DNA of 64,000 nt from Tetrahymena thermophila SB210. Lineage: Eukaryota; Ciliophora; Oligohymenophorea; Hymenostomatida; Tetrahymenidae. Position 1 is the first letter of the stretch. The number at the start of each line of letters is the position of its first letter. The DNA lies in assembly GCF_000189635.1 (NCBI RefSeq), contig NW_002476483.1, positions 165,117-229,116 on the forward strand. Reading direction: 5' to 3'. The notes beneath the pieces are model-generated. The model was not told the origin of the DNA. It saw only the letters and a list, made by a program, of their open reading frames with translations, and did no database searches. Position numbers and translations under genes: made by a program. Positions 1 to 64,000 of this stretch are shown piece by piece.

Positions 1-526
1 TTTTAACAAAGCAAAATTTTATTTATTATTGTGATTTCAAACGCACCAGCCATTCAAAAAAATAGTGATCTCAAATTCACTAAATTTTTGAATGGTATTT
101 CGCTATATAATAAAATTTTTAATACTTATTTAAATAAACTTTAATATTTGGTCTTTATAGTGACAATATAATCAAACATAAAATAATTTACTTTATAAAT
201 CGAAATAATAATAATTTAATAAAATTAATATTTTAAATTTAAATAATCACTTATCATTTATATCTACTATATTAATTAGATTTCATTTTAAATAAAGGAT
301 GGAAAACATTTAACAATTATGTCAAATTAGTAAACACTATTTAACTATTATTGTTATCAAATAAACTTCCTATTATTCCTTATTAAATTTGTTGGTTCTG
401 CTTTTTGATTTATTATCATGATTGTTTTTATTATTAAATAGATATTAATATCAGATTTTATTACATTGATTATTAAATGATTAATTAATTAGAAATTAGT
501 AAAGCCTTTTTAAACTAAAACTAAAA
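1..526. other. Intergenic, duplicated 5' flank of a vWA gene
   Basis: No gene seen. From about 240 onward the sequence resembles the upstream flank found before the intact vWA genes at 18474, 21876 and 35006, with shared phrases such as a run of TTAGATTTCATT and the tract that normally precedes the start codon. It therefore belongs to the relic vWA gene that follows. Confidence 0.6.
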
Positions 527-1075
527 ACTTTTGATTTTAACTAGCTACTGATGATTCTTAAAAATCATCTAATGTACCAGCGATACTTAAAACTTTTTAA
601 AATAATCCTAAATAATCAACAATATAATGAAAACAGCTTTAACTTAAATATTTCTTAGCAACTCTTACAATGAATTGAATACTCTGAAGCCAATTATTAT
701 TTTCCAATTTAGGAAGGCATATATATGTCCAGAATCATTTGAAACCAAATTCATTGAAAAGACCAAAAAGGAAAAATCTTAGGCAAAAAACGAACATTTT
801 TTCATATGCTGAGATTTCTACTGAAAAGATCTAGACTATTGCATAATAATTTTAGGGAAATTACCACCTAATCAGAGAGTAGAAATTGATCTTGTTTATT
901 CTTAATAAATTTCTAGTATATTGAATAAGGATTTTATTGCTTAAATACCACTTCAATCAACTCTCTTGAGGATGAAATTTCTGCAAAGCTAGGAAAAAAT
1001 GTTCTAAGTTTAGATTTATTCTGAAATGGAAAAATTACTTACGCTAAATCCAGACAGACGATAGATATCTTAATG
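527..1075 (+). pseudogene. N-terminal relic of a VIT/vWA gene
   Basis: This stretch is clearly homologous to the first ~180 codons of the vWA genes further along (compare 18510-19070): the segment matching ATGAAAACAGCTTTAACTTA, the block coding FPIQEG, and the later VIT strand coding DLFxxGKITYA are all recognisable. It carries in-frame TGA codons, small length changes and no start codon, and stops abruptly near 1075 without any vWA domain. It is a decayed host gene fragment, the leftmost member of the family in the window. Confidence 0.75.
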
Positions 1076-1623
1076 CAAATTTATAAAGTTATTTTTGAAT
1101 TTTTTTTAAAATTAATATTCTACCTCTTAGATTATATAATTTATATTAACTATCAAATAAAATATTTTTTATTGTTTTTTATAATATGAGAGACATCTAC
1201 AATTATACTGAAGAATATAAAAATACAATTTAATATGAAAATTATGATATTTTTTTTTCATAAAAAATAGATATTTTATAGACTAAGTTAATTATTATCA
1301 GCTAATTTTCTAGATAATCCAGAATATCTAAAATTATTAAAACATAAAAATAATGATAAATTGGATAATAGACTTAGTAGTCTTTTGTTTTTAATAACAT
1401 TACTTAAAAATTTTAAGAAATTATTTTTTATTAAGGAAAATATGACTAAATAGATGAATATGAAAATATTTAATGAGCAATAGATTTAGGTAATTAAAGA
1501 TTAAAAGAAATTCAAATATAATTAATAAAAAAAATATAATAAAAACACATAAAAATTAATGTCAAATTATTAACCTTAATAATTAATCAGCATATAAAAT
1601 TAAATAATAAATTTAATATAAAT
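1076..1623. other. Intergenic, very AT-rich
   Basis: Nothing recognisable. It separates the vWA relic from the 3' end of the membrane protein gene on the other strand. Confidence 0.5.
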
Positions 1624-3975
1624 TCAGTTAAAATAATCTTCAACTAATTCAGATTTTCTTAATAATTTTTTATGATGGGTCCCAGATATCGACTCCCTCC
1701 ATACCAGAGGATCCCGTATATCAACCCCCCACCATAGTTTATCTCTTATGTCTTTCTATTTTTAATCAAATAAATTTAACCTAAATTTTGTTCTATTACT
1801 TGTAGGTGTTATTGAACGGCTTAAAGAGAGTATAAAAGAGTTTTTATCTTTTTCGCTCATCTATTTGAACATTTATTTTAGAGCTGGGTCCAGTTAGTTG
1901 ATTAGCTTTTGATCTAAAGTGGATTAATCGTTTTTATGAGCTATATTTTAATAGGCTTAAAAGCTTTCACATGCCTTTTATAATTCTGATCTATTATCTT
2001 GATAAAGCAAGTCAATTTCTATATCTTCTTTTTTGTCATTTTATTTAAAACAAATATCAGTTTATATGGTTGGTTTAGGTAAGTAATCAAACAATTTGAG
2101 CTGATCTTGATCAAAAATTAGTCTTTTTAACTTTTCTAATTCATTTAGTTTATTAATAATGTTGAATATATCAATGTTATAATAAAGCTTTTCTCTACTA
2201 TAATTTATTATATTTTTTTATTCTTTGTAAAGTTTACTAAAACAACAAAAGATGGATGATTTTAAATACTACCAAACACTAAGTTACATAGAACTCATTT
2301 AATCATCAAAGTTCTTTTTGAACTAATCCTCAACTTATTTCTTGCTTTTCTCTTATTCTTTCTCAGAAAACCTTTTGGTTTGTTAGTTATCAATTTCTTA
2401 TTCTTGGTTTTCAGTTATTTCATCAACTGGTTTTTTTAATTAAGTGTTCTAGTCTTGAAAATAGCTCATCATCAGTTAGGAAATTTTTAATTAGTTGCTT
2501 TTTTTATTTTCGTTTTATTCCAAAACATTGTCTTATTCATTTAAATTGGAATACAATTAATCAGATTTTTAATCTTACTAAATAAGACTATTTTTTTGGG
2601 GGCTTGAAGGCTGAATTTGTTTTTACTCGTTTTCATCTATTTAACTTTTTTAACTAAAATTTAAACTTTTATTTTTTAATGTTTAATTAATTTTTTTCAA
2701 ATTCTCATCACTGCTAGTAAAATTAACTTTGGAATTCTTTATATTTTTTTACCTTTACTTCTTTTTTTTATTTCCTTACTTTTGTTATTGGCATATACTT
2801 TAATTTTCTTCTTTTTCCTCATTTTCTTATTTGCTTTTTAAACTACCTTCAAATTTAAATGCTTTGTTAATTAATTCAATATCTAACTTTGTCTGTGATA
2901 TTTTTTTACAAACCAAATAACCAATAGCAAGAAAACTCTAAGTAAATCCTCCAATTTCAGATAGAATAGAATTGAATCTTTAGTATGATCTTTTATAGAC
3001 ACCCTCTTTTTACTTTTCAAATCTGAAAAAAATGGTAAGAAAATAATCCTAAAACGATGGTGGATATTCCTTTTATATATAAAAAAATAAATATTTTAAA
3101 AGATTTTTAAACAATATTTTTAAACAAAAATAAAAATTAATTGCGCTATTTACAAAACTTTCTGAAAAACTATAAGCAGGAAATCTCTAAGTTGTCACAT
3201 CAGGAAAAAACCATCCAAAATCACTATACACATAATTATTACGGATGTAAACGTTAGCATCTTTTGGGAGTTCAGTACTAGTAGCCCAAAACATATCTCT
3301 AGAGTAAATTTTGAATGGATTGTCACTAACAGTTGGATCTACATAGGAGTCAGATATCTAAAGACCAAAGCTAGACTTTTAAAGAAATTTTTCCAAAACT
3401 TCTTAGGACTAACAATTTTTAGTGCATTTCTTAACTGTAATCTGAATTTCTGAGTAAACTATAGATGGGAAGTCCCCTTAAATTGGCAACTCAAAATCAG
3501 GAGGAAGACAATACATATTAGTGTAGTTAAGATTAAGATAGTATTTTTGGTTATCAAGATTTTAGAAATTTTCAATTGTGCAAGGTTGGACATTTATGCT
3601 CAACTGATTGAAAGTAGAGATATACTACTAACTAGTCTCATTGAAAGTTAAAACCTTTTAGTTCCAAAAAGCAGAGACTGTATAGATGCTTTCATCAATA
3701 TAATAATTAAAATTATCTTGATTTTCCATTGCAAAAGCCATGGGAAAACTTTTACTTGAAGCCTAAAATGCAGCAGGATCATCTACTTATCTTTCGTTGT
3801 AGATGACCTATGGATTATTTCTTTGAACTACATCTACAATTAATCCGAATAGCCTGTAAGAGATAAGTACATATATTATGAGGGTAACGTATGAACCTAA
3901 TCTTGTGTTATATGTTTGTTATTTGTTAAATCTTAGGAAAATTTAACTACCAAAGATGTCTAACTAATCAAGCAT
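1624..3975 (-). CDS. Two-pass membrane protein, family copy A (altered C-terminus)
   Basis: Exons 3975-3154 and 3069-1624 join in phase 0 across an 84-nt intron (donor GTAAATAG, acceptor AAAAG) to give 755 aa; I followed the frame from start to TGA and found no interruption. Residues about 27-47 form a membrane helix just after the N-terminal motif LDIFGSQIFLRFN. A roughly 250-residue segment with several cysteines follows, then a second helix at about 309-327 (LSEIGGF...YLVCKK), and a long charged glutamine-rich tail holding the motif KLYKEQKN and a leucine-rich coiled segment. This layout matches a large, functionally unassigned ciliate membrane-protein family. Unlike copies B-D, the last ~50 codons are replaced by an unrelated, GC-rich stretch. 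It lies divergent to the vWA relic at 5004. No function is assigned. Confidence 0.85.
1674..1740 (-). other. GC-rich insert forming a new C-terminus
   Basis: About 60 bp of roughly balanced base composition inside DNA that is otherwise nearly 80% A+T. Read on the minus strand it contains two diverged direct repeats, GTTGATATACGGGATCC and GTCGATATCTGGGACCC, and it codes tryptophan-rich sequence (LWWGVDIRDPLVW) in frame with membrane gene A. Copies B-D have nothing like it. Confidence 0.7.
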
Positions 3976-5003
3976 TTTATTATTATTTATTTTTCTAACT
4001 TATCTTAGAGGGTTTATTTTAATAATTATTTATTTTAATTTAGTTAAAGAATTGTGTATTGCTTATCAAAAAAAAGCATGAAAACACTTTGTTTATTATA
4101 TTTCACATTGAATAATTAAATTTGCCAATTTTTTTATTTTACAAGATCACCAATAGGACTATTTTTAGCGATTTATTAATAGTAAATTAACATTGTAATG
4201 ATTTTTAATTTTATTTATTTATTTGAAAAGAAATTCATTTATTTTTTTAAATTAAAACTTAATCTTTATTTGATCATAAAAGTCAATAACTATAATAAAA
4301 AATAATCTTATTTTAATAAGTATAATTTTTGTTTATTATGATGAAGGATTATGTTAAATCCTCAAAATAATATTTTGGGTGTTTATCACAGTAAAACATT
4401 AAAGGAATTACTTCAAAAAATAAATATTAAAAAAATGCAATCATAATAGAGTGAAAATAGTTTTAACAAAATTTTATAACAAATTAAAAGCAGTGATTTG
4501 AAATTTATTAAAATTTTGAATACATATTTAAATAGACTTTGATATTTAGTTTTTGTAGTGACAATATAATAATTTAAAAAGTGAAATAAAAATAATTTAA
4601 TAAAATAAATATTTTAAATTTAAATTATTCACCAATCAATCAATTACAGCTACTTTATATTAGAAAAGAAAAAAGCATAAAAATGTAAATTTTTTATTCT
4701 TAATAACTAAAGCTTTTTATTAAAAAAAATATATAAAATTAAAAAAATGTAAAAATTTTAATATTGTAACCAATTAAAATATTTTATTATATCATTTAAT
4801 CTTTTTTTAGTATTTTCATTTTTGAAACATCATCTAAATTTTATTTTATCCCTTTTTAAATTTATTTGTATTGAAAGCTGATCTATTATTATGATTATTT
4901 AAAATATCAGATTTTATGATATGAATTATTATTAATCCTTATTTTATAATCATACAACTATTTATATATGATATTTATGTTTGTTAAATACACATATTAA
5001 TAC
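3976..5003. other. Divergent intergenic region of module 1
   Basis: Shared upstream region of membrane gene A (minus) and the vWA relic (plus). The stretch 4340-4480 (beginning near AATCCTCAAAATAATATTTT) recurs at about 17950-18100, 21350-21490 and, in part, 29880-29990. No gene seen. Confidence 0.6.
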
Positions 5004-5445
5004 AAGAATAATAAATTAAAACTATGATCTTTAGACTTTTAACTTACAACTGATGGCTCTTAAATATCATCTAAAATACCAGCAAAACTTAAAAGTGTTT
5101 AATTATATATGCTAGTTTATCGATAACATATTGAAAACAGCTTTAATAAAAAAATTATAAATAATTCAGACAGTGAATACTATGAAACGAATTATTATTT
5201 TCATTTTCCAATTTAGGAAGGCATTTATTTAGTTAGAATCATTTGTAAGCCAAATTCAACGAAAAAACGATGAAAGGAATTATCAAGAAAAATCGGAGGC
5301 AATAAATGAATATCAATAAAATAAGCTAACTTTATTTCATACGCTGAAACTTCTACTGATAAAGATCAAGATTAGTTCAAAATATTTTTATGAAACTTTC
5401 CTCCTAATTCTTTAACCATTTAGCTAAAGTTGCTATTTCTATGTT
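5004..5445 (+). pseudogene. N-terminal relic of a second VIT/vWA gene
   Basis: Homologous to the first ~150 codons of the intact vWA genes. The position equivalent to the start codon reads AAG instead of ATG, and the frame is broken several times. Recognisable blocks include the FPIQEG strand and the block coding SYAETST. Homology ends near 5445. It occupies the place a vWA gene would have next to membrane gene A, so it is probably the original partner, superseded by the copy at 6287. Confidence 0.7.
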
Positions 5446-6286
5446 TTTTTAAAGATTCTTATGGCGATATTATACTCATTCTATTCAGTTTATTTAGTGC
5501 AATTAAATACAAAAAAATAAATTAAAGTCTCAAATTAGAATAAAAAGTTATTTTTCAAATATAGCAAAATGGTATATACTTAATTTATTTATTAGGTAAG
5601 CTAAGTAGAAATAAGATGGTTCAAAAGTAATTAAATCTGATTGAATTAAAATATATAATAAAAACTTATACAATAGGGCCAATTAGGGGTCTGGGTTATT
5701 TTAAATAAAATCATGAAGTCGAATCCAAAAGAAATTAAAGAAACTAAAAAAAATTCTAATGAATCATTCATTACCCAAAATGAAATAATTGGTAATTGAA
5801 AACCAAGGTAATAATATTAAATTTTGATAGTATTTAATTTATTTTATACATATGTCTTATTTTAATATTTAAAATTGATATTAAAATATATAGTTTTCTT
5901 TGGATTTGGAGAAAAACCCAACTAGTCATCCTATCTTTATTTTATTTAAGAAAAAAATAGGCATAAAAATATATTATTAAAATTTTAATTTTTTGTCTAT
6001 TTAAATACTATTTTATCATTTAATCTTTTTTTACCTTTTTATAAGATATGTTTATTTATGACAGGATAGATTTCATTTTTAAATATGAACTAATCCGATT
6101 TCATTTCAAATAAAGGATAGAAAAAATTTAATAATTAATGGATTAAAAAGACACACTTTAACTATTATTTTCTTAAAGATTAATTTTTGAAATTTTCTGA
6201 TAATTTGTTTGATCTATTATTTTGAATATTTTTAATATCAAATAAAAACTTATCAGAATTTATTATATCAATTTCTATTAATTATT
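5446..6286. other. Intergenic; end portion is a vWA 5' flank
   Basis: No gene is supported. From about 6035 the sequence matches the upstream flank of the other vWA genes, then jumps directly into their coding sequence at 6284-6287. A 28-codon open stretch at 5713-5799 is too short and unconserved to call. Confidence 0.5.
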
Positions 6287-8710
6287 TAGGAAGGCATTTG
6301 TTTAGAATCATTTGAAGCCAAATTCAACGAAAAAACCATAAAAGGAATCATCAAGGAAAAATCTGAGGCAAAAAACGAATATCAAGAAAATAAATAACAA
6401 GGTAATTTTGTTTCATATGCTGAGACTTCTACAGAGAAAGATCAAGAATATTGCAAAATACTTTTAGGAAACTTGCCTCCAAGCCAGAAAGTAGAAATTA
6501 ATCTTGTTTTTTCTTAATAAATTTCTAGTGTACTGAATAAGTATTTTATCGCCTAAATACCACTTCAATACTGTGAGGATGAAGTCTCTGCTAAACTAGG
6601 AAAAAATGTTCTAACTTTAGATTTATTCTGCACTGGTAAAATTACTTATGCTGAATCAAGAGGATATCCTGCTTAAAAAAAGGTGATTGATGATAACACA
6701 ATTAAATTTGATTTGAGTCAAGCTCTTTAATAAAAAGATTTAGGTTTCTAACTTGTATTTGCTTTCGAAGGCATGTTTGAACCTCAAGTTATTTTTGGAT
6801 AAAGCAAGATTTACCACGAAGACTCAGTAAAAAGAGCTGTTCTTCCCGTGAGCAACTCTGTGATGGTTTCTTTTATTCCTAATTTTAATGAAGAAGTAAC
6901 TAAAGAGTTAGATGACGTTATTAGAGCAGCTATACATAAAGGAGATGATGTTTTTAGTGATGAATTCTAGTAAAAAATTAACTCAGAGGTAATTGATCAC
7001 CTGAATTCTTCAAGAAGTGAGTTTATTTTCTTATTAGATAGGAGTCGATCTATGAGTGGATAGCCTATACAAAAGGCTTGTGAGGCTCTTATTTTATTCT
7101 TAAAGAGTCTCCCTATAGATAGCTACTTCAATGTAGTCAGCTTTGGCTCTTCTTATGAAAAGTTATTTTAATCTTCAATCAAATATGATACCAATAGCCT
7201 AGAAAAAGCAATCAAAATAATAAAAAATTACACTGCTGATTTAGGAGGAACCGAAATATATAAACCTCTATAAAGCGTTTTTAAGGAAACTAAAATTGAT
7301 GGATACAACAAATAAATATTTTTGTTGACAGATGGTGAAGTCAAATCCCCCAAAGAAGTTGTAAAGTTGATTAGAAAAAATAATAAACTTAACAGAATCA
7401 ACTCTATTGGTTTTGGGTCAGGTGCAGATAAGTATTTAATTGAGGAGAGTGCTATTACTGGCAAAGGTATTTCTAAGATTGTAGATCTTAAATGTGATTT
7501 GTCTGAAATTATCATCGAAATGCTCTCTGTTTGCTTAACTCCTACCCTCGATAAGTTCCAAATAAATTATGATAACAATATTTTTGAATCTACTTATCCT
7601 TCTATGACTAACTTTCCTTGCGTCTTTAAAGATGAAGTACTAAATATTCATTTCTTTTTCAAACCTACTTTAGACTGTTCAAGCTTGAATGAAACATAAA
7701 AGTAAATTTCAATAGAATATTTCGATTCTAGTAAAAAATAAAAAATTTAGAAGTAAATAAAGTTAGAAATGTAAGATAGTTTTGTATGTAACCCAGGGCT
7801 ATAATAATCTGTATTTAAAATTGGAAAACAACTCTTTTTAAATGAAAATATAATGTAAGAAGACTATAACATATCGTTAGTTTAGTAATCAATTGACTAT
7901 TAGCTTCTCACAGAAAAAACTGCTTCAATCTGTGTAATTAAAACTTTGAATGATGAATAAAAAATTATGTATGGAAATATACCTCATATTAAATAGTATA
8001 CAAACTATTAGTAAGAAGACATATTAGAAGAAATGAATAACATTATTAATAGTGCAAACTAGATTGATTTGCAAATTAATAACATTATTAATAGTGCAAA
8101 CTAGATTAGTTTGCAAATTAATTAAGATTTAAATAGTTAAATAACGAAATTATCAATGATAAATATGGGATCATCAATTTCTTTAAAATATAATACATCT
8201 TTATAAAATTCTTAAAAATCCACAACATCTTCATCAATATTTACTAAAATTAAGAATTTTTTCACATCTTCAAAAAAATATGAAAGCAATCAGAATTATG
8301 AATTTTTATAAATGTCTTAAAGTAGTAATTATTAATTTGATGATCATTTTAAAAATACATTACCTGAAAGAGAGTACTAGAAAGAAGAAAGCTATCCTTC
8401 TATCCCTCAGATAGAAAATTTGCTTAATTTGGTAAATTCTGAAGGTGCATGGAAGTTTGATGAAAATTTAATAAAACAATATTGCCAATAAAATTTGGAC
8501 ACAATAAAGAAATATTCCTCTAAATTTAAATCTCAAGATGGATTTATGACTTTGCTTATTTTAATTCTACTTGAAATCTATTATGCTTAGCATAAATAAA
8601 AGTGGATACTCATTTCTAAAAAATCAAATAACTTTCTAAAATCTTAGATAAATTAATCTGAAGATTTAATTTAAACTAAAGAAAGTATCAGATAATTAAT
8701 ATCTTAATGA
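6287..8710 (+). pseudogene. VIT/vWA gene with deleted 5' end
   Basis: One frame stays open from the block GICLESFEAKFN to the TGA at 8708, so the VIT domain remainder, the vWA domain and the C-terminal region are all present. The first ~70 codons, including the start, are missing: the upstream flank runs straight into coding sequence near 6284. The first in-frame ATG (6771) lies inside the VIT domain, and an in-frame TGA lies upstream. The metal site reads DRSRS instead of DRSGS in the sister copies, keeping the D-x-S-x-S residues; LTDGE and GGTEI are retained. Probably a recently truncated pseudogene, though an upstream exon donated by new sequence cannot be excluded. Confidence 0.7.
8037..8120 (+). 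repeat. 42-bp in-frame tandem duplication
   Basis: Two copies of a 42-bp unit containing CATTATTAATAGTGCAAACT, starting at 8041 and again at 8083, inside the variable linker of the vWA gene. It adds 14 codons and does not disturb the frame. The sister genes lack it. Confidence 0.85.
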
Positions 8711-9016
8711 TTTGATTGATACCCTTTATTTTAAAAAGATAAATTATTATATTATTAATAAATTTTAATAAAAATATTTTTTTTATTAACCTTGAAAATT
8801 TTTTATTTATTTACCAACATAATTAATTAATTTTAATGTTTATCTAACTTTAAAAAAAATTAAAAATGTAATTAATATTATAAATCAAAAAACTATTATA
8901 AAAAATAAATCAGGTAATTTAAAATTATTAATTTTATTTTAAAAAAAATAAAAAAAAACTTAAATTACTAAATTTAATGATTTTTTATTTATTAAATTAA
9001 TCTAATTTATAGCTTA

Positions 9017-9068
9017 TCCATGAATTAAATTCTTGCATCTCAGCGTTCGCAAGAATTTAATTCATGGA
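9017..9068. repeat. Perfect 20-bp inverted repeat (hairpin)
   Basis: The arms TCCATGAATTAAATTCTTGC (9017-9036) and GCAAGAATTTAATTCATGGA (9049-9068) are exact reverse complements around a 12-nt spacer of higher GC content. Three further pairs form just outside after a short mismatch. No target-site duplication is evident. Confidence 0.85.
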
Positions 9069-9351
9069 AGTGCTATATTATTAAATTATAATTCTATGAT
9101 AAAATATAAAAATCAGATTTTTTAATAAATAAAAATCTATTTCATAGTAAATGGCATGCAAACCATGAAATGTTTGTATGGTATCTTGTTATAATTAGAG
9201 ATTATAAATATTCCTAAATTTACAGAGCTAAAACAGAAAAATCTACTGATAAACATTATTTTTATAATTAATTTTTAAGAACATTAATTAACTAGTAGAA
9301 TTTTTTCAAATATGACTAAATTAGTAATAGGCTATCTCTAATTCCTAATAT

Positions 9352-9353
9352 AT

Positions 9354-9396
<43 letters not shown>
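9352..9396. repeat. (ATTT)n microsatellite
   Basis: About eleven uninterrupted ATTT units. Simple-sequence repeat with no coding signal. Confidence 0.95.
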
Positions 9397-9398
<2 letters not shown>

Positions 9399-10037
9399 AG
9401 AATATGTTTTAAATTCAAATATTAAGTTTAAATAATGAAAGCTAAATTAATTTATCTGTGATATCTATCTCTTCATAAAACCAAATATATAAAAATTAAT
9501 ATTTGATAATTAATTAATTAATTATTATATTTATTTGTTCTTTTTATCTATCTATCTATTTATTATTAATTAATTAAATTTCATAAATTGCTATTCAATA
9601 TTTTTGAAAAAATAAATAAATGATATAATAGAAAAAAAGTTACTACAAATTAGAAGAAGTAATTATTAATTTTTAAATTAATATCCTTTAAATTTATATA
9701 AATTAATAAAAAAAGTTTTTAAGCTCTTCGCTTTTATCTCATTAGAATCTTTATATTGATCTCCAGTATATTTTATTTATAAATATTATTTTTATTATTA
9801 TTAATACTTTTTATTTATTTAACTTTCGATTTATTTAAATAAATAATTTTTATAAAAGAAATTATCATCATTCTTAATTTATTTATTGATTTTTATTAAA
9901 ACAAACTAAAATTTTTTAGCTATCTATTTTAACTTAATTTTTATTTTAATTTTTAAATAATTTATTAATCATTTTTTATCATTTTATATTTTTTCTTCAT
10001 TTTTTGCTATTGATAATTAAACTTAATAAAAACATTA

Positions 10038-13000
10038 TATTTATTTTGGATTGTAGTATTTTTAATTATAAAAGTTAATTTAAAACATTAAAGCTCTTTT
10101 AGTTTATTTGATTTGATTTGATTTGTTTTCCTTTTTCTTTTTATTATGATTACTTATTTTTTATTCTTTGTTAATTTTATTAATTATTCATTATCTTATT
10201 TTTTTCATATTTTTTCTTCATTTTTTCCTCCTAATTAACTAGAGTGAAATAAATGCCTATTTAATTTATAAACATTTTTTCCTTCTAATTAACTATTTAA
10301 TGATATATTTTTTCTTCAAATTTTAAAAAGTGACAATTAAATTGGTGATGAAGGTGCATCAGGCCTAGGTTCTGCTTTAAAAAATTGCATTAATCTTTCA
10401 AAAATGAAACTTTACCTTGCGTAAAAACAGTTTATTTGTTTTAGATTGTGATATTTTTAATTATAAAAACTAATTTAAAGCAATAAAGCTCTTTTTTCTT
10501 TTTCTTTTTTTTGTACTTGCTTTTTTTTGTTCTTTTTTTGTTAACTTATCTCATCATTTTATTTTCAACTTGTGCTTTTATTTTTAATTAATTAATTTTA
10601 TTATTTGATATTTTTTCTCATTTTTTCCTTCTAATTTACTATTTAATGATATATTTTTTCTTCAATATTTAAAAAGTGACCATTAAATTGGTGATGAAGG
10701 TGCATCAGGCTTAGGTTCTGGTTTAGCAAATTGCATTAATCTCTAAAATTTGACACTTTACCTTCGGTAAAAATAGTTTATTTGTTTTGGATTGTGATAT
10801 TTTTAATTATAAAAACTAATTAAAAAAAAGAAAGCTCTTTTTTCTTTTTTTTTTTATTGTGCTTGATTTGCTTTTTTTTTTATTTCTTTGTTAATATAGA
10901 TCATAATTTTATTTTCAACTTTTGCTTTTATTATTAATTAATTAATCTTATTATTTCATATTTTTTCTTCATTTTATCCTTCTAATTAACTATTTAATGA
11001 CATATTTTTTCTTCAATATTTAAAAAGTCGCAATTAAATTGGTGCAATGGGTGCATCAGGCTTAGGTTCTGCATTAGCAAATTGTATTAATCTCTCAAAT
11101 TTGACACTTGACCTTTTGTAAAAACAGTTTATTTGTTTTGGATTGTGATATTTTGAATTATAAAAACTAATTAAAAACAATAAAGCTCATTTTTCTTTTT
11201 CTTTTTCTTTTTATTGTGCTTGCTTTTTTTTAGTTCTTTCTTTGTTAATTTAGCTCATAATTTTATTTTCAACTTTTGCTTTTATTATTAATTAATTAAT
11301 CTTTGTATTTCATTTTTTATTTCATTTTTTCCATCTAATTAACTATTTAATGATATATATTTTTTCTTCAATATTTAAAAAGTGAAAATTAAATTGGTAA
11401 TGAAGGTGCATCAGACTTAGGTTCTGGTTTAGCAAATTGCATTAATCTCTCAAATTTGACACTTGTCTTTTAGTAAAAACAGTTTATTTGTTTTAGATTG
11501 TGATATTTTGAATTATAAAAACTAATTAAAAAAAATAAAGCCCTTTTTTCTTTTTCTTTTTATTGTGCTTGCTTTGCTTTTTTTTTGTTCTTTCTTTATT
11601 AATTTAGCTCATCATTTTATTTTCAACTTTTTCTTTTATTATTAATTAATTTTATTATTTCATATTTGATCTTCATTTTTTCCTTCTAATTTACTATTTA
11701 ATGATATTTTTTCTTCAATATTTAAAAAGTAAGAATTAAATTGGCGACGAAGGTGCATCAGGCTTAGGTTCTGGTTTAGCAAATTGCATTAATCTCTCAA
11801 ATTTGACACTTGATCTTCGGTAAAAACAGTTTATTTGTTTTGGATTGTGATATTTTTAATTATAATTGCTTTTTTTTCTTCTTTCTTTCTTTGTTAATTT
11901 AGCTCGTAAATTTATTTTCAACTTTTGCTCTTATTATTAATTAATTAATCTTATTATTCCATATTTTTTCTTCATTTTTTCCTTCTAATTAACTATTTAA
12001 TGATTTATTTTTTCTTCAATATTTAAAAAGTTCTAATTAAATTGATGTCGAAGGTGCATCAGGCTTAGGTTCTGGTTTAGCAAATTGCATTAATCTCTCA
12101 AATTTGACACTTGACCTTTCGTAAAAACAGTTTATTTGTTTTGGATTGTGATATTTTGAATTATAATTGCTTTTTTTTCTTCTTTCTTTGTAAATTTAGC
12201 TCATAATTTTATTTTCAACTTTTGCTTTATTATTAATTAATTAATCTTATTATTCAATATTTTTTCTTCATTTTTTCCTTCTAATAACTATTTAATGACA
12301 TATTTTACTTCAATATTTAAAAAGTTTCAATTTAATTCATAACGAAGGTGCATCAGGCTTAGGTTCTGCATTAGCAAATTGCATTAATCTCTCAAATTTG
12401 ACACTTGACCTTTAGTAAAAACAGTTTATTTGTTTTGGATTGTGATATTTTTAATTATAAAAACTAATTAAAAACAATAAAGCTCTTTTTTCTTTTTCTT
12501 TTTATTGTGCTTGCTTTTTTTTTTGTTCTTTCTTTCTTTGTTAACTTAGCTCATCATTTTATTTTCAACTTTATCTTTTATTATAATTAATTAATCTTAT
12601 TATTCCATATTTTTTCTTCATTTTTTCCTTCTAATAAACTTTATTTTTTCTTCAATATTTAAAAAGGTGGAATGGAATTCATGACGAAGGTGCATCAGGC
12701 TTAGGTTCTGCATTAGCAAATTGCATTAATCTCTCAAATCTGACACTTTAACTTTAGTAAAAAAAGTTTATTTGTTTTGGATTGTGATATTTTAAATTAT
12801 AAAAACTAATTAAAAACAATAAAGCTCTTTTTTTCTTTTTCTTTTTATTGTGCTTGCTTTTTTTTTGTTCTTTCTTTCTTTTTTAACTTAGCTCATAATT
12901 TTATTTTCAACTTTATCTTTTATTATTAATTAATTAATCTTATTTATTATTCCATATTTTTTCTTCATTTTTTCCTTCTTATAAACTTTATTTTTTCTTC

Positions 13001-13860
13001 AATATTTAAAAAGGGATAATTATATTGGTGATGAAGGTGCATTAGACTTAGGTTCTGGTTTAGCAAATTGCATTAATCTTTCAAATTTGACAATTAACCT
13101 TGAGTAAAAACAGTTTATTTGTTTTGGATTGTGATATTTTTAATTATAAAAACTAATTAAAAACAATAAAGCTCTTTTTTCTTTTTCTTTTTATTGTGCT
13201 TGCTTTTTTTTTGTTCTTTCTTTCTTTTTTAACTTAGCTCATCCTTTTATTTTCAACTTTATCTTTTATTATTAATTAATTAAACTTATTATTCCATATT
13301 TTTTCTTCATTTTTTCCTTCTAATAAACTTTATTTTTTCTTCAATATTTAAAAAGTGGCAGTCAAATTGGTACTATGGGTGCATCAGGCTTAGGTTCTTG
13401 TTTAGCAAATTGCATTAATCTCTCAAATTTGACTCTTCACCTTTACTAATATCAATTTAATTATTATGGAAGGTGATATTTTGTATTATAAAAACTAATT
13501 TATAGCAATAAAGCTCTTTTTTCTTTTACTTTTTATTGTGCTTGCTTTTTTTTTATTCTTTTTTTGTTAATTTAGATAATAAATTTATTTTCAAAGTTTG
13601 CTTTTATTATTAATTAATGTTATTTATTATTTCATATTTTTTCTTCATTTTTTGCTTCTAATAAACTTAATTTTTTCTTCAATATTTAAAAAGTAAGCCT
13701 GAAATTGGTGATGAAGGCGCATAAGGCTTAGTTTCTGGTTTATCAAATTGCATGAATCTCTCAAATTTGACACTTTATCTAGAGTAAAAATAGTTTATTT
13801 ATTTTGGATTGTGATTTTTTAAAATATAAAAATGAATATAAAACAAAAAAGTCCTTTGAA
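10038..13860 (+). repeat. Tandem array of LRR exon-intron units
   Basis: Eleven head-to-tail units with spacings of 346, 351, 355, 347, 301, 294, 342, 347, 342 and 338 bp. Each holds one 90-nt exon plus a conserved intron that begins GTAAAAACAGTTTATTTG, has a T-rich middle, and ends TTCAATATTTAAAAAG. The two short units (after exons 5 and 6) both lack the same AAACTAATTAAAAACAATAA-like block. A decayed intron start at about 10038 suggests that a twelfth unit once preceded the array. Confidence 0.9.
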
Positions 13861-14102
13861 TTTATTTGATAGCTTTTATTTGATTTATTTTTTTATCTTT
13901 TTTATTCCACTAATAATATTTTTTGATAAATTTAAAGAATAATTTTTAATTTAAAAGTTTATTCTATTTTGATATTTATTTAAAATTTACACAAATTTAT
14001 AATAAAATTTTTAGCTCTATGAGTAAATCATAAGGATTCAAACTAATAAGCAAGTGTCTAAAATCAAAAAGATTAGTTGTCTTTAAAATATAATTCGATT
14101 GA
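10331..14102 (+). CDS. Leucine-rich-repeat protein built of serial 90-nt exons (5' end not found)
   Basis: Exons: 10331-10420, 10677-10766, 11028-11117, 11383-11472, 11730-11819, 12031-12120, 12325-12414, 12667-12756, 13014-13103, 13356-13472 (see below), 13694-13783, 14015-14102. Each LRR exon starts after AAAAAG and ends before GTAAAAA, has one base before and two bases after whole codons, and so can be joined in any order. Each codes one ciliate-type LRR of the pattern xNQIGDEGASGLGSGLANC followed by INLSNLTLxL; no TGA occurs in any. Exon 10 has lost the usual donor, but GTGATATT at 13473 gives the same phase. The terminal exon codes SKRLVVFKIQFD then TGA, the typical end of Tetrahymena LRR proteins, and its phase fits. 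LRRs bind protein partners; the partner is unknown. The start exon is missing, so the gene may be incomplete. Confidence 0.75.
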
Positions 14103-14950
14103 TAAACAACTAGTGAAAAAAGGATGAATAAATATTAAATGTTTGAATAATATTATATATTTTATTATAAAATATTTTGAAAAAGTGTTTTTAACCTAAA
14201 ATAAAAATAGTTTGATAGATAGATAGATAGATTTATAGATATTATTATTGATTTTATATTTATAAATATCGTTAATATTTTTGTAAGTAAATAAATTATT
14301 TATAAAAAATAAAAAAATTAAATTGACTTAAATAAATTAAATCCTCTTAAGCAAACAAACCCTCTGTTTCTGCAAAAACGATCAAATAATTTGAAACTTT
14401 TAGTGTTATATTATATCTTATTAAATTATATAAATACCAAGCTTTTATATATGCCAGTTATATATATTTTAATCTGAAATATTATCCATCAATCAGTGAT
14501 ATTTCTATCATTTTTTTATTTATCATGATTAATTAATTAGATATCATGATTTAAATAAAACCTCAGGGAGAAATCAAATTTTACTTTTTATTTTATAGCA
14601 AAATGCCATATAAGTTTGGTTTTTTGCTGATTAAGAAATGATAATTTTTATAAATTGATTTAAATTACTATTAAAAATAAAAAGATTTTCAAAAATCAAT
14701 AAATTTAAAATAAAGAGAAAAAATAAATTTTCAATATTTTTGATTTATTTTAAGAGTTAATGTTTAAATTTATTTCAAATTTACTACTTCTAACTTTATA
14801 AAACCCATTACAAACTAAAATACAATTAATTTTATTTAATTTGGTGGAACAAATTTGATTTTTTAAAAATTATCTAATTAAATTAATTTAAAAATATAAA
14901 TAATGTATGTAATAAATAAATAGTTCAATCACAAATAAAGAATCATCAAA
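14103..14950. other. Convergent intergenic region
   Basis: Lies between the 3' end of the LRR gene (plus) and the 3' end of membrane gene B (minus). It includes a short GATA microsatellite at 14214-14232. No gene seen. Confidence 0.6.
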
Positions 14951-17505
14951 TCATAATTAAGATAGTTAATTCATATTACTTACAAAAGCATTCAATTTCT
15001 TTTTTTTATTATTTTGACATATTTCTTCAAATTCATCATCTTAAATCTAACTCTCAGAACTTTAATTGATAAATTATTGATTTTAATTGTCTGGTTATTT
15101 GGATTGCTGATATTTTATGTCATTAAATTATTATTATTCAAATTAATTAAGCTTAAATGCTGTTGGATTACTTTTAGATGATATTTAAGGGTTTAAAAAG
15201 AGTCTAAAAGAGTTTTTATCTTTTCCAAGTTTACTTTAGTTATTCTAGAAATTTTAATTTGATAAGTTTATTATAGATTATCTCATTGAAGGAGTTAAAT
15301 TTTAAAAAGATGTTATCCTATTATCTTCATTTTATGATATTGAATTTTTTAATACAACAGACTTTTCGTTTAACTATTTGAACATTTTTTTAAGAACAGG
15401 ATCAAGTTAATTGATTAGTTTTTGATCTAAAGTGGATTAATCACTTTTATAAGCTATATTCTGGTAGGCTTAAAAACTTTCACATGCTTTTTATAATTCT
15501 GATCTATTATCTTGATATAGCAAGTCAATTTCTATTTCTTCTTTTTTATCATTTTATTTCATAGAAATGTCAGTTTAGATGGTAGGTTTAGGTAAGTAAT
15601 CAAACAATTTTAGCTGATCTTGATCAAAAATTAGTCTTTTTAACTTTTCTAATTCATTTAATTTATGAATAATGTTGAATATATCAATGTTATAATAAAG
15701 CTTTTCTCTACTATAATTTATTATATTTTTTTACTCCTTGTGCAGTTTACTAAAATAACAAAAGATAGCCGATTTGAAATACTGCCAAATACTAAGTTAC
15801 ATAGAGCTCATTTAATTATCAAAGTTCTTTTTGAACTAATCCTCTACTTATTTCTTGCTTTTCTCTTATTCCTTCTCAGAAAACCCCTTGTTTTATAAGT
15901 TATTAATTTATTGTTCTTGATTATCAGGTATTCCAACTGATTTTTTAAATTATGTACTCTAATCTTAAATATAGCTCATTAATAGCTAAGAAATTTTTAA
16001 TTAATTGCCTTTTTTATTTTCGTTTTATTCCAAAACAGCATCTTATTCATTTAAATTACAATAAAATTTATCAGATTTTTAATCTTAACAAATAAGGCTA
16101 TTTTTTGGGGGGTTTTAAGGTAGAATTTGTTTTTAACCCTTTTCATTTATTTAGCTTTTTTAAATAATGCTTTATATATTATTTTTAGAAGGTTATTAAG
16201 TCTTTCTCAAATTTTCATCACTACTGCTAAAAATAACTTTGGAACTATTTTTTTTTTCTTAACTTTAGTTTGATTTTTTAAGCTTTTTTTCATTTCCTTG
16301 TTTTTGTTATTAATGTATTATACTTTTATTTGCTTCATTTTCCTCATTTTATTATTTACTTTTTAAACTCCCTTCAAATTTAAATGCTTTGTTAATGAGG
16401 TCAATATCTAACTTTGTCTGCGATATTTTTTTGCAAATTATATATCCAATAGCAAGAAAACTCTAAGTAAATCCTCCAATTTCAGACAAAATAGAACTAA
16501 ATTTTCTATAGGATCTTTTATAGACACCCTCTTTTTGCTTTTCAAATCTGAAATAAATGGAAAGAAAATAATCCTAAAACGATGATGGATAATCCTTTTA
16601 AAGAAAAAATATTTTTAAATTATTATTATTGTTTTTTAAATAAAAATTATGTGCAAAAAGAAAAAATTTGATATGCTATTTACTTAACTTTCATAAAAAC
16701 TATAAGCAGGTAATCTTTAAGTTGTTACATCAGTAAAAAGCAATCCGAAATCGCTATAAACATAATTATTACGGATGTAAACAGTCACATCTTTTGGAAG
16801 TTAAGTACTAGTAGACCAAAACATATCTCTGGAGTAAATTTTGAATGGATTATCACTAATAGTTGGATCTACGTAGGAGTCAGATAGCTAAAGACCAAAG
16901 TTAGACCTTTAAAGAAATTTGTCCAAAATTTCTTAAGATTAACAATTTTTAGTGCACTTCTTAACCATAATCTGAATTTCTGAATAAACTAAAGAAGTAA
17001 AGTCCCCTTAAATTGGTAACTCAAAATCAGGAGGAAGACAATACATATTAGTATAGTTAAGATTAAGGTAGTATTTTTAATTTTCAAGATTTTAGAAATT
17101 TTCTATTGTGCAGGGTTAAACATTTATGCTTGTTTGATTCCAAGTATAAATATACTATTAATTAGCGTCATCGAAAGCTAAATGTTTTTAATTCCAAAAA
17201 GCAGTGACTGTATAAATGCTTTCATCAATAAAGTGATTAAAATCAATAGGATCTTCCATTGCAAATGCCATGGGAAAACTTTTACTTGACGCCTGAAATA
17301 TAGCAGGATCATCAACTTATCTTTCGTTGTAGATAACTTCTGGATTATTTCTTTGAATTACATCTTCAATTAATCCAAATAGCCTGTAAAAGATAAGTAA
17401 ATATATTATGAGAGTAAAGTATGATCCTAATCTTGTGTTATATGTTTGTTTTTTGTTAAATCTTAGGAAAATTTAACTACCAAAGATATCTAATTAGTCT
17501 AGCAT
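14951..17505 (-). CDS. Two-pass membrane protein, family copy B
   Basis: Exons 17505-16684 and 16594-14951 join in phase 0 across an 89-nt intron to give 821 aa, the longest copy; frame checked through the exon join and most of exon 2. N-terminal motif LDIFGSQIFLRFN, first membrane helix at about 27-47, cysteine-bearing segment, second helix near 309-327 (LSEIGGF), then a charged Gln/Lys-rich tail that ends SNMNQLSQL. The tail includes the segment KLINQLDPVLKKMF, which in copy A is followed by different sequence. It is transcribed away from the vWA gene at 18474, with 968 bp between the two starts. A member of a ciliate-expanded family of unknown role; membrane location follows from the two helices only. 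Confidence 0.85.
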
Positions 17506-18473
17506 TTTATAATTATTTCTTAAAAGCTTTCTAACTTATTTAATGCGTTAATTTTATTAATTTTTTATTACAATTTAATTAAAGAATTGTTTATATTCTA
17601 CTTTTCAAAATAGCCTAAAAAATAAAAATTAATAATTTGCTTAGTTAATATTTGAATAGTTAATTATATTCATTTTGTTATTTTCAACATCATCAAAAGG
17701 AAGGATTTTTTTACCAATCTCTTTATTTCGTAGTAGATTTATCTTATTACAATTTTTAGTTTTATTTATTTGAAAAGAAATCCATTTAATTTATTCTTTA
17801 TTTGATCAAATAAGTAAATAAAAAATAACTTTAGTTATTTATTTATAATCCTTTTTAAATTAATTTTTATTCTAAATTTAATTTAAATAAAAATAATCTA
17901 ATTTTTTTAAGTATTAATTTTGTTTATTTAGCCAAGCTGAAATGTTATGTTAAATCCTCAAAATAATATTTTGGATTTTTACTTAAGAAAATCTTTAATA
18001 AAATTTAAAACAAGGTTTAAAAAAATACATTAAAGCGATTACTTCAAAAAATAAATATTAAAAAATTAAACACTATAGAGTCAAAATAATTTTAACATAT
18101 CAAAACTAATTTTACTAATTGATTAATAACTGTCTAATTATTGATGACATGATGAATGGAATTTTTAAATATGAAATAATTAGATTTCATTACAGATAAA
18201 AGATAGAAAAAATTTTATAATTAGTGGATTTAAAAGATACAATTTAACTATTATTTTCTTAATGATAAATTTTTGAAATTTTTTGATAATTTTTTTGATC
18301 TATTATTATGATGATTTTTATTATCAAATAAACACGTATCAGAATTTATTATATCAATTACTATTAATTCCTATTTTAGAAATATTTAACTATTTTTGAA
18401 ATACACTTATGCTTTCAATAATATTTTGATAAATAATTAATTAATAAGAAAACTAAAGCATTATTATTAATAG
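17506..18473. other. Divergent intergenic region of module 2
   Basis: Shared upstream region of membrane gene B and the vWA gene at 18474. Its two halves are repeated beside the other pairs: the half near the membrane gene at about 4020-4300, 29410-29750 and 34392-34560, the other half before each vWA gene. Probably carries both promoters, but no specific motif could be identified. Confidence 0.6.
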
Positions 18474-21158
18474 ATGAATCATAAATTAAAACTAAGACCT
18501 TTTGACTTTTAACTTGCTACTCATGACTCTTAGAAATCATCTAAACTACCAGCGACACTTAAAAGCGTTTAATATAAATGCTAAATTATCAATAACATTA
18601 TGAAAACAGCTTTAACTTAAACATTTGTTAGCGGTTCAGACAATGAATACTCTGAAACCATTTATTATTTTCCAATTTAAGAAGGCATTTGTTTAGAATC
18701 ATTTGAAGCTAAATTTAACGAAAAAACCATAAAAGGAATCATCAAGGAAAAATCTTAGGCTAAAAGCGAATATCAAGAAAATAAATAACAAGGTAACTTT
18801 GTTTCATATGCTGAGACTTCTACTGAGAAAGATCAAGACTATTGCAAAATACTTTTAGGAAACTTGCCTCCTAGCCAAAAATTAGAAATTAATCTTGTTT
18901 TTTCTTAATAAATTTCTAGTTTACTGAATAAGTATTTTATCGCTTAAATACCACTTCAATACTGTGAGGATGAAGTCTCTGCTAAACTTGGAATAAATGT
19001 TCTAACTTTAGATTTATTCTGCACTGGAAAAATTACTTACGCTGAATCAAGAGGTTATCCAGCTTAAAAAAAGGTGATTGATGATAACACAGTCAAATTT
19101 AATTTGAGTCAAGCTCTTTTATAAAAAGATTTAGGTTTCTAGCTTGTATTTGCTTTCGAAGGCATGTTTGAACCTCAAGTTATTTTTGGATCAAGCATGA
19201 TTTACAACGAAGACTCAGTAAAAAGAGCTGTTCTTCCTGTGAGCAACTCTGTGATGGTTTCTTTTATTCCTAATTTTAATGAAGAAGTAACTAAGGAGTT
19301 AAATGACGCAATTAGAGCAGCTATACATAAAGGAGATGATGTCTTTAGTGACGAATTCTAGTAAAAAATGAACTCAGAGGTAATTGATCACCTGAATTCT
19401 TCAAGAAGTGAGTTTATTTTCTTATTAGATAGGAGTGGATCTATGATTGGATAGCCTATACAAAAGGCTTGTGAGGCTCTTATTTTATTCTTAAAGAGTC
19501 TTCCTATAGATAGTTACTTCAATGTAGTCAGCTTTGGCTCTTCTTATGAAAAGTTATTTTAATCTTCAATCAAATATGATACCAATAGCCTAGAAAAAGC
19601 AATCAAAATAATAAAAGAGTATACTGCTGATTTAGGAGGAACCGAAATATATAAACCTCTATAAAGTGTTTTTAAGGAAACTAAGATTGATGGATACAAT
19701 AAATAAATATTTTTGTTGACAGATGGTGAAGTCGAATCCCCCAAAAAAGTTGTATAGTTGATCAGAAAAAATAATAAATTTAACAGAATCAACTCTATTG
19801 GTTTTGGTTCAGGTGCAGATAAGTATTTAATTGAGGAGAGTGCAATAGCTGGCAAAGGCATTTCTAAGATAGTAGATCTTCAATGTGATTTGTCCAAAAT
19901 AATCATTGAAATGCTCTCTGTTTGCATAACTCCTACCCTCGATTAGTTCCAAATAAATTATGATAAAAATATTTTTGAATCTACTTATCCTTCTATGACT
20001 AACTTTCCTTGTGTCTTTAAAGATGAAGTACTAAATATTCATTTCTTTTTCAAGCCTACTTTAGACTGTTCGAGCTTGACTGAAGCACAAAAGTAAATTT
20101 CAATAGAATATTTCGACTCTCGTAAAAAATAAAAAATTTAGAAGTAAATAAAGTTAGAAATGTAAGATATCTTTACTTGCAACCCAGAGCTATAATAATC
20201 TGTATTTAAAATTGGAAAACAAATATTTTTAAATGAAAATATAATGTAAGAAGACTGGAACACATCATTAGTTTAGTAATCAATTGACAATTAGCTTCTC
20301 ACAGAAAAAACAGCTTTGATTTGTGTAATTGAAACTTTGAATGATGAATAAAAGATTTAGTATGAAAATATATCCCATAGTAAATAGTATAAAAACTATT
20401 AATAAGATGGGGAATTGGAAAATATATCTAATTAGATTAATAGTTTGATAAAAACTAGTTTGATAATTAGTTAATAGTTAAATAATTAAAATGCGACATT
20501 ATAAACAATTAAAAAGGGATCATCAAGTTCTTTAAAATCCAGAACATTATCATCAATATTTACTAAAATTAAGAATTTTTTCACATCTTCAAAAAAATCT
20601 AGTGAATGCCCTGCTTCTACTAATTAATTTTGTAATGATAAAAAGGATTTTATTGAAGATTAGCAACAATTTTTGAACCTAGAGAGTAATTTTTAATTTG
20701 AAGGTCTAAAAGAGAGTCTATAAAAAGACTATAATCATATTAATGAATATGAATTAGAGTAAGATAAATGCGATGAAAATGATTTTGATGAGGGTTTTAA
20801 AAATAAATTACCTCAAAGAGAAAATTAGTAAGAAGGTAGCCTTCCTTCTATTCCTAAGATAGAAAATTTGCTTAATTTGGTAAATTCTGAAGGTGTATGG
20901 AAGTTTGATGAAAGTTTAATTAAATAATATTGTCAAAAAAATATGGAAACAATAAAGAAATATTCCTCTAAATTTTAATCTCAAGATGCATTTATGACTT
21001 TGCTTATCGTAATTCTACTTGAAACCTATTATACTTAGCAAAAATCTAAGTGGATGCTCATATTTAAAAAATCAAATAACTTTTTAAAATCATAGATAAA
21101 TTAATCTGAAGATTTAATTTAAATTAAAGAGAGTATCAGATAATTAATATCTAAATGA
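18474..21158 (+). CDS. VIT and von Willebrand A domain protein, copy 1
   Basis: A single exon of 894 aa with no TGA before 21156. The start MNHKLKLRPFDF is supported because the sister genes begin identically after the same AATAG context. A VIT domain (the β-rich domain of inter-alpha-trypsin-inhibitor heavy chains) spans about residues 45-200. The vWA domain spans about 312-490, with the metal-binding D-x-S-x-S as DRSGS at 319-323, the loop GGTEI, and LTDGE with Asp 417. A variable Ser/Lys-rich linker follows, then a conserved C-terminal block with NLVNSEGVWKFD, similar to the LQ..DGSW motif of VWA5A-like proteins. No signal peptide or membrane helix is evident, so a cytosolic ligand-binding role is inferred. 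It pairs with membrane gene B and is followed 717 bp later by copy 2. Confidence 0.9.
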
Positions 21159-21875
21159 TTTGAAATAATTTTTTTTGAAAAAGACAAATTATTTTTTCTT
21201 AATTCATTTTAACTAAAATATTTTTATTTACCTTGAAAAGAATTTATTTTCTTTCTTAATTAATTCATGTTTATGACCAATTTTTTGTTCAAACTTTAAA
21301 AAAAAAATATAATTTTTCTAATTTTTAATAAGCTTTTGCTGAAGAATTATGTTAAATCCTCAAAATAATATAAAGAAAATCGTTAGCAAAACTTAAAACA
21401 AAGTTTAAAAAAATATATTAAAAGGAAGGACTTCAAAAAATAAATACAAAAAAATGAAATCATAATGGAGTGAAAATATTTTTTAAATAGCATATCAATA
21501 CTAGTTTTACTACTAATTTATTAATGATGATCTATTTATTTATCATAAGGTGGATGGAAATTTTAAATATGAACTAGTTAGATTTTATTTCAGATAAACG
21601 ATAGAATTTAACAATTACGTGGATTTAAAATATACAATTTAACTATTATTTTGTTATAGATTCATTTTTCAAAATTGTTGGTGATGCAATTTGATCTACT
21701 ATTATTTTTTTTATTATCATGTAGACACTGATATCAGATTTTATTATATTAATTTTTATTAATCCTTGCTTTAGAAGTTTACAATTATTTTTGTATGGTA
21801 TTTATGTTTGCAGTAAAAAACCCATCAATAAATAATTAATTAATTAAAAAAATAGTAAAGCATAATTATTAATAG
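21159..21875. other. Intergenic between tandem vWA genes
   Basis: From about 21340 the sequence repeats the vWA upstream flank, beginning with the block TTATGTTAAATCCTCAAAAT. This shows that copy 2 was duplicated together with its promoter region. Confidence 0.7.
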
Positions 21876-24566
21876 ATGAATAATAAATTAAAGATAAGAT
21901 CTTTTGACTTTTAACTTGCTACTGATGACTCTTAACAATCATCCAAAGTACCAGCGACACTTAAAAGTGTTTAATATAAATGCTAAATTATCAACAACAT
22001 TATGAAAACAGCTTTAACTTAAACATTTATTAGCAATTCAGACAAGGAATACTCAGAAACAAATTATTACTTTCCAATTTAGGAAGGCATTTGTTTAGAA
22101 TCATTTGAAGCTAAATTCAACGAAAAAACCATAAAAGGAATCATCAAGGAAAAATCTTAGGCAAAAAACGAATATCAAGAAAACAAATAACAAGGTAACT
22201 TTGTTTCATATGCTGAGACTTCTACAGAGAAAGATCAAGACTATTGCAAAATACTTTTAGGAAACTTGCCTCCTAATCAGAAAGTAGAAATTAATCTAGT
22301 TTTTTCCTAATAAATTTCTTGTATATTAAATAAGTATTTTATTGCTTAAATACCACTTCAATACTGTGAGGATGAAGTCTCTGCTAAACTTGGAATAAAT
22401 GTTCTAACTTTAGATTTATTCTGCACTGGAAAAATTACTTACGCTGAATCAAGAGGTTATCCAGCTTAAAAAAAGGTGATTGATGATAACACAGTCAAAT
22501 TTGATTTGAGTCAAGCTCTTTTATAAAAAGATTTAGGTTTCTAGCTTGTATTTGCTTTCGAAGGCATGTTTGAACCTCAAGTTATTTTTGGATCAAGCAT
22601 GATTTACCATGAAGACTCAGTAAAAAGAGCTGTTCTTCCTGTGAGCAACTCTGTGATGGTTTCTTTTATTCCTAATTTTAATGAAGAAGTAACTAAGGAG
22701 TTAGATGACGCAATTAGAGCAGCTATACATAAAGGAGATGATGTCTTTAGTGACGAATTCTAGTAAAAAATGAACTCAGAGGTAATTGATCACCTGAATT
22801 CTTCAAGAAGTGAGTTTATTTTCTTATTAGATAGGAGTGGATCTATGAGTGGATAGCCTATACAAAAAGCTTGTGAGGCTCTTATCTTATTCTTAAAGAG
22901 TCTTCCTATAGATAGTTACTTCAATGTAGTCAGCTTTGGCTCTTCTCATGAAAAGTTATTTTAAACTTCAATCAAATATGATACCAATAGCCTAGAAAAA
23001 GCAATCAAAATAATAAAAAATTACACTGCTGATTTAGGAGGAACCGAAATATATAAACCTCTATAAAGCGTTTTTAAGGAAACTAAAATTGATGGGTACA
23101 ACAAATAAATATTTTTGTTGACAGATGGTGAAGTGGAATCCCCCAAAGAAGTTGTAAAGTTGATAAAAAAAAATAATAAATATAACAGAATTAACTCTAT
23201 TGGTTTTGGATCAGGTGCAGATAAGTATTTAATTGAGGAGAGTGCAATTGCTGGCAAAGGCATTTCTAAGATTGTAGATCTTCAATGTGATTTATCTGAA
23301 ATTATCATCGAAATGCTCTCTCTTTGCATAACTCCTACCCTCGATTAGTTCCAAATAAATTATGATAACAATATTTTTGAATCTACTTATCCTTCTATGA
23401 CTAACTTTCCTTGTGTCTTTAAAGATGAAGTACTAAATATTCATTTTTTTTTCAAACCTACATTAGACTGTTCAAGCTTGACTGAATCACAAAAGTAAAT
23501 TTCAATAGAATATTTCGACTCTCGTAAAAAATAAAAAATTTAGAAGTAAATAAAGTTAGAAATGTAAGATAGCTTTACTTGCAACCCAGAGCTATAATAA
23601 TCTGTATTTAAAATTGGAAAACAACTATTTTTAAATGAAAATATAATATAAGAAGATTGTAGCTCATCGTTAATTTAGTAATCAATTGACTATTAGCTTC
23701 TCACAGAAAAAACTGCTTTGATTTGTGTAATTGAAACTTTGAATGATGAGTAAAAAACTATGTATGAAAATATATCCCATAGTAAATAGTATACAAACTA
23801 TTAATAAGATTCTGATTTGGAAAACATATCTAAATAGGTTCATTGTTTGAAAACCGCTAATTTGTCAATTACTTAACTTTTAATGGATTAATCTGCAACA
23901 TTATAAACGATTAAAAAGGGATCATCAAATTCTTTAAAATCCAACACATCTTCATCAATATTTACTAAAATTAAGAATTTTTTCACATCTTCAAAAAAAT
24001 CTAGTAAATGCCCTGCTTCTACTAATTAATTTTGTAATGATTAAATGGATTTTATTGAATATTAACAAAATTGTTTCAACCAAGAGAGTGATTGTTAATT
24101 TGAAGAGCTTAAGGAGAGTCCAAAAAAATAATTTTATAGATTTAGAGCACATTAATAATAGTTAGAAAAATAGGATGAAAATGATTATGATGAAGATTTT
24201 AAAAATAAAAAAAGTGAAAGAGAATACTAGCTAAAAGAAAAAGAAAGCTATCCTTCTATTCCTAAGATAGAAAATTTGCTTAATTTGGTAAATTCTGAAG
24301 GTGTATGGAAGTATGATGAAGGTTTAATTAAATAATATTGCAAAAAAAATATGGACACAATAAAGAAATATTCCTCTAAATTTAAATCTCAAGATGGATT
24401 TATGACTTTGCTTATTGTAATTCTACTTGAAACCTATTATGCTTAGCAAAAATCTAAGTGGATGCTCATTTCTAAAAAATCAATTAACTTCCTAAAATCT
24501 TAAATAAATTAATCTGAAGATTTAATTTAAATCAAAGAGAGTATCAGATAATTAATATCTTAGTGA
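21876..24566 (+). CDS. VIT and von Willebrand A domain protein, copy 2
   Basis: A single exon of 896 aa, in tandem with copy 1 and very similar to it. N-terminus MNNKLKIRSFDF, VIT domain in the first ~200 residues, vWA domain with DRSGS and LTDGE motifs at about residues 319 and 417, variable linker at about 630-790, and a C-terminal block with NLVNSEGVWKYDE. Substitutions relative to copy 1 are scattered in the conserved domains and dense, with length changes, in the linker. The 3' flank after 24700 matches that of copy 3 (about 37850-37930), so copies 2 and 3 share a more recent segmental origin there. Confidence 0.9.
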
Positions 24567-25689
24567 TTTGATTAATATCTTATGCTTTAAAAAGACAAAT
24601 TATTATTTTTAATTATTAATTAATTTTAACTTAAATCTTTTTATTTATTTACTTACTTACTTAATTCATATTTTTATGGTCAATCATGATTATTTGTCTT
24701 AACTTTTAATTTATATATCCCGTAAAAGATCCGAAAGATATTTTTATTTAACGACTTGTTTGGTAATATAACCAATAAATATATATCTTTGAAAGAAAAC
24801 ACTTCAAAAATCAAAATTACTTTTTATAAAATGGTCTTTATGGTATATTTTTTTTAATAAATACTTAATTAATCAGAATATTCAGTTTTTCAATTCAGAT
24901 ACTTGTAAAGAATTTATCAGTTATATAAATTAGTAAAATAAATATACTAAAAATGTAAATATTACAAACAAGTAAAAAAAATTTTGAAAATAAATTCAAC
25001 TATGAAGTTAAAAATAGAATAAAAATGATATTTTGAGATTATTAAGAAAAGTAAACTTTTTTTTTTAAGTAGTAGTTTCTATTCCTTCAGTAGTATACTA
25101 TTCACTTTCTTACTTAGATGAATAGTTACTATGGATAAAGCTTTAGTATTTAATAGTTCAGAGTTACTATCCTGTTAATCAAAAATTTTCTTTTTTTTTA
25201 ATAGGTTTGTTTGTTAGAAAATAAATTTTAATTTATCTTCTCTTTAATTAATCTGTGTTTCAATCTTTATTTAAAATAATTAGTAACTTAACTAAAACTA
25301 ACTTGATGTACTCAAAATTATATTTAAAATTTATGATGTTTATTTAAGTGAGAGCAATAAATAGATTAATTTATATTTTAGCTTGCTTTTCATCTAACAA
25401 TTTTTTTATATTAGATTTTACCAATTAATTTCCATTTTAAAAAAGTTTAAAATTATGTGCTTATTTTATTTTTTGTATTTTTAAGGAAATATTTTATATA
25501 AAAATGTCTTTATTACTAATAGTTATTGTTCAATTTAAAAATCAGAATAAGTGAGCTACAACAAAGGTAGAATAGATAGTTCAACAGAGCTGAAAGCAGT
25601 TAAGTATAATACTACTCACTATGATTATCATAAGATATGGATTTTAAATAAATTTTTAAAATTAAAAATACAAAAGAGATAACATATAA
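24567..25689. other. AT-rich intergenic region
   Basis: The first 220 bp match the 3' flank of the vWA gene at 35006 (shared phrase GAAAGATATTTTTATTTA). The rest shows no recognisable gene or repeat. Confidence 0.5.
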
Positions 25690-26530
25690 ATTCTTACAAA
25701 CACCAAATTGTAAAGCTTATTTTTAAATCTAAGTAATACTATCCGTATTTATATTTTACTTTACATTTAATTTATTTTTGATATTAATTATTTACTCTGT
25801 TCAAAAATTAAAAAGGTAAAACTCCCCAAAAAGTTAATATTGAAATTGAATAAGGGTATATAAATTTATTTGGATCAAAGTCACTAAATTTTACTGTAAG
25901 ATCAACCTGTTTTAGTAATTAGAGTAACAAAAACTATTATTCATAAAATAACAGGAGCTAAAAATTATACTATTGAGTAAAAAGCTATTTATCCATTGAT
26001 TAAGAATATTATCATCTATAATCATCTGTAGCGGAGTATTTTTAATAAAATTTCTAATCTCTGAAGTTTTTTCATATGGAATATCTGCCTAAACTAAGAG
26101 TTAAATAAATAAATATTTAAATATTGATTCTGTTCTAAATTACATAGGTAGAACTCCCCAAAAAGTTAGTATTGAAATTGAATAAGAGTATATAAATTTA
26201 TTTGGATCAAAGTCACTGCATTTTACTGTAAGATCAACTGCATTATAAAATTAATTTCCCAGTTGCAAACAAGTAAATGTTTTGATGAAATATGATATTT
26301 ATCCATCCTATTTAAAAAAATTAAAGAAATAATTCGAAAGTGTGTATTTAATTTGTTTTAGTAATAAAAGTAAAGCAAAAACTGTTATTAATAAAATAAA
26401 TGGAACTAAAAATAACAATTGAGTAAAAAGCAGTATATCCATCCATTAGAAATATGATCATCTATAGTTCGTGGATTGTAAAACTAATATAATAAAAAGT
26501 CAAAATATTTCATAATCAAATAAATAAATA
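25690..26530. repeat. Duplicated spacer block, left copy
   Basis: Homologous to 30228-31245. It contains two copies of a ~95-bp conserved segment (25812-25910 and 26145-26245) with the phrase AACTCCCCAAAAAGTTA, separated by a block repeated at about 30665-30840. The conserved segment is open on both strands (for example LFGSKSLxFTVRST on plus, FDPNKFIYPYS on minus), so it may be an exon fragment of an unidentified gene. Confidence 0.65.
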
Positions 26531-26893
26531 CTACTTTTTACAATTAATTCATAGTTAAATTAAAAAAATCTTAAAATTTCCATTATATATTAGAAAATTT
26601 ATAATCAGCGCAATTCTTATATAAGCAGATTTAAAAGCAAATTTATGTTGCCAATTTGTGATGTTTTTGTTTTAGTGAAGAGCCTTGAAAAAGGCAGTAC
26701 ACTAGGGTACTATACATGTATATATAAATTTCAAATTTACTTATTCTAACTTATATAAAACTCATTAAGCAATAAAATATAATTAATTTTATTTAATTTG
26801 ATGGAACAAAAAAAATTATCTTATAAAATAAATTTTTAAAAACAAATGATATATGTAATAAATTGGTAATTCGATAATTAATAGCTAATCAAA

Positions 26894-29405
26894 TCATAAT
26901 TAAGATAGTTAATTCATATTACTTATAAAAGTATTCAACCTCTTTTTTTTATTATTTTGATTTATTTCTTCAAATTCATCATCTTAATTCTAACTCTCCT
27001 AAGTTTAATTGCTAAATTATTGATTTTAATAGTCTGGTTTTTTGGGTTGTTAATCTTTTATGTAATTGAATTATTATTATTCAAATTAATTAAGCTTAAA
27101 TGTTGTTCGATTACTTTTAGATGATACTAAAGGGTTTAAAATGAGCCTAAAAGAATTTTTATCTTTTCCATGTTTACTTAAGTTATTATTGTAGTTTTAA
27201 TTTGATAAGTTTATTGATTATTTCATTGAAGCAGTTAAATTTTAAAAAGATATTGTTTTACTTTCTTCATTTTATGATATTTAATTTTAGAATAATATTG
27301 GTTTTTCGTTTAGTTATTCGAACATTTTTTTAAGTGCAGGATCAAGTTAGTTGATTAATTTTTAATCCAAAGTGGATTAATCACTTTTATAAGCTATATT
27401 TTGGTAGGCTTTAAAACTTTCACAGGCCTTTTATAATTCTGATCTATTATCTTGATAAAGCAAGTCAATTTCTATATTTTGTTTTTTATCTTTTTATTTC
27501 ATAGAAATATCAGTCTAGATGGTGGGTTTAGGCAAGTAGTCAAACAGTTTGAGCTGATCTTGATCAAAAATAAGTCTTTTTAACTTTTCTAACTCATTTA
27601 ATTTATGGATAATGTTGAATATATCAATGTTATAATAAAGCTTTTCTCTGCTATAATTTATTATATATTTTTACTTCTTGTAAAATTTACTAAAATAACA
27701 AAAGATTTTAGATTTGAAATACTACCAAATGCTAAGCTACATAGAACTCATTTAATTATCAAAGTGTCTTTTGAACTTATCCTCAACTTATTTCTGGCTT
27801 TTCTCTTATTCTTTCTCAGAAAATCCCTTGCCTTATAAGTTATTAATTTGCTAATCTGCTACCCCAACTGATTTTTTTAATATTGTGCTCTAATCTTCAA
27901 AATAGCTCATCATCAGCTAAGAAATTTTTAATTAATTACTTTTTTTATTTTCCTTTTATTCCAAAACTGCATCTTATTCATTTAAATTGCAATAAACTTT
28001 ATCAGATTTTTAATCCTCATAAATAAAGTTTTTTTTGGGGGGGCTTTCCAGGAGAACTTGTTTTTAAGCATTTTCGTTTATTTAACTTTTTAAACAAAAG
28101 TTTTATTAATGATTTTTTCTCAAATTCTCATTACTGCTGTTAAAGCTAACTTTCGAACTTTTGTCAAAGCTTTATTTTGACTTTTTAAGCTTTTTTTTAT
28201 TTCCCTGTTTTTGTTATTCATGTTTTGTTTCATTTACTTCTTTTTCCTCATTTTATTATTTGCTTTTTAAATTCCCTTCAAATTTAAAAGCTTTGTTAAT
28301 AAGGTCAATATCTAACTTTGTCTGTGATACTTTTTTGCAAAGCACATATCCAATTGCAAGAAAACTCTAAGTAAATCCTCCAATTTCAGAAAAAATAGAA
28401 ATGAATTTTTTATATGATCTTTTATAGACACTCTCTTTTTGCTTTTCAAATCTGAAACGAATGGTAAGAAAATAATCCTAAAATGATGGAGGATATTCCT
28501 TTTATAAAAAAAAATATTTTAAAATTACTATATTACTTTTTAAACAAAACTTAAGTAAAAAATTGGATGTGCAATTTATTTACATAATTTTCAGAAAAAC
28601 TATAAGCAGGAAATCTTTAAGTTTCCACATTAGGAAAAAACCATCCGAAATCACTGTAAACATAATTATTACGGATGTAAATGTACACATCTTTTGGGAG
28701 CTCAGTACTAGTAGACCAAAACATATCTCTGGAGTAAATTTTGAATGGATTGTCACTAATAGTTGGATCTACATAGGAATCAGATAGCTAAAGACCAAAA
28801 TTAGACTTTTAAAGAAAACTGTCTAAAATTTCTTAAGATTAACAATTTTTAGTACACTTCTTAACTGTAATCTGAATTTCTGAATAAACTTTAGAAGGAA
28901 AGTCCCCTTAAATTGGCAATTCAAAATCGGGAGGAAGACAATACATATTAGTATAGTTAAGCTGAAGATAGTATTTTTAGTTTTCAAGATTTTAGAAATT
29001 TTCAATTGTGCAAGGCTAAACATTTATGCTATTTTGTTACCAAGTCGAGATATACTACTAGGTAGTCTCATCGAAAGTTAAAAGTTTTTAGTTCCAAAAA
29101 GCAGTGATTGTATAAATGCTTTCATCAATAAAGTGATTGAAATCTTTAGGATTTTCCATTCCAAATGCTAAAGGAAAATTTTTGCTTGACGCATTAAATA
29201 TAGCCGGATCATCAACTTATCTTTCGTTGTAGATAACCTCAGGATTATTTCCTTAAACTAGATCTACAATTAATCCAAATAGCCTGTAAGAGATAAGTAC
29301 ATATATTATGAGGGTAAAGTATGAGCCTAATCTTGTGTTATATGTTTGTTATTTGTTAAATCTTAAGAAGATTTAACTACCAAAGATGTCTAATTTATCT
29401 ATCAT
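26894..29405 (-). CDS. Two-pass membrane protein, family copy C
   Basis: Exons 29405-28584 and 28498-26894 join in phase 0 across an 85-nt intron (donor GTAAATAA) to give 808 aa; length is consistent with an uninterrupted frame and I checked the splice region and the start of exon 2. The layout is as in copies A and B: N-terminal membrane helix, ectodomain-sized segment with cysteines, second helix (SEIGGF) and a charged tail with a proline-rich interruption (ESPPKK). It is very similar to copy D, including the intron, so C and D come from one recent duplication. No intact vWA gene lies beside it; only the vWA upstream flank remains at 29880-30135. Confidence 0.85.
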
Positions 29406-30227
29406 TTTTAAATTATTTGTTTTCCACTTTCTAACTTATCTTATGCGTTAATTTTACTAACTTTTTATTACAATTTAATTAAAGAATTTTTTGTATGGGC
29501 TTTTCAAAAAAGCTTAAAAAATAAAAATTAATAATCTGCTAAGTTAATAATAATATATGTGAATAATTAATTAAACCTATTTTTTTATTTTATAAAATTT
29601 TCAAAAGGAATGACTTTTTTAGCAATCTCTTTATTTCATAGTAGATTTATCTTAAAATAATTTTTAGTTTTATTTATTTGAAAAGAAATCCATACAATTT
29701 ATTCTTTAGTTAATATTTAATCCATGATGTTTGATCAAATAAGTCAATAAAAAATAATTTTATTTATTTATTTATAAACTATTGTACTTTTCTTTATGTT
29801 GGAAACCAATGAGGCTGTGAAAATTTCTTTAGTATATTCGAATTTTTGAATTTTTATCACTAATGAAACTTTTTAATAAAATGTAAAAGAAAGTTTAAAA
29901 AAATACATTAAAACTAAGTATTTCAAAAAATAAATATTAAAAAAATGTAATGATAATTCAGTGAACAAATTTTAAACATATGAAAACTAATTTTACTAAT
30001 AATTAATTGATTAATAATTATCTATTTATTGATGAAAAAATGGATAGAATTTTTAAATATGAACTAATTAGATTTCATTGCAGATAAAAGATAGAAAAAA
30101 TGTAACAATTACGTGGATTTAAAAGACTCAATTTAAAACACATTTATGAATAAAGACAACCAAGAGGTATTGTATTAAGTTTAATCCGTAGAATTAAAAT
30201 ACAAATAATTATTATTTTCATATAAAT
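29406..30227. other. Divergent region with orphaned vWA 5' flank
   Basis: The first part is the usual upstream region of a membrane gene. Positions about 29880-30135 match the vWA upstream flank (through GATTTAAAAGACTCAATTTA), but the match stops and no vWA coding sequence follows. A vWA gene was evidently deleted here. Confidence 0.65.
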
Positions 30228-31245
30228 TCTTACAAAGTCCCAATTGTTAGTAAAACTTATTTTTTAAATCTATGTAATACTATCCTTATTTTTTTTACTT
30301 AACTTTGATTTAATTTATTTTATCTTTGCAATTAATTATTGATTCTGATCAAAAATTACAAAGGTAAAACTCCCCAAAAAGTTAATATTAAAATTGAATA
30401 ATGTTATATAAATTTATTTGGATCAAAGTCACTGCATTTTACTGTAAGATCAACTGTATTATAAATTAATTACCCACTCCACTTGCAAAAAAGAATTATT
30501 TTGATGAAATATGATATTTATCTATTTTATTTAAAAAAAACTTTAGAGCAATTGAAATGTGTGTAAAAATAATAATATTAAATTCTAATTTTTTTTATCT
30601 GTTTTAGTAATAAGAGTAACAAGCACTATAATTAATAAAATAAATGGAACTAAAAATTATACTATTGAGTAAAAAGCAGTGTATCCATTCATTAAGAATA
30701 AGGTCATCTAGAGTCACTTATAGTGGAGTATTTTTAATAAAATTTCTAATCTTTGAAGTTTTTTCAAATGGAATATTTGCCTAAACTAAGAGTTAAATAA
30801 ATAAATAAATATTTAAATATTGACTCTGTTCATAGATTACATAGGTAGAACTCCCCAAAAAGTTAGTAATGAAATTGAATAAGGGTATGTTAATTTATTT
30901 GGATCAAAGCCACTGAATTTTACTGTAAGATCAACTGCATTATAAAATTAATTTCCCACTTGCAAACAAGTAAATGTTTTGATGAAATATGATATTTATC
31001 AATCATATTAAAAATAAATCAAAGAAACGGAATATGTGTAATTAATCTGTTTTAGTAATAATAGTAAAGGAAACACTATTATTAATAAATTAACTGTAAC
31101 TAAAGAGTATACTATTTAGTAAAAAGCAGTGTATCTATTCAATTAGGAATATGATGATCATCTATCTATAGTTTGCGGATTAGGGAAGTTCACAATAATA
31201 TAAAATTGATATAATAAAAAGACAAATATTTTATAATCAAACAAA
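30228..31245. repeat. Duplicated spacer block, right copy
   Basis: Second copy of the block at 25690-26530, with its own two copies of the conserved ~95-bp segment (30355-30455 and 30838-30940). Together with membrane genes C and D it defines a tandem duplication with a period of about 4.5-5 kb. Confidence 0.7.
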
Positions 31246-31870
31246 TAAATACTAATTCTAATTGTAGATTTTTTTTATGTAATAGAAAGATTAATATAAT
31301 ATTAAACAAATTTATATAATAGTATTTCATATATATTTATTTATGTAGTTTGTATTAAGTTTATAATCATTTATATCAATATTTGAGAAGTTTTTCCTCT
31401 CATCCTTATTACTAACATGAATTAATTAGTAGATGATCTATATTATATATTTTTATTACTTCAATTTTTATATAAAAATTTTTTTTACAACTTACTCAAG
31501 AATCAAATAAAAATTAATTAATAAATGATTGATTGATTGACTGCTTTTATGGTTACTTCGTTAAAATAAACAAAATTTATTGTTTACCTTAATTAAGAAA
31601 TAACCTTTTATTATAAAATGTTTCATCAAAATTATATTTAAAAAAGAGAAAAAAATAAATTTACAATAATATTGATAAGTTTTTAGAGTTAATGTTTATA
31701 TATATTTCAAATTTACTTGTTCTAAATCATATAAAACTCTATAAGCACTAAAATATAATTAATTTTATTTAATTTGATGGGACAAAAAAAAATTATCTAA
31801 TCAAATAAATTTTTAAAAATATATGATGTATGTAATAAATTAGTAACTCGATAATTAATAGTCAATCAAA
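31246..31870. other. Intergenic, 3' of membrane gene D
   Basis: AT-rich with no gene. The last ~200 bp match the 3' flank of copy C (26700-26893), while about 31250-31640 has no counterpart there and looks like an insertion of some 300 bp relative to the left unit. Confidence 0.5.
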
Positions 31871-34391
31871 TCATAATTAAGATAGTTAATTCATTTTACT
31901 TACAAAAGTATTCAACCTCTTTTTTTTATTATTTTGATATATTTCTTCAAATTCATCTTCTTAAATTTAACTCTCCTAAGTTTAATTGCTAAATTATTGA
32001 TTTTGATTGTCTCGTTTTTTGGGTTGTTAATCTTTTATGCGATTGAATTATTATTATTATTCAAATTAATTACACTTGAATGTTGTTATATTACTTTTAG
32101 ATGATGCTTAAGGGCTTAAAATGAGTCTAAAAGAATTTTTATCTCTTCCAAGCTTGCTTAAATTATTATTTTAGTTTTAATTTGATAAGTTTATTGATTA
32201 TTTCATTGAAGCAGTTAAATTTTAAAAAGATGTTGTTTTACTTTCTTCATTTTATGATATTTAATTTTAGAATACTGTTGATTTTTCGTTTAGCTATTTG
32301 AACATTCTTTTAAGAGCAGGATCAAGTTAGTTGATTAGTTTTTGATCTAAAGTGGATTAATCACTTTTATAAGCTATATTTTGGTAGGCTTAAAAACTTT
32401 CACAGGCCTTTTATAATTCTGATCTATTATCTTGATAAAGCAAATCAATTTCTATATTTTGTTTTTTATCTTTTTATTTCATAAAAATATCAGTTTAGAT
32501 GGTGGGCTTAGGCAAGTAGTCAAACAATTTGAGCTGGTCTTGATCAAAAATTAGTCTTTTTAACTTTTCTAATTCATTTAATTTATGGATAATGTTGAAT
32601 ATATCAATGTTATAATAAAGCTTTTCTCTGCTATAATTTATTATATATTTTTACTTCCTGTAAAAATTACTAAAATAACAAAAGATGCTTGATTTAAAAT
32701 ACTACCAAATGCTAAGCTACATAGAATTCATTTAATTATCAAATTGCTTTTTGAACTTATCCTCAACTTATTTTTTGCTTTTATCTTATTCTTTTTCAGA
32801 AAACCCTTTGTTTTATAAGTTATTAATTTACTAATCTGTTACCCCAACTGATTTTTTTAATATTGTGCTCTAATCTTGAAAATAGCTCATCATCAGCTAA
32901 GAAATTTTTAATTAATTGCTTTTTTTGTTTTCCTTTTATTCCAAAACTGCATCTTATTCATTTAAATTGCAATAAATTTTATCAGATTTTTACTCCTAAT
33001 AAATAAGGTTTTTTTTTGGGGGTCTTTCCAGGAGAACTTGTTTTTAAGCATTTTCATTTATTTAACTTTTTAAACAAAAGTTTTATAAATTATTTTTTCT
33101 CAAATTATCATTACTAGTGTTAAAACTAACTTTTGAGCTGCTTTTATTTTCTAAATTTTATTTTGACTTTTTATGCTTTTTTTTATTTCCCTGTTTTTGT
33201 TATTCATGTTTTGTTTCATTTGCTTCTTTTTCCTCATTTTATTATTTACTTTTTAAATTCTCTTCAAATTTAAATGCTTTGTTAATAAGGTCAATATCTA
33301 ACTTTGTCTGCGATACTTTTTTGCAAAGCACATATCCAATTGCAAGAAAACTCTAAGTAAATCCTCCAATTTCAGAAAAAATAGAAATGAATTTTCTATA
33401 TGATCTTTTATAGACACTCTCTTTTTGCTTTTCAAATCTGAAACGAATGGTAAGAAAATAATCCTAAAATGATGGAGGATATTCCTTTTATAAAAAAAAA
33501 TATTTTAAAATTACTATATTACTTTTTAAACAAAACTTAAGTAAAAAATTGGATGTTCAATTTATTTACATAGTTTTCAGAAAAACTATAAGCAGGAAAT
33601 CTTTAAGTTTCCACATTAGGAAAAAACCATCCGAAATCGCTGTAAACATAATTATTACGGATGTAAATATACACATCTTTTGGGAGCTCAGTACTAGTAG
33701 ACCAAAACATATCTCTGGAGTAAATTTTGAATGGATTGTTACTAATAGTTGGATCTACATAGGAATCAGATAGCTAAAGACCAAAATTAGACTTTTAAAG
33801 AAAACTGTCTAAAATTTCTTAAGATTAACAATTTTTAGTACACTTCTTCACTGTAATCTGAATTTCTGAATAAACTTTAGAAGGAAAGTCCCCTTAAATT
33901 GGCAATTCAAAATCGGGAGGAAGACAATACATATTAGTATAGTTAAGCTGAAGATAGTATTTTTAGTTTTCAAGATTTTAGAAATTTTCAATTGTGCAAG
34001 GTTAAACATTTATGCTATTTTGTTACCAAGTCGAGATATACTACTAGGTAGTCTCATCGAAAGTTAAAAGTTTTTAGTTCCAAAAAGCAGTGATTGTATA
34101 AATGCTTTCATCAATAAAGTGATTGAAATCTTTAGGATTTTCAGTTCCAAATGCTAAAGGAAAATTTTTGCTTGACGCATTAAATATAGCCGGATCATCA
34201 ACTTATCTTTCGTTGTAGATAACCTCAGGATTATTTCCTTAAACTAGATCTACAATTAATCCAAATAGCCTGTAAGAGATAAGTACATATATTATGAGGG
34301 TAAAGTATGAGCCTAATCTTGTGTTATATGTTTGTTATTTGTTAAATCTTAGAAAGATTTAACTACCAAAGATGTCTAATTTATCTATCAT
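31871..34391 (-). CDS. Two-pass membrane protein, family copy D
   Basis: Exons 34391-33570 and 33484-31871 join in phase 0 across an 85-nt intron to give 811 aa, consistent with an open frame. Exon 1 is almost identical to copy C; most differences lie in the cytosolic-type tail, where a short segment near 33130 (minus strand) differs in length. Membrane helices near residues 27-47 and 309-327. It is divergent to the intact vWA gene at 35006, with 614 bp between the starts, so this pair is the most compact module. Function unknown. Confidence 0.85.
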
Positions 34392-35005
34392 TTTTAAATT
34401 ATTTGTTTTCCACTTTCTAACTTTCGTTATTTGTTAATTTTACTAACTTTTTATTACAATTTAATTAAAGAATTTTTTGTGTCTGAATTTTCAAAATAGC
34501 TTAAAAAATAAAAATTAATAATTTGCTAAGTTAACATCAAACAAATATGAATAATTAATTTAACTCATTTTTTTTTCAAAAAAGGTATATTAAAAAAATG
34601 AAATCATAATAGAGTGAAAATATTTTTAACTTATGAAAACTAATTTTACTACTAATTGATTAATCTATCTATTGATGACAAGATGGTTGAAATTTTTAAA
34701 TATGAACTAATTAGATTTTATTACAGATAAAAGATAGAAAAAATGTAACAATTACTAGATATTTAAAAGACACAATTTAACTATTAATTTCTTAAAGATT
34801 CATTTTTGAAATTTTTTGATAATTTTTTGGGTATTATTCTGATTATTATTATTATCATGTAGACACTAATATCAGATTTTATTAGATGAATTATTTTTAA
34901 TGTCTATTTTAGGAGTATTCAACTATTTTTGTATGATACTTAAGCTTTCAATCATATTCTGATAATTAATTAATTAAAAAAATAGTAAATCATTATTATT
35001 AATAG
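34392..35005. other. Divergent intergenic region of module 4
   Basis: Shared upstream region of membrane gene D and vWA copy 3, shorter than in the other modules. The vWA-proximal ~430 bp match the flanks before 18474 and 21876. The shortest intact example of the divergent region, and thus the best place to look for common promoter elements. Confidence 0.6.
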
Positions 35006-37690
35006 ATGAATAATAAATTAAAACTAAGATCTTTTGACTTTTAACTTGCTACTGATGGATCTTAAAAATCATCTAAAGTACCAGCGACACTTAAAAGTGT
35101 TTAATATAAATGCTAAATTATCAACAACATTATGAAAACAGCTTTAACTTAAACATTTGTTAGCAATTCAGATAATGAATACTCAGAAACCAATTATTAT
35201 TTTCCAATTTAGGAAGGCACATGCTTAGAATCATTTGAAGCTAAATTCAACGAAAAAACCATAAAAGGAATCATCAAGGAAAAATCTGAGGCAAAAATCG
35301 AATATCAAGAAAATAAATAACAAGGTAATTTTGTTTCATATGCTGAGACCTCTACAGAGAAAGATCAAGACTATTGCAAAATACTTTTAGGAAACTTGCC
35401 TCCTAATCAGAAAGTATAAATTAATCTAGTTTTTTCTTAATAAATTTCTTGTATATTAAATAAGTATTTTATTGCTTAAATACCACTTCAATACTGTGAG
35501 GATGAAGTTTCTGCTAAACTTGGAATAAATGTTCTAACTTTAGATTTATTCTGCACTGGAAAAATTACTTACGCTGAATCAAGAGGTTATCCAGCTTAAA
35601 AAAAGGTGATTGATGATAACACAGTCAAATTTGATTTGAGTCAAGCTCTTTTATAAAAAGATTTAGGTTTCTAGCTTGTATTTGCTTTCGAAGGCATGTT
35701 TGAACCTCAAGTTATTTTTGGATCAAGTAAGATTTATCATGAAGACTCAGTAAAAAGAGCTGTTCTTCCTGTAAGCAGCTCTGTGATGGTTTCTTTAATC
35801 CCTAATTTTAATGAAGAAGTAACTAAGGAATTAGATGACGTAATTAGAGCAGCTATACATAAAGGAGATGATGTCTTTAGTGACGAATTCTAGTAAAAAA
35901 TGAACTCAGAGGTAATTGATCACTTGAATTCTTCAAGAAGTGAGTTTATTTTCCTATTAGATAGGAGTGGATCTATGATTGGATAACCTATACAAAAGGC
36001 TTGTGAGGCTCTTATTTTATTCTTAAAGAGCCTTCCTACAGATAGTTACTTCAATGTTGTTAGCTTTGGCTCTTCTTATGAAAAGTTATTTTAATCTTCA
36101 ATCAAATATGATACAAGAAGCCTCGAAAAAGCAATCAATTAGATAAAAGAGTATACTGCTAATTTATTAGGAACCGAAATTTATAAACCTCTATAAAACA
36201 TTTTTAAAGAAACTAAAATTGATGGGTACAACAAATAAATATTTTTGTTGACAGATGGTGAAGTGGAATCCCCCAAAAAAGTTGTATAGTTGATCAGAAA
36301 AAATAATAAATTTAACAGAATCAACTCTATTGGTTTTGGGTCAGGTGCAGATAAGTATTTAATTGAGGAGAGTGCAATTGCTGGCAAAGGCATTTCTAAG
36401 ATTGTAGATCTTCAATGTGATTTATCTGAAATTATCATCGAAATGCTCTCTCTTTGCATAACTCCTACCCTCGATTAGTTCCAAATAAATTATGACAAAA
36501 ATATTTTTGAATCTACTTATCCTTCTATGACTAACTTTCCTTGTGTCTTTAAAGATGAAGTACTAAATATTCATTTCTTTTTCAAACCTACTTTAGACCG
36601 TTCAAGCTTGACTGAATCACAAAAGTAAATATCTATAGAATATTTCGACTCTCGTAAAAAATAAAAAATTTAGAAGTAAATATAGTTAGAAATGTAAGAT
36701 AGCTTTAATTGCAACCCAGAGCTATAACAATCTGTATTTAAAATTGGAAAACAACTATTTTTAAATGAAAATATAATATAAGAAGATTGTAGCTCATCGT
36801 TAATTTAGTAATCAATTGACTATTAGCTTCTCACAGAAAAAACAGCTTTAATCTGTGTAATCGAAACTTTGAATGATGAAAAAAAGATTATGTATGAAAA
36901 TATATCCCATAGTAAATAGTATACAAACTAAAAAGATGTATTGGAAGAAATATTTACTTAGGTTAATTATTTGGCTTCAAATAGTTTGATTTGTGTTGAA
37001 GATTTAAATACTTAAATGGATACATTATAAAATTGTAAAAAGGGATCGTCAAGCTCTTTAAAATCAACAACTTCTTCAATATTTACTAAAATTAAGAATT
37101 TTTTCACATTTTCAAAAAAATCTAGTCAGTGCCCTACTTCTTCTAATTTATGTTTTGATGATAAAATGAATTATATTGAAAGTTAAAAATCATGTTTGAA
37201 ATTATAGGGAAATTGTTAAATTAATGAGCTTAAGGAGAATCTATAAAAAGACTATAATCAAATTAATGCACATGAATTAGAGTAAGATAAATGCGATGAA
37301 AATGATTTTGATGAGGATTTTAAAAATAAATTACCTAAAAGAGAATACTAGCTACTAAAAGAAAAAGAAAGCTATCTTTCCATTCCTAAGATAGAAAATT
37401 TGCTTAATTTGGTAAATTCTGAAGGTGTATGGAAGTTCGATGAAGGTTTAATTAAATAATATTGTCAAAAAAATATGGAAACAATAAAGAAATATTCCTC
37501 TAAATTTAAATCTCAAGATGCATTTATGACTTTGCTTATCGTAATTCTACTTGAAACCTATTATGCTTAGCAAAAATCTAAGTGGATGCTCATTTCTAAA
37601 AAATCAAATAACTTCCTAAAATCTTAGATAAATTAATCTGAAGATTTAATTTAAATCAAAGAGAGTATCAGATAATTAATATCTAAATGA
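35006..37690 (+). CDS. VIT and von Willebrand A domain protein, copy 3
   Basis: A single exon of 894 aa beginning MNNKLKLRSFDF. VIT domain in the first ~200 residues. vWA domain with DRSGS at about 319-323 and LTDGE near 417. The loop that reads ADLGGTEIY in the sisters reads ANLLGTEIY here, which keeps the threonine used for metal binding but changes its neighbours. The linker carries acidic and lysine-rich stretches, and the C-terminal block with NLVNSEGVWKFDE is conserved. It is divergent from membrane gene D. The 3' end of the linker is closest to copy 1 while the vWA domain is closest to copy 2, which suggests exchange between copies. Confidence 0.9.
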
Positions 37691-38573
37691 ATTGATATTC
37701 TTTGTTTGAAAAAGCCAAATAATAATATTCTGAATTAGTTTTCACTAAAATATTTTTATTTACCTTGAAAATGATTTATTTATTTACTAAGTTATTTAAT
37801 TAATTAATTGATGTTTATGATGAATTTTTTTTTTGTCCAAACTTTAATACTTTAATTTATATATACCATAAAAGATCTGAAAGATATTTTTATTTAGTGA
37901 CTTGTTTGGTAATATAGCCAATAATAAGAAATTGAAATAAGGTAAAAAATTTCTATTTTTTTTTAATTTTGATATTAGCAAGGTATATATATATATAATA
38001 TATACTTTTTGAGTATAGGGGATTGGGTTGAGTTACCTTAATTAATAAGAATTAATAGTATTTGGTATTATTTCTTTCTTTTGTTTTAAATAAATACATA
38101 CATACATATACATTATAAAAAAAATTAAATTAATATTTTTAATGAAAATAGTTTTTTATATGAAAATTAACAAAATAATTTTATAATTTTTATCTAAAAG
38201 TGATTTTTTATTTAAAAATTTAATTTTTTTTAATAATTAAAAGAAAAAAAACAAAATAAATAAAAATAAGTAAAAAATTTAGCAAAAATAAAGAAAATAT
38301 TTAGTTTATTTATTACTGAATCTTTCCTTTGTAATCGATTCATTTTAATAAAATCATTCTAAAATAAAAATACTCTTTTTTATTTGTTTAAAGAAACAAT
38401 ACTACACATTTCATTGTCTACTATATATTTTAATTAATTATTATACACACAACTAAACAACTAAAGGAACTTTTAATAAAAATTGATTATTAATTAATTA
38501 ATTTATTTATTTATTTAATTAGTAGATATAAAATAGTAAGTAGAAGCAAATTTATATTGATTAACCTTACTAA
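37691..38573. other. Intergenic, end of the vWA/membrane cluster
   Basis: The first ~240 bp are shared with the 3' flank of vWA copy 2; after about 37930 the sequence is unique and marks the end of the expanded cluster. It contains a TA-rich run (37990-38010). No gene seen. Confidence 0.6.
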
Positions 38574-41500
38574 ATGGAAAAAGAAGATATAAACTAAATT
38601 AAACCTTTAGAATAAACTTAACTACTCATATGCGAGAATAATTAGATTAAGAATATAAGATATGAGAGTAATAAAGATTTATGGACTAAAACTTTTTCGT
38701 AAAATACTATACTAACTTAAAACTATATAAATTAGAAGAATCAACCAACAACAATCAAGAATAAACTTTATGAGATAATGTTTAAGATAAGATTCAAAAA
38801 ATATGCTGATATTTTTTTATAATTTACAAGAAAAAGAATGTTTAGAATGCTGAGTGGAAAATAAATTGAAATGATTAATGACAAAACTTACTTTAAAGAA
38901 GAAAAACTTCAGTCTTTTAAAGCCAGTAAGATAATTGATAAAAGATCAAGAAGTTTGTCTGTAAAAAGTAAAGTTTATAGCATAATTTACCACAATTAAA
39001 GTCCTAAAAAAAGGGGTAAAGATAAAAGTAAACTCGAATGCTTATATAAATAAATACCAGTCTTTCTGCCTCAAACAAAGTTCATAGAATTTTGGCAAGC
39101 GATCAAAATATTTGCTACTTTAATATGCTTTTTTTGTTATTTTATTTGCTTTAGTTTTGAAGCATAGATTAATGAGTATTTCAGAATTGAATTTATAATT
39201 ATTTGCTAACTGCTAACACTCTTTGATATATTTATTCATGCAAATACTGCTATATACGTGAAAGGTATCTTATGTACCAATAGATAAGCTATTTTTAAAT
39301 ATTACAAAGAATCACATGCTTTTTTCTATGATTTTATTTCACAGCTCTTTCCACTTTCTTACTTCTTAATTACTAACGATCGTTGGCATTCAAGGATTGC
39401 TTTAGTTCTACTTTTACCAATAGTTTTTAAATATAAGGATATAAATAATATCATAAACAACATGAAAGATAAATTTCTCTTTGACAAAAAAGCTTAAAAT
39501 ATTATTGAGTTAATCAATCTTTTTAAAAACGTAATTCTCATTTCTCATATTTTTGCATGTATATGGATATTGGCAGCTAAAATATCATACTTAACATATG
39601 ACATTTCTTAACTTTAATAATAGCCAAATAGTATAAACAATAGTATTAATACTTAAACATGGATAGATCTTATGCAACTAACAGATTCTTCTTGGTTAGT
39701 GTAGTATATTTATTCATATTACTTTATTACAGTGACTATGTGCACTGTAGGTTATGGTGATATCAAGCCTACTAATGTGATAGAAATTATAGTTTGCACT
39801 GTTTTGATGATGATTTGTTGTGCAATTTTTGCATTTACAATTAATTCTATTGGGTAAATCTTTTAAGACTTTTATCAAAAAGAGAATATAATAAGAGAGA
39901 AAAGATTTATAATTGGAAACTACATGATAAAAAAAGGAATATCAAAATCAACTATGAAGGATGTTTATGAATATCTTGAGTAATAAATAAATAATTTTGC
40001 ATTTAAAATAGTTTATTAAAATTGTTAAAAAAAAATTAAAACAAAAATTAAATCTAAAATTAAAAATAAATAATTAACAATTGATGAATAAAATTAAATT
40101 ATTATTTTTTTCAATTAATTTTTTAATATTTAAATGATAGGTACTATTGGAAAGAAAAGAGTGATGAAAATCTTAAAGAGGAAAATCATATTATTTCTTA
40201 ATTGTCGAATGGATTGAGGGAGGAGCTTTTAGCTGAATCAAATCGTATTATATTTAAAGAATGTTCTTTCTTTAAAGATAATTTTAGTTATGAAACTTTG
40301 CTCAGGTGTCTGCCAATAATTCAAGAGTAAAGATGCACTCCTGAAGAAGTTATTTATGACTCAGAAATCGGCGATTCTGATGTTTGGCTCTATTTTATCT
40401 AATAAGGAGAGCTTGAAATTTATATGCAATCTCCTGATTACTCAAATAAAAGAAAAATTTCATTTTAAAACTCAGCTATTACCATAATTAAATAGGTCTT
40501 TTTTTACTTCAAATATTTATTTTTATATAAAGAAAATATAAATAAATTATAAACCAAGTTTAAAAATTATCTTATTAATATTTCTGAGAAAAAAATAAAT
40601 TAGATTTTAAATATCATACAAACATACATACATAAATATCCTTACAAAATTTATTATAAGATCATAACTAATAATTTGACTCTAGCTAGTCCTTTTCACA
40701 TGTAAAATTTTTAGCTAAAGTGGTTTTGGTATCTATTGGAGGCGGTGCTATTTTTTATTTATTGTTTAAATTTTTATCTTTAAAATCTAATAAAGCGATG
40801 AATGAGATAATAAAAATTTAATTTGAAAGATTAAATCCCCTGCATTTATTTTTACACTAATATTTAATGAAAAATTTAAAACAAAATTAATTGAATTATA
40901 TTTAACTAATATATCATTAATTTAATTTAAATAAAATATTTAGGGAGACTAATTTGGAGAAGTTTCTTTTTTTACTGGGGAGTAGCCTAAAATGAGTTTA
41001 AAGAGTTTAAATTTCTCGAAATTATTGAAGATAAAGAGATCAGATTTTATAAAAGTTATCATGGAAGATAAAGTGGAATATGAAACTTTTTGTATGATTA
41101 AAGATATGATAATATTCTCAAAAAATCCAACTATGCTAAAAAAGAAATGCCAATCATGCAATGATCAAACGCATGACATAGGATAGTGCCCTTATCTTCA
41201 TTTATAGTTAAATAAAGGGAAGATTTATGGGTAATTGCTTAATAGTGTATCCCATTCAAAAAGAGAAAAGCTTAAAATAGAAAGGTCAATAAAATATAAA
41301 TAGCCTACTTTAGAAAATTTGGAAAATTTTTATGAAAGGTATTTTTAATATTTGAATGATAAATATGAGGATTTGGTATAATATGAAGAGAAGTATATTA
41401 ATGTCTATCCTTATTTAAGATAAAACTCTTGTTTTGCGTTTCCTCCAGAAGAAAAAATAGAATATTTAAATGGGAAGACAAATGATTATAATCCAAAAGA

Positions 41501-42752
41501 AAGCAATATCAATTTAAATATTTGTAATAACATTCCACCCAATATAAATGTTATCCAGAAATCTAACTCATTAAACTAAAGTAGTAGTAACGAAAGTAGC
41601 AGTACGAATCCTTAGGGTAGCTTAGTAAATTAACACAATCAACAACTTATTCAGTAACCTTCTGCTTACATGAAATAAACATCTAATGCAAAAAAGAATT
41701 TATAAGTTAAATAAGTCAGTTTCTAAAAATTAAGCCACTCCTCATGTGATGAAGAATCACAAGAATAAAGTGATGATTTTTAAGAAAATTTAAAACTGAA
41801 ATAGATGATTTTGGTAGATAAAGATTCGAGCTTTAGTAATAATTAACAGTAGCCATAGATTACTTATACAAATAGCTCTAGTATTTAAAGTTAAAAGCTT
41901 TAGGATCCTTGCTCGTAAAATTAACTAAATAACAAATAAATTTCTTTAAAATAAATAACAAAAGATTTATCTGGATTTATGACATTGAAAAGTGATTTGT
42001 AACATTAATCTTCTTCTTAAACAATGAATTGTAGCAATAGTATCAACAATATCAATAATAATAATATAAATAACCAGCATGAAAATAAACTCTCTTAATC
42101 TTAAAAATATGTTTCATCCATATCTTAAATACCTCGTTAGTATAGTGAAATGTATGTTAAAAGATTAACTTTGCAAGAGATAAACAAATAAGAAACATCG
42201 AATGACTAATTTGATTGTTTTTTTGGACAATTTGAAAAGATGAGAAGGATGACCAATTATTTTCCTTATTTTAATTACAAATTCATTTTAGAAAAAATAA
42301 ATAAATAAATTAATTATTTAAATAACACAAGAAAAGAATCAATAAAAGCTGAATATGCGCGAAGTATAATAAGCCATAGCTTAGTTAATAAAAATAGAAA
42401 CAGAAATAGCTAAAAAAATATGCTTTTAAGTTAAAATTTTAAGAATTATCAATAGCAAAGAAAAGACTAAAGGATGAATTCCTCATTGTTTAGAGTTGAG
42501 AGTAAGAAAATAAGTTAGGATAATTTGAAAGCTAAGTCTCAGTTTGTCCTTAATAATAAAAATCTACACTAAGAAGAAAAATCTGAATTATGCTAAAACA
42601 TAGAAGATTTCATAACATAAGAAGTAAATTGCTTTACAGCTAGTAAAATAGACCCAAATACGCCTTCTTAAAGTTTCACAAACGAAAAAAATTTCACAAA
42701 TTATAAGGATGTTCAAATATTTAACAAGAAAGCATCGTATGATTTCTAATGA
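38574..42752 (+). CDS. Potassium channel with cyclic-nucleotide-binding-like domain, paralogue 1
   Basis: Exons 38574-39979, 40141-40495 and 40944-42752 join in consistent phases to give 1189 aa. Six membrane segments lie at about residues 175-445, with the potassium selectivity filter TVGYGD at 391-396. The S4-equivalent segment (ALVLLLPIVFKYKD) lacks the regular arginine ladder, so strong voltage sensing is doubtful. A C-linker (YLEYYWKEK) and a cyclic-nucleotide-binding-like fold follow, with GDQFGEVSFFTGEQPKMS where ligand-binding domains usually have an arginine. A CCHC zinc-knuckle comes right after it: Cys 656, Cys 659, His 664, Cys 669. The last ~500 residues are low-complexity Asn/Gln/Ser. 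Plasma or ciliary membrane location is inferred from the family. Paralogue 2 follows directly. Confidence 0.9.
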
Positions 42753-43195
42753 TTATAATTTAATACAAAAACTTGCCTTTTAGATTTTATAAAAAGAAAT
42801 GAAATTATTAACTTTTTATGTAAGTAAATTTAAATATTTTTTATTGGGTAAATTATTAATAAAATAATTGTGATAAAATTAACTTAAATTGATAAAAATA
42901 TTTTTTATATTACGAATTTGAAGAAATATTTTGAAGGAATAAAATTATTCAATAATTTATCAGAATTTACAATAAAAATTTCGGCTTTAAAAAGTTAGGG
43001 TTTTTTTATGTTTTGAGGTTGAATTTCTGCCTAAGTATATTATAAACATTAATTATGTTTAAGTGATTATTTTTATTTATAGAAAAATTGGATAGTATTT
43101 ATTTTTAATTACTTTAATATTAAATTGAAAAAAATAGAAATTCTAATTAATTAAACAAGAAACAACGTATTGAAGTTAATAAGTAAGTAAAAGAG
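42753..43195. other. Intergenic between channel paralogues
   Basis: AT-rich, no gene. The reading frame of channel 2 remains open for some distance upstream of its proposed ATG, so its start could lie further 5' or in an extra exon here. Confidence 0.5.
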
Positions 43196-46100
43196 ATGAT
43201 AGATGTTAAAGATATCAAACCAACTAAATCAATTCAAAATTTTCTTGAAAAATCTATGAATTAATTGCCAATTAAGTAGTCTGATCACTATTTTCATCAA
43301 TAATGGGAAGGGATATCATCAGATTAATACAATAAAAACGTTTAGTAAAGAGACTTAGAAATTTAGCGTAGCAGTTTGAGCTAAAAGGAAAACTATATTT
43401 TGATTAATTAGTTTTAGAAAATATTTTATAAGATAAGATTCAAAAAGTATTTCACAGTGTTTTTAAATTTATCTAAAAGCAGGATGTTTAGATTGATATA
43501 ACCATAATAAATGCATATGATAAATGACAATAGCTATTTCCCAGAAGAAAATAATAATTCCTTTATAAATAATTAATAAATAAAAACTAATGCAAATAAT
43601 TTTAAAAATAAAATTTTTTCCTATTTTTGTTTCTTTGAAAATGCAATAAAAAATATTTTAGATTAGCTAGGTTAAAAAATACCTGTTTTTTTACCACATT
43701 CTAAATACATTGAGATTTGGTAGGCTTTCAAGATCTTCGCAACACTTATCTGCTTTTTTTTTTACTTAATTTGCTTTAGTTTTGAAGAATAAATGAGCAA
43801 AATTTTTTACATCTAAATCTTATTCGCATGCTAGTTTTTTCTATTTTTTGATATTTTCGTAGTGACGAATACTGGCATATATGTAAAAGGCGTTTTAAGT
43901 ACAAGTAGAAAGGCTATTTATAAAAATTACAAAGAATCTTTTGCTTTATATTATGACTTTATTTCTTCGTTTTTTCCTTTTGTTTATTATTGCATAGTAT
44001 AGGATCACTTTAAATCAAGAATGACTCTAGCATTACTCTTACCTATTGTTTTTAAATATAATGACATAAACACTATAATAAATTAAATGAAAGATAAGTT
44101 TCTGCTAGATAAAAAAGCTTAAAACATTATAGAATTAGTCAATTTATTTAAAAATATTTTGTTGATTTCCCACATTTTTGCTTGTTTATGGATATTAGCT
44201 GCTAAATATTCAGAATATATATATGATCATTAACAATAAGATTAAAGTAATACAACTAACAATCCTAATACATGGATAGAGTTAATGCAGCTGACGAAAT
44301 CATCATGGGTAGTTTAATACATATATTCTTATTATTTCATAACTGTAACCATGATTACAGTTGGTTTTGGTGACGTTAGACCAACTAATGTGATTGAGGT
44401 ATTAGTTTGCATATTCTTGATGATGACTTGTTGCGTTATATTTGGGTTCACAATTAATTCAATAGGCTAGATATTTTAAGACTTCTATCAAATAGAAAAG
44501 CTAATCAGACAAAAAAGAATTATCATAGGAAATTATATGATCAGAAAAGGTGTTTCTAAAACAACCATGAAAAAAATTTATGAATATCTAGAGTATACTA
44601 TTATTTTTAATTACCAAATATTAGCCATGTGCACATTAGAAATTTTATTGAATTTCCTTTGTTATTATATTCATTAACCTATACTAAATTTATTATCATC
44701 ATTATTTTAATTATTCCCTCTTACAATTACTCATTAAATATTTCTAATAATTATCTGATTAAAATTGAGCTATTTTTTGTTTACTTTTTCTTTTTGCTAG
44801 TATTCGTTTTAATGGAATATCAGCTAATTTTCATTTTATTTTATTTTTCATATTTTTATTGAGAAAGGTTAGTTAATTTTAAAATATATTTAAATTTATT
44901 TAAGCTACTATTGGAAAGAAAAAAATGATGAGAGTCAGTAAGAAGAATAAGAAATTATTTAGTAACTCTCTGTGGGGTTAAGAGAGGAGCTACTAGCTGA
45001 GTCATATAGAGTTATATTTAAGGAAAGTTCAATTTTTAAGGAAAATTTTAGTTACGATACACTACTGAAATGTCTTCCTTTCATTTAAGAGTAAAGATGT
45101 ACTCCCGAAGAAGTTATATATGATGCAGAATTGGGCGATTAAGACATATGGTTATATTTTGTGCTATAAGGTGAGTTATAAGTATACATTTAATCGCCAA
45201 ACAAATCAACTAAATAAAATGCATTTAGTAATTCTTCTATCATTTACACTCTCAGAAAAGTATTATTTTATAAATTTTAATTATTTTTTTCAATATTTTA
45301 TAAAAACAATTTTCAAGGTTTTTATTGAATTTTTATTTGAGTTCATCATTTTTTACTATTTGATTTTATTTAATTTAATTCTTAAATAATATTTATTTAA
45401 ACATTTTATATGAATAATTCATGCAAATACTACTTGGTTACCCTTTTAAATAAATAAATAAAAATAAAAAATAAATTTTCTTCATTCTGCTCTTACAAAA
45501 TATGAATAACTCTTAGTTATTTCAAATTATAATTTTACCTAAAAATTTTTCACAATTGATAAAAAAAAATTATATTCTATCAATCCTCATTAATTAACAA
45601 CAACCCCCCCAAATTTTTACCCTCTGAATGGGTCTATGTTATTCTATATCATTCTAAAAAAATATTTTTCTTGGGTGTTAATTAATGAGGATTGATAGTA
45701 TTTATTTATTAACTTATTATTTTATTTAGGGAGATTAATTTGGTGACTTCTCTTTTTTCAGTGGAGAACAGACAAAAATGAGTTTGAAAAGCTAAAATTT
45801 CTCTAAATTGATGAAAATTAAGAGATCAGATTTTTTAAGAGTTGTCGAAGAAGATTAGACAGAATATGAAAATTTTTGCATGATTAAAGATTAGATAATA
45901 CTTTCTAAAGATAGAGCTAAATTAAAAAGCAAATGTATTTCTTGTAGTGATACAAATCACGATGTTGGTGAATGTCCTTATTTACACAACTATCCTAATA
46001 AAGGCAGAATTATTAGCTCAACATTTTACAGCTTACCTCATTTGAAGAGAGAGAAACCAAAGTATGAAAGAAATTTAAAACTAAAAAAGAAATCCTTAAA

Positions 46101-47451
46101 TTTGATTGGGAGCTGTTGCAGCTGTCTGTTAGAATATTTCAATATTAGATCAGATGATCTATTATAATATGAAGAAAAATATCTATATTTAAATTCTTTC
46201 TAAAAATATGGCTCATAGCAATAAAATGAAACTATTTAAAGTTAGTAATACATCGATTCTAATATAAAAGAAAATATAAACAATTTAAATGCTGCTTGCC
46301 ATCCTAATATTAATTTAAATTCTAGTTCAAATATTTTATCTTCTAATACCTAAAGTGTTTAAAATATTCCTCAATTGAATTATCAGTTGTCCTCTTTCTT
46401 AAAGCAGAAATCTAACTTAAATAAATAGAAATCATTCAAGCAATCTCTCAGCTATAAAAAATCAAATTCATCAATTGATGAAAGTGAGGAATAAAAAGAT
46501 AATATCAATGAAAATAATTTGGAATCTCCTAAGTTAAAGTAAAATTCAGTATAAAATGATAGGAGAGCTAGTTGTATATCGCTTTAATTACCATAAACAA
46601 GCTATTTTAGAACATCTAGCATTCAAAGTTAGTTTTACTAAGAAAGCAATTAACAAATTTAACAAAACAACAAATAAATGTAAACATATTTCATTAATAA
46701 TTCATCAAAATTAAATACATTAAATCAAAAAAATGACTCTTTGCTATCTTAGAAATATCCAAGTTATAACAGCAACAACAACTATTAACCATAATAGAGA
46801 TTAATAAAATTATTTAGTATAGTTCCAAGTTCAAGCTTTAATGAATTATTAACAAAATAAACATAATTTGACATTAGTAAAACAGAGTTTTTTTAAGAGT
46901 AATTTGATTTATTCTAAGGAGGCTTTGACAAAATGAAAAATATGATAAAATATTTTCCAGCTTTTAATTTTAAGAATATTTTATTTAAAATGAAGAAAAA
47001 ATAAAAAAAATAAAATAAATTCATACTTAAATCATAGAATATTGTTAACTCTAAATATTTAATAAGTAAAGGCTAGTAGAAGAAGTAAGGCTTTAATTAT
47101 TCTTAGAGGTTATTTGATTGTAAGTAATAAAAGATTTCTTATGATAATTTATCATAGACAGCTAGTTCTAATACTAGAACAACAATCATAAATAGCAATA
47201 AATTCAAAACTTAATCAATTTTCAACAATCATTCTCACGTAGAAAAGAAATTATTTTAGCATCACCACTCTTTAATGGAAACTAAGCATTTAGATTTATC
47301 ATAAAACTTAGACGACTTCTTTACCCAAGAAAATAATAACTACTCTTTTAGCAAAATGAATCCCAACACTCCATCATATAGTGATTAAATTATTAGAAAT
47401 ATCTAAACGATTCAATCAACTTAACATAGGAAATCCTACAATTTTTAATGA
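43196..47451 (+). CDS. Potassium channel with cyclic-nucleotide-binding-like domain, paralogue 2
   Basis: Exons 43196-44592, 44905-45259 and 45730-47451 give 1157 aa; intron positions and phases equal those of paralogue 1, and the middle exon is exactly the same length (355 nt). The pore reads TVGFGD at about 388-393, the GFG variant seen in EAG/HERG-type channels, instead of GYG. The S4 region again lacks regular basic residues. The nucleotide-binding-like domain has GDQFGDFSFFSGEQTKMS, and a zinc-knuckle (Cys 653, Cys 656, His 661, Cys 666) follows. The Ser/Asn/Gln-rich tail is poorly conserved with paralogue 1. The start at MIDVKDIKPTK is the first in-frame ATG before the conserved part; an earlier start is possible. 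Confidence 0.88.
45577..45698. mobile_element. MITE-like element with perfect 23-bp terminal inverted repeats
   Basis: Termini CTATCAATCCTCATTAATTA(ACA) at 45577-45599 and its exact complement at 45676-45698 enclose about 76 bp of non-coding sequence, including a C7 run. TATT directly flanks both ends, a possible 4-bp target duplication. It lies inside intron 2 of the second channel gene. A non-autonomous DNA transposon is the likeliest reading; one copy only was seen in the window. Confidence 0.7.
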
Positions 47452-48313
47452 AAATTCAAGTTAAAATAATTATCCACTTTTTAATGATACTTTTAGTTAT
47501 TTTTAGTCTTTGGTCGTAACCATAGAATTTCACAAACTAAAATCTCAAAAATCATATTTATTAGTCATGATCTATGATATTTATTTTTTTTTTGTGCTAA
47601 AAACCAAATATTGCCAGTAAAAAAATAAAATCAAATCAAAATCAAACAATTTTTAAATTTATCAAATTTTTTTATTTGTAAAGTTTTTCATTTGATTTAG
47701 ATTATTTATTTTAAACAATTTTTAGAATATATTTTAGAATTAAAAATAGTTTATCGCAGTAATATATTTACTTAGGTATTATACTTGAATATATACATGA
47801 AAAGTTATCTATGATACTCATATCTAAAAATATACAAGTCAAAAATTTCAATCCATTTTTTAAAAAGTAAAATTCAGTTTTAATTGAACAAAGTTTTAAT
47901 TTTTTATATTAAGAATATAAATAAATAAATTATTTCATTACTTATTGTCAAGATGTCCAATAAGAAAAATTAAATAAAGATCAATCATTTAAAAATAATG
48001 ATTTTATGATAAATAGTGAGTGATTTCTTAAAAGATTTCAATAGCTTTAATGACAATCTAATAGTAAAATTTGTAATTAATATTATTACTTTGAGTAGAA
48101 TGTTTATCATCTATTATTTATTTATTTATTTATTTATCCTTCTATAATAAAAAATAATTAAAAAATCAACACAGAAAACTGGTTTGTTTTCTTAGATTTA
48201 CATTATTTTATTGTTTTTACAACATTAAGTAAGCTAACAACAATATGGATAGATAGTATGTATATATCAAAAAATAATAATTTGTTTTATTATATTTTAT
48301 TAATGTATTTTAT
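47452..48313. other. Convergent intergenic region
   Basis: Lies between the 3' ends of channel 2 (plus) and the unidentified gene at 48314 (minus). AT-rich, with a short TTTA microsatellite near 48117-48136. No gene seen. Confidence 0.6.
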
Positions 48314-49306
48314 TCAAACTGATGTTGCAGAAAGAATTAAATTTTTCATATTCCAAGGATAGGAATTGCAGGCCTAGGACTCTAGTTGGAAGCTTGCTGT
48401 TTCACTAGTTACGTCTACAAAAGATCTAATTATGTGAGGTTAGTAATTGCTGCTGTTGGCAACGGTAAAATAATAGCCTCCTTCTGGCAATTTCAAACAA
48501 TCAGTACCAGTTTAGGAATTAGTTAATTTAAGATAAATCCAATTTTAAGAGCTTTGAGTGTAGAATTGCAAATTGATTTCATATTTTCCTTTTGGTAATT
48601 CTAATTTAGTGATTACATGGTTTGTTCCATTAAAAGTTCCAGAGCTGCTTGTGGCCACAAATTTATTACAAGATTGCAAATTATGTCCTTCTATTGATTT
48701 CTACAAGTAAGCAATTTCTGAATTGATAAGCTTTAATTGAGTCTAAATCATTTCCTTTTCGCTGACTCCTTTCTTTAAAGGGATAATTAGTGTTTCACTG
48801 AAATCAGGGATGAAATCATAAGTCACATTTAAAACTATCTTCAAGAAATGCTCTTTTTCGCTTGTAAGTCCAACTGAAATAGAAAGTTTGAGGTGATTCT
48901 CCTCTTTTCTATTTAATGCAGCAATGAGAGTTGAAGAATTAATTTGAGTGACAAACTAATGAGATTCTAAAGAGTATGTCTAGAAGGTTTTAATATCAAT
49001 AACTTCTAAGCCTACTTCGTTTTAGCTAATGACACGAATTTAAAAGAGATATTAACCGAATTTAATGTCTAACAAGCCTTGATCTGTTGATTATGCTCCC
49101 ATTTCCCAATAAGGTAAATCTTAATCTGTATTAATTGTTTTTTTTTAACTTTATTTCCTCTTAGAAGATGTACAACCGCCTATTTTTAATTAGCTTTTGA
49201 TAAAGCTGCTTTATTATTTTTTGTATTTATTGTTGAACTTTATAGTCTTATTAAAATATTATAACTAAATATGCTTAGCTATTTTTATTAATTTTTTGTT
49301 TTGATT
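48314..49306 (-). CDS. Unidentified beta-rich protein (5' end unresolved)
   Basis: A 330-codon frame runs from an upstream TGA (49309-49307) to the TGA at 48316-48314, with codon use and composition of a real gene (for example ELPKGKYEINLQFY and KLPEGGYYFTVANSS). The content is alternating hydrophobic/polar, typical of beta-sandwich domains; no membrane helix is seen. The two KLPEGG/LELPKGK blocks suggest repeated domains. There is no ATG near the N-terminal end, so an upstream exon is required. A coding-like stretch in another frame at about 49400-49540 (IDKNFTFEEDSKII) could be that exon: a donor at the GTATTAAAG on the minus strand and an acceptor before CTAAGCAT would be phase-compatible. 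I do not recognise the family; a calpain domain-III-like fold is only a guess. Confidence 0.6.
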
Positions 49307-49560
49307 TCAATTATAATAAATCATCACTCTTTAGGATCAAAATTTAATGTGCTTCTGATATAGTTAATTCATTAAAGTAATAGAATCCTCTTTAATACGA
49401 GTCTGTTTAAATCTGAAAAAATCTAAAAATCGTCTTCTCCATTAATTTTTGTATGTTTTATCCAAGCCTCTCTTAAATGATTAAAGAGACGCTATAATTT
49501 TACTGTCTTCTTCAAAGGTAAAATTTTTATCTATTCTAGAGAAAAAAAGCCATTTAAGTC

Positions 49561-50629
49561 ATAATACTTAATAATAATTTTAATATTTTATTTTTTTGCG
49601 ATAATAAGTTAGATTTAAAATGATTTATTACAATAAATTATATGATCTAATATTTGAAAAATATTATTTAGTTTATTATGCTTCAAAAACTTTCTATAAC
49701 TTAAAATTACAGAAACAGATTGATTCTTGATATTTATCAATTTTAAATAAAATAGAATGAATTATTAATCAATCATTATTTTTCTAGATAGACGACACTT
49801 TAAATTTATTTATGATTAAATAATTGAATTTCAGAAACTATTTATCATAATTTTTATAATTTAATTTTTTAAAATAAATTAATTTAATATCCAAATATCT
49901 ATCTTTATTCATTTTGATCAATTTAAAATACAGTTAAATTTTAATTATCATTATCATTCATTATTCAAATATTTTAATTATTTTAATAAATTTATTCATT
50001 CTAATTTAATAAATTGTAATTATTTAAAATAAACTAACCTGCATCTTAAATATTATTACGAATATATTAAATATTATAATATAAGGATTCCTATATCCTC
50101 AACATCTGTAAAAAAAAACCAATTAAATATTTAAAATGCAAAATTATTTTCAGACTATCCGAAAATTCAATAGAATTTTTGTAAAAAGAAAAAATAGAAG
50201 ATTAAGTATTTAAAAAAAATAACAAATACTCAAACAATAATTTGAAATAAATTTACATTTAGAAAAAAATTTAAAAAAGTTAAATATAAATAATTTTTTT
50301 TAATTTAAAATTAAAGAATACAAAATGAATATTTATAAACAAAAAATACAAATGACATCTTCTAACTTCTAATTCTATTTTAATAGGATTAGAGATTTAA
50401 TACAGAAGAGCGAAAACGATTTATTAGTATCTTTATATATGATACAAAAAAATTTTTTTATATCAAGACAATTTTCTATGAATTGTATTTATTTTATTTT
50501 ATATAATTTATAATATTTTATGTTTTTTTTAATAAATTTAAACAAATTGTTTTAAGTTAGAGGATATTCTTATCTATTAATATCTCTTTAGATTTATTAA
50601 ATTAATCATGCATGCATACATAAGCTCAA
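49561..50629. other. AT-rich intergenic region
   Basis: About 1.1 kb between two minus-strand genes, with no open frame of interest and no repeats seen. Confidence 0.6.
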
Positions 50630-53518
50630 TCAACCCCACCAAACAGGTCTGCTTACTGGTGCTTATCTATTCACAGGTTGAATGTTATTAACAGGCTAAA
50701 TTGGCATTTAATAGGCTTATTAGTTTCCATAGACTTAATTTCTTGCTTAAGCAATTATATTAGCACTTTACTGTCTTCTTCCATACATATAATTAGATGG
50801 GTCATAAGCTTTACTGTTATTAACAATGTTGTTGTTATTATTGCTTGCTACATTATAATTATTATTATTATTATTGTTGTTGTACTATCCATATTATGGC
50901 GATTTATATTGCTATTGAATATTGCTTTCTTTTTAGTAAATGTCATAATTGTAATTGTTGTTGTTATTTACATAAGGCTTTGATGACTAAATTCTTTAGG
51001 GTTTTGCATAATTCATGACATTTTATTCTGAATATATTCTTTGAATATTGTATTAGTTATTGTTATTACTATATTTATCTGCAATCGCATTCACATTATG
51101 ACTTTAACTCACTCCTCCTCCTCCACCTAAGAGGGCTTTCTCCTTCATAGCTAATTTTGTATTCAAATCTTCATACTTTGCGTTTGCTGATGAGGGTGTG
51201 TTTTAGTATTTGCTATATAGTTCATTGTAGTTATTTTGTTATTTCATCAAATACTGCTGAGGAGTTAAATTTTTAGAATAAGCGCCATTGTTATTTAAAG
51301 CAGAATATCTATTATTATTTATATTGTTGTAGTTATTATTGCTTGAGGGTATTTCGTATCTATCAGCAACATTCCTGTATGGGTTGTTGTTGGTTATCAC
51401 AGGTTCATTATTGATTTAATTCCTATTTACGATTTATTAAGGTTAATTAGAATAATACTGATTAGTGGGTTTTATTGGCTCATTAACAGCATTAACTTTG
51501 TTGCTATTATAGTCTTTATTGTAATTTACTCCATTGATTTAATTTATACTAGCCCCAGATGTTGGTCTACTGAGTGTAGGCTTTACTTTAGCAAGACCTT
51601 GGATAGGACTCAATGGAGGAATATTATTTTTCGTTTATACAACACCACTAATAGGTCTACCTAAAACTCTAGGCTTTATTCCAGTGGGTTACCCATTTTA
51701 ATTAACATTAGAAGCATTATTTGAAAGGTTTGAGGGGTTGTAGTTGCTGGGTACTTCATATTATTGTTATTATTTCTATTACAATGGCGTGATATCTTTT
51801 GCTAAAAGAGGATGCTTTACTTCGTTACTAGATGGCTATTTAACTAGAGGAGCAGGTAAATTATTTCTATTTCCTAAATTATTGACATAATTTTCTGTAC
51901 GGCGAACACCTGCACTTACTATTCTATTTGTCTTTTTTAACTATTGTTGCAGCTATTCTTTTTCTTCATTCTCATAATCAAGCTCTATATCATCTATTGA
52001 CTCAGCTTTTTTATAATTGGCTTTTGGCAATTTTCCCTTAAGTAATCCTAAATTCTTTGGAAGTTAAATTGTTTACAAAAGTTCAGCTTTTGAAGACTTT
52101 TTCACTAATTTTTTATTTGATGGTGGTCTTTACTATGCATCTTCACCTCCATTTCTTTAAACAATAGGATTTGATAGAATTTGTTCACAGCTTGGTCTGT
52201 CTTTTGGATTCACTTTCAAAAGCATAGTTAACATTCTCTATAAATCTTCAGAATACCTGCATTCAATTTAAATTTTTAAAATTATTTTAATGTCAAAGTT
52301 TTCATTTTTTTTTTAATAATTTATTCAAAACTTTAACTTTTTATTCATTCTAAATTAAAAAAAATTTTTTTCATTCAATTCAATTTAATTTATTATTTAT
52401 TTTTTATTTAAGGATTTTTAAAAATCTCAATATTTAATAATTTTTGCTTTTGTTAACGATAAAATTTAGCTAAATATCGTTTAAGTATTTAAATTATGAA
52501 TAAATAAATATCTAAAATAAACCATTCTGAAATAGAGAATTATGAATTTTATAACTTGAACTCATTCAATTATTAATTAAAAATGATAAATGATTGTCTA
52601 TTACTTTTTGGGTATACGTTCGAAGTCTCCTTTTTATACTTTTTTATATAGTCCTTCCATATCATTAGCCCTAAAAGGTGGTTTTAGAGCACACATTTCG
52701 TAAAGTACACAACCTAAGGACCAGATATCGCTTTTGACATCGTAAGGTTCGTCTCTCCAAACTTCAGGAGATGCATAATATGGTGTTCCTGTTTATGTAT
52801 AAACTAATCCTTTTTTGGCTACTTTTGATACGTTTAAATCACCTATTTATTTGTTATGTTAATAAAATGATTAAATTCTATTTAAAATTGTATCAAATTT
52901 TTAAATTTCTTAAGTCTATTATTTATTATTAAACAAACAAGCAAGTCTTTTATAAACAAAAATGAGTATTTTTTAAAGTTAAGCAAAAATATATTTGCAG
53001 AAAATGTTTGTAATGGATCTTTTATTTGATAAATTTTAAGCATTATTTATTGTTTTACCTAACTTGTAGACTCCTTCTAAAGAAAGAAAAACATTTGCAC
53101 ACTTAAGATCTCTATGAAGAATCTGCATTTAGTGAAGAATTTGCAATCCTTTTGACATATGAATTAAAGCTTTCCAAACTTCGCTTTCTGGGAACATTGT
53201 CTTGCTTTTGATGTTTGCAGTGATTTTACCTTGTAAATCTCCTCCTGCTGCATATTCCATAACAACACAAAGAATTTAGGACTATTCATCTATGAATGCT
53301 TCTTTATACCCGACTATAAATTCGTCGTTCAATGAAGCTAATATACGAACTTCATTGAGAGCATTTTCTTTTTCCTTTTCTTTCAATAAACCCATTTTTA
53401 CTTTCTTCATGGCATAAATCATGCCATCAGACTTTCTCTTCACTTAAAAAACCTATGAAAAAGAACCTTCTCCTAACTTAGATATGACCTCAAAGTCTTT
53501 AAGAGTCGTTTGACTCAT
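50630..53518 (-). CDS. NIMA-related (Nek) serine/threonine protein kinase
   Basis: Exons 53518-53059, 52842-52605 and 52256-50630 join with matching phases (introns of 216 and 348 nt) to give 774 aa. The kinase domain covers about residues 9-265: glycine loop GEGSFSQV, catalytic Lys 38 (AMKK), HRDLKCAN at 135-142, and the metal-binding motif as GDLNVSK (Asp 155), then [10 protein letters not shown] and SDIWSLGC. Order and wording are those of Nek kinases, which in ciliates are a large family acting on cilia and cell-cycle structures; that role is inferred from the family. The remaining ~500 residues are Asn/Gln/Pro-rich with no recognised domain. The start is the first ATG, 8 codons before the domain, as is usual for Neks. 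Confidence 0.93.
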
Positions 53519-54825
53519 TGTGGTGTTAAAATTGTTATTCTAGTGACCATACTTGTAGTAGTTGTTATTTTAATAGTAGTCTTTATTCATTCTCAATTAA
53601 TTCCTCTAAAATGTCTCAAAACTTGTAAAATGTCAGTAAACCTATCAATCTATCTATGTAACTATCTTTATCTTTTTAATATATATTATGAGCTCTATTT
53701 AGAATTGCTTTAATTATAAATATCCTTAAGCTATTTTGCTCTAAAAACTAAACTCTTGTTTCTTTATAAAATTTTTTAGGATATATTTGATAATCTGCCA
53801 ATCTTCTATGAAAAAATTATTTATTGATTTTGTGAATGTGTTACGCATAGCTCTTCTAATATAATCTTTTTGATTTTGCTATTCTAATTATTATGAGTTA
53901 GATAGAGTTAATTAATTAATTCTTACTACTAATTAATTAATTATCATTCAATCATCATATGCAAGATTTAAAAATTTCTATTTATAAATTATTGCATATC
54001 AAATTTATAAAAATTTGAAAGAACAATATTAAATTATTCATTATTTCATTAATTTACATTAATTTAATAATCCTTCCTTGTAACTCCTCTTTTTTTTGTA
54101 TTAGTCTCTTAAGCATTTTGATAAGAAGAGATAGATAGATAAATAGCTAGCATATTTAGAAACAAAACAAAAAAACAAATAATTTCAATTAATAATTGTT
54201 TATGCTCAAATTTAATTTCAAATGATAGCTCTAACTTATTAGATGATCATTAGAATAGATAAAACTAAATTGAATATTTTTTTAGTTTATATGTTATATT
54301 ACTCAATTAAATTTACTAACTTATTTCACATTTTGTGAGTTTCAAAATACTTTATAAATATTCCTAAATTTTTTATAATTAATTTTATGCTATGTTTAAA
54401 AAATTATTTTAATATATGAACAGAATAATTCAAATTAATCCTGATAGCCTAAATTATTTAGAAATTTAAAAATTATTTTAATAAGAAAATCATCAAAATT
54501 CATCTGAATAGCTACTTTAAATATTTTAAAGATGATTAACATAGTTTATAAATTTATTTATTTGATGTTGATTTGATTAAGATGGAAGTATAAGTAAGAA
54601 ACGTTGAAGAAATTTCTATTCATTTGATAATGCGAATAAAGGAATTTATATCTTTTATGTATGATATTTAATTAAAATCTTGATCAGAAAGCAAATCAAA
54701 CTTATTTTTTTTATTTATATGTGATGATAAGTCATTCATTTATAAATAAATTAATATCATTCATACAACTTAAAAGATTGAAAAAATAGAATAGTGGAGA
54801 TAACATTAATTTTAATTAAACTAAA
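53519..54825. other. Divergent intergenic region
   Basis: About 1.3 kb between the Nek gene (minus) and the small membrane protein gene (plus). Very AT-rich; I see no gene or repeat in it. It should contain both promoters. Confidence 0.6.
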
Positions 54826-55443
54826 ATGATAATTGACTCTTAATTAGTTGGCAATGTGATAGATGAGATTGCATTTAACGAGAACTTGAATGATGACGAA
54901 TAAAATGATTCTTTGTCTAAAATGTTTAGCGAAAATAACCATTTGAGGAATCATCATGATTTGCTAAAACCTTGGGAAAGTAGAGATTTCAAGATGCTAC
55001 TGTAATCTTACATAAATATTAAATACAAAAAAGAAAAAGTACAAATTCCAAATGACTTTGCTGAAAAAGTCTATGTGAAAACTTACAATTAAAATATTAA
55101 ACCAAATAACAGATTCAAGTTACCTTTGAAAGTTTTGTATCATCCTTATGTAACAAATGATGATTATAATTATGTTAATGATAAACTAGGCAGAGGATAG
55201 AGACTAGAACTCTACGGGTCTCTTGGCTCTATTTTTATAACTTCTACAATTCTTTTCACAACCAAGTGGGGAAAATCAATTAAAAACTAGCCAATTCAGT
55301 TTTATAGTTTTATGGGCATTCCTCCTATTTTCATGATTTTTTTTGCATAGGTCTACAGTAACTACTACATTAACTATAAGTTGCAAAAAATAGGAATATA
55401 TAGTAAATATGGATTGAGTTCCGGTAATGCTAATGCCTATTGA
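54826..55443 (+). CDS. Small two-pass membrane protein, unidentified
   Basis: A single exon of 205 aa. The N-terminal ~120 residues are polar and acidic, then two hydrophobic segments follow (around GSIFITSTILFTT and YSFMGIPPIFMIFFAQ), separated by a short basic loop containing TKWGKS. The C-terminus is short, with YSKYGLSSGNANAY. The overall plan, a soluble N-terminal domain plus a helical hairpin near the C-terminus, resembles small organelle-membrane subunits, but no family is recognised. The start is the first ATG in frame; ATG at 54919 is a less likely alternative. Confidence 0.75.
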
Positions 55444-55984
55444 ATTTTCAAGATATTTTCCTTATCAAAGCAATTTCTTTAGTTTAATTCCTAATAATTT
55501 TATTTAAAGTGAAACAATCTAAGATAACTTTTAATATTTTAAGTATTTATTTTCTTCATTTATTTTATTCAATAGATAGATTGATGGATGTAGTAAATTT
55601 TAATAAACTATAATTTTTATAAATTAGTTTTATTAATTTAATATCATATTATCATAGTTAAATATATATATATATTATCTCATAATTATTTTATTTTAAT
55701 TTTGTTAAAAAATGAAAAAATTTTTATATAAAAAATATAACACATTTTCTCAACTATTAATACTTTTAATAAGATAAATTTCTTGTAATTTATATTTCAG
55801 TGTGCTATATTAACATTTTAGAGATAATTTTTGGAGGAGGTTTATGTTTTAAGTATTATTTATATTATTTGTTTATTTAAAAATTTTTTAATTATAAAAA
55901 AAAATAATTATATTGAATAATATTTAATTGATATTTATTTTTAAAAATATATAAGACAGATTATTTAAATCAATTTATTATTTT
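55444..55984. other. Convergent intergenic region
   Basis: Between the small membrane protein gene and the aldehyde dehydrogenase gene. AT-rich, with a short TA run near 55663-55675. No gene seen. Confidence 0.6.
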
Positions 55985-57699
55985 TCATTTATGTTCTTCA
56001 ACCCAGACAGTCTTAATGTTAGCGAATTCGTGGCATCCCCATTCTCCACATTCTCTTCCATAACCACTTCTTTTAACTCCACCAGAGCTGCATCTTGTAT
56101 CTGATAAAGAAACTTAGTTGATCATAGCCATACCACATTCAATTTCTCTTGCAATTTTTTCAGCTCCATAAGTATCTTTTGCAATGATAACTGATCCCAA
56201 GCCATATTCAGAGCTATTAGCAATTTCAAGAGCTTCTTCTGCATCTTTAATTTTGTAAAGAGCGAAGAGAGGACCGAATGTTTCTTCTTTCATAAGTATA
56301 CTATTTAAGCTTTTAACTTCCATAACAACTGGTTCAAGGAAAAAGCCAGATTTATATTTTTCTTATAAGTGTTATGGAAATTTATTACCATAGAGTAAAG
56401 TAGCACTATCTTCATCAATAGCTTACTTAATCTGCTTCTATAAATTATCTACCAAATCTTTTCTAGCTAAAGGTCCTAGCTCAGTATCTTCATGAATAGG
56501 ATCACCTATTTTAACATTTTGTAAATACTCAATCAGCTTCTTCTTGAAAGACTCATATAAATTTTGGTGAATCAAAAATCTTTTTGAGCTATTACAAACT
56601 TAGCCTCCATTTTTAAGTCTACTTTTAATGGCTATCTATTTATAATAAAATTTAATAATTTCAATATATTTATTTAAATTACACTTTCATTTTTTGATCA
56701 TTTGCTTTAATTAAAATAAAAATCCTATTAAAATAAATACCTCAACAGCAAAATCCACGTTTGCATCTTCAAGTAAAATGAATGGATCACTTCCACCCAA
56801 TTCCATTACACATTTTTTTAGATACTTTCCACTAGTACTTGCAATAATTGATCCAGCTGCTGAGCTACCAGTGAACGAAACACCTCTAATTTTTGGATTT
56901 GATACTATATACTCTAGGTCTTCTTATTTGCTATAAACAATCTAAAACTCATCACCAAAACCTAATATATGATAAGAAATGATTTATTTATTTTTTAATA
57001 CTCATATTTAAGAAATATTGCTTAAACTAAATTAAATGATATTCTAAAATCCTTAAAATTTAGTTAAAATAAATTATCTATTCATAAATTTGTAAATTTG
57101 CTCATTTTTTACAATAGAAAATATTTTAAATCCAATTTAAAAAAAAGTTTACCTGCAAGTTCCATAAATTATTTCATAAGTTTGGTTGTACGAGGAGTAG
57201 AATCTGAGCCTCTGACTAACACGGCATTTCCTATGGTCATGTAAGAAGCAGCTGCTTTAAATGCCAACCAGAAGGGGAAGTTGAAGGGTATAATAATGTG
57301 GATTAATCCAAGAGGTTCTAAAACTATATAAGAATGGTCAGCTTCTGTTTTAACAGGTTTCAATTTGTTCAAGTTTTCTGCATTTTGAGAATAAAATTTA
57401 TAATGATAAGCAACTCTAGAAACTTCACCTCTTGCTAGGACAATTGGCTTTCCCATTTCTTCTGTTATAGTTCTTGCAATTGTATCGACATGACTTTCTA
57501 AAAGGTCTGCGAATTTCAAATATCTTGAGGCTCTTTCGCTAATAGGAACCTTTTTGTAAGCTTTGAAGGCCTCGAAACCTTTATTAATTTTAGATTAAAT
57601 CTCTTCTCTACTGTCAAACTCAAAACTTTCTATTAATTCGTTAGTTGAGGGATTAACACTTTAGAATTTTCTTTAAGCACTTGCTACAGTTTATGCCAT
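55985..57699 (-). CDS. Aldehyde dehydrogenase, succinate-semialdehyde dehydrogenase type
   Basis: Exons 57699-57153, 56961-56741 and 56635-55985 join in consistent phases to give 472 aa, the usual length of the family. It oxidises an aldehyde to the acid with NAD or NADP. Key residues are present: Asn 140 in PFNFPFW, Glu 236 in VMELGG, catalytic Cys 270 in NGGQVCNSSKRF, and the motifs SFTGSSAAGS and EETFGPLF. The wording around the cysteine and the C-terminal GGVKRSGYGRE are typical of the succinate-semialdehyde branch, but substrate is inferred. No clear mitochondrial presequence precedes the domain, so the enzyme may be cytosolic. The introns are 191 and 105 nt. Confidence 0.93.
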
Positions 57700-58057
57700 T
57701 GTTTAATATTTAAGATATAAAACTTGATTAAAACTTTTGATTATTAATTATTTAATTGCCTTTTTTATGACAGATATCTATCTATCTATTTAAAGAAAAC
57801 TTTTTATTAAAAATAAGATATGTTTCTTTTCAACTTACTTCTATTAATTTACAACATATTTTCTGGTGTTACTAAAAATACTAAATTATCCCAAAAATCA
57901 ATTTAAATTGTGAAAATAAACATTTTATATTTTTTTTTGTGAACACAAAATTATTTCTGAATTTTATTTATTTAAAATATTTGTTTTACAATTTTTTTAT
58001 TTGATAAAATGAAATTATAAATTTATATATAAAAAAAAATAAATTAAAAAAAAAAGG
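57700..58057. other. Intergenic, ALDH promoter and tRNA 3' flank
   Basis: AT-rich. Contains the probable promoter of the aldehyde dehydrogenase gene at its left end and the tRNA terminator at its right end. No further gene. Confidence 0.6.
58046..58055 (-). terminator. RNA polymerase III terminator
   Basis: Ten consecutive T on the minus strand, two bases after the discriminator of the tRNA. This is the expected polymerase III stop signal. Confidence 0.85.
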
Positions 58058-58138
58058 TAATGGCGATGGGAATCGAACCCACATGCTTTTGAGCAACAAG
58101 CCCTTCGCTTATCCCTTTGACCACTCAGGCACGCCATC
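58058..58138 (-). tRNA. Class II tRNA, probably Leu (anticodon loop atypical)
   Basis: Folds as an 81-nt class II tRNA: acceptor GATGGCG with CGCCATT and discriminator A; D arm CCTGAGTGGTCAAAGG; anticodon arm ATAAG/CTTGT; long variable arm TGCT...AGCA; T arm GTGGG/CCCAT with loop TTCGATT. These internal A and B box regions and the downstream T10 support a transcribed gene. The anticodon loop reads CGAAGGG, which would give AAG (Leu) but has G where the nearly universal U33 should be. Discriminator A and the large variable arm fit leucine better than serine. The odd loop could mean a pseudogene. Confidence 0.75.
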
Positions 58139-58366
58139 TTTATTATAAATTGAATCCCAGATTGTTTACGGGTTGTATAAAAAAGAATTAATTAATATAA
58201 AAGGAATATAGCTTGATTGACTTTCATTAAATTCATCAAAAATAAGTAAATAACTATCTAATTACAAGTTTGATTGGAAATTTCAAAAAATATCTTTGTT
58301 TCTAAAATTTAAATTGCGCAACTTTTAAAGATAAAAAATAAATAGGAGATTGATTATTTTGAATTG

Positions 58367-59483
58367 ATGGACGGTTTTTTATAGGATGATTTTGTAGGTA
58401 CAATTAGAAAAGGAATGACTATGGAATAAATTGTAATTTTATCAAAAAATATAGCTTTAAAACCACAATTTTTGTATTTTTATTAGGACAACATGGTTTC
58501 GAGATAGTTAAGAATGATGCAAGAAGATTATGAATAATGTTAAAAATATGAAGATCCAAATTATCAAGGTGTAGAACTGAAACTACAAGGAAAATTTGAA
58601 AAGAACGAACTGGAAGATGGAACTCAATTTAAAGACGATAAGGAAACAATAAATTAAAGCAAATAAAATGAGAACCTAAAAGAAAATATTGAAGATAATA
58701 AAAATGAAGAAAATATAAAAAAGGAAGAAAATGCTAAATAAGGTAAAGAAATATTCATATTATAGCAATGTCATATTTTTTTAAATTGCAACAGTCAAAA
58801 ACGAGGATAATTAAAATGAAGATGAAGAAGAAGAGGATGATGATAATAGATGTGTAGAAGATTATTACTAACCTCTTGATAATGATGCAGATTAAAATGA
58901 AGAAGATGAAGAAGAAGAAGACGTAAAATTATAAATTGAGGAATATTAAAAAATTTATTTGTTTTATTTTTAGTGGTCTGAATTCTAAAAGGAAGAAGAT
59001 TTCAAAGATTTACCTCCTGAAAGAGATCCGAGAAAAAAGGAAATTGATGTTGAAAAAATAAAATAAATTATGAATAGTTTTACACTAAAGCCTCCTTCTT
59101 GGGCATAAGAGTAAATATAATTAATCAGCTTTGTAGACTCTATTAATTCTGATAACGATTTTTTTTAATTTTAAAAATTAGTAAAAATATATGGGAACAA
59201 AAGGTCAAATGTTTAATAAACGACATTTCATAATGAAAGTTAATTATTAATTAATTAATTGTTATAAAAATATATTACTTGTTACATGCATAATGTTCTT
59301 TATTACTTAGCACTAATTTTGAACATTGCTATTAATAAATTTAATTTGCTTAAATCAATCAAAGATACTATTTATTTGGTTCTATTTATTTATATTTATA
59401 TATAGTATTTTGTAATAAACTCTTGCTTGAAAGAATTTTTAGGCTGGAGGGGTATTATATTGGATCTCATTTATTTTGAATGA
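58367..59483 (+). CDS. Acidic protein of unknown function (MEA1-like pattern possible)
   Basis: Likely exons: 58367-58432, 58487-58742, 58795-58922 and 58974-59483, all joining in phase with short introns of 51-54 nt. The protein starts MDGFLQDDFVGTIRKG, continues with a long Glu/Asp/Lys/Asn region, then YYQPLDNDADQ, an acidic run, and IMNSFTLKPPSWAQ. A YxPL motif followed by a xxMxxFxLxxPxWA segment recalls the small acidic MEA1 family, but the resemblance is weak. The frame stays open to a TGA at 59481, yet the last ~80 codons (after about 59240) look like hydrophobic chance reading, so the true end may be earlier or spliced. Confidence 0.6.
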
Positions 59484-60101
59484 ATTAAAAATTTTAACTA
59501 GCAAAAAAGATTGAATAAAATAGGCTAAAAATCGTGGAGCAACCTACCTTAAGATGCAATAGGCAAAATGTAAAAAATATCAAAAATTAAGTATCGCTCA
59601 TATCTAATTATGAACTACTTATTTACTGGCTTTTAGGGAAATAAAAAAAGATGAAATTCCTATATTTTTTAATATATTGATGTAGTTCACCATTTATTAA
59701 TTTATATATGAGACCATTTTATAGATAAATATATAAATATCAAATAAAATGTTCAATAGATTAAAGTAATTACTGAACAGACAATTAAATTAATGAAACT
59801 GATTTTGTGATGACGAATTATTATAAAAATTAATAAACAACTAACTAATTAAGCGTTACAATATTTTGGTGATATATGTTTATTTATATTTTTTTCTATT
59901 TAAATTAATTTCGATGAGTTTGTTATAGATAAAAAATAAATTGCACTATTCATAACCAAAAGCTAATTTAATAGAACTAGCATTTATAAAGCTGACTCTT
60001 CTTTCTAATATTTTAATTTATCTTCCATCTAACATTAATAATTAATTAATTTATAATAAATTTATTAAAATACAAAAATCTCTTTAAACAAGTCAAATAA
60101 C
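59484..60101. other. AT-rich intergenic region
   Basis: No gene or repeat seen. Contains the upstream region of the gene at 60102. Confidence 0.6.
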
Positions 60102-62051
60102 ATGTCGGTTCTATCACCTCTCTAAAAGAAGAACTTGTAAGTTATGAAAAGTTCAAAACCTCCTCTCAGTAAAAAAGTTGACTAATCTGTTAAATCACAC
60201 AGCGAAAATGGATACTTTTACAACAATAAATAAAAAAACTTAAGAAATACATGCAGTACTCAATCATCATCAAACTCTTCTATTTCTCAGTCTTTATCCT
60301 CTTTTGCTCTTTCCTAAAAAAGCTTTAGTAGCTAGAATTCAGCTAATGACTTCTCTATAAATTCTTAAATTAATTGCAATGATTTATTTTAGGAAAATAT
60401 TTTCCTAAACTATTATTAGCAGCAAAAATAAAACTAAAATGTTTTTAACTCTAAAAGAATATCAGTCTTTTCTTCTGTTAAATCGTTATCAGAATTGGAA
60501 AATATCAGCCAGACAAATGCTGAATTTGTTAGCTAAAATAAATACTGTTTAGATGATTAAATGTCTAACATTAAGTTAAGTGTTTTAAAGAGTAAAAATA
60601 ACAATTTTGAAGATAAATTTTAGTTGAAATAATTTTAAGAAGAATACAATTAAAATATACAAAATTATTAAAAAAACGAAAAATAGACCATAAAGAACTA
60701 AAAGAGTTGCTATTTATCCTCTAACTAAGAATTAATTAATAATTATTCAATTTCAGATAGAAATACCTAAAATAAAAGATCAATAATTAAAATTCAAAGA
60801 AGCAAATTAAATTTGGTTCTACCTTAATAGTAAAAAGTTAATTAGCTTAACTGCAAAATTAATAATAAAGACCACAAAAACTAAAATAACTTAGTTTTGC
60901 TTGAATAATTAAAAGAAGGACAAGAAGTAGACACATACAAAGCATTTGATAGTACCTCAAAACAACTCTGCATAATTAAAAGAATAAAGTCTAACAAGTA
61001 CGAAATATAAGCCATACAAAGAGACTTAAAAAACCAATCTTATCCTTTTAATTAACAAAACTGTTTTGATAATTTACTAAAATTAGAAGAAATTTAATCA
61101 GTAGAATAGATAAATAATACAATAGCTGAAAAAAATCAAGGCTAAGATTAGTTAGTGTACGTTAAATGCTAATATTTAGAAAATTAGTCTCTTTCTGATT
61201 TACTTTAATACTCTAAAATTTTAAATGAAAAATGCATTCACTAAATTTTTAAACAAGTTTATTCAAAAATTTTAAGTCTTTCTAACTCTCAAATATAGCT
61301 AAGAAACGGAATATCATTTTAAAATATACTTTTTGATAAAGATTTTTAAGTTGTTTTAGGTCACAGATTTTCATCTGAATCAATTGATGATGATTTTAAA
61401 AGAATTAAATAATTATCACTCTATTATTCAATCAATGAGAAAACAGAGTAAATCTAAGATCATATCTCTAAATAATCGTAAATCATTCTTAATTTAGGAT
61501 ACTTAATTCTAAAGTCAATAATATCTCCACACTTTTCTATTTTTTCATAGTCTTCTTCGTAAAAATTCAGTATTAAAAATTTCAAATAAAACTACAAATC
61601 TAAGAATTGCTGTATTTACCATGACATTTGTGAAGTAGCTGAAAATTAAATCAAAGGCTCATTCATAGATCTCAGCAAAGCACTAGAAATATAAAAATTC
61701 ATTAAAAATAATTACTCATAGAGTATGATTGACTTACTTTGTGGTACACTTAAATATAATATGAAATAAAGATATTCTCTAACTTAATTAAATCAATATT
61801 TTAGCAATGATTAGTCCTTCTAAAACTCTTAAGAAAAAATTTAAAAGTTATTCTAAGCTGTAAAAATTAAAAGAATTTAATAATAAAAGTAAGTACTGAT
61901 TGAACAAGCCCAAAAAGAAATTAAATAAATTAAGGAATTAATATCTAATTTGAAAGATAATAAAGAAGAAACTGCCTTAGAAATCTCAAAATAGATACTT
62001 TATGAAGGAATTTTCACACCAAATTAAGTTTACTAGTAATTTTTATCATGA
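60102..62051 (+). CDS. Probable pseudokinase with a low-complexity N-terminus
   Basis: A single exon of 649 aa. The first ~280 residues are Ser/Asn/Gln/Lys-rich. The rest follows the order of a protein kinase domain with its active residues gone: YKAFDSTSKQLCIIKRIKSN matches the strand carrying the ATP-binding lysine; RNGISFQNILFDKDFQVVLG stands where HRDxxxxNxLxxxxxxxKxxDFG is expected, keeping only the Asn; and CGTLKYNMKQRYSLTQLNQY matches the end of the domain (ML..NPxxRxxxxxxLxHxY). HRD-Asp and DFG-Asp are replaced. The C-terminal tail is a Gln/Lys/Glu coiled coil. It is therefore probably catalytically dead and would act by binding. Fold assignment is by eye and moderately sure. Confidence 0.7.
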
Positions 62052-62739
62052 ATGAATTAGTTAATAAAATCTTAGTAATTTAATCAATAATAAATCAATT
62101 ATTTCAATAACACATTTATAATATCAACATAGTCAAATTTTCAATAACCAACAAACAAAATTTTGTTATATTGTACATTTAAATTATTTATTCATATCAT
62201 TAATGTAAATAAATACCTTCATAATTAAAATTGGATTTAAAAAATTATTTTTTTTTTAATGAAATTATTAATTTTATATTTGAGCAAAATATCAAATTTT
62301 TCAATTAATTTTTAAAATGAAATAAGTATTCGATTGTAATAAATAATTTACTAAAAATATTAAACACCATAAATTTATTTTTTTAGATAAATATTAATTA
62401 TTTTAGTTAATCATTTTTAATTCCAAATTATTTAAATTTTTTTTACATTGTTGTTTTAAAATTCTTGATAGAATGTATTAATTAATAACTACATTAGCGA
62501 TATTAGATACATCATTTAGTTTTTTTAGTTTGTATGATATTACTTTAAAATAAGAAATGAGCACTCATTTTGTAATTTTATTAAGGCCAATTGTATATTA
62601 AAGTAAATAATAATTAATAGAGAAAAATAAGAATTCAATGTTGATTAATTAATTTGAAAAGATTTCTATTTGGCTTGGTTTTTCGTTAATTTAAAAAAAA
62701 AGTATTGAGGTTAAGATTTTTTTTTTACTGAAGCATTAA
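62052..62739. other. AT-rich intergenic region
   Basis: No gene or repeat seen between the pseudokinase gene and the membrane protein gene. Confidence 0.6.
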
Positions 62740-64000
62740 ATGAAAAACTTAAAAATTATGGATGAACCTTAAAGGAAAGCCTTCTGGAAGATTACGTTGC
62801 TTGGTAATATTGTAACAATTTACTCTTATACTCTATTAATTATTATGATTATAGAGAATAATTTTAAATTTAACGAATGCGCTACATACTTATTTTACTA
62901 ATTCGCGATTATAATCTTAAGTATAATTGTCACTTTACTTTTTGAAATATGTGTAGCAGGACCTAATGATGAAAGTAGAAAAATGAATATTGACAATAAA
63001 TTTGCGTTGTTAGATTTTTTTAATGTTTCCTTCATTCTACCTTATAAAAGTAATAAATATGATTAATTTAGCTAGAAGTATTTGAATAAATTCTAAAAAT
63101 ATAAGATGTTTATTAATTTATTAACAATCTATTTTTAATACTTTTGTTTATTCTTCACAAATGATCTAAGGAACACACAAAAAAGTATAATTTACATAGC
63201 TTTTTTGATCAATTTTATACTATGTGCTACTCTCTTATGTTTTTAGTGGTGCTATAGGTATAATTTTATATAAAGTCTAGATTCAATAAAATTTAAAAGT
63301 AGATTATTTGGATAGCTTTTAGTTTAATTACCTTATTATCTTAGCCTGATTCTTTATACTTAAAGTAAATAAGACAAAGTATTCAATATTTAATATTATA
63401 ACTTAATAATTCCAGCTGTTATCATTATTTTTCAGACTGTTATTTGTAAAAATTCAATATTGCTTACTATTAATTACTTACTTAACTCTGCTGGGTTTTT
63501 TTTAATTCCTAAATTAGATCGTAATATTTAGTAAGTTTAATACTTTAGCTCATTTCTTAGATTAGTAGTAGGGTTTGTTTATTTTAGTGAAGATATATTT
63601 AGCTATTCTGAAAATTATGATCTGATTATGGCATTTACATTCATTTTTTTGCTAATTATTAGTTTTTTATAATTCATATACTTCTATGAAAAAGGCATTG
63701 GTTACAAATCATTTTAAATTAACTCGTTTCAAGATCTTTTTAAGGTAAACTGTTTTCTTTCAAAGAGTCATTTTTGGTTGAAAAGAATATAAATCAGTAT
63801 TTTTTCTTTAAAAAAATAAGAATTAGAGTAAAGATTATTGAATGATTAAGAAAGAAATCAAAATGAATTAATCAAATTTGTAGAATTAATATCTAATTTA
63901 GAAAGATCTAAAAAGCTAAAGTTTAAATTTTTACATTTGGAAATCAATAATTTTATTAATGTAATAGATGGATTGCTAAAAAATAGCGAGTATATCTTTA
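62740..64000 (+). CDS. Multi-pass membrane protein, unidentified (runs off the window)
   Basis: Open from ATG 62740 to the window end (420 codons) without TGA. It begins MKNLKIMDEPQRKAFWKITL, and about eight to nine hydrophobic helices follow over the first ~330 residues, separated by short loops; a soluble Glu/Lys/Asn-rich segment then begins. There is no signal peptide other than the first helix. Large families of such proteins exist in ciliates, some carrying C-terminal signalling domains (for example histidine kinases or PAS domains); no such domain is reached here, so no function is assigned. Confidence 0.75.

What the first reader, a model, noticed from the sequence alone, without database searches (positions are those of the whole stretch)
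10331..13783. Eleven interchangeable single-LRR exons with constant cores and variable edges
Each 90-nt exon codes one leucine-rich repeat and has the same splice phase on both sides, so any exon can join any other. The core (ASGLGSGLANC then INLSNLTL) is almost invariant. The first codons of the exons give D, D, R, E, K, S, F, W, D, G and K, the sixth and seventh positions vary (DE, AM, NE, VE, TM), and the last residues and split codon also vary. In LRR folds these are the positions around the exposed beta-strand that usually contacts ligand. Introns are as conserved as the cores, so neutral decay alone does not explain variation focused at the exon edges. The plan recalls modular LRR cassettes used for recognition diversity, such as lamprey VLRs; whether shuffling or alternative splicing happens here is unknown.
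Basis: partly seen in the sequence, partly recalled or inferred. Interest (0 to 1): 0.78.

Follow-up and report, generated by a model that had tools for sequence, protein, structure and literature searches.

The report
Tetrahymena LRR exon array, hypervariable edges
This is one gene of a known family of pond-ciliate genes built from near-identical repeat cassettes, and the few amino acids expected to face a binding partner differ from cassette to cassette far more than the introns beside them, as expected if selection is building a recognition repertoire.

Summary
Eleven 90-nt LRR exons lie at 10331-13783 in one phase, with variable edges and constant cores and introns. The gene is larger: a first exon (9620-9765) and a terminal exon with TGA (14015-14102) are shared with other arrays.

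What I add is site resolution. Diversity at the xxLxLxx strand codons is 0.46 in the window and 0.47 in 57 held-out exons; introns give 0.09 and 0.105. Pairs with near-identical flanks differ by 3 or more bases in the 8-nt exon edges in 52% of cases, against 0-3% in windows clear of the edge codons. Silent change at codons 1, 26 and 28 fits selection better than a mutation hot spot; codons 3, 6 and 7 do not. Linkage is low.

Best reading: concerted evolution plus diversifying selection on the ligand face, as in Podospora het-d/het-e. Ligand, expression and alternative splicing are untested.

The parts
9620..9765 (+). First coding exon: ATG, 48 whole codons (MIQQKKSYYKLEEVII...LYIDL) plus 2 nt of a split codon; donor GTATAT at 9766
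   Evidence: its tail is matched by an exact-core pattern in 15 other copies in 14 of the 20 fetched loci; 11 of these 15 have the same 146-nt length from ATG; of the other four, L033 is cut by the end of the stretch and L027, L028, L039 do not keep the ATG in this register; 293 genome places match its 36-nt tail at <=3 mismatches, reversed control 0
10331..10420 (+). LRR exon 1 (90 nt, phase 2 on both sides)
10677..10766 (+). LRR exon 2
11028..11117 (+). LRR exon 3
11383..11472 (+). LRR exon 4
11730..11819 (+). LRR exon 5 (unit 301 nt against 338-355 for eight others)
12031..12120 (+). LRR exon 6 (unit 294 nt)
12325..12414 (+). LRR exon 7
12667..12756 (+). LRR exon 8
13014..13103 (+). LRR exon 9
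13356..13445 (+). LRR exon 10; acceptor AG present, donor lost
13446..13447 (+). Lost 5' splice site of exon 10 (CT where the other units have GT); the next GT is GTGATA at 13473, 27 nt further on and in phase; unspliced reading meets TGA there
13694..13783 (+). LRR exon 11, last of the array
14015..14102 (+). Terminal exon ending in TGA (SMSKSQGFKLISKCLKSKRLVVFKIQFD stop)
   Evidence: the region 3' of the last LRR exon aligns across 19 arrays including the window; a like terminal reading with a TGA after 26-32 residues in 18 of these 19 (window included; L039 differs in its last third); L033 was not caught by the search pattern

Best explanation
The array is the body of a complete or nearly complete gene of the Tetrahymena group III 90-bp-exon LRR family. 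It encodes a solenoid of up to eleven 30-residue LRRs between an N-terminal and a C-terminal exon that are shared across the family. The modules (exon plus intron of about 250 bp) belong to a genome-wide pool of thousands that is kept alike by duplication and recombination between arrays (concerted evolution). On this homogenised background selection diversifies a few codons: codon 28, the split codon, codon 1, and less strongly codons 26, 3, 6 and 7. In the LRR fold the first four (28, split, 1, 26) are x positions of xxLxLxx on the concave strand; the others lie in the stretch after it. The intron lies in the middle of that strand, so a crossover in the near-identical introns makes a new combination of half-strands, and a crossover in the exon core exchanges the two edges. 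The result is a repertoire of binding surfaces. SHOWN: gene anatomy; the localised excess of variation; its excess over introns; low linkage; in-frame maintenance of exons. INFERRED: that the positions face a ligand; that the proteins are recognition proteins; that shuffling happens in the germline. UNKNOWN: ligand, expression, cell location.
For: Diversity per nucleotide in 162 young units: split-codon nts 89 and 90 0.75 and 0.62, codon 1 0.64-0.71, codon 28 0.33-0.63, intron mean 0.063, exon outside the edge set 0.054. Same test in the window's 11 exons (0.464, intron 0.087) and in 57 held-out exons (0.470, intron 0.105). Local test with flanks alike to <=1 in 100 bases: 52% of 150 pairs (nts 1-8) and 52% of 575 pairs (nts 83-90) differ by >=3 bases, while windows clear of the edge codons give 0-3% (9-66 pairs each). 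With pairs from different loci only it is 63% of 111 and 56% of 453, against 0 in the eight other windows tried (10-20 pairs each). Edge divergence is 0.34 per site at intron divergence 0.002 (23 pairs, many from one array) and 0.41-0.43 in all higher bins. Modelled from intron mutation rates, silent change at codons 1, 28 and 26 fits selection and not a plain mutation hot spot. 164 of 174 young units keep AG-90-GT and 0 of these 164 hold TGA. Residues at the split codon: S, R, G, Y, D, F, N make up 104 of 123; V, L, P are absent though the common NNT form could encode them (in 46 held-out junctions V occurs once). Linkage is low, mean r2 0.001-0.07 within introns; no association across the intron; array L021 shows all four combinations of two 5' edges and two 3' edges on introns with 0-1 differences. 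2874 modules and 293 first-exon tails in the genome, reversed controls 0.
Against: The acceleration fitted (about 80-fold over introns at codons 1 and 28) is implausibly high if taken literally; recombination must partly uncouple introns from edges, so rates cannot be read off pairs. Codons 6 and 7 show more silent change than the selection model predicts (0.325 against 0.143; 0.716 against 0.269), and at codon 7 the hot-spot prediction lies inside the interval (0.497; interval 0.416-1.091); codon 3 is fitted badly by both models. pN/pS at codons 1 and 28 is only 0.8-1.3 and edge pS is itself 12-31 times the intron value. In the core pN/pS is 1.1-2.3 and pN is 1.9-3.3 times the intron value in close pairs, which is unexplained. 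One of the ten pairs with identical introns is identical at the edges too. Low linkage could also come from a star-like history with repeated mutation. The published gene-level Ka/Ks is below 1 (PMC6564038). No RNA, no second strain or species, no structure model and no ligand were available. The window's own copy has a lost splice site.
Confidence: 0.72

Rival explanations
1. Old retained edges: the edge variants are ancient and are only kept and shuffled, while gene conversion recently homogenised introns and cores. Selection then acts against homogenising the edges, not as fast replacement.
For: Linkage is low and edges are recombined; edge divergence depends little on intron divergence; silent diversity at edge codons is also high.
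Against: Conversion tracts would leave a gradient of diversity in the intron next to the exon; none is seen, although the first intron bases are also held by splicing. Third bases lying between or beside the variable ones (nts 7, 13, 82, 88) show 4 departures, 3 of them silent, in 656 letters, below the roughly 19 silent ones that intron rates predict (own arithmetic); codon preference may hold these sites too.
Confidence: 0.2
2. Targeted mutagenesis of the exon edges (a mutator aimed at these nucleotides), with little selection.
For: Variation is confined to a few nucleotides and includes whole-codon differences such as AGC/TTT on identical introns; silent change at edge codons is about 20 times the intron rate; codon 7 fits it.
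Against: Predicted silent divergence is too high at codons 1 (0.66 against 0.34 [0.21-0.51]), 28 (1.21 against 0.32 [0.11-0.54]), 26 (0.29 against 0.03), 3 (0.48 against 0.03) and 6 (0.59 against 0.33 [0.20-0.47]). Conserved Leu and Asn codons lie between the variable ones. Residue choice is strongly non-random. No mutator is known for these genes (recalled).
Confidence: 0.05
3. Decaying tandem array: a pseudogene whose exons drift.
For: Exon 10 has lost its donor site, and without splicing there the reading ends at TGA; no expression data.
Against: All 11 exons are in frame without TGA; first and terminal exons are open and alike in other arrays; cores are as conserved as introns while edges are not. 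The lost donor could be bypassed in frame by skipping exon 10 or by the GT at 13473. Still possible for this single copy, not for the family.
Confidence: 0.08
4. Relaxed constraint: edges are neutral, and introns and cores are held by purifying selection.
For: Edges are near saturation.
Against: Edge bases are 43-63% G+C at nts 2-4 and 89-90, against 16% in introns, far from mutational equilibrium; residue use is restricted; introns do diverge in 20 full-length lower-scoring units of the family (intron identity to young units 0.82, against 0.955 among 40 young units), so introns are not held fast.
Confidence: 0.04

Closest known systems
Tetrahymena group III 90-bp-exon LRR genes (Xiong et al. 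2019, PMC6564038)
   Same: Exactly 90-nt exons, phase 2 introns, six leucine codons centred on exon nts 36, 48, 66, 75, 81 and 87, introns near 257 bp, nucleotide-level similarity between units, thousands of dispersed copies
   Different: Nothing found in anatomy. The paper's main text reports gene-level Ka/Ks below 1; the words hypervariable, diversifying, solvent and positive selection do not occur in it. Its supplementary logos, which I could not see, may show the variable positions.
Podospora anserina het-d/het-e WD-repeat genes (Paoletti et al. 2007, PMC1805685, abstract read)
   Same: Repeats exchanged within and between genes (concerted evolution), with a few interaction-surface codons per repeat under diversifying selection
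   Different: WD repeats in NLR proteins, a family of 10 genes, known allorecognition role; here LRRs, each in its own exon, thousands of modules, no NOD domain detected, no known role
Plant NLR and R-protein LRRs with variable xxLxLxx positions (search listing only)
   Same: The same strand positions vary
   Different: Irregular repeats without module homogenisation, attached to NB-ARC domains (recalled)
Lamprey variable lymphocyte receptors (recalled)
   Same: LRR modules, variable concave face
   Different: VLRs are assembled somatically; nothing here shows somatic assembly, and no LRRNT/LRRCT caps were detected
PRDM9 zinc-finger arrays and TAL-effector repeats (recalled)
   Same: Near-identical tandem modules differing at contact residues
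   Different: DNA-binding; different folds; not one repeat per exon

Membership tests
Tetrahymena group III 90-bp-exon LRR genes | Consecutive exons of exactly 90 bp | tested here: met
   11 of 11 in the window by position; 10 of 11 with AG and GT
Tetrahymena group III 90-bp-exon LRR genes | Phase 2 introns on both sides | tested here: met
   All exons read in one frame with a codon split 2+1
Tetrahymena group III 90-bp-exon LRR genes | Leucine codons centred on exon nts 36, 48, 66, 75, 81, 87 | tested here: met
   Codons 12, 16, 22, 25, 27, 29: Leu in 150-164 of 164 exons; positions from the paper
Tetrahymena group III 90-bp-exon LRR genes | Nucleotide-level similarity between units and long introns (about 257 bp) | tested here: met
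   Intron identity 91.1%; unit spacing 294-355, so introns of 204-265 nt
Tetrahymena group III 90-bp-exon LRR genes | Physical association with REP retrotransposon in the micronuclear genome | not tested
   No micronuclear genome or REP sequence was searched
Tetrahymena group III 90-bp-exon LRR genes | Ciliate genetic code and Tetrahymena host | tested here: inconclusive
   TAA and TAG read through inside shared frames, genome 101 Mb; species not identified
Repeat families with homogenised repeats and diversified interface codons (het-d/het-e type) | Repeats exchanged within and between genes | tested here: met
   Units hardly more alike within an array (intron 0.062, edges 0.46) than between arrays (0.076, 0.57); low linkage; four-combination case in L021
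Repeat families with homogenised repeats and diversified interface codons (het-d/het-e type) | Diversifying selection at a few interface codons | tested here: inconclusive
   Edge pN 21.6-32.6 times intron in 49 disjoint close pairs, but edge pS also 12.3-30.7 times; model comparison favours selection at codons 1, 26 and 28 only. No tree-based codon test was run
Repeat families with homogenised repeats and diversified interface codons (het-d/het-e type) | NOD (NACHT/NB-ARC) domain in the same protein | tested here: not met
   Pfam finds LRR_6 as the clear family (plus a bare DUF6180 match) in the spliced 377-aa form, no NOD domain
Lamprey variable lymphocyte receptors | LRRNT/LRRCT cysteine caps | tested here: not met
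   No LRRNT or LRRCT match in Pfam at E up to 0.1
Lamprey variable lymphocyte receptors | Somatic assembly of modules | not testable with these tools
   One assembly only

The most novel reading that the evidence does not exclude
A single-celled eukaryote keeps a genome-wide recombining pool of nearly three thousand LRR half-strand cassettes, with the intron placed inside the binding strand, so that germline recombination in the introns keeps making new combinations of ligand-contact residues: a population-level recognition repertoire in a free-living cell, comparable in logic (not descent) to lamprey VLRs.
Probability: 0.3. Interest if true: 0.85.

Novelty: new variant of a known kind. Interest (0 to 1): 0.6.

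Why it matters
The function of these very numerous, fast-turning Tetrahymena genes is open; the published view rests on purifying selection at gene level (PMC6564038). Finding the variation concentrated at ligand-face codons, with everything else homogenised, says which residues to test, gives a quantitative reason to treat the family as recognition proteins, and offers a unicellular parallel to fungal and animal repeat-based recognition repertoires.

Tried and rejected
Literature: searches for Tetrahymena with leucine-rich repeat and positive selection (5 papers), Tetrahymena with LRR genes and hypervariable (none) and ciliate with leucine-rich repeat and diversifying selection (5 papers) gave no paper on the point by title and abstract start; (3 papers) held only PMC6564038 as a paper on these genes by title. 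pN/pS by counting was uninformative on its own because edge codons are saturated. A mutation hot spot and neutral drift were considered and judged unlikely, with codon 7 as an exception in favour of the hot spot. Codons 6-7 occur mainly as two block alleles (GATGAA and GCAATG). A first comparison with 'older' units (60 low-scoring units) was flawed: 40 of the 60 are only partial matches, many of them the last unit of an array; one search repeats it with the 20 full-length ones. Expression, alternative splicing, micronuclear context and REP neighbours were not testable or not tested. Sampling: the 20 discovery loci (L021-L040) were chosen from places most like window unit 3, so they are not a random sample; the window's own units are among the 174 young units, and 9 of the 164 kept exons are the window's; its unit 11 falls below the score cut because its intron match is cut short, and its exon 10 fails for the donor. 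Units starting later than model position 9 or ending before 110 were dropped; 10 of 174 young units were dropped for lacking AG-90-GT in register; two more were dropped for the intron alignment (162). The 8 held-out loci were picked from the top of the pattern list, not at random, and that list asks for a core match; 57 of 60 units were kept for exons and 44 for introns, with no score cut. Pairs share units and are not independent, except the 49 disjoint pairs.
Full report
WHAT IS THERE. The window lies in a 101-Mb, 445-contig genome that reads TAA and TAG as glutamine. The next GT is 27 nt on, at 13473, and in phase; unspliced, the reading ends at TGA there. Ten of 174 young units lack AG-90-GT in register; read by eye, this is the only one of the ten in which length and acceptor are intact and the donor base itself is changed, the others having a changed start or an internal deletion.

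THE GENE IS LARGER THAN THE FINDING. Upstream, 9620-9765 is an open first exon (ATG, 48 codons plus 2 nt). Its tail is matched by an exact-core pattern in 15 further copies in 14 of the 20 fetched loci; 11 of the 15 have the same 146-nt length from ATG, one is cut by the end of its stretch and three do not keep the ATG in register. The 36-nt tail occurs at 293 places of the genome with up to 3 mismatches (reversed control 0). Downstream, the sequence after the last LRR exon aligns across 19 arrays including the window, and 14015-14102 is a terminal exon with TGA; a like reading with TGA after 26-32 residues is found in 18 of the 19. The joined reading gives 407 aa if exon 10 is used as 90 nt, 377 if skipped, 416 if extended to 13472. 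Pfam finds LRR_6 (E 9.7e-27) and no NOD, kinase or VLR cap domain in the 377-aa form; a DUF6180 match just above its cut-off and three sub-threshold matches are not taken as informative.

IT BELONGS TO A PUBLISHED FAMILY. Xiong et al. 2019 (PMC6564038; abstract, sections 9, 17, 19 and 27, and find passages read; [quoted passage not shown] These features are met here. They propose exon shuffling by unequal crossing over, possibly with retrotransposition, suggest bacterial recognition as one possibility, and read Ka/Ks below 1 as purifying selection. The array as such is therefore not new. An anchor pattern finds 2874 modules in this genome (reversed control 0).

THE NEW PART: WHERE THE VARIATION SITS. 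In the 11 window exons diversity is 0.464 at codons 26, 28, 1 and the split codon, 0.371 at codons 3, 5, 6 and 7, 0.083 elsewhere in the exon and 0.087 in introns (0 of 20000 permutations reach the strand-intron difference). In 162 units from the window and 20 loci the split-codon nts 89 and 90 reach 0.75 and 0.62 and codon 1 0.64-0.71, against an intron mean of 0.063. In 57 exons of 8 held-out loci the values are 0.470 (strand), 0.365 (codons 3, 6, 7), 0.060 (rest) and 0.105 (intron, 44 units). In pairs whose 100 flanking bases differ at most once, 8-nt windows at nts 1-8 and 83-90 differ by 3 or more bases in 52% of pairs; windows clear of the edge codons give 0-3%, some on as few as 9 pairs. 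With pairs from different loci only the figures are 63% and 56%, against 0 in eight other windows. Edge divergence is 0.34 per site at intron divergence 0.002 and 0.41-0.43 in all higher bins up to 0.107; the closest bin (23 pairs) is dominated by array L021 and includes one pair with no edge difference.

WHAT THE POSITIONS ARE. Alignment to solved LRR chains puts T-L-D-L-(split)-(codon 1)-N on the canonical xLxLxxN strand, so codons 26, 28, split and 1 are x positions of xxLxLxx. That these face the concave side is established for LRR proteins (recalled; one search lists plant papers on the motif, titles and abstract starts seen). No structure model was made. The intron cuts the split codon, inside the strand.

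SELECTION OR MUTATION. Edge codons are saturated, so pN/pS by counting is 0.8-1.3 at codons 1 and 28; in the core it is 1.1-2.3. In 49 disjoint close pairs (mean intron divergence 0.016) edge pN is 21.6-32.6 times and edge pS 12.3-30.7 times the intron value. A codon model driven by intron mutation rates separates the cases in part: with selection alone, predicted pS is 0.237, 0.281 and 0.019 at codons 1, 28 and 26 (observed 0.343, 0.316, 0.034, all with intervals that hold the prediction); with a hot spot it is 0.664, 1.21 and 0.291, outside the intervals. At codon 3 both models miss; at codon 6 both miss, on opposite sides; at codon 7 the hot-spot value is inside the interval and the selection value is not. 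Codons 6 and 7 occur mainly as two blocks. The fitted factor of about 80 should not be taken as a rate. Residue use is restricted: S, R, G, Y, D, F and N make up 104 of 123 split-codon residues, with V, L, P, M and E absent (M and E are also hardly reachable because nt 1 is mostly T); in 46 held-out junctions V occurs once and E twice (from percentages). Codon 1 is rich in G, Y, D, E and S, with 8 W in 164, a make-up reminiscent of antibody binding sites (recalled). In 20 full-length lower-scoring units, whose introns are 82% identical to the young ones, codons 28 and 1 are again the two most variable.

SHUFFLING. Mean linkage within introns is r2 0.001-0.07 in every distance class (15 sites; chance 0.006); among exon sites it is 0.20-0.26 within 6 nt and at most 0.014 beyond. 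Edges on either side of an intron are not associated (906, 535 and 701 of 1000 shuffles reach the observed value); codon 1 with codons 6/7 is (0 of 1000), codon 28 with its neighbours weakly (31 and 32 of 1000), codon 1 with codon 28 not (183 of 1000). Units are little more alike within than between arrays (intron 0.062 and 0.076; edges 0.46 and 0.57). In L021 four units carry all four combinations of two 5' edges and two 3' edges with 0-1 intron differences. This agrees with the ectopic recombination already published.

HOW IT PROBABLY WORKS. Modules multiply and exchange; introns and cores stay alike; selection keeps changing the residues that meet a partner. [quoted passage not shown] The Tetrahymena case differs in fold, in scale and in having the intron inside the binding strand. 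What the proteins bind is unknown.

LIMITS. One genome, loci chosen by similarity, no RNA, no structure, no population data. The core shows an unexplained excess of replacement change in close pairs (1.9-3.3 times intron). 'Not in print' rests and on word counts in the paper's main text; its supplementary logos were not seen.

Noticed in passing
window 1624-37690: A series of alike + strand ORFs (6191-8710, 18315-21158, 21732-24566, 34937-37690), one of which (21732-24566) has VIT and VWA domains by Pfam, alternates with copies of a minus-strand gene (about 1624-4065, 14951-17604, 26894-29600, 31871-34490) that has no Pfam match in a 283-aa N-terminal stretch. The LRR gene sits between one of each.
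   Followed up: partly
window 38487-47451: Two neighbouring + strand genes look like potassium channels of the cyclic-nucleotide-gated type in tandem (from ORF translations and recalled motifs only).
   Followed up: no
window 9620-9765 and 11 other first exons of the same length: The first exon also has variable positions (codons 7, 9, 10, 34, 43 and 47, and the split codon) within an otherwise conserved stretch.
   Followed up: partly
window 11730-12324: Units 5 and 6 are both shorter (301 and 294 nt) than the other eight (338-355), the difference lying in the introns, which suggests a duplication inside the array.
   Followed up: no
exon nts 17-22 of all modules: Codons 6-7 occur mainly as two blocks, GATGAA and GCAATG, which could differ by two compensating 2-nt indels rather than by point changes.
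   Followed up: partly
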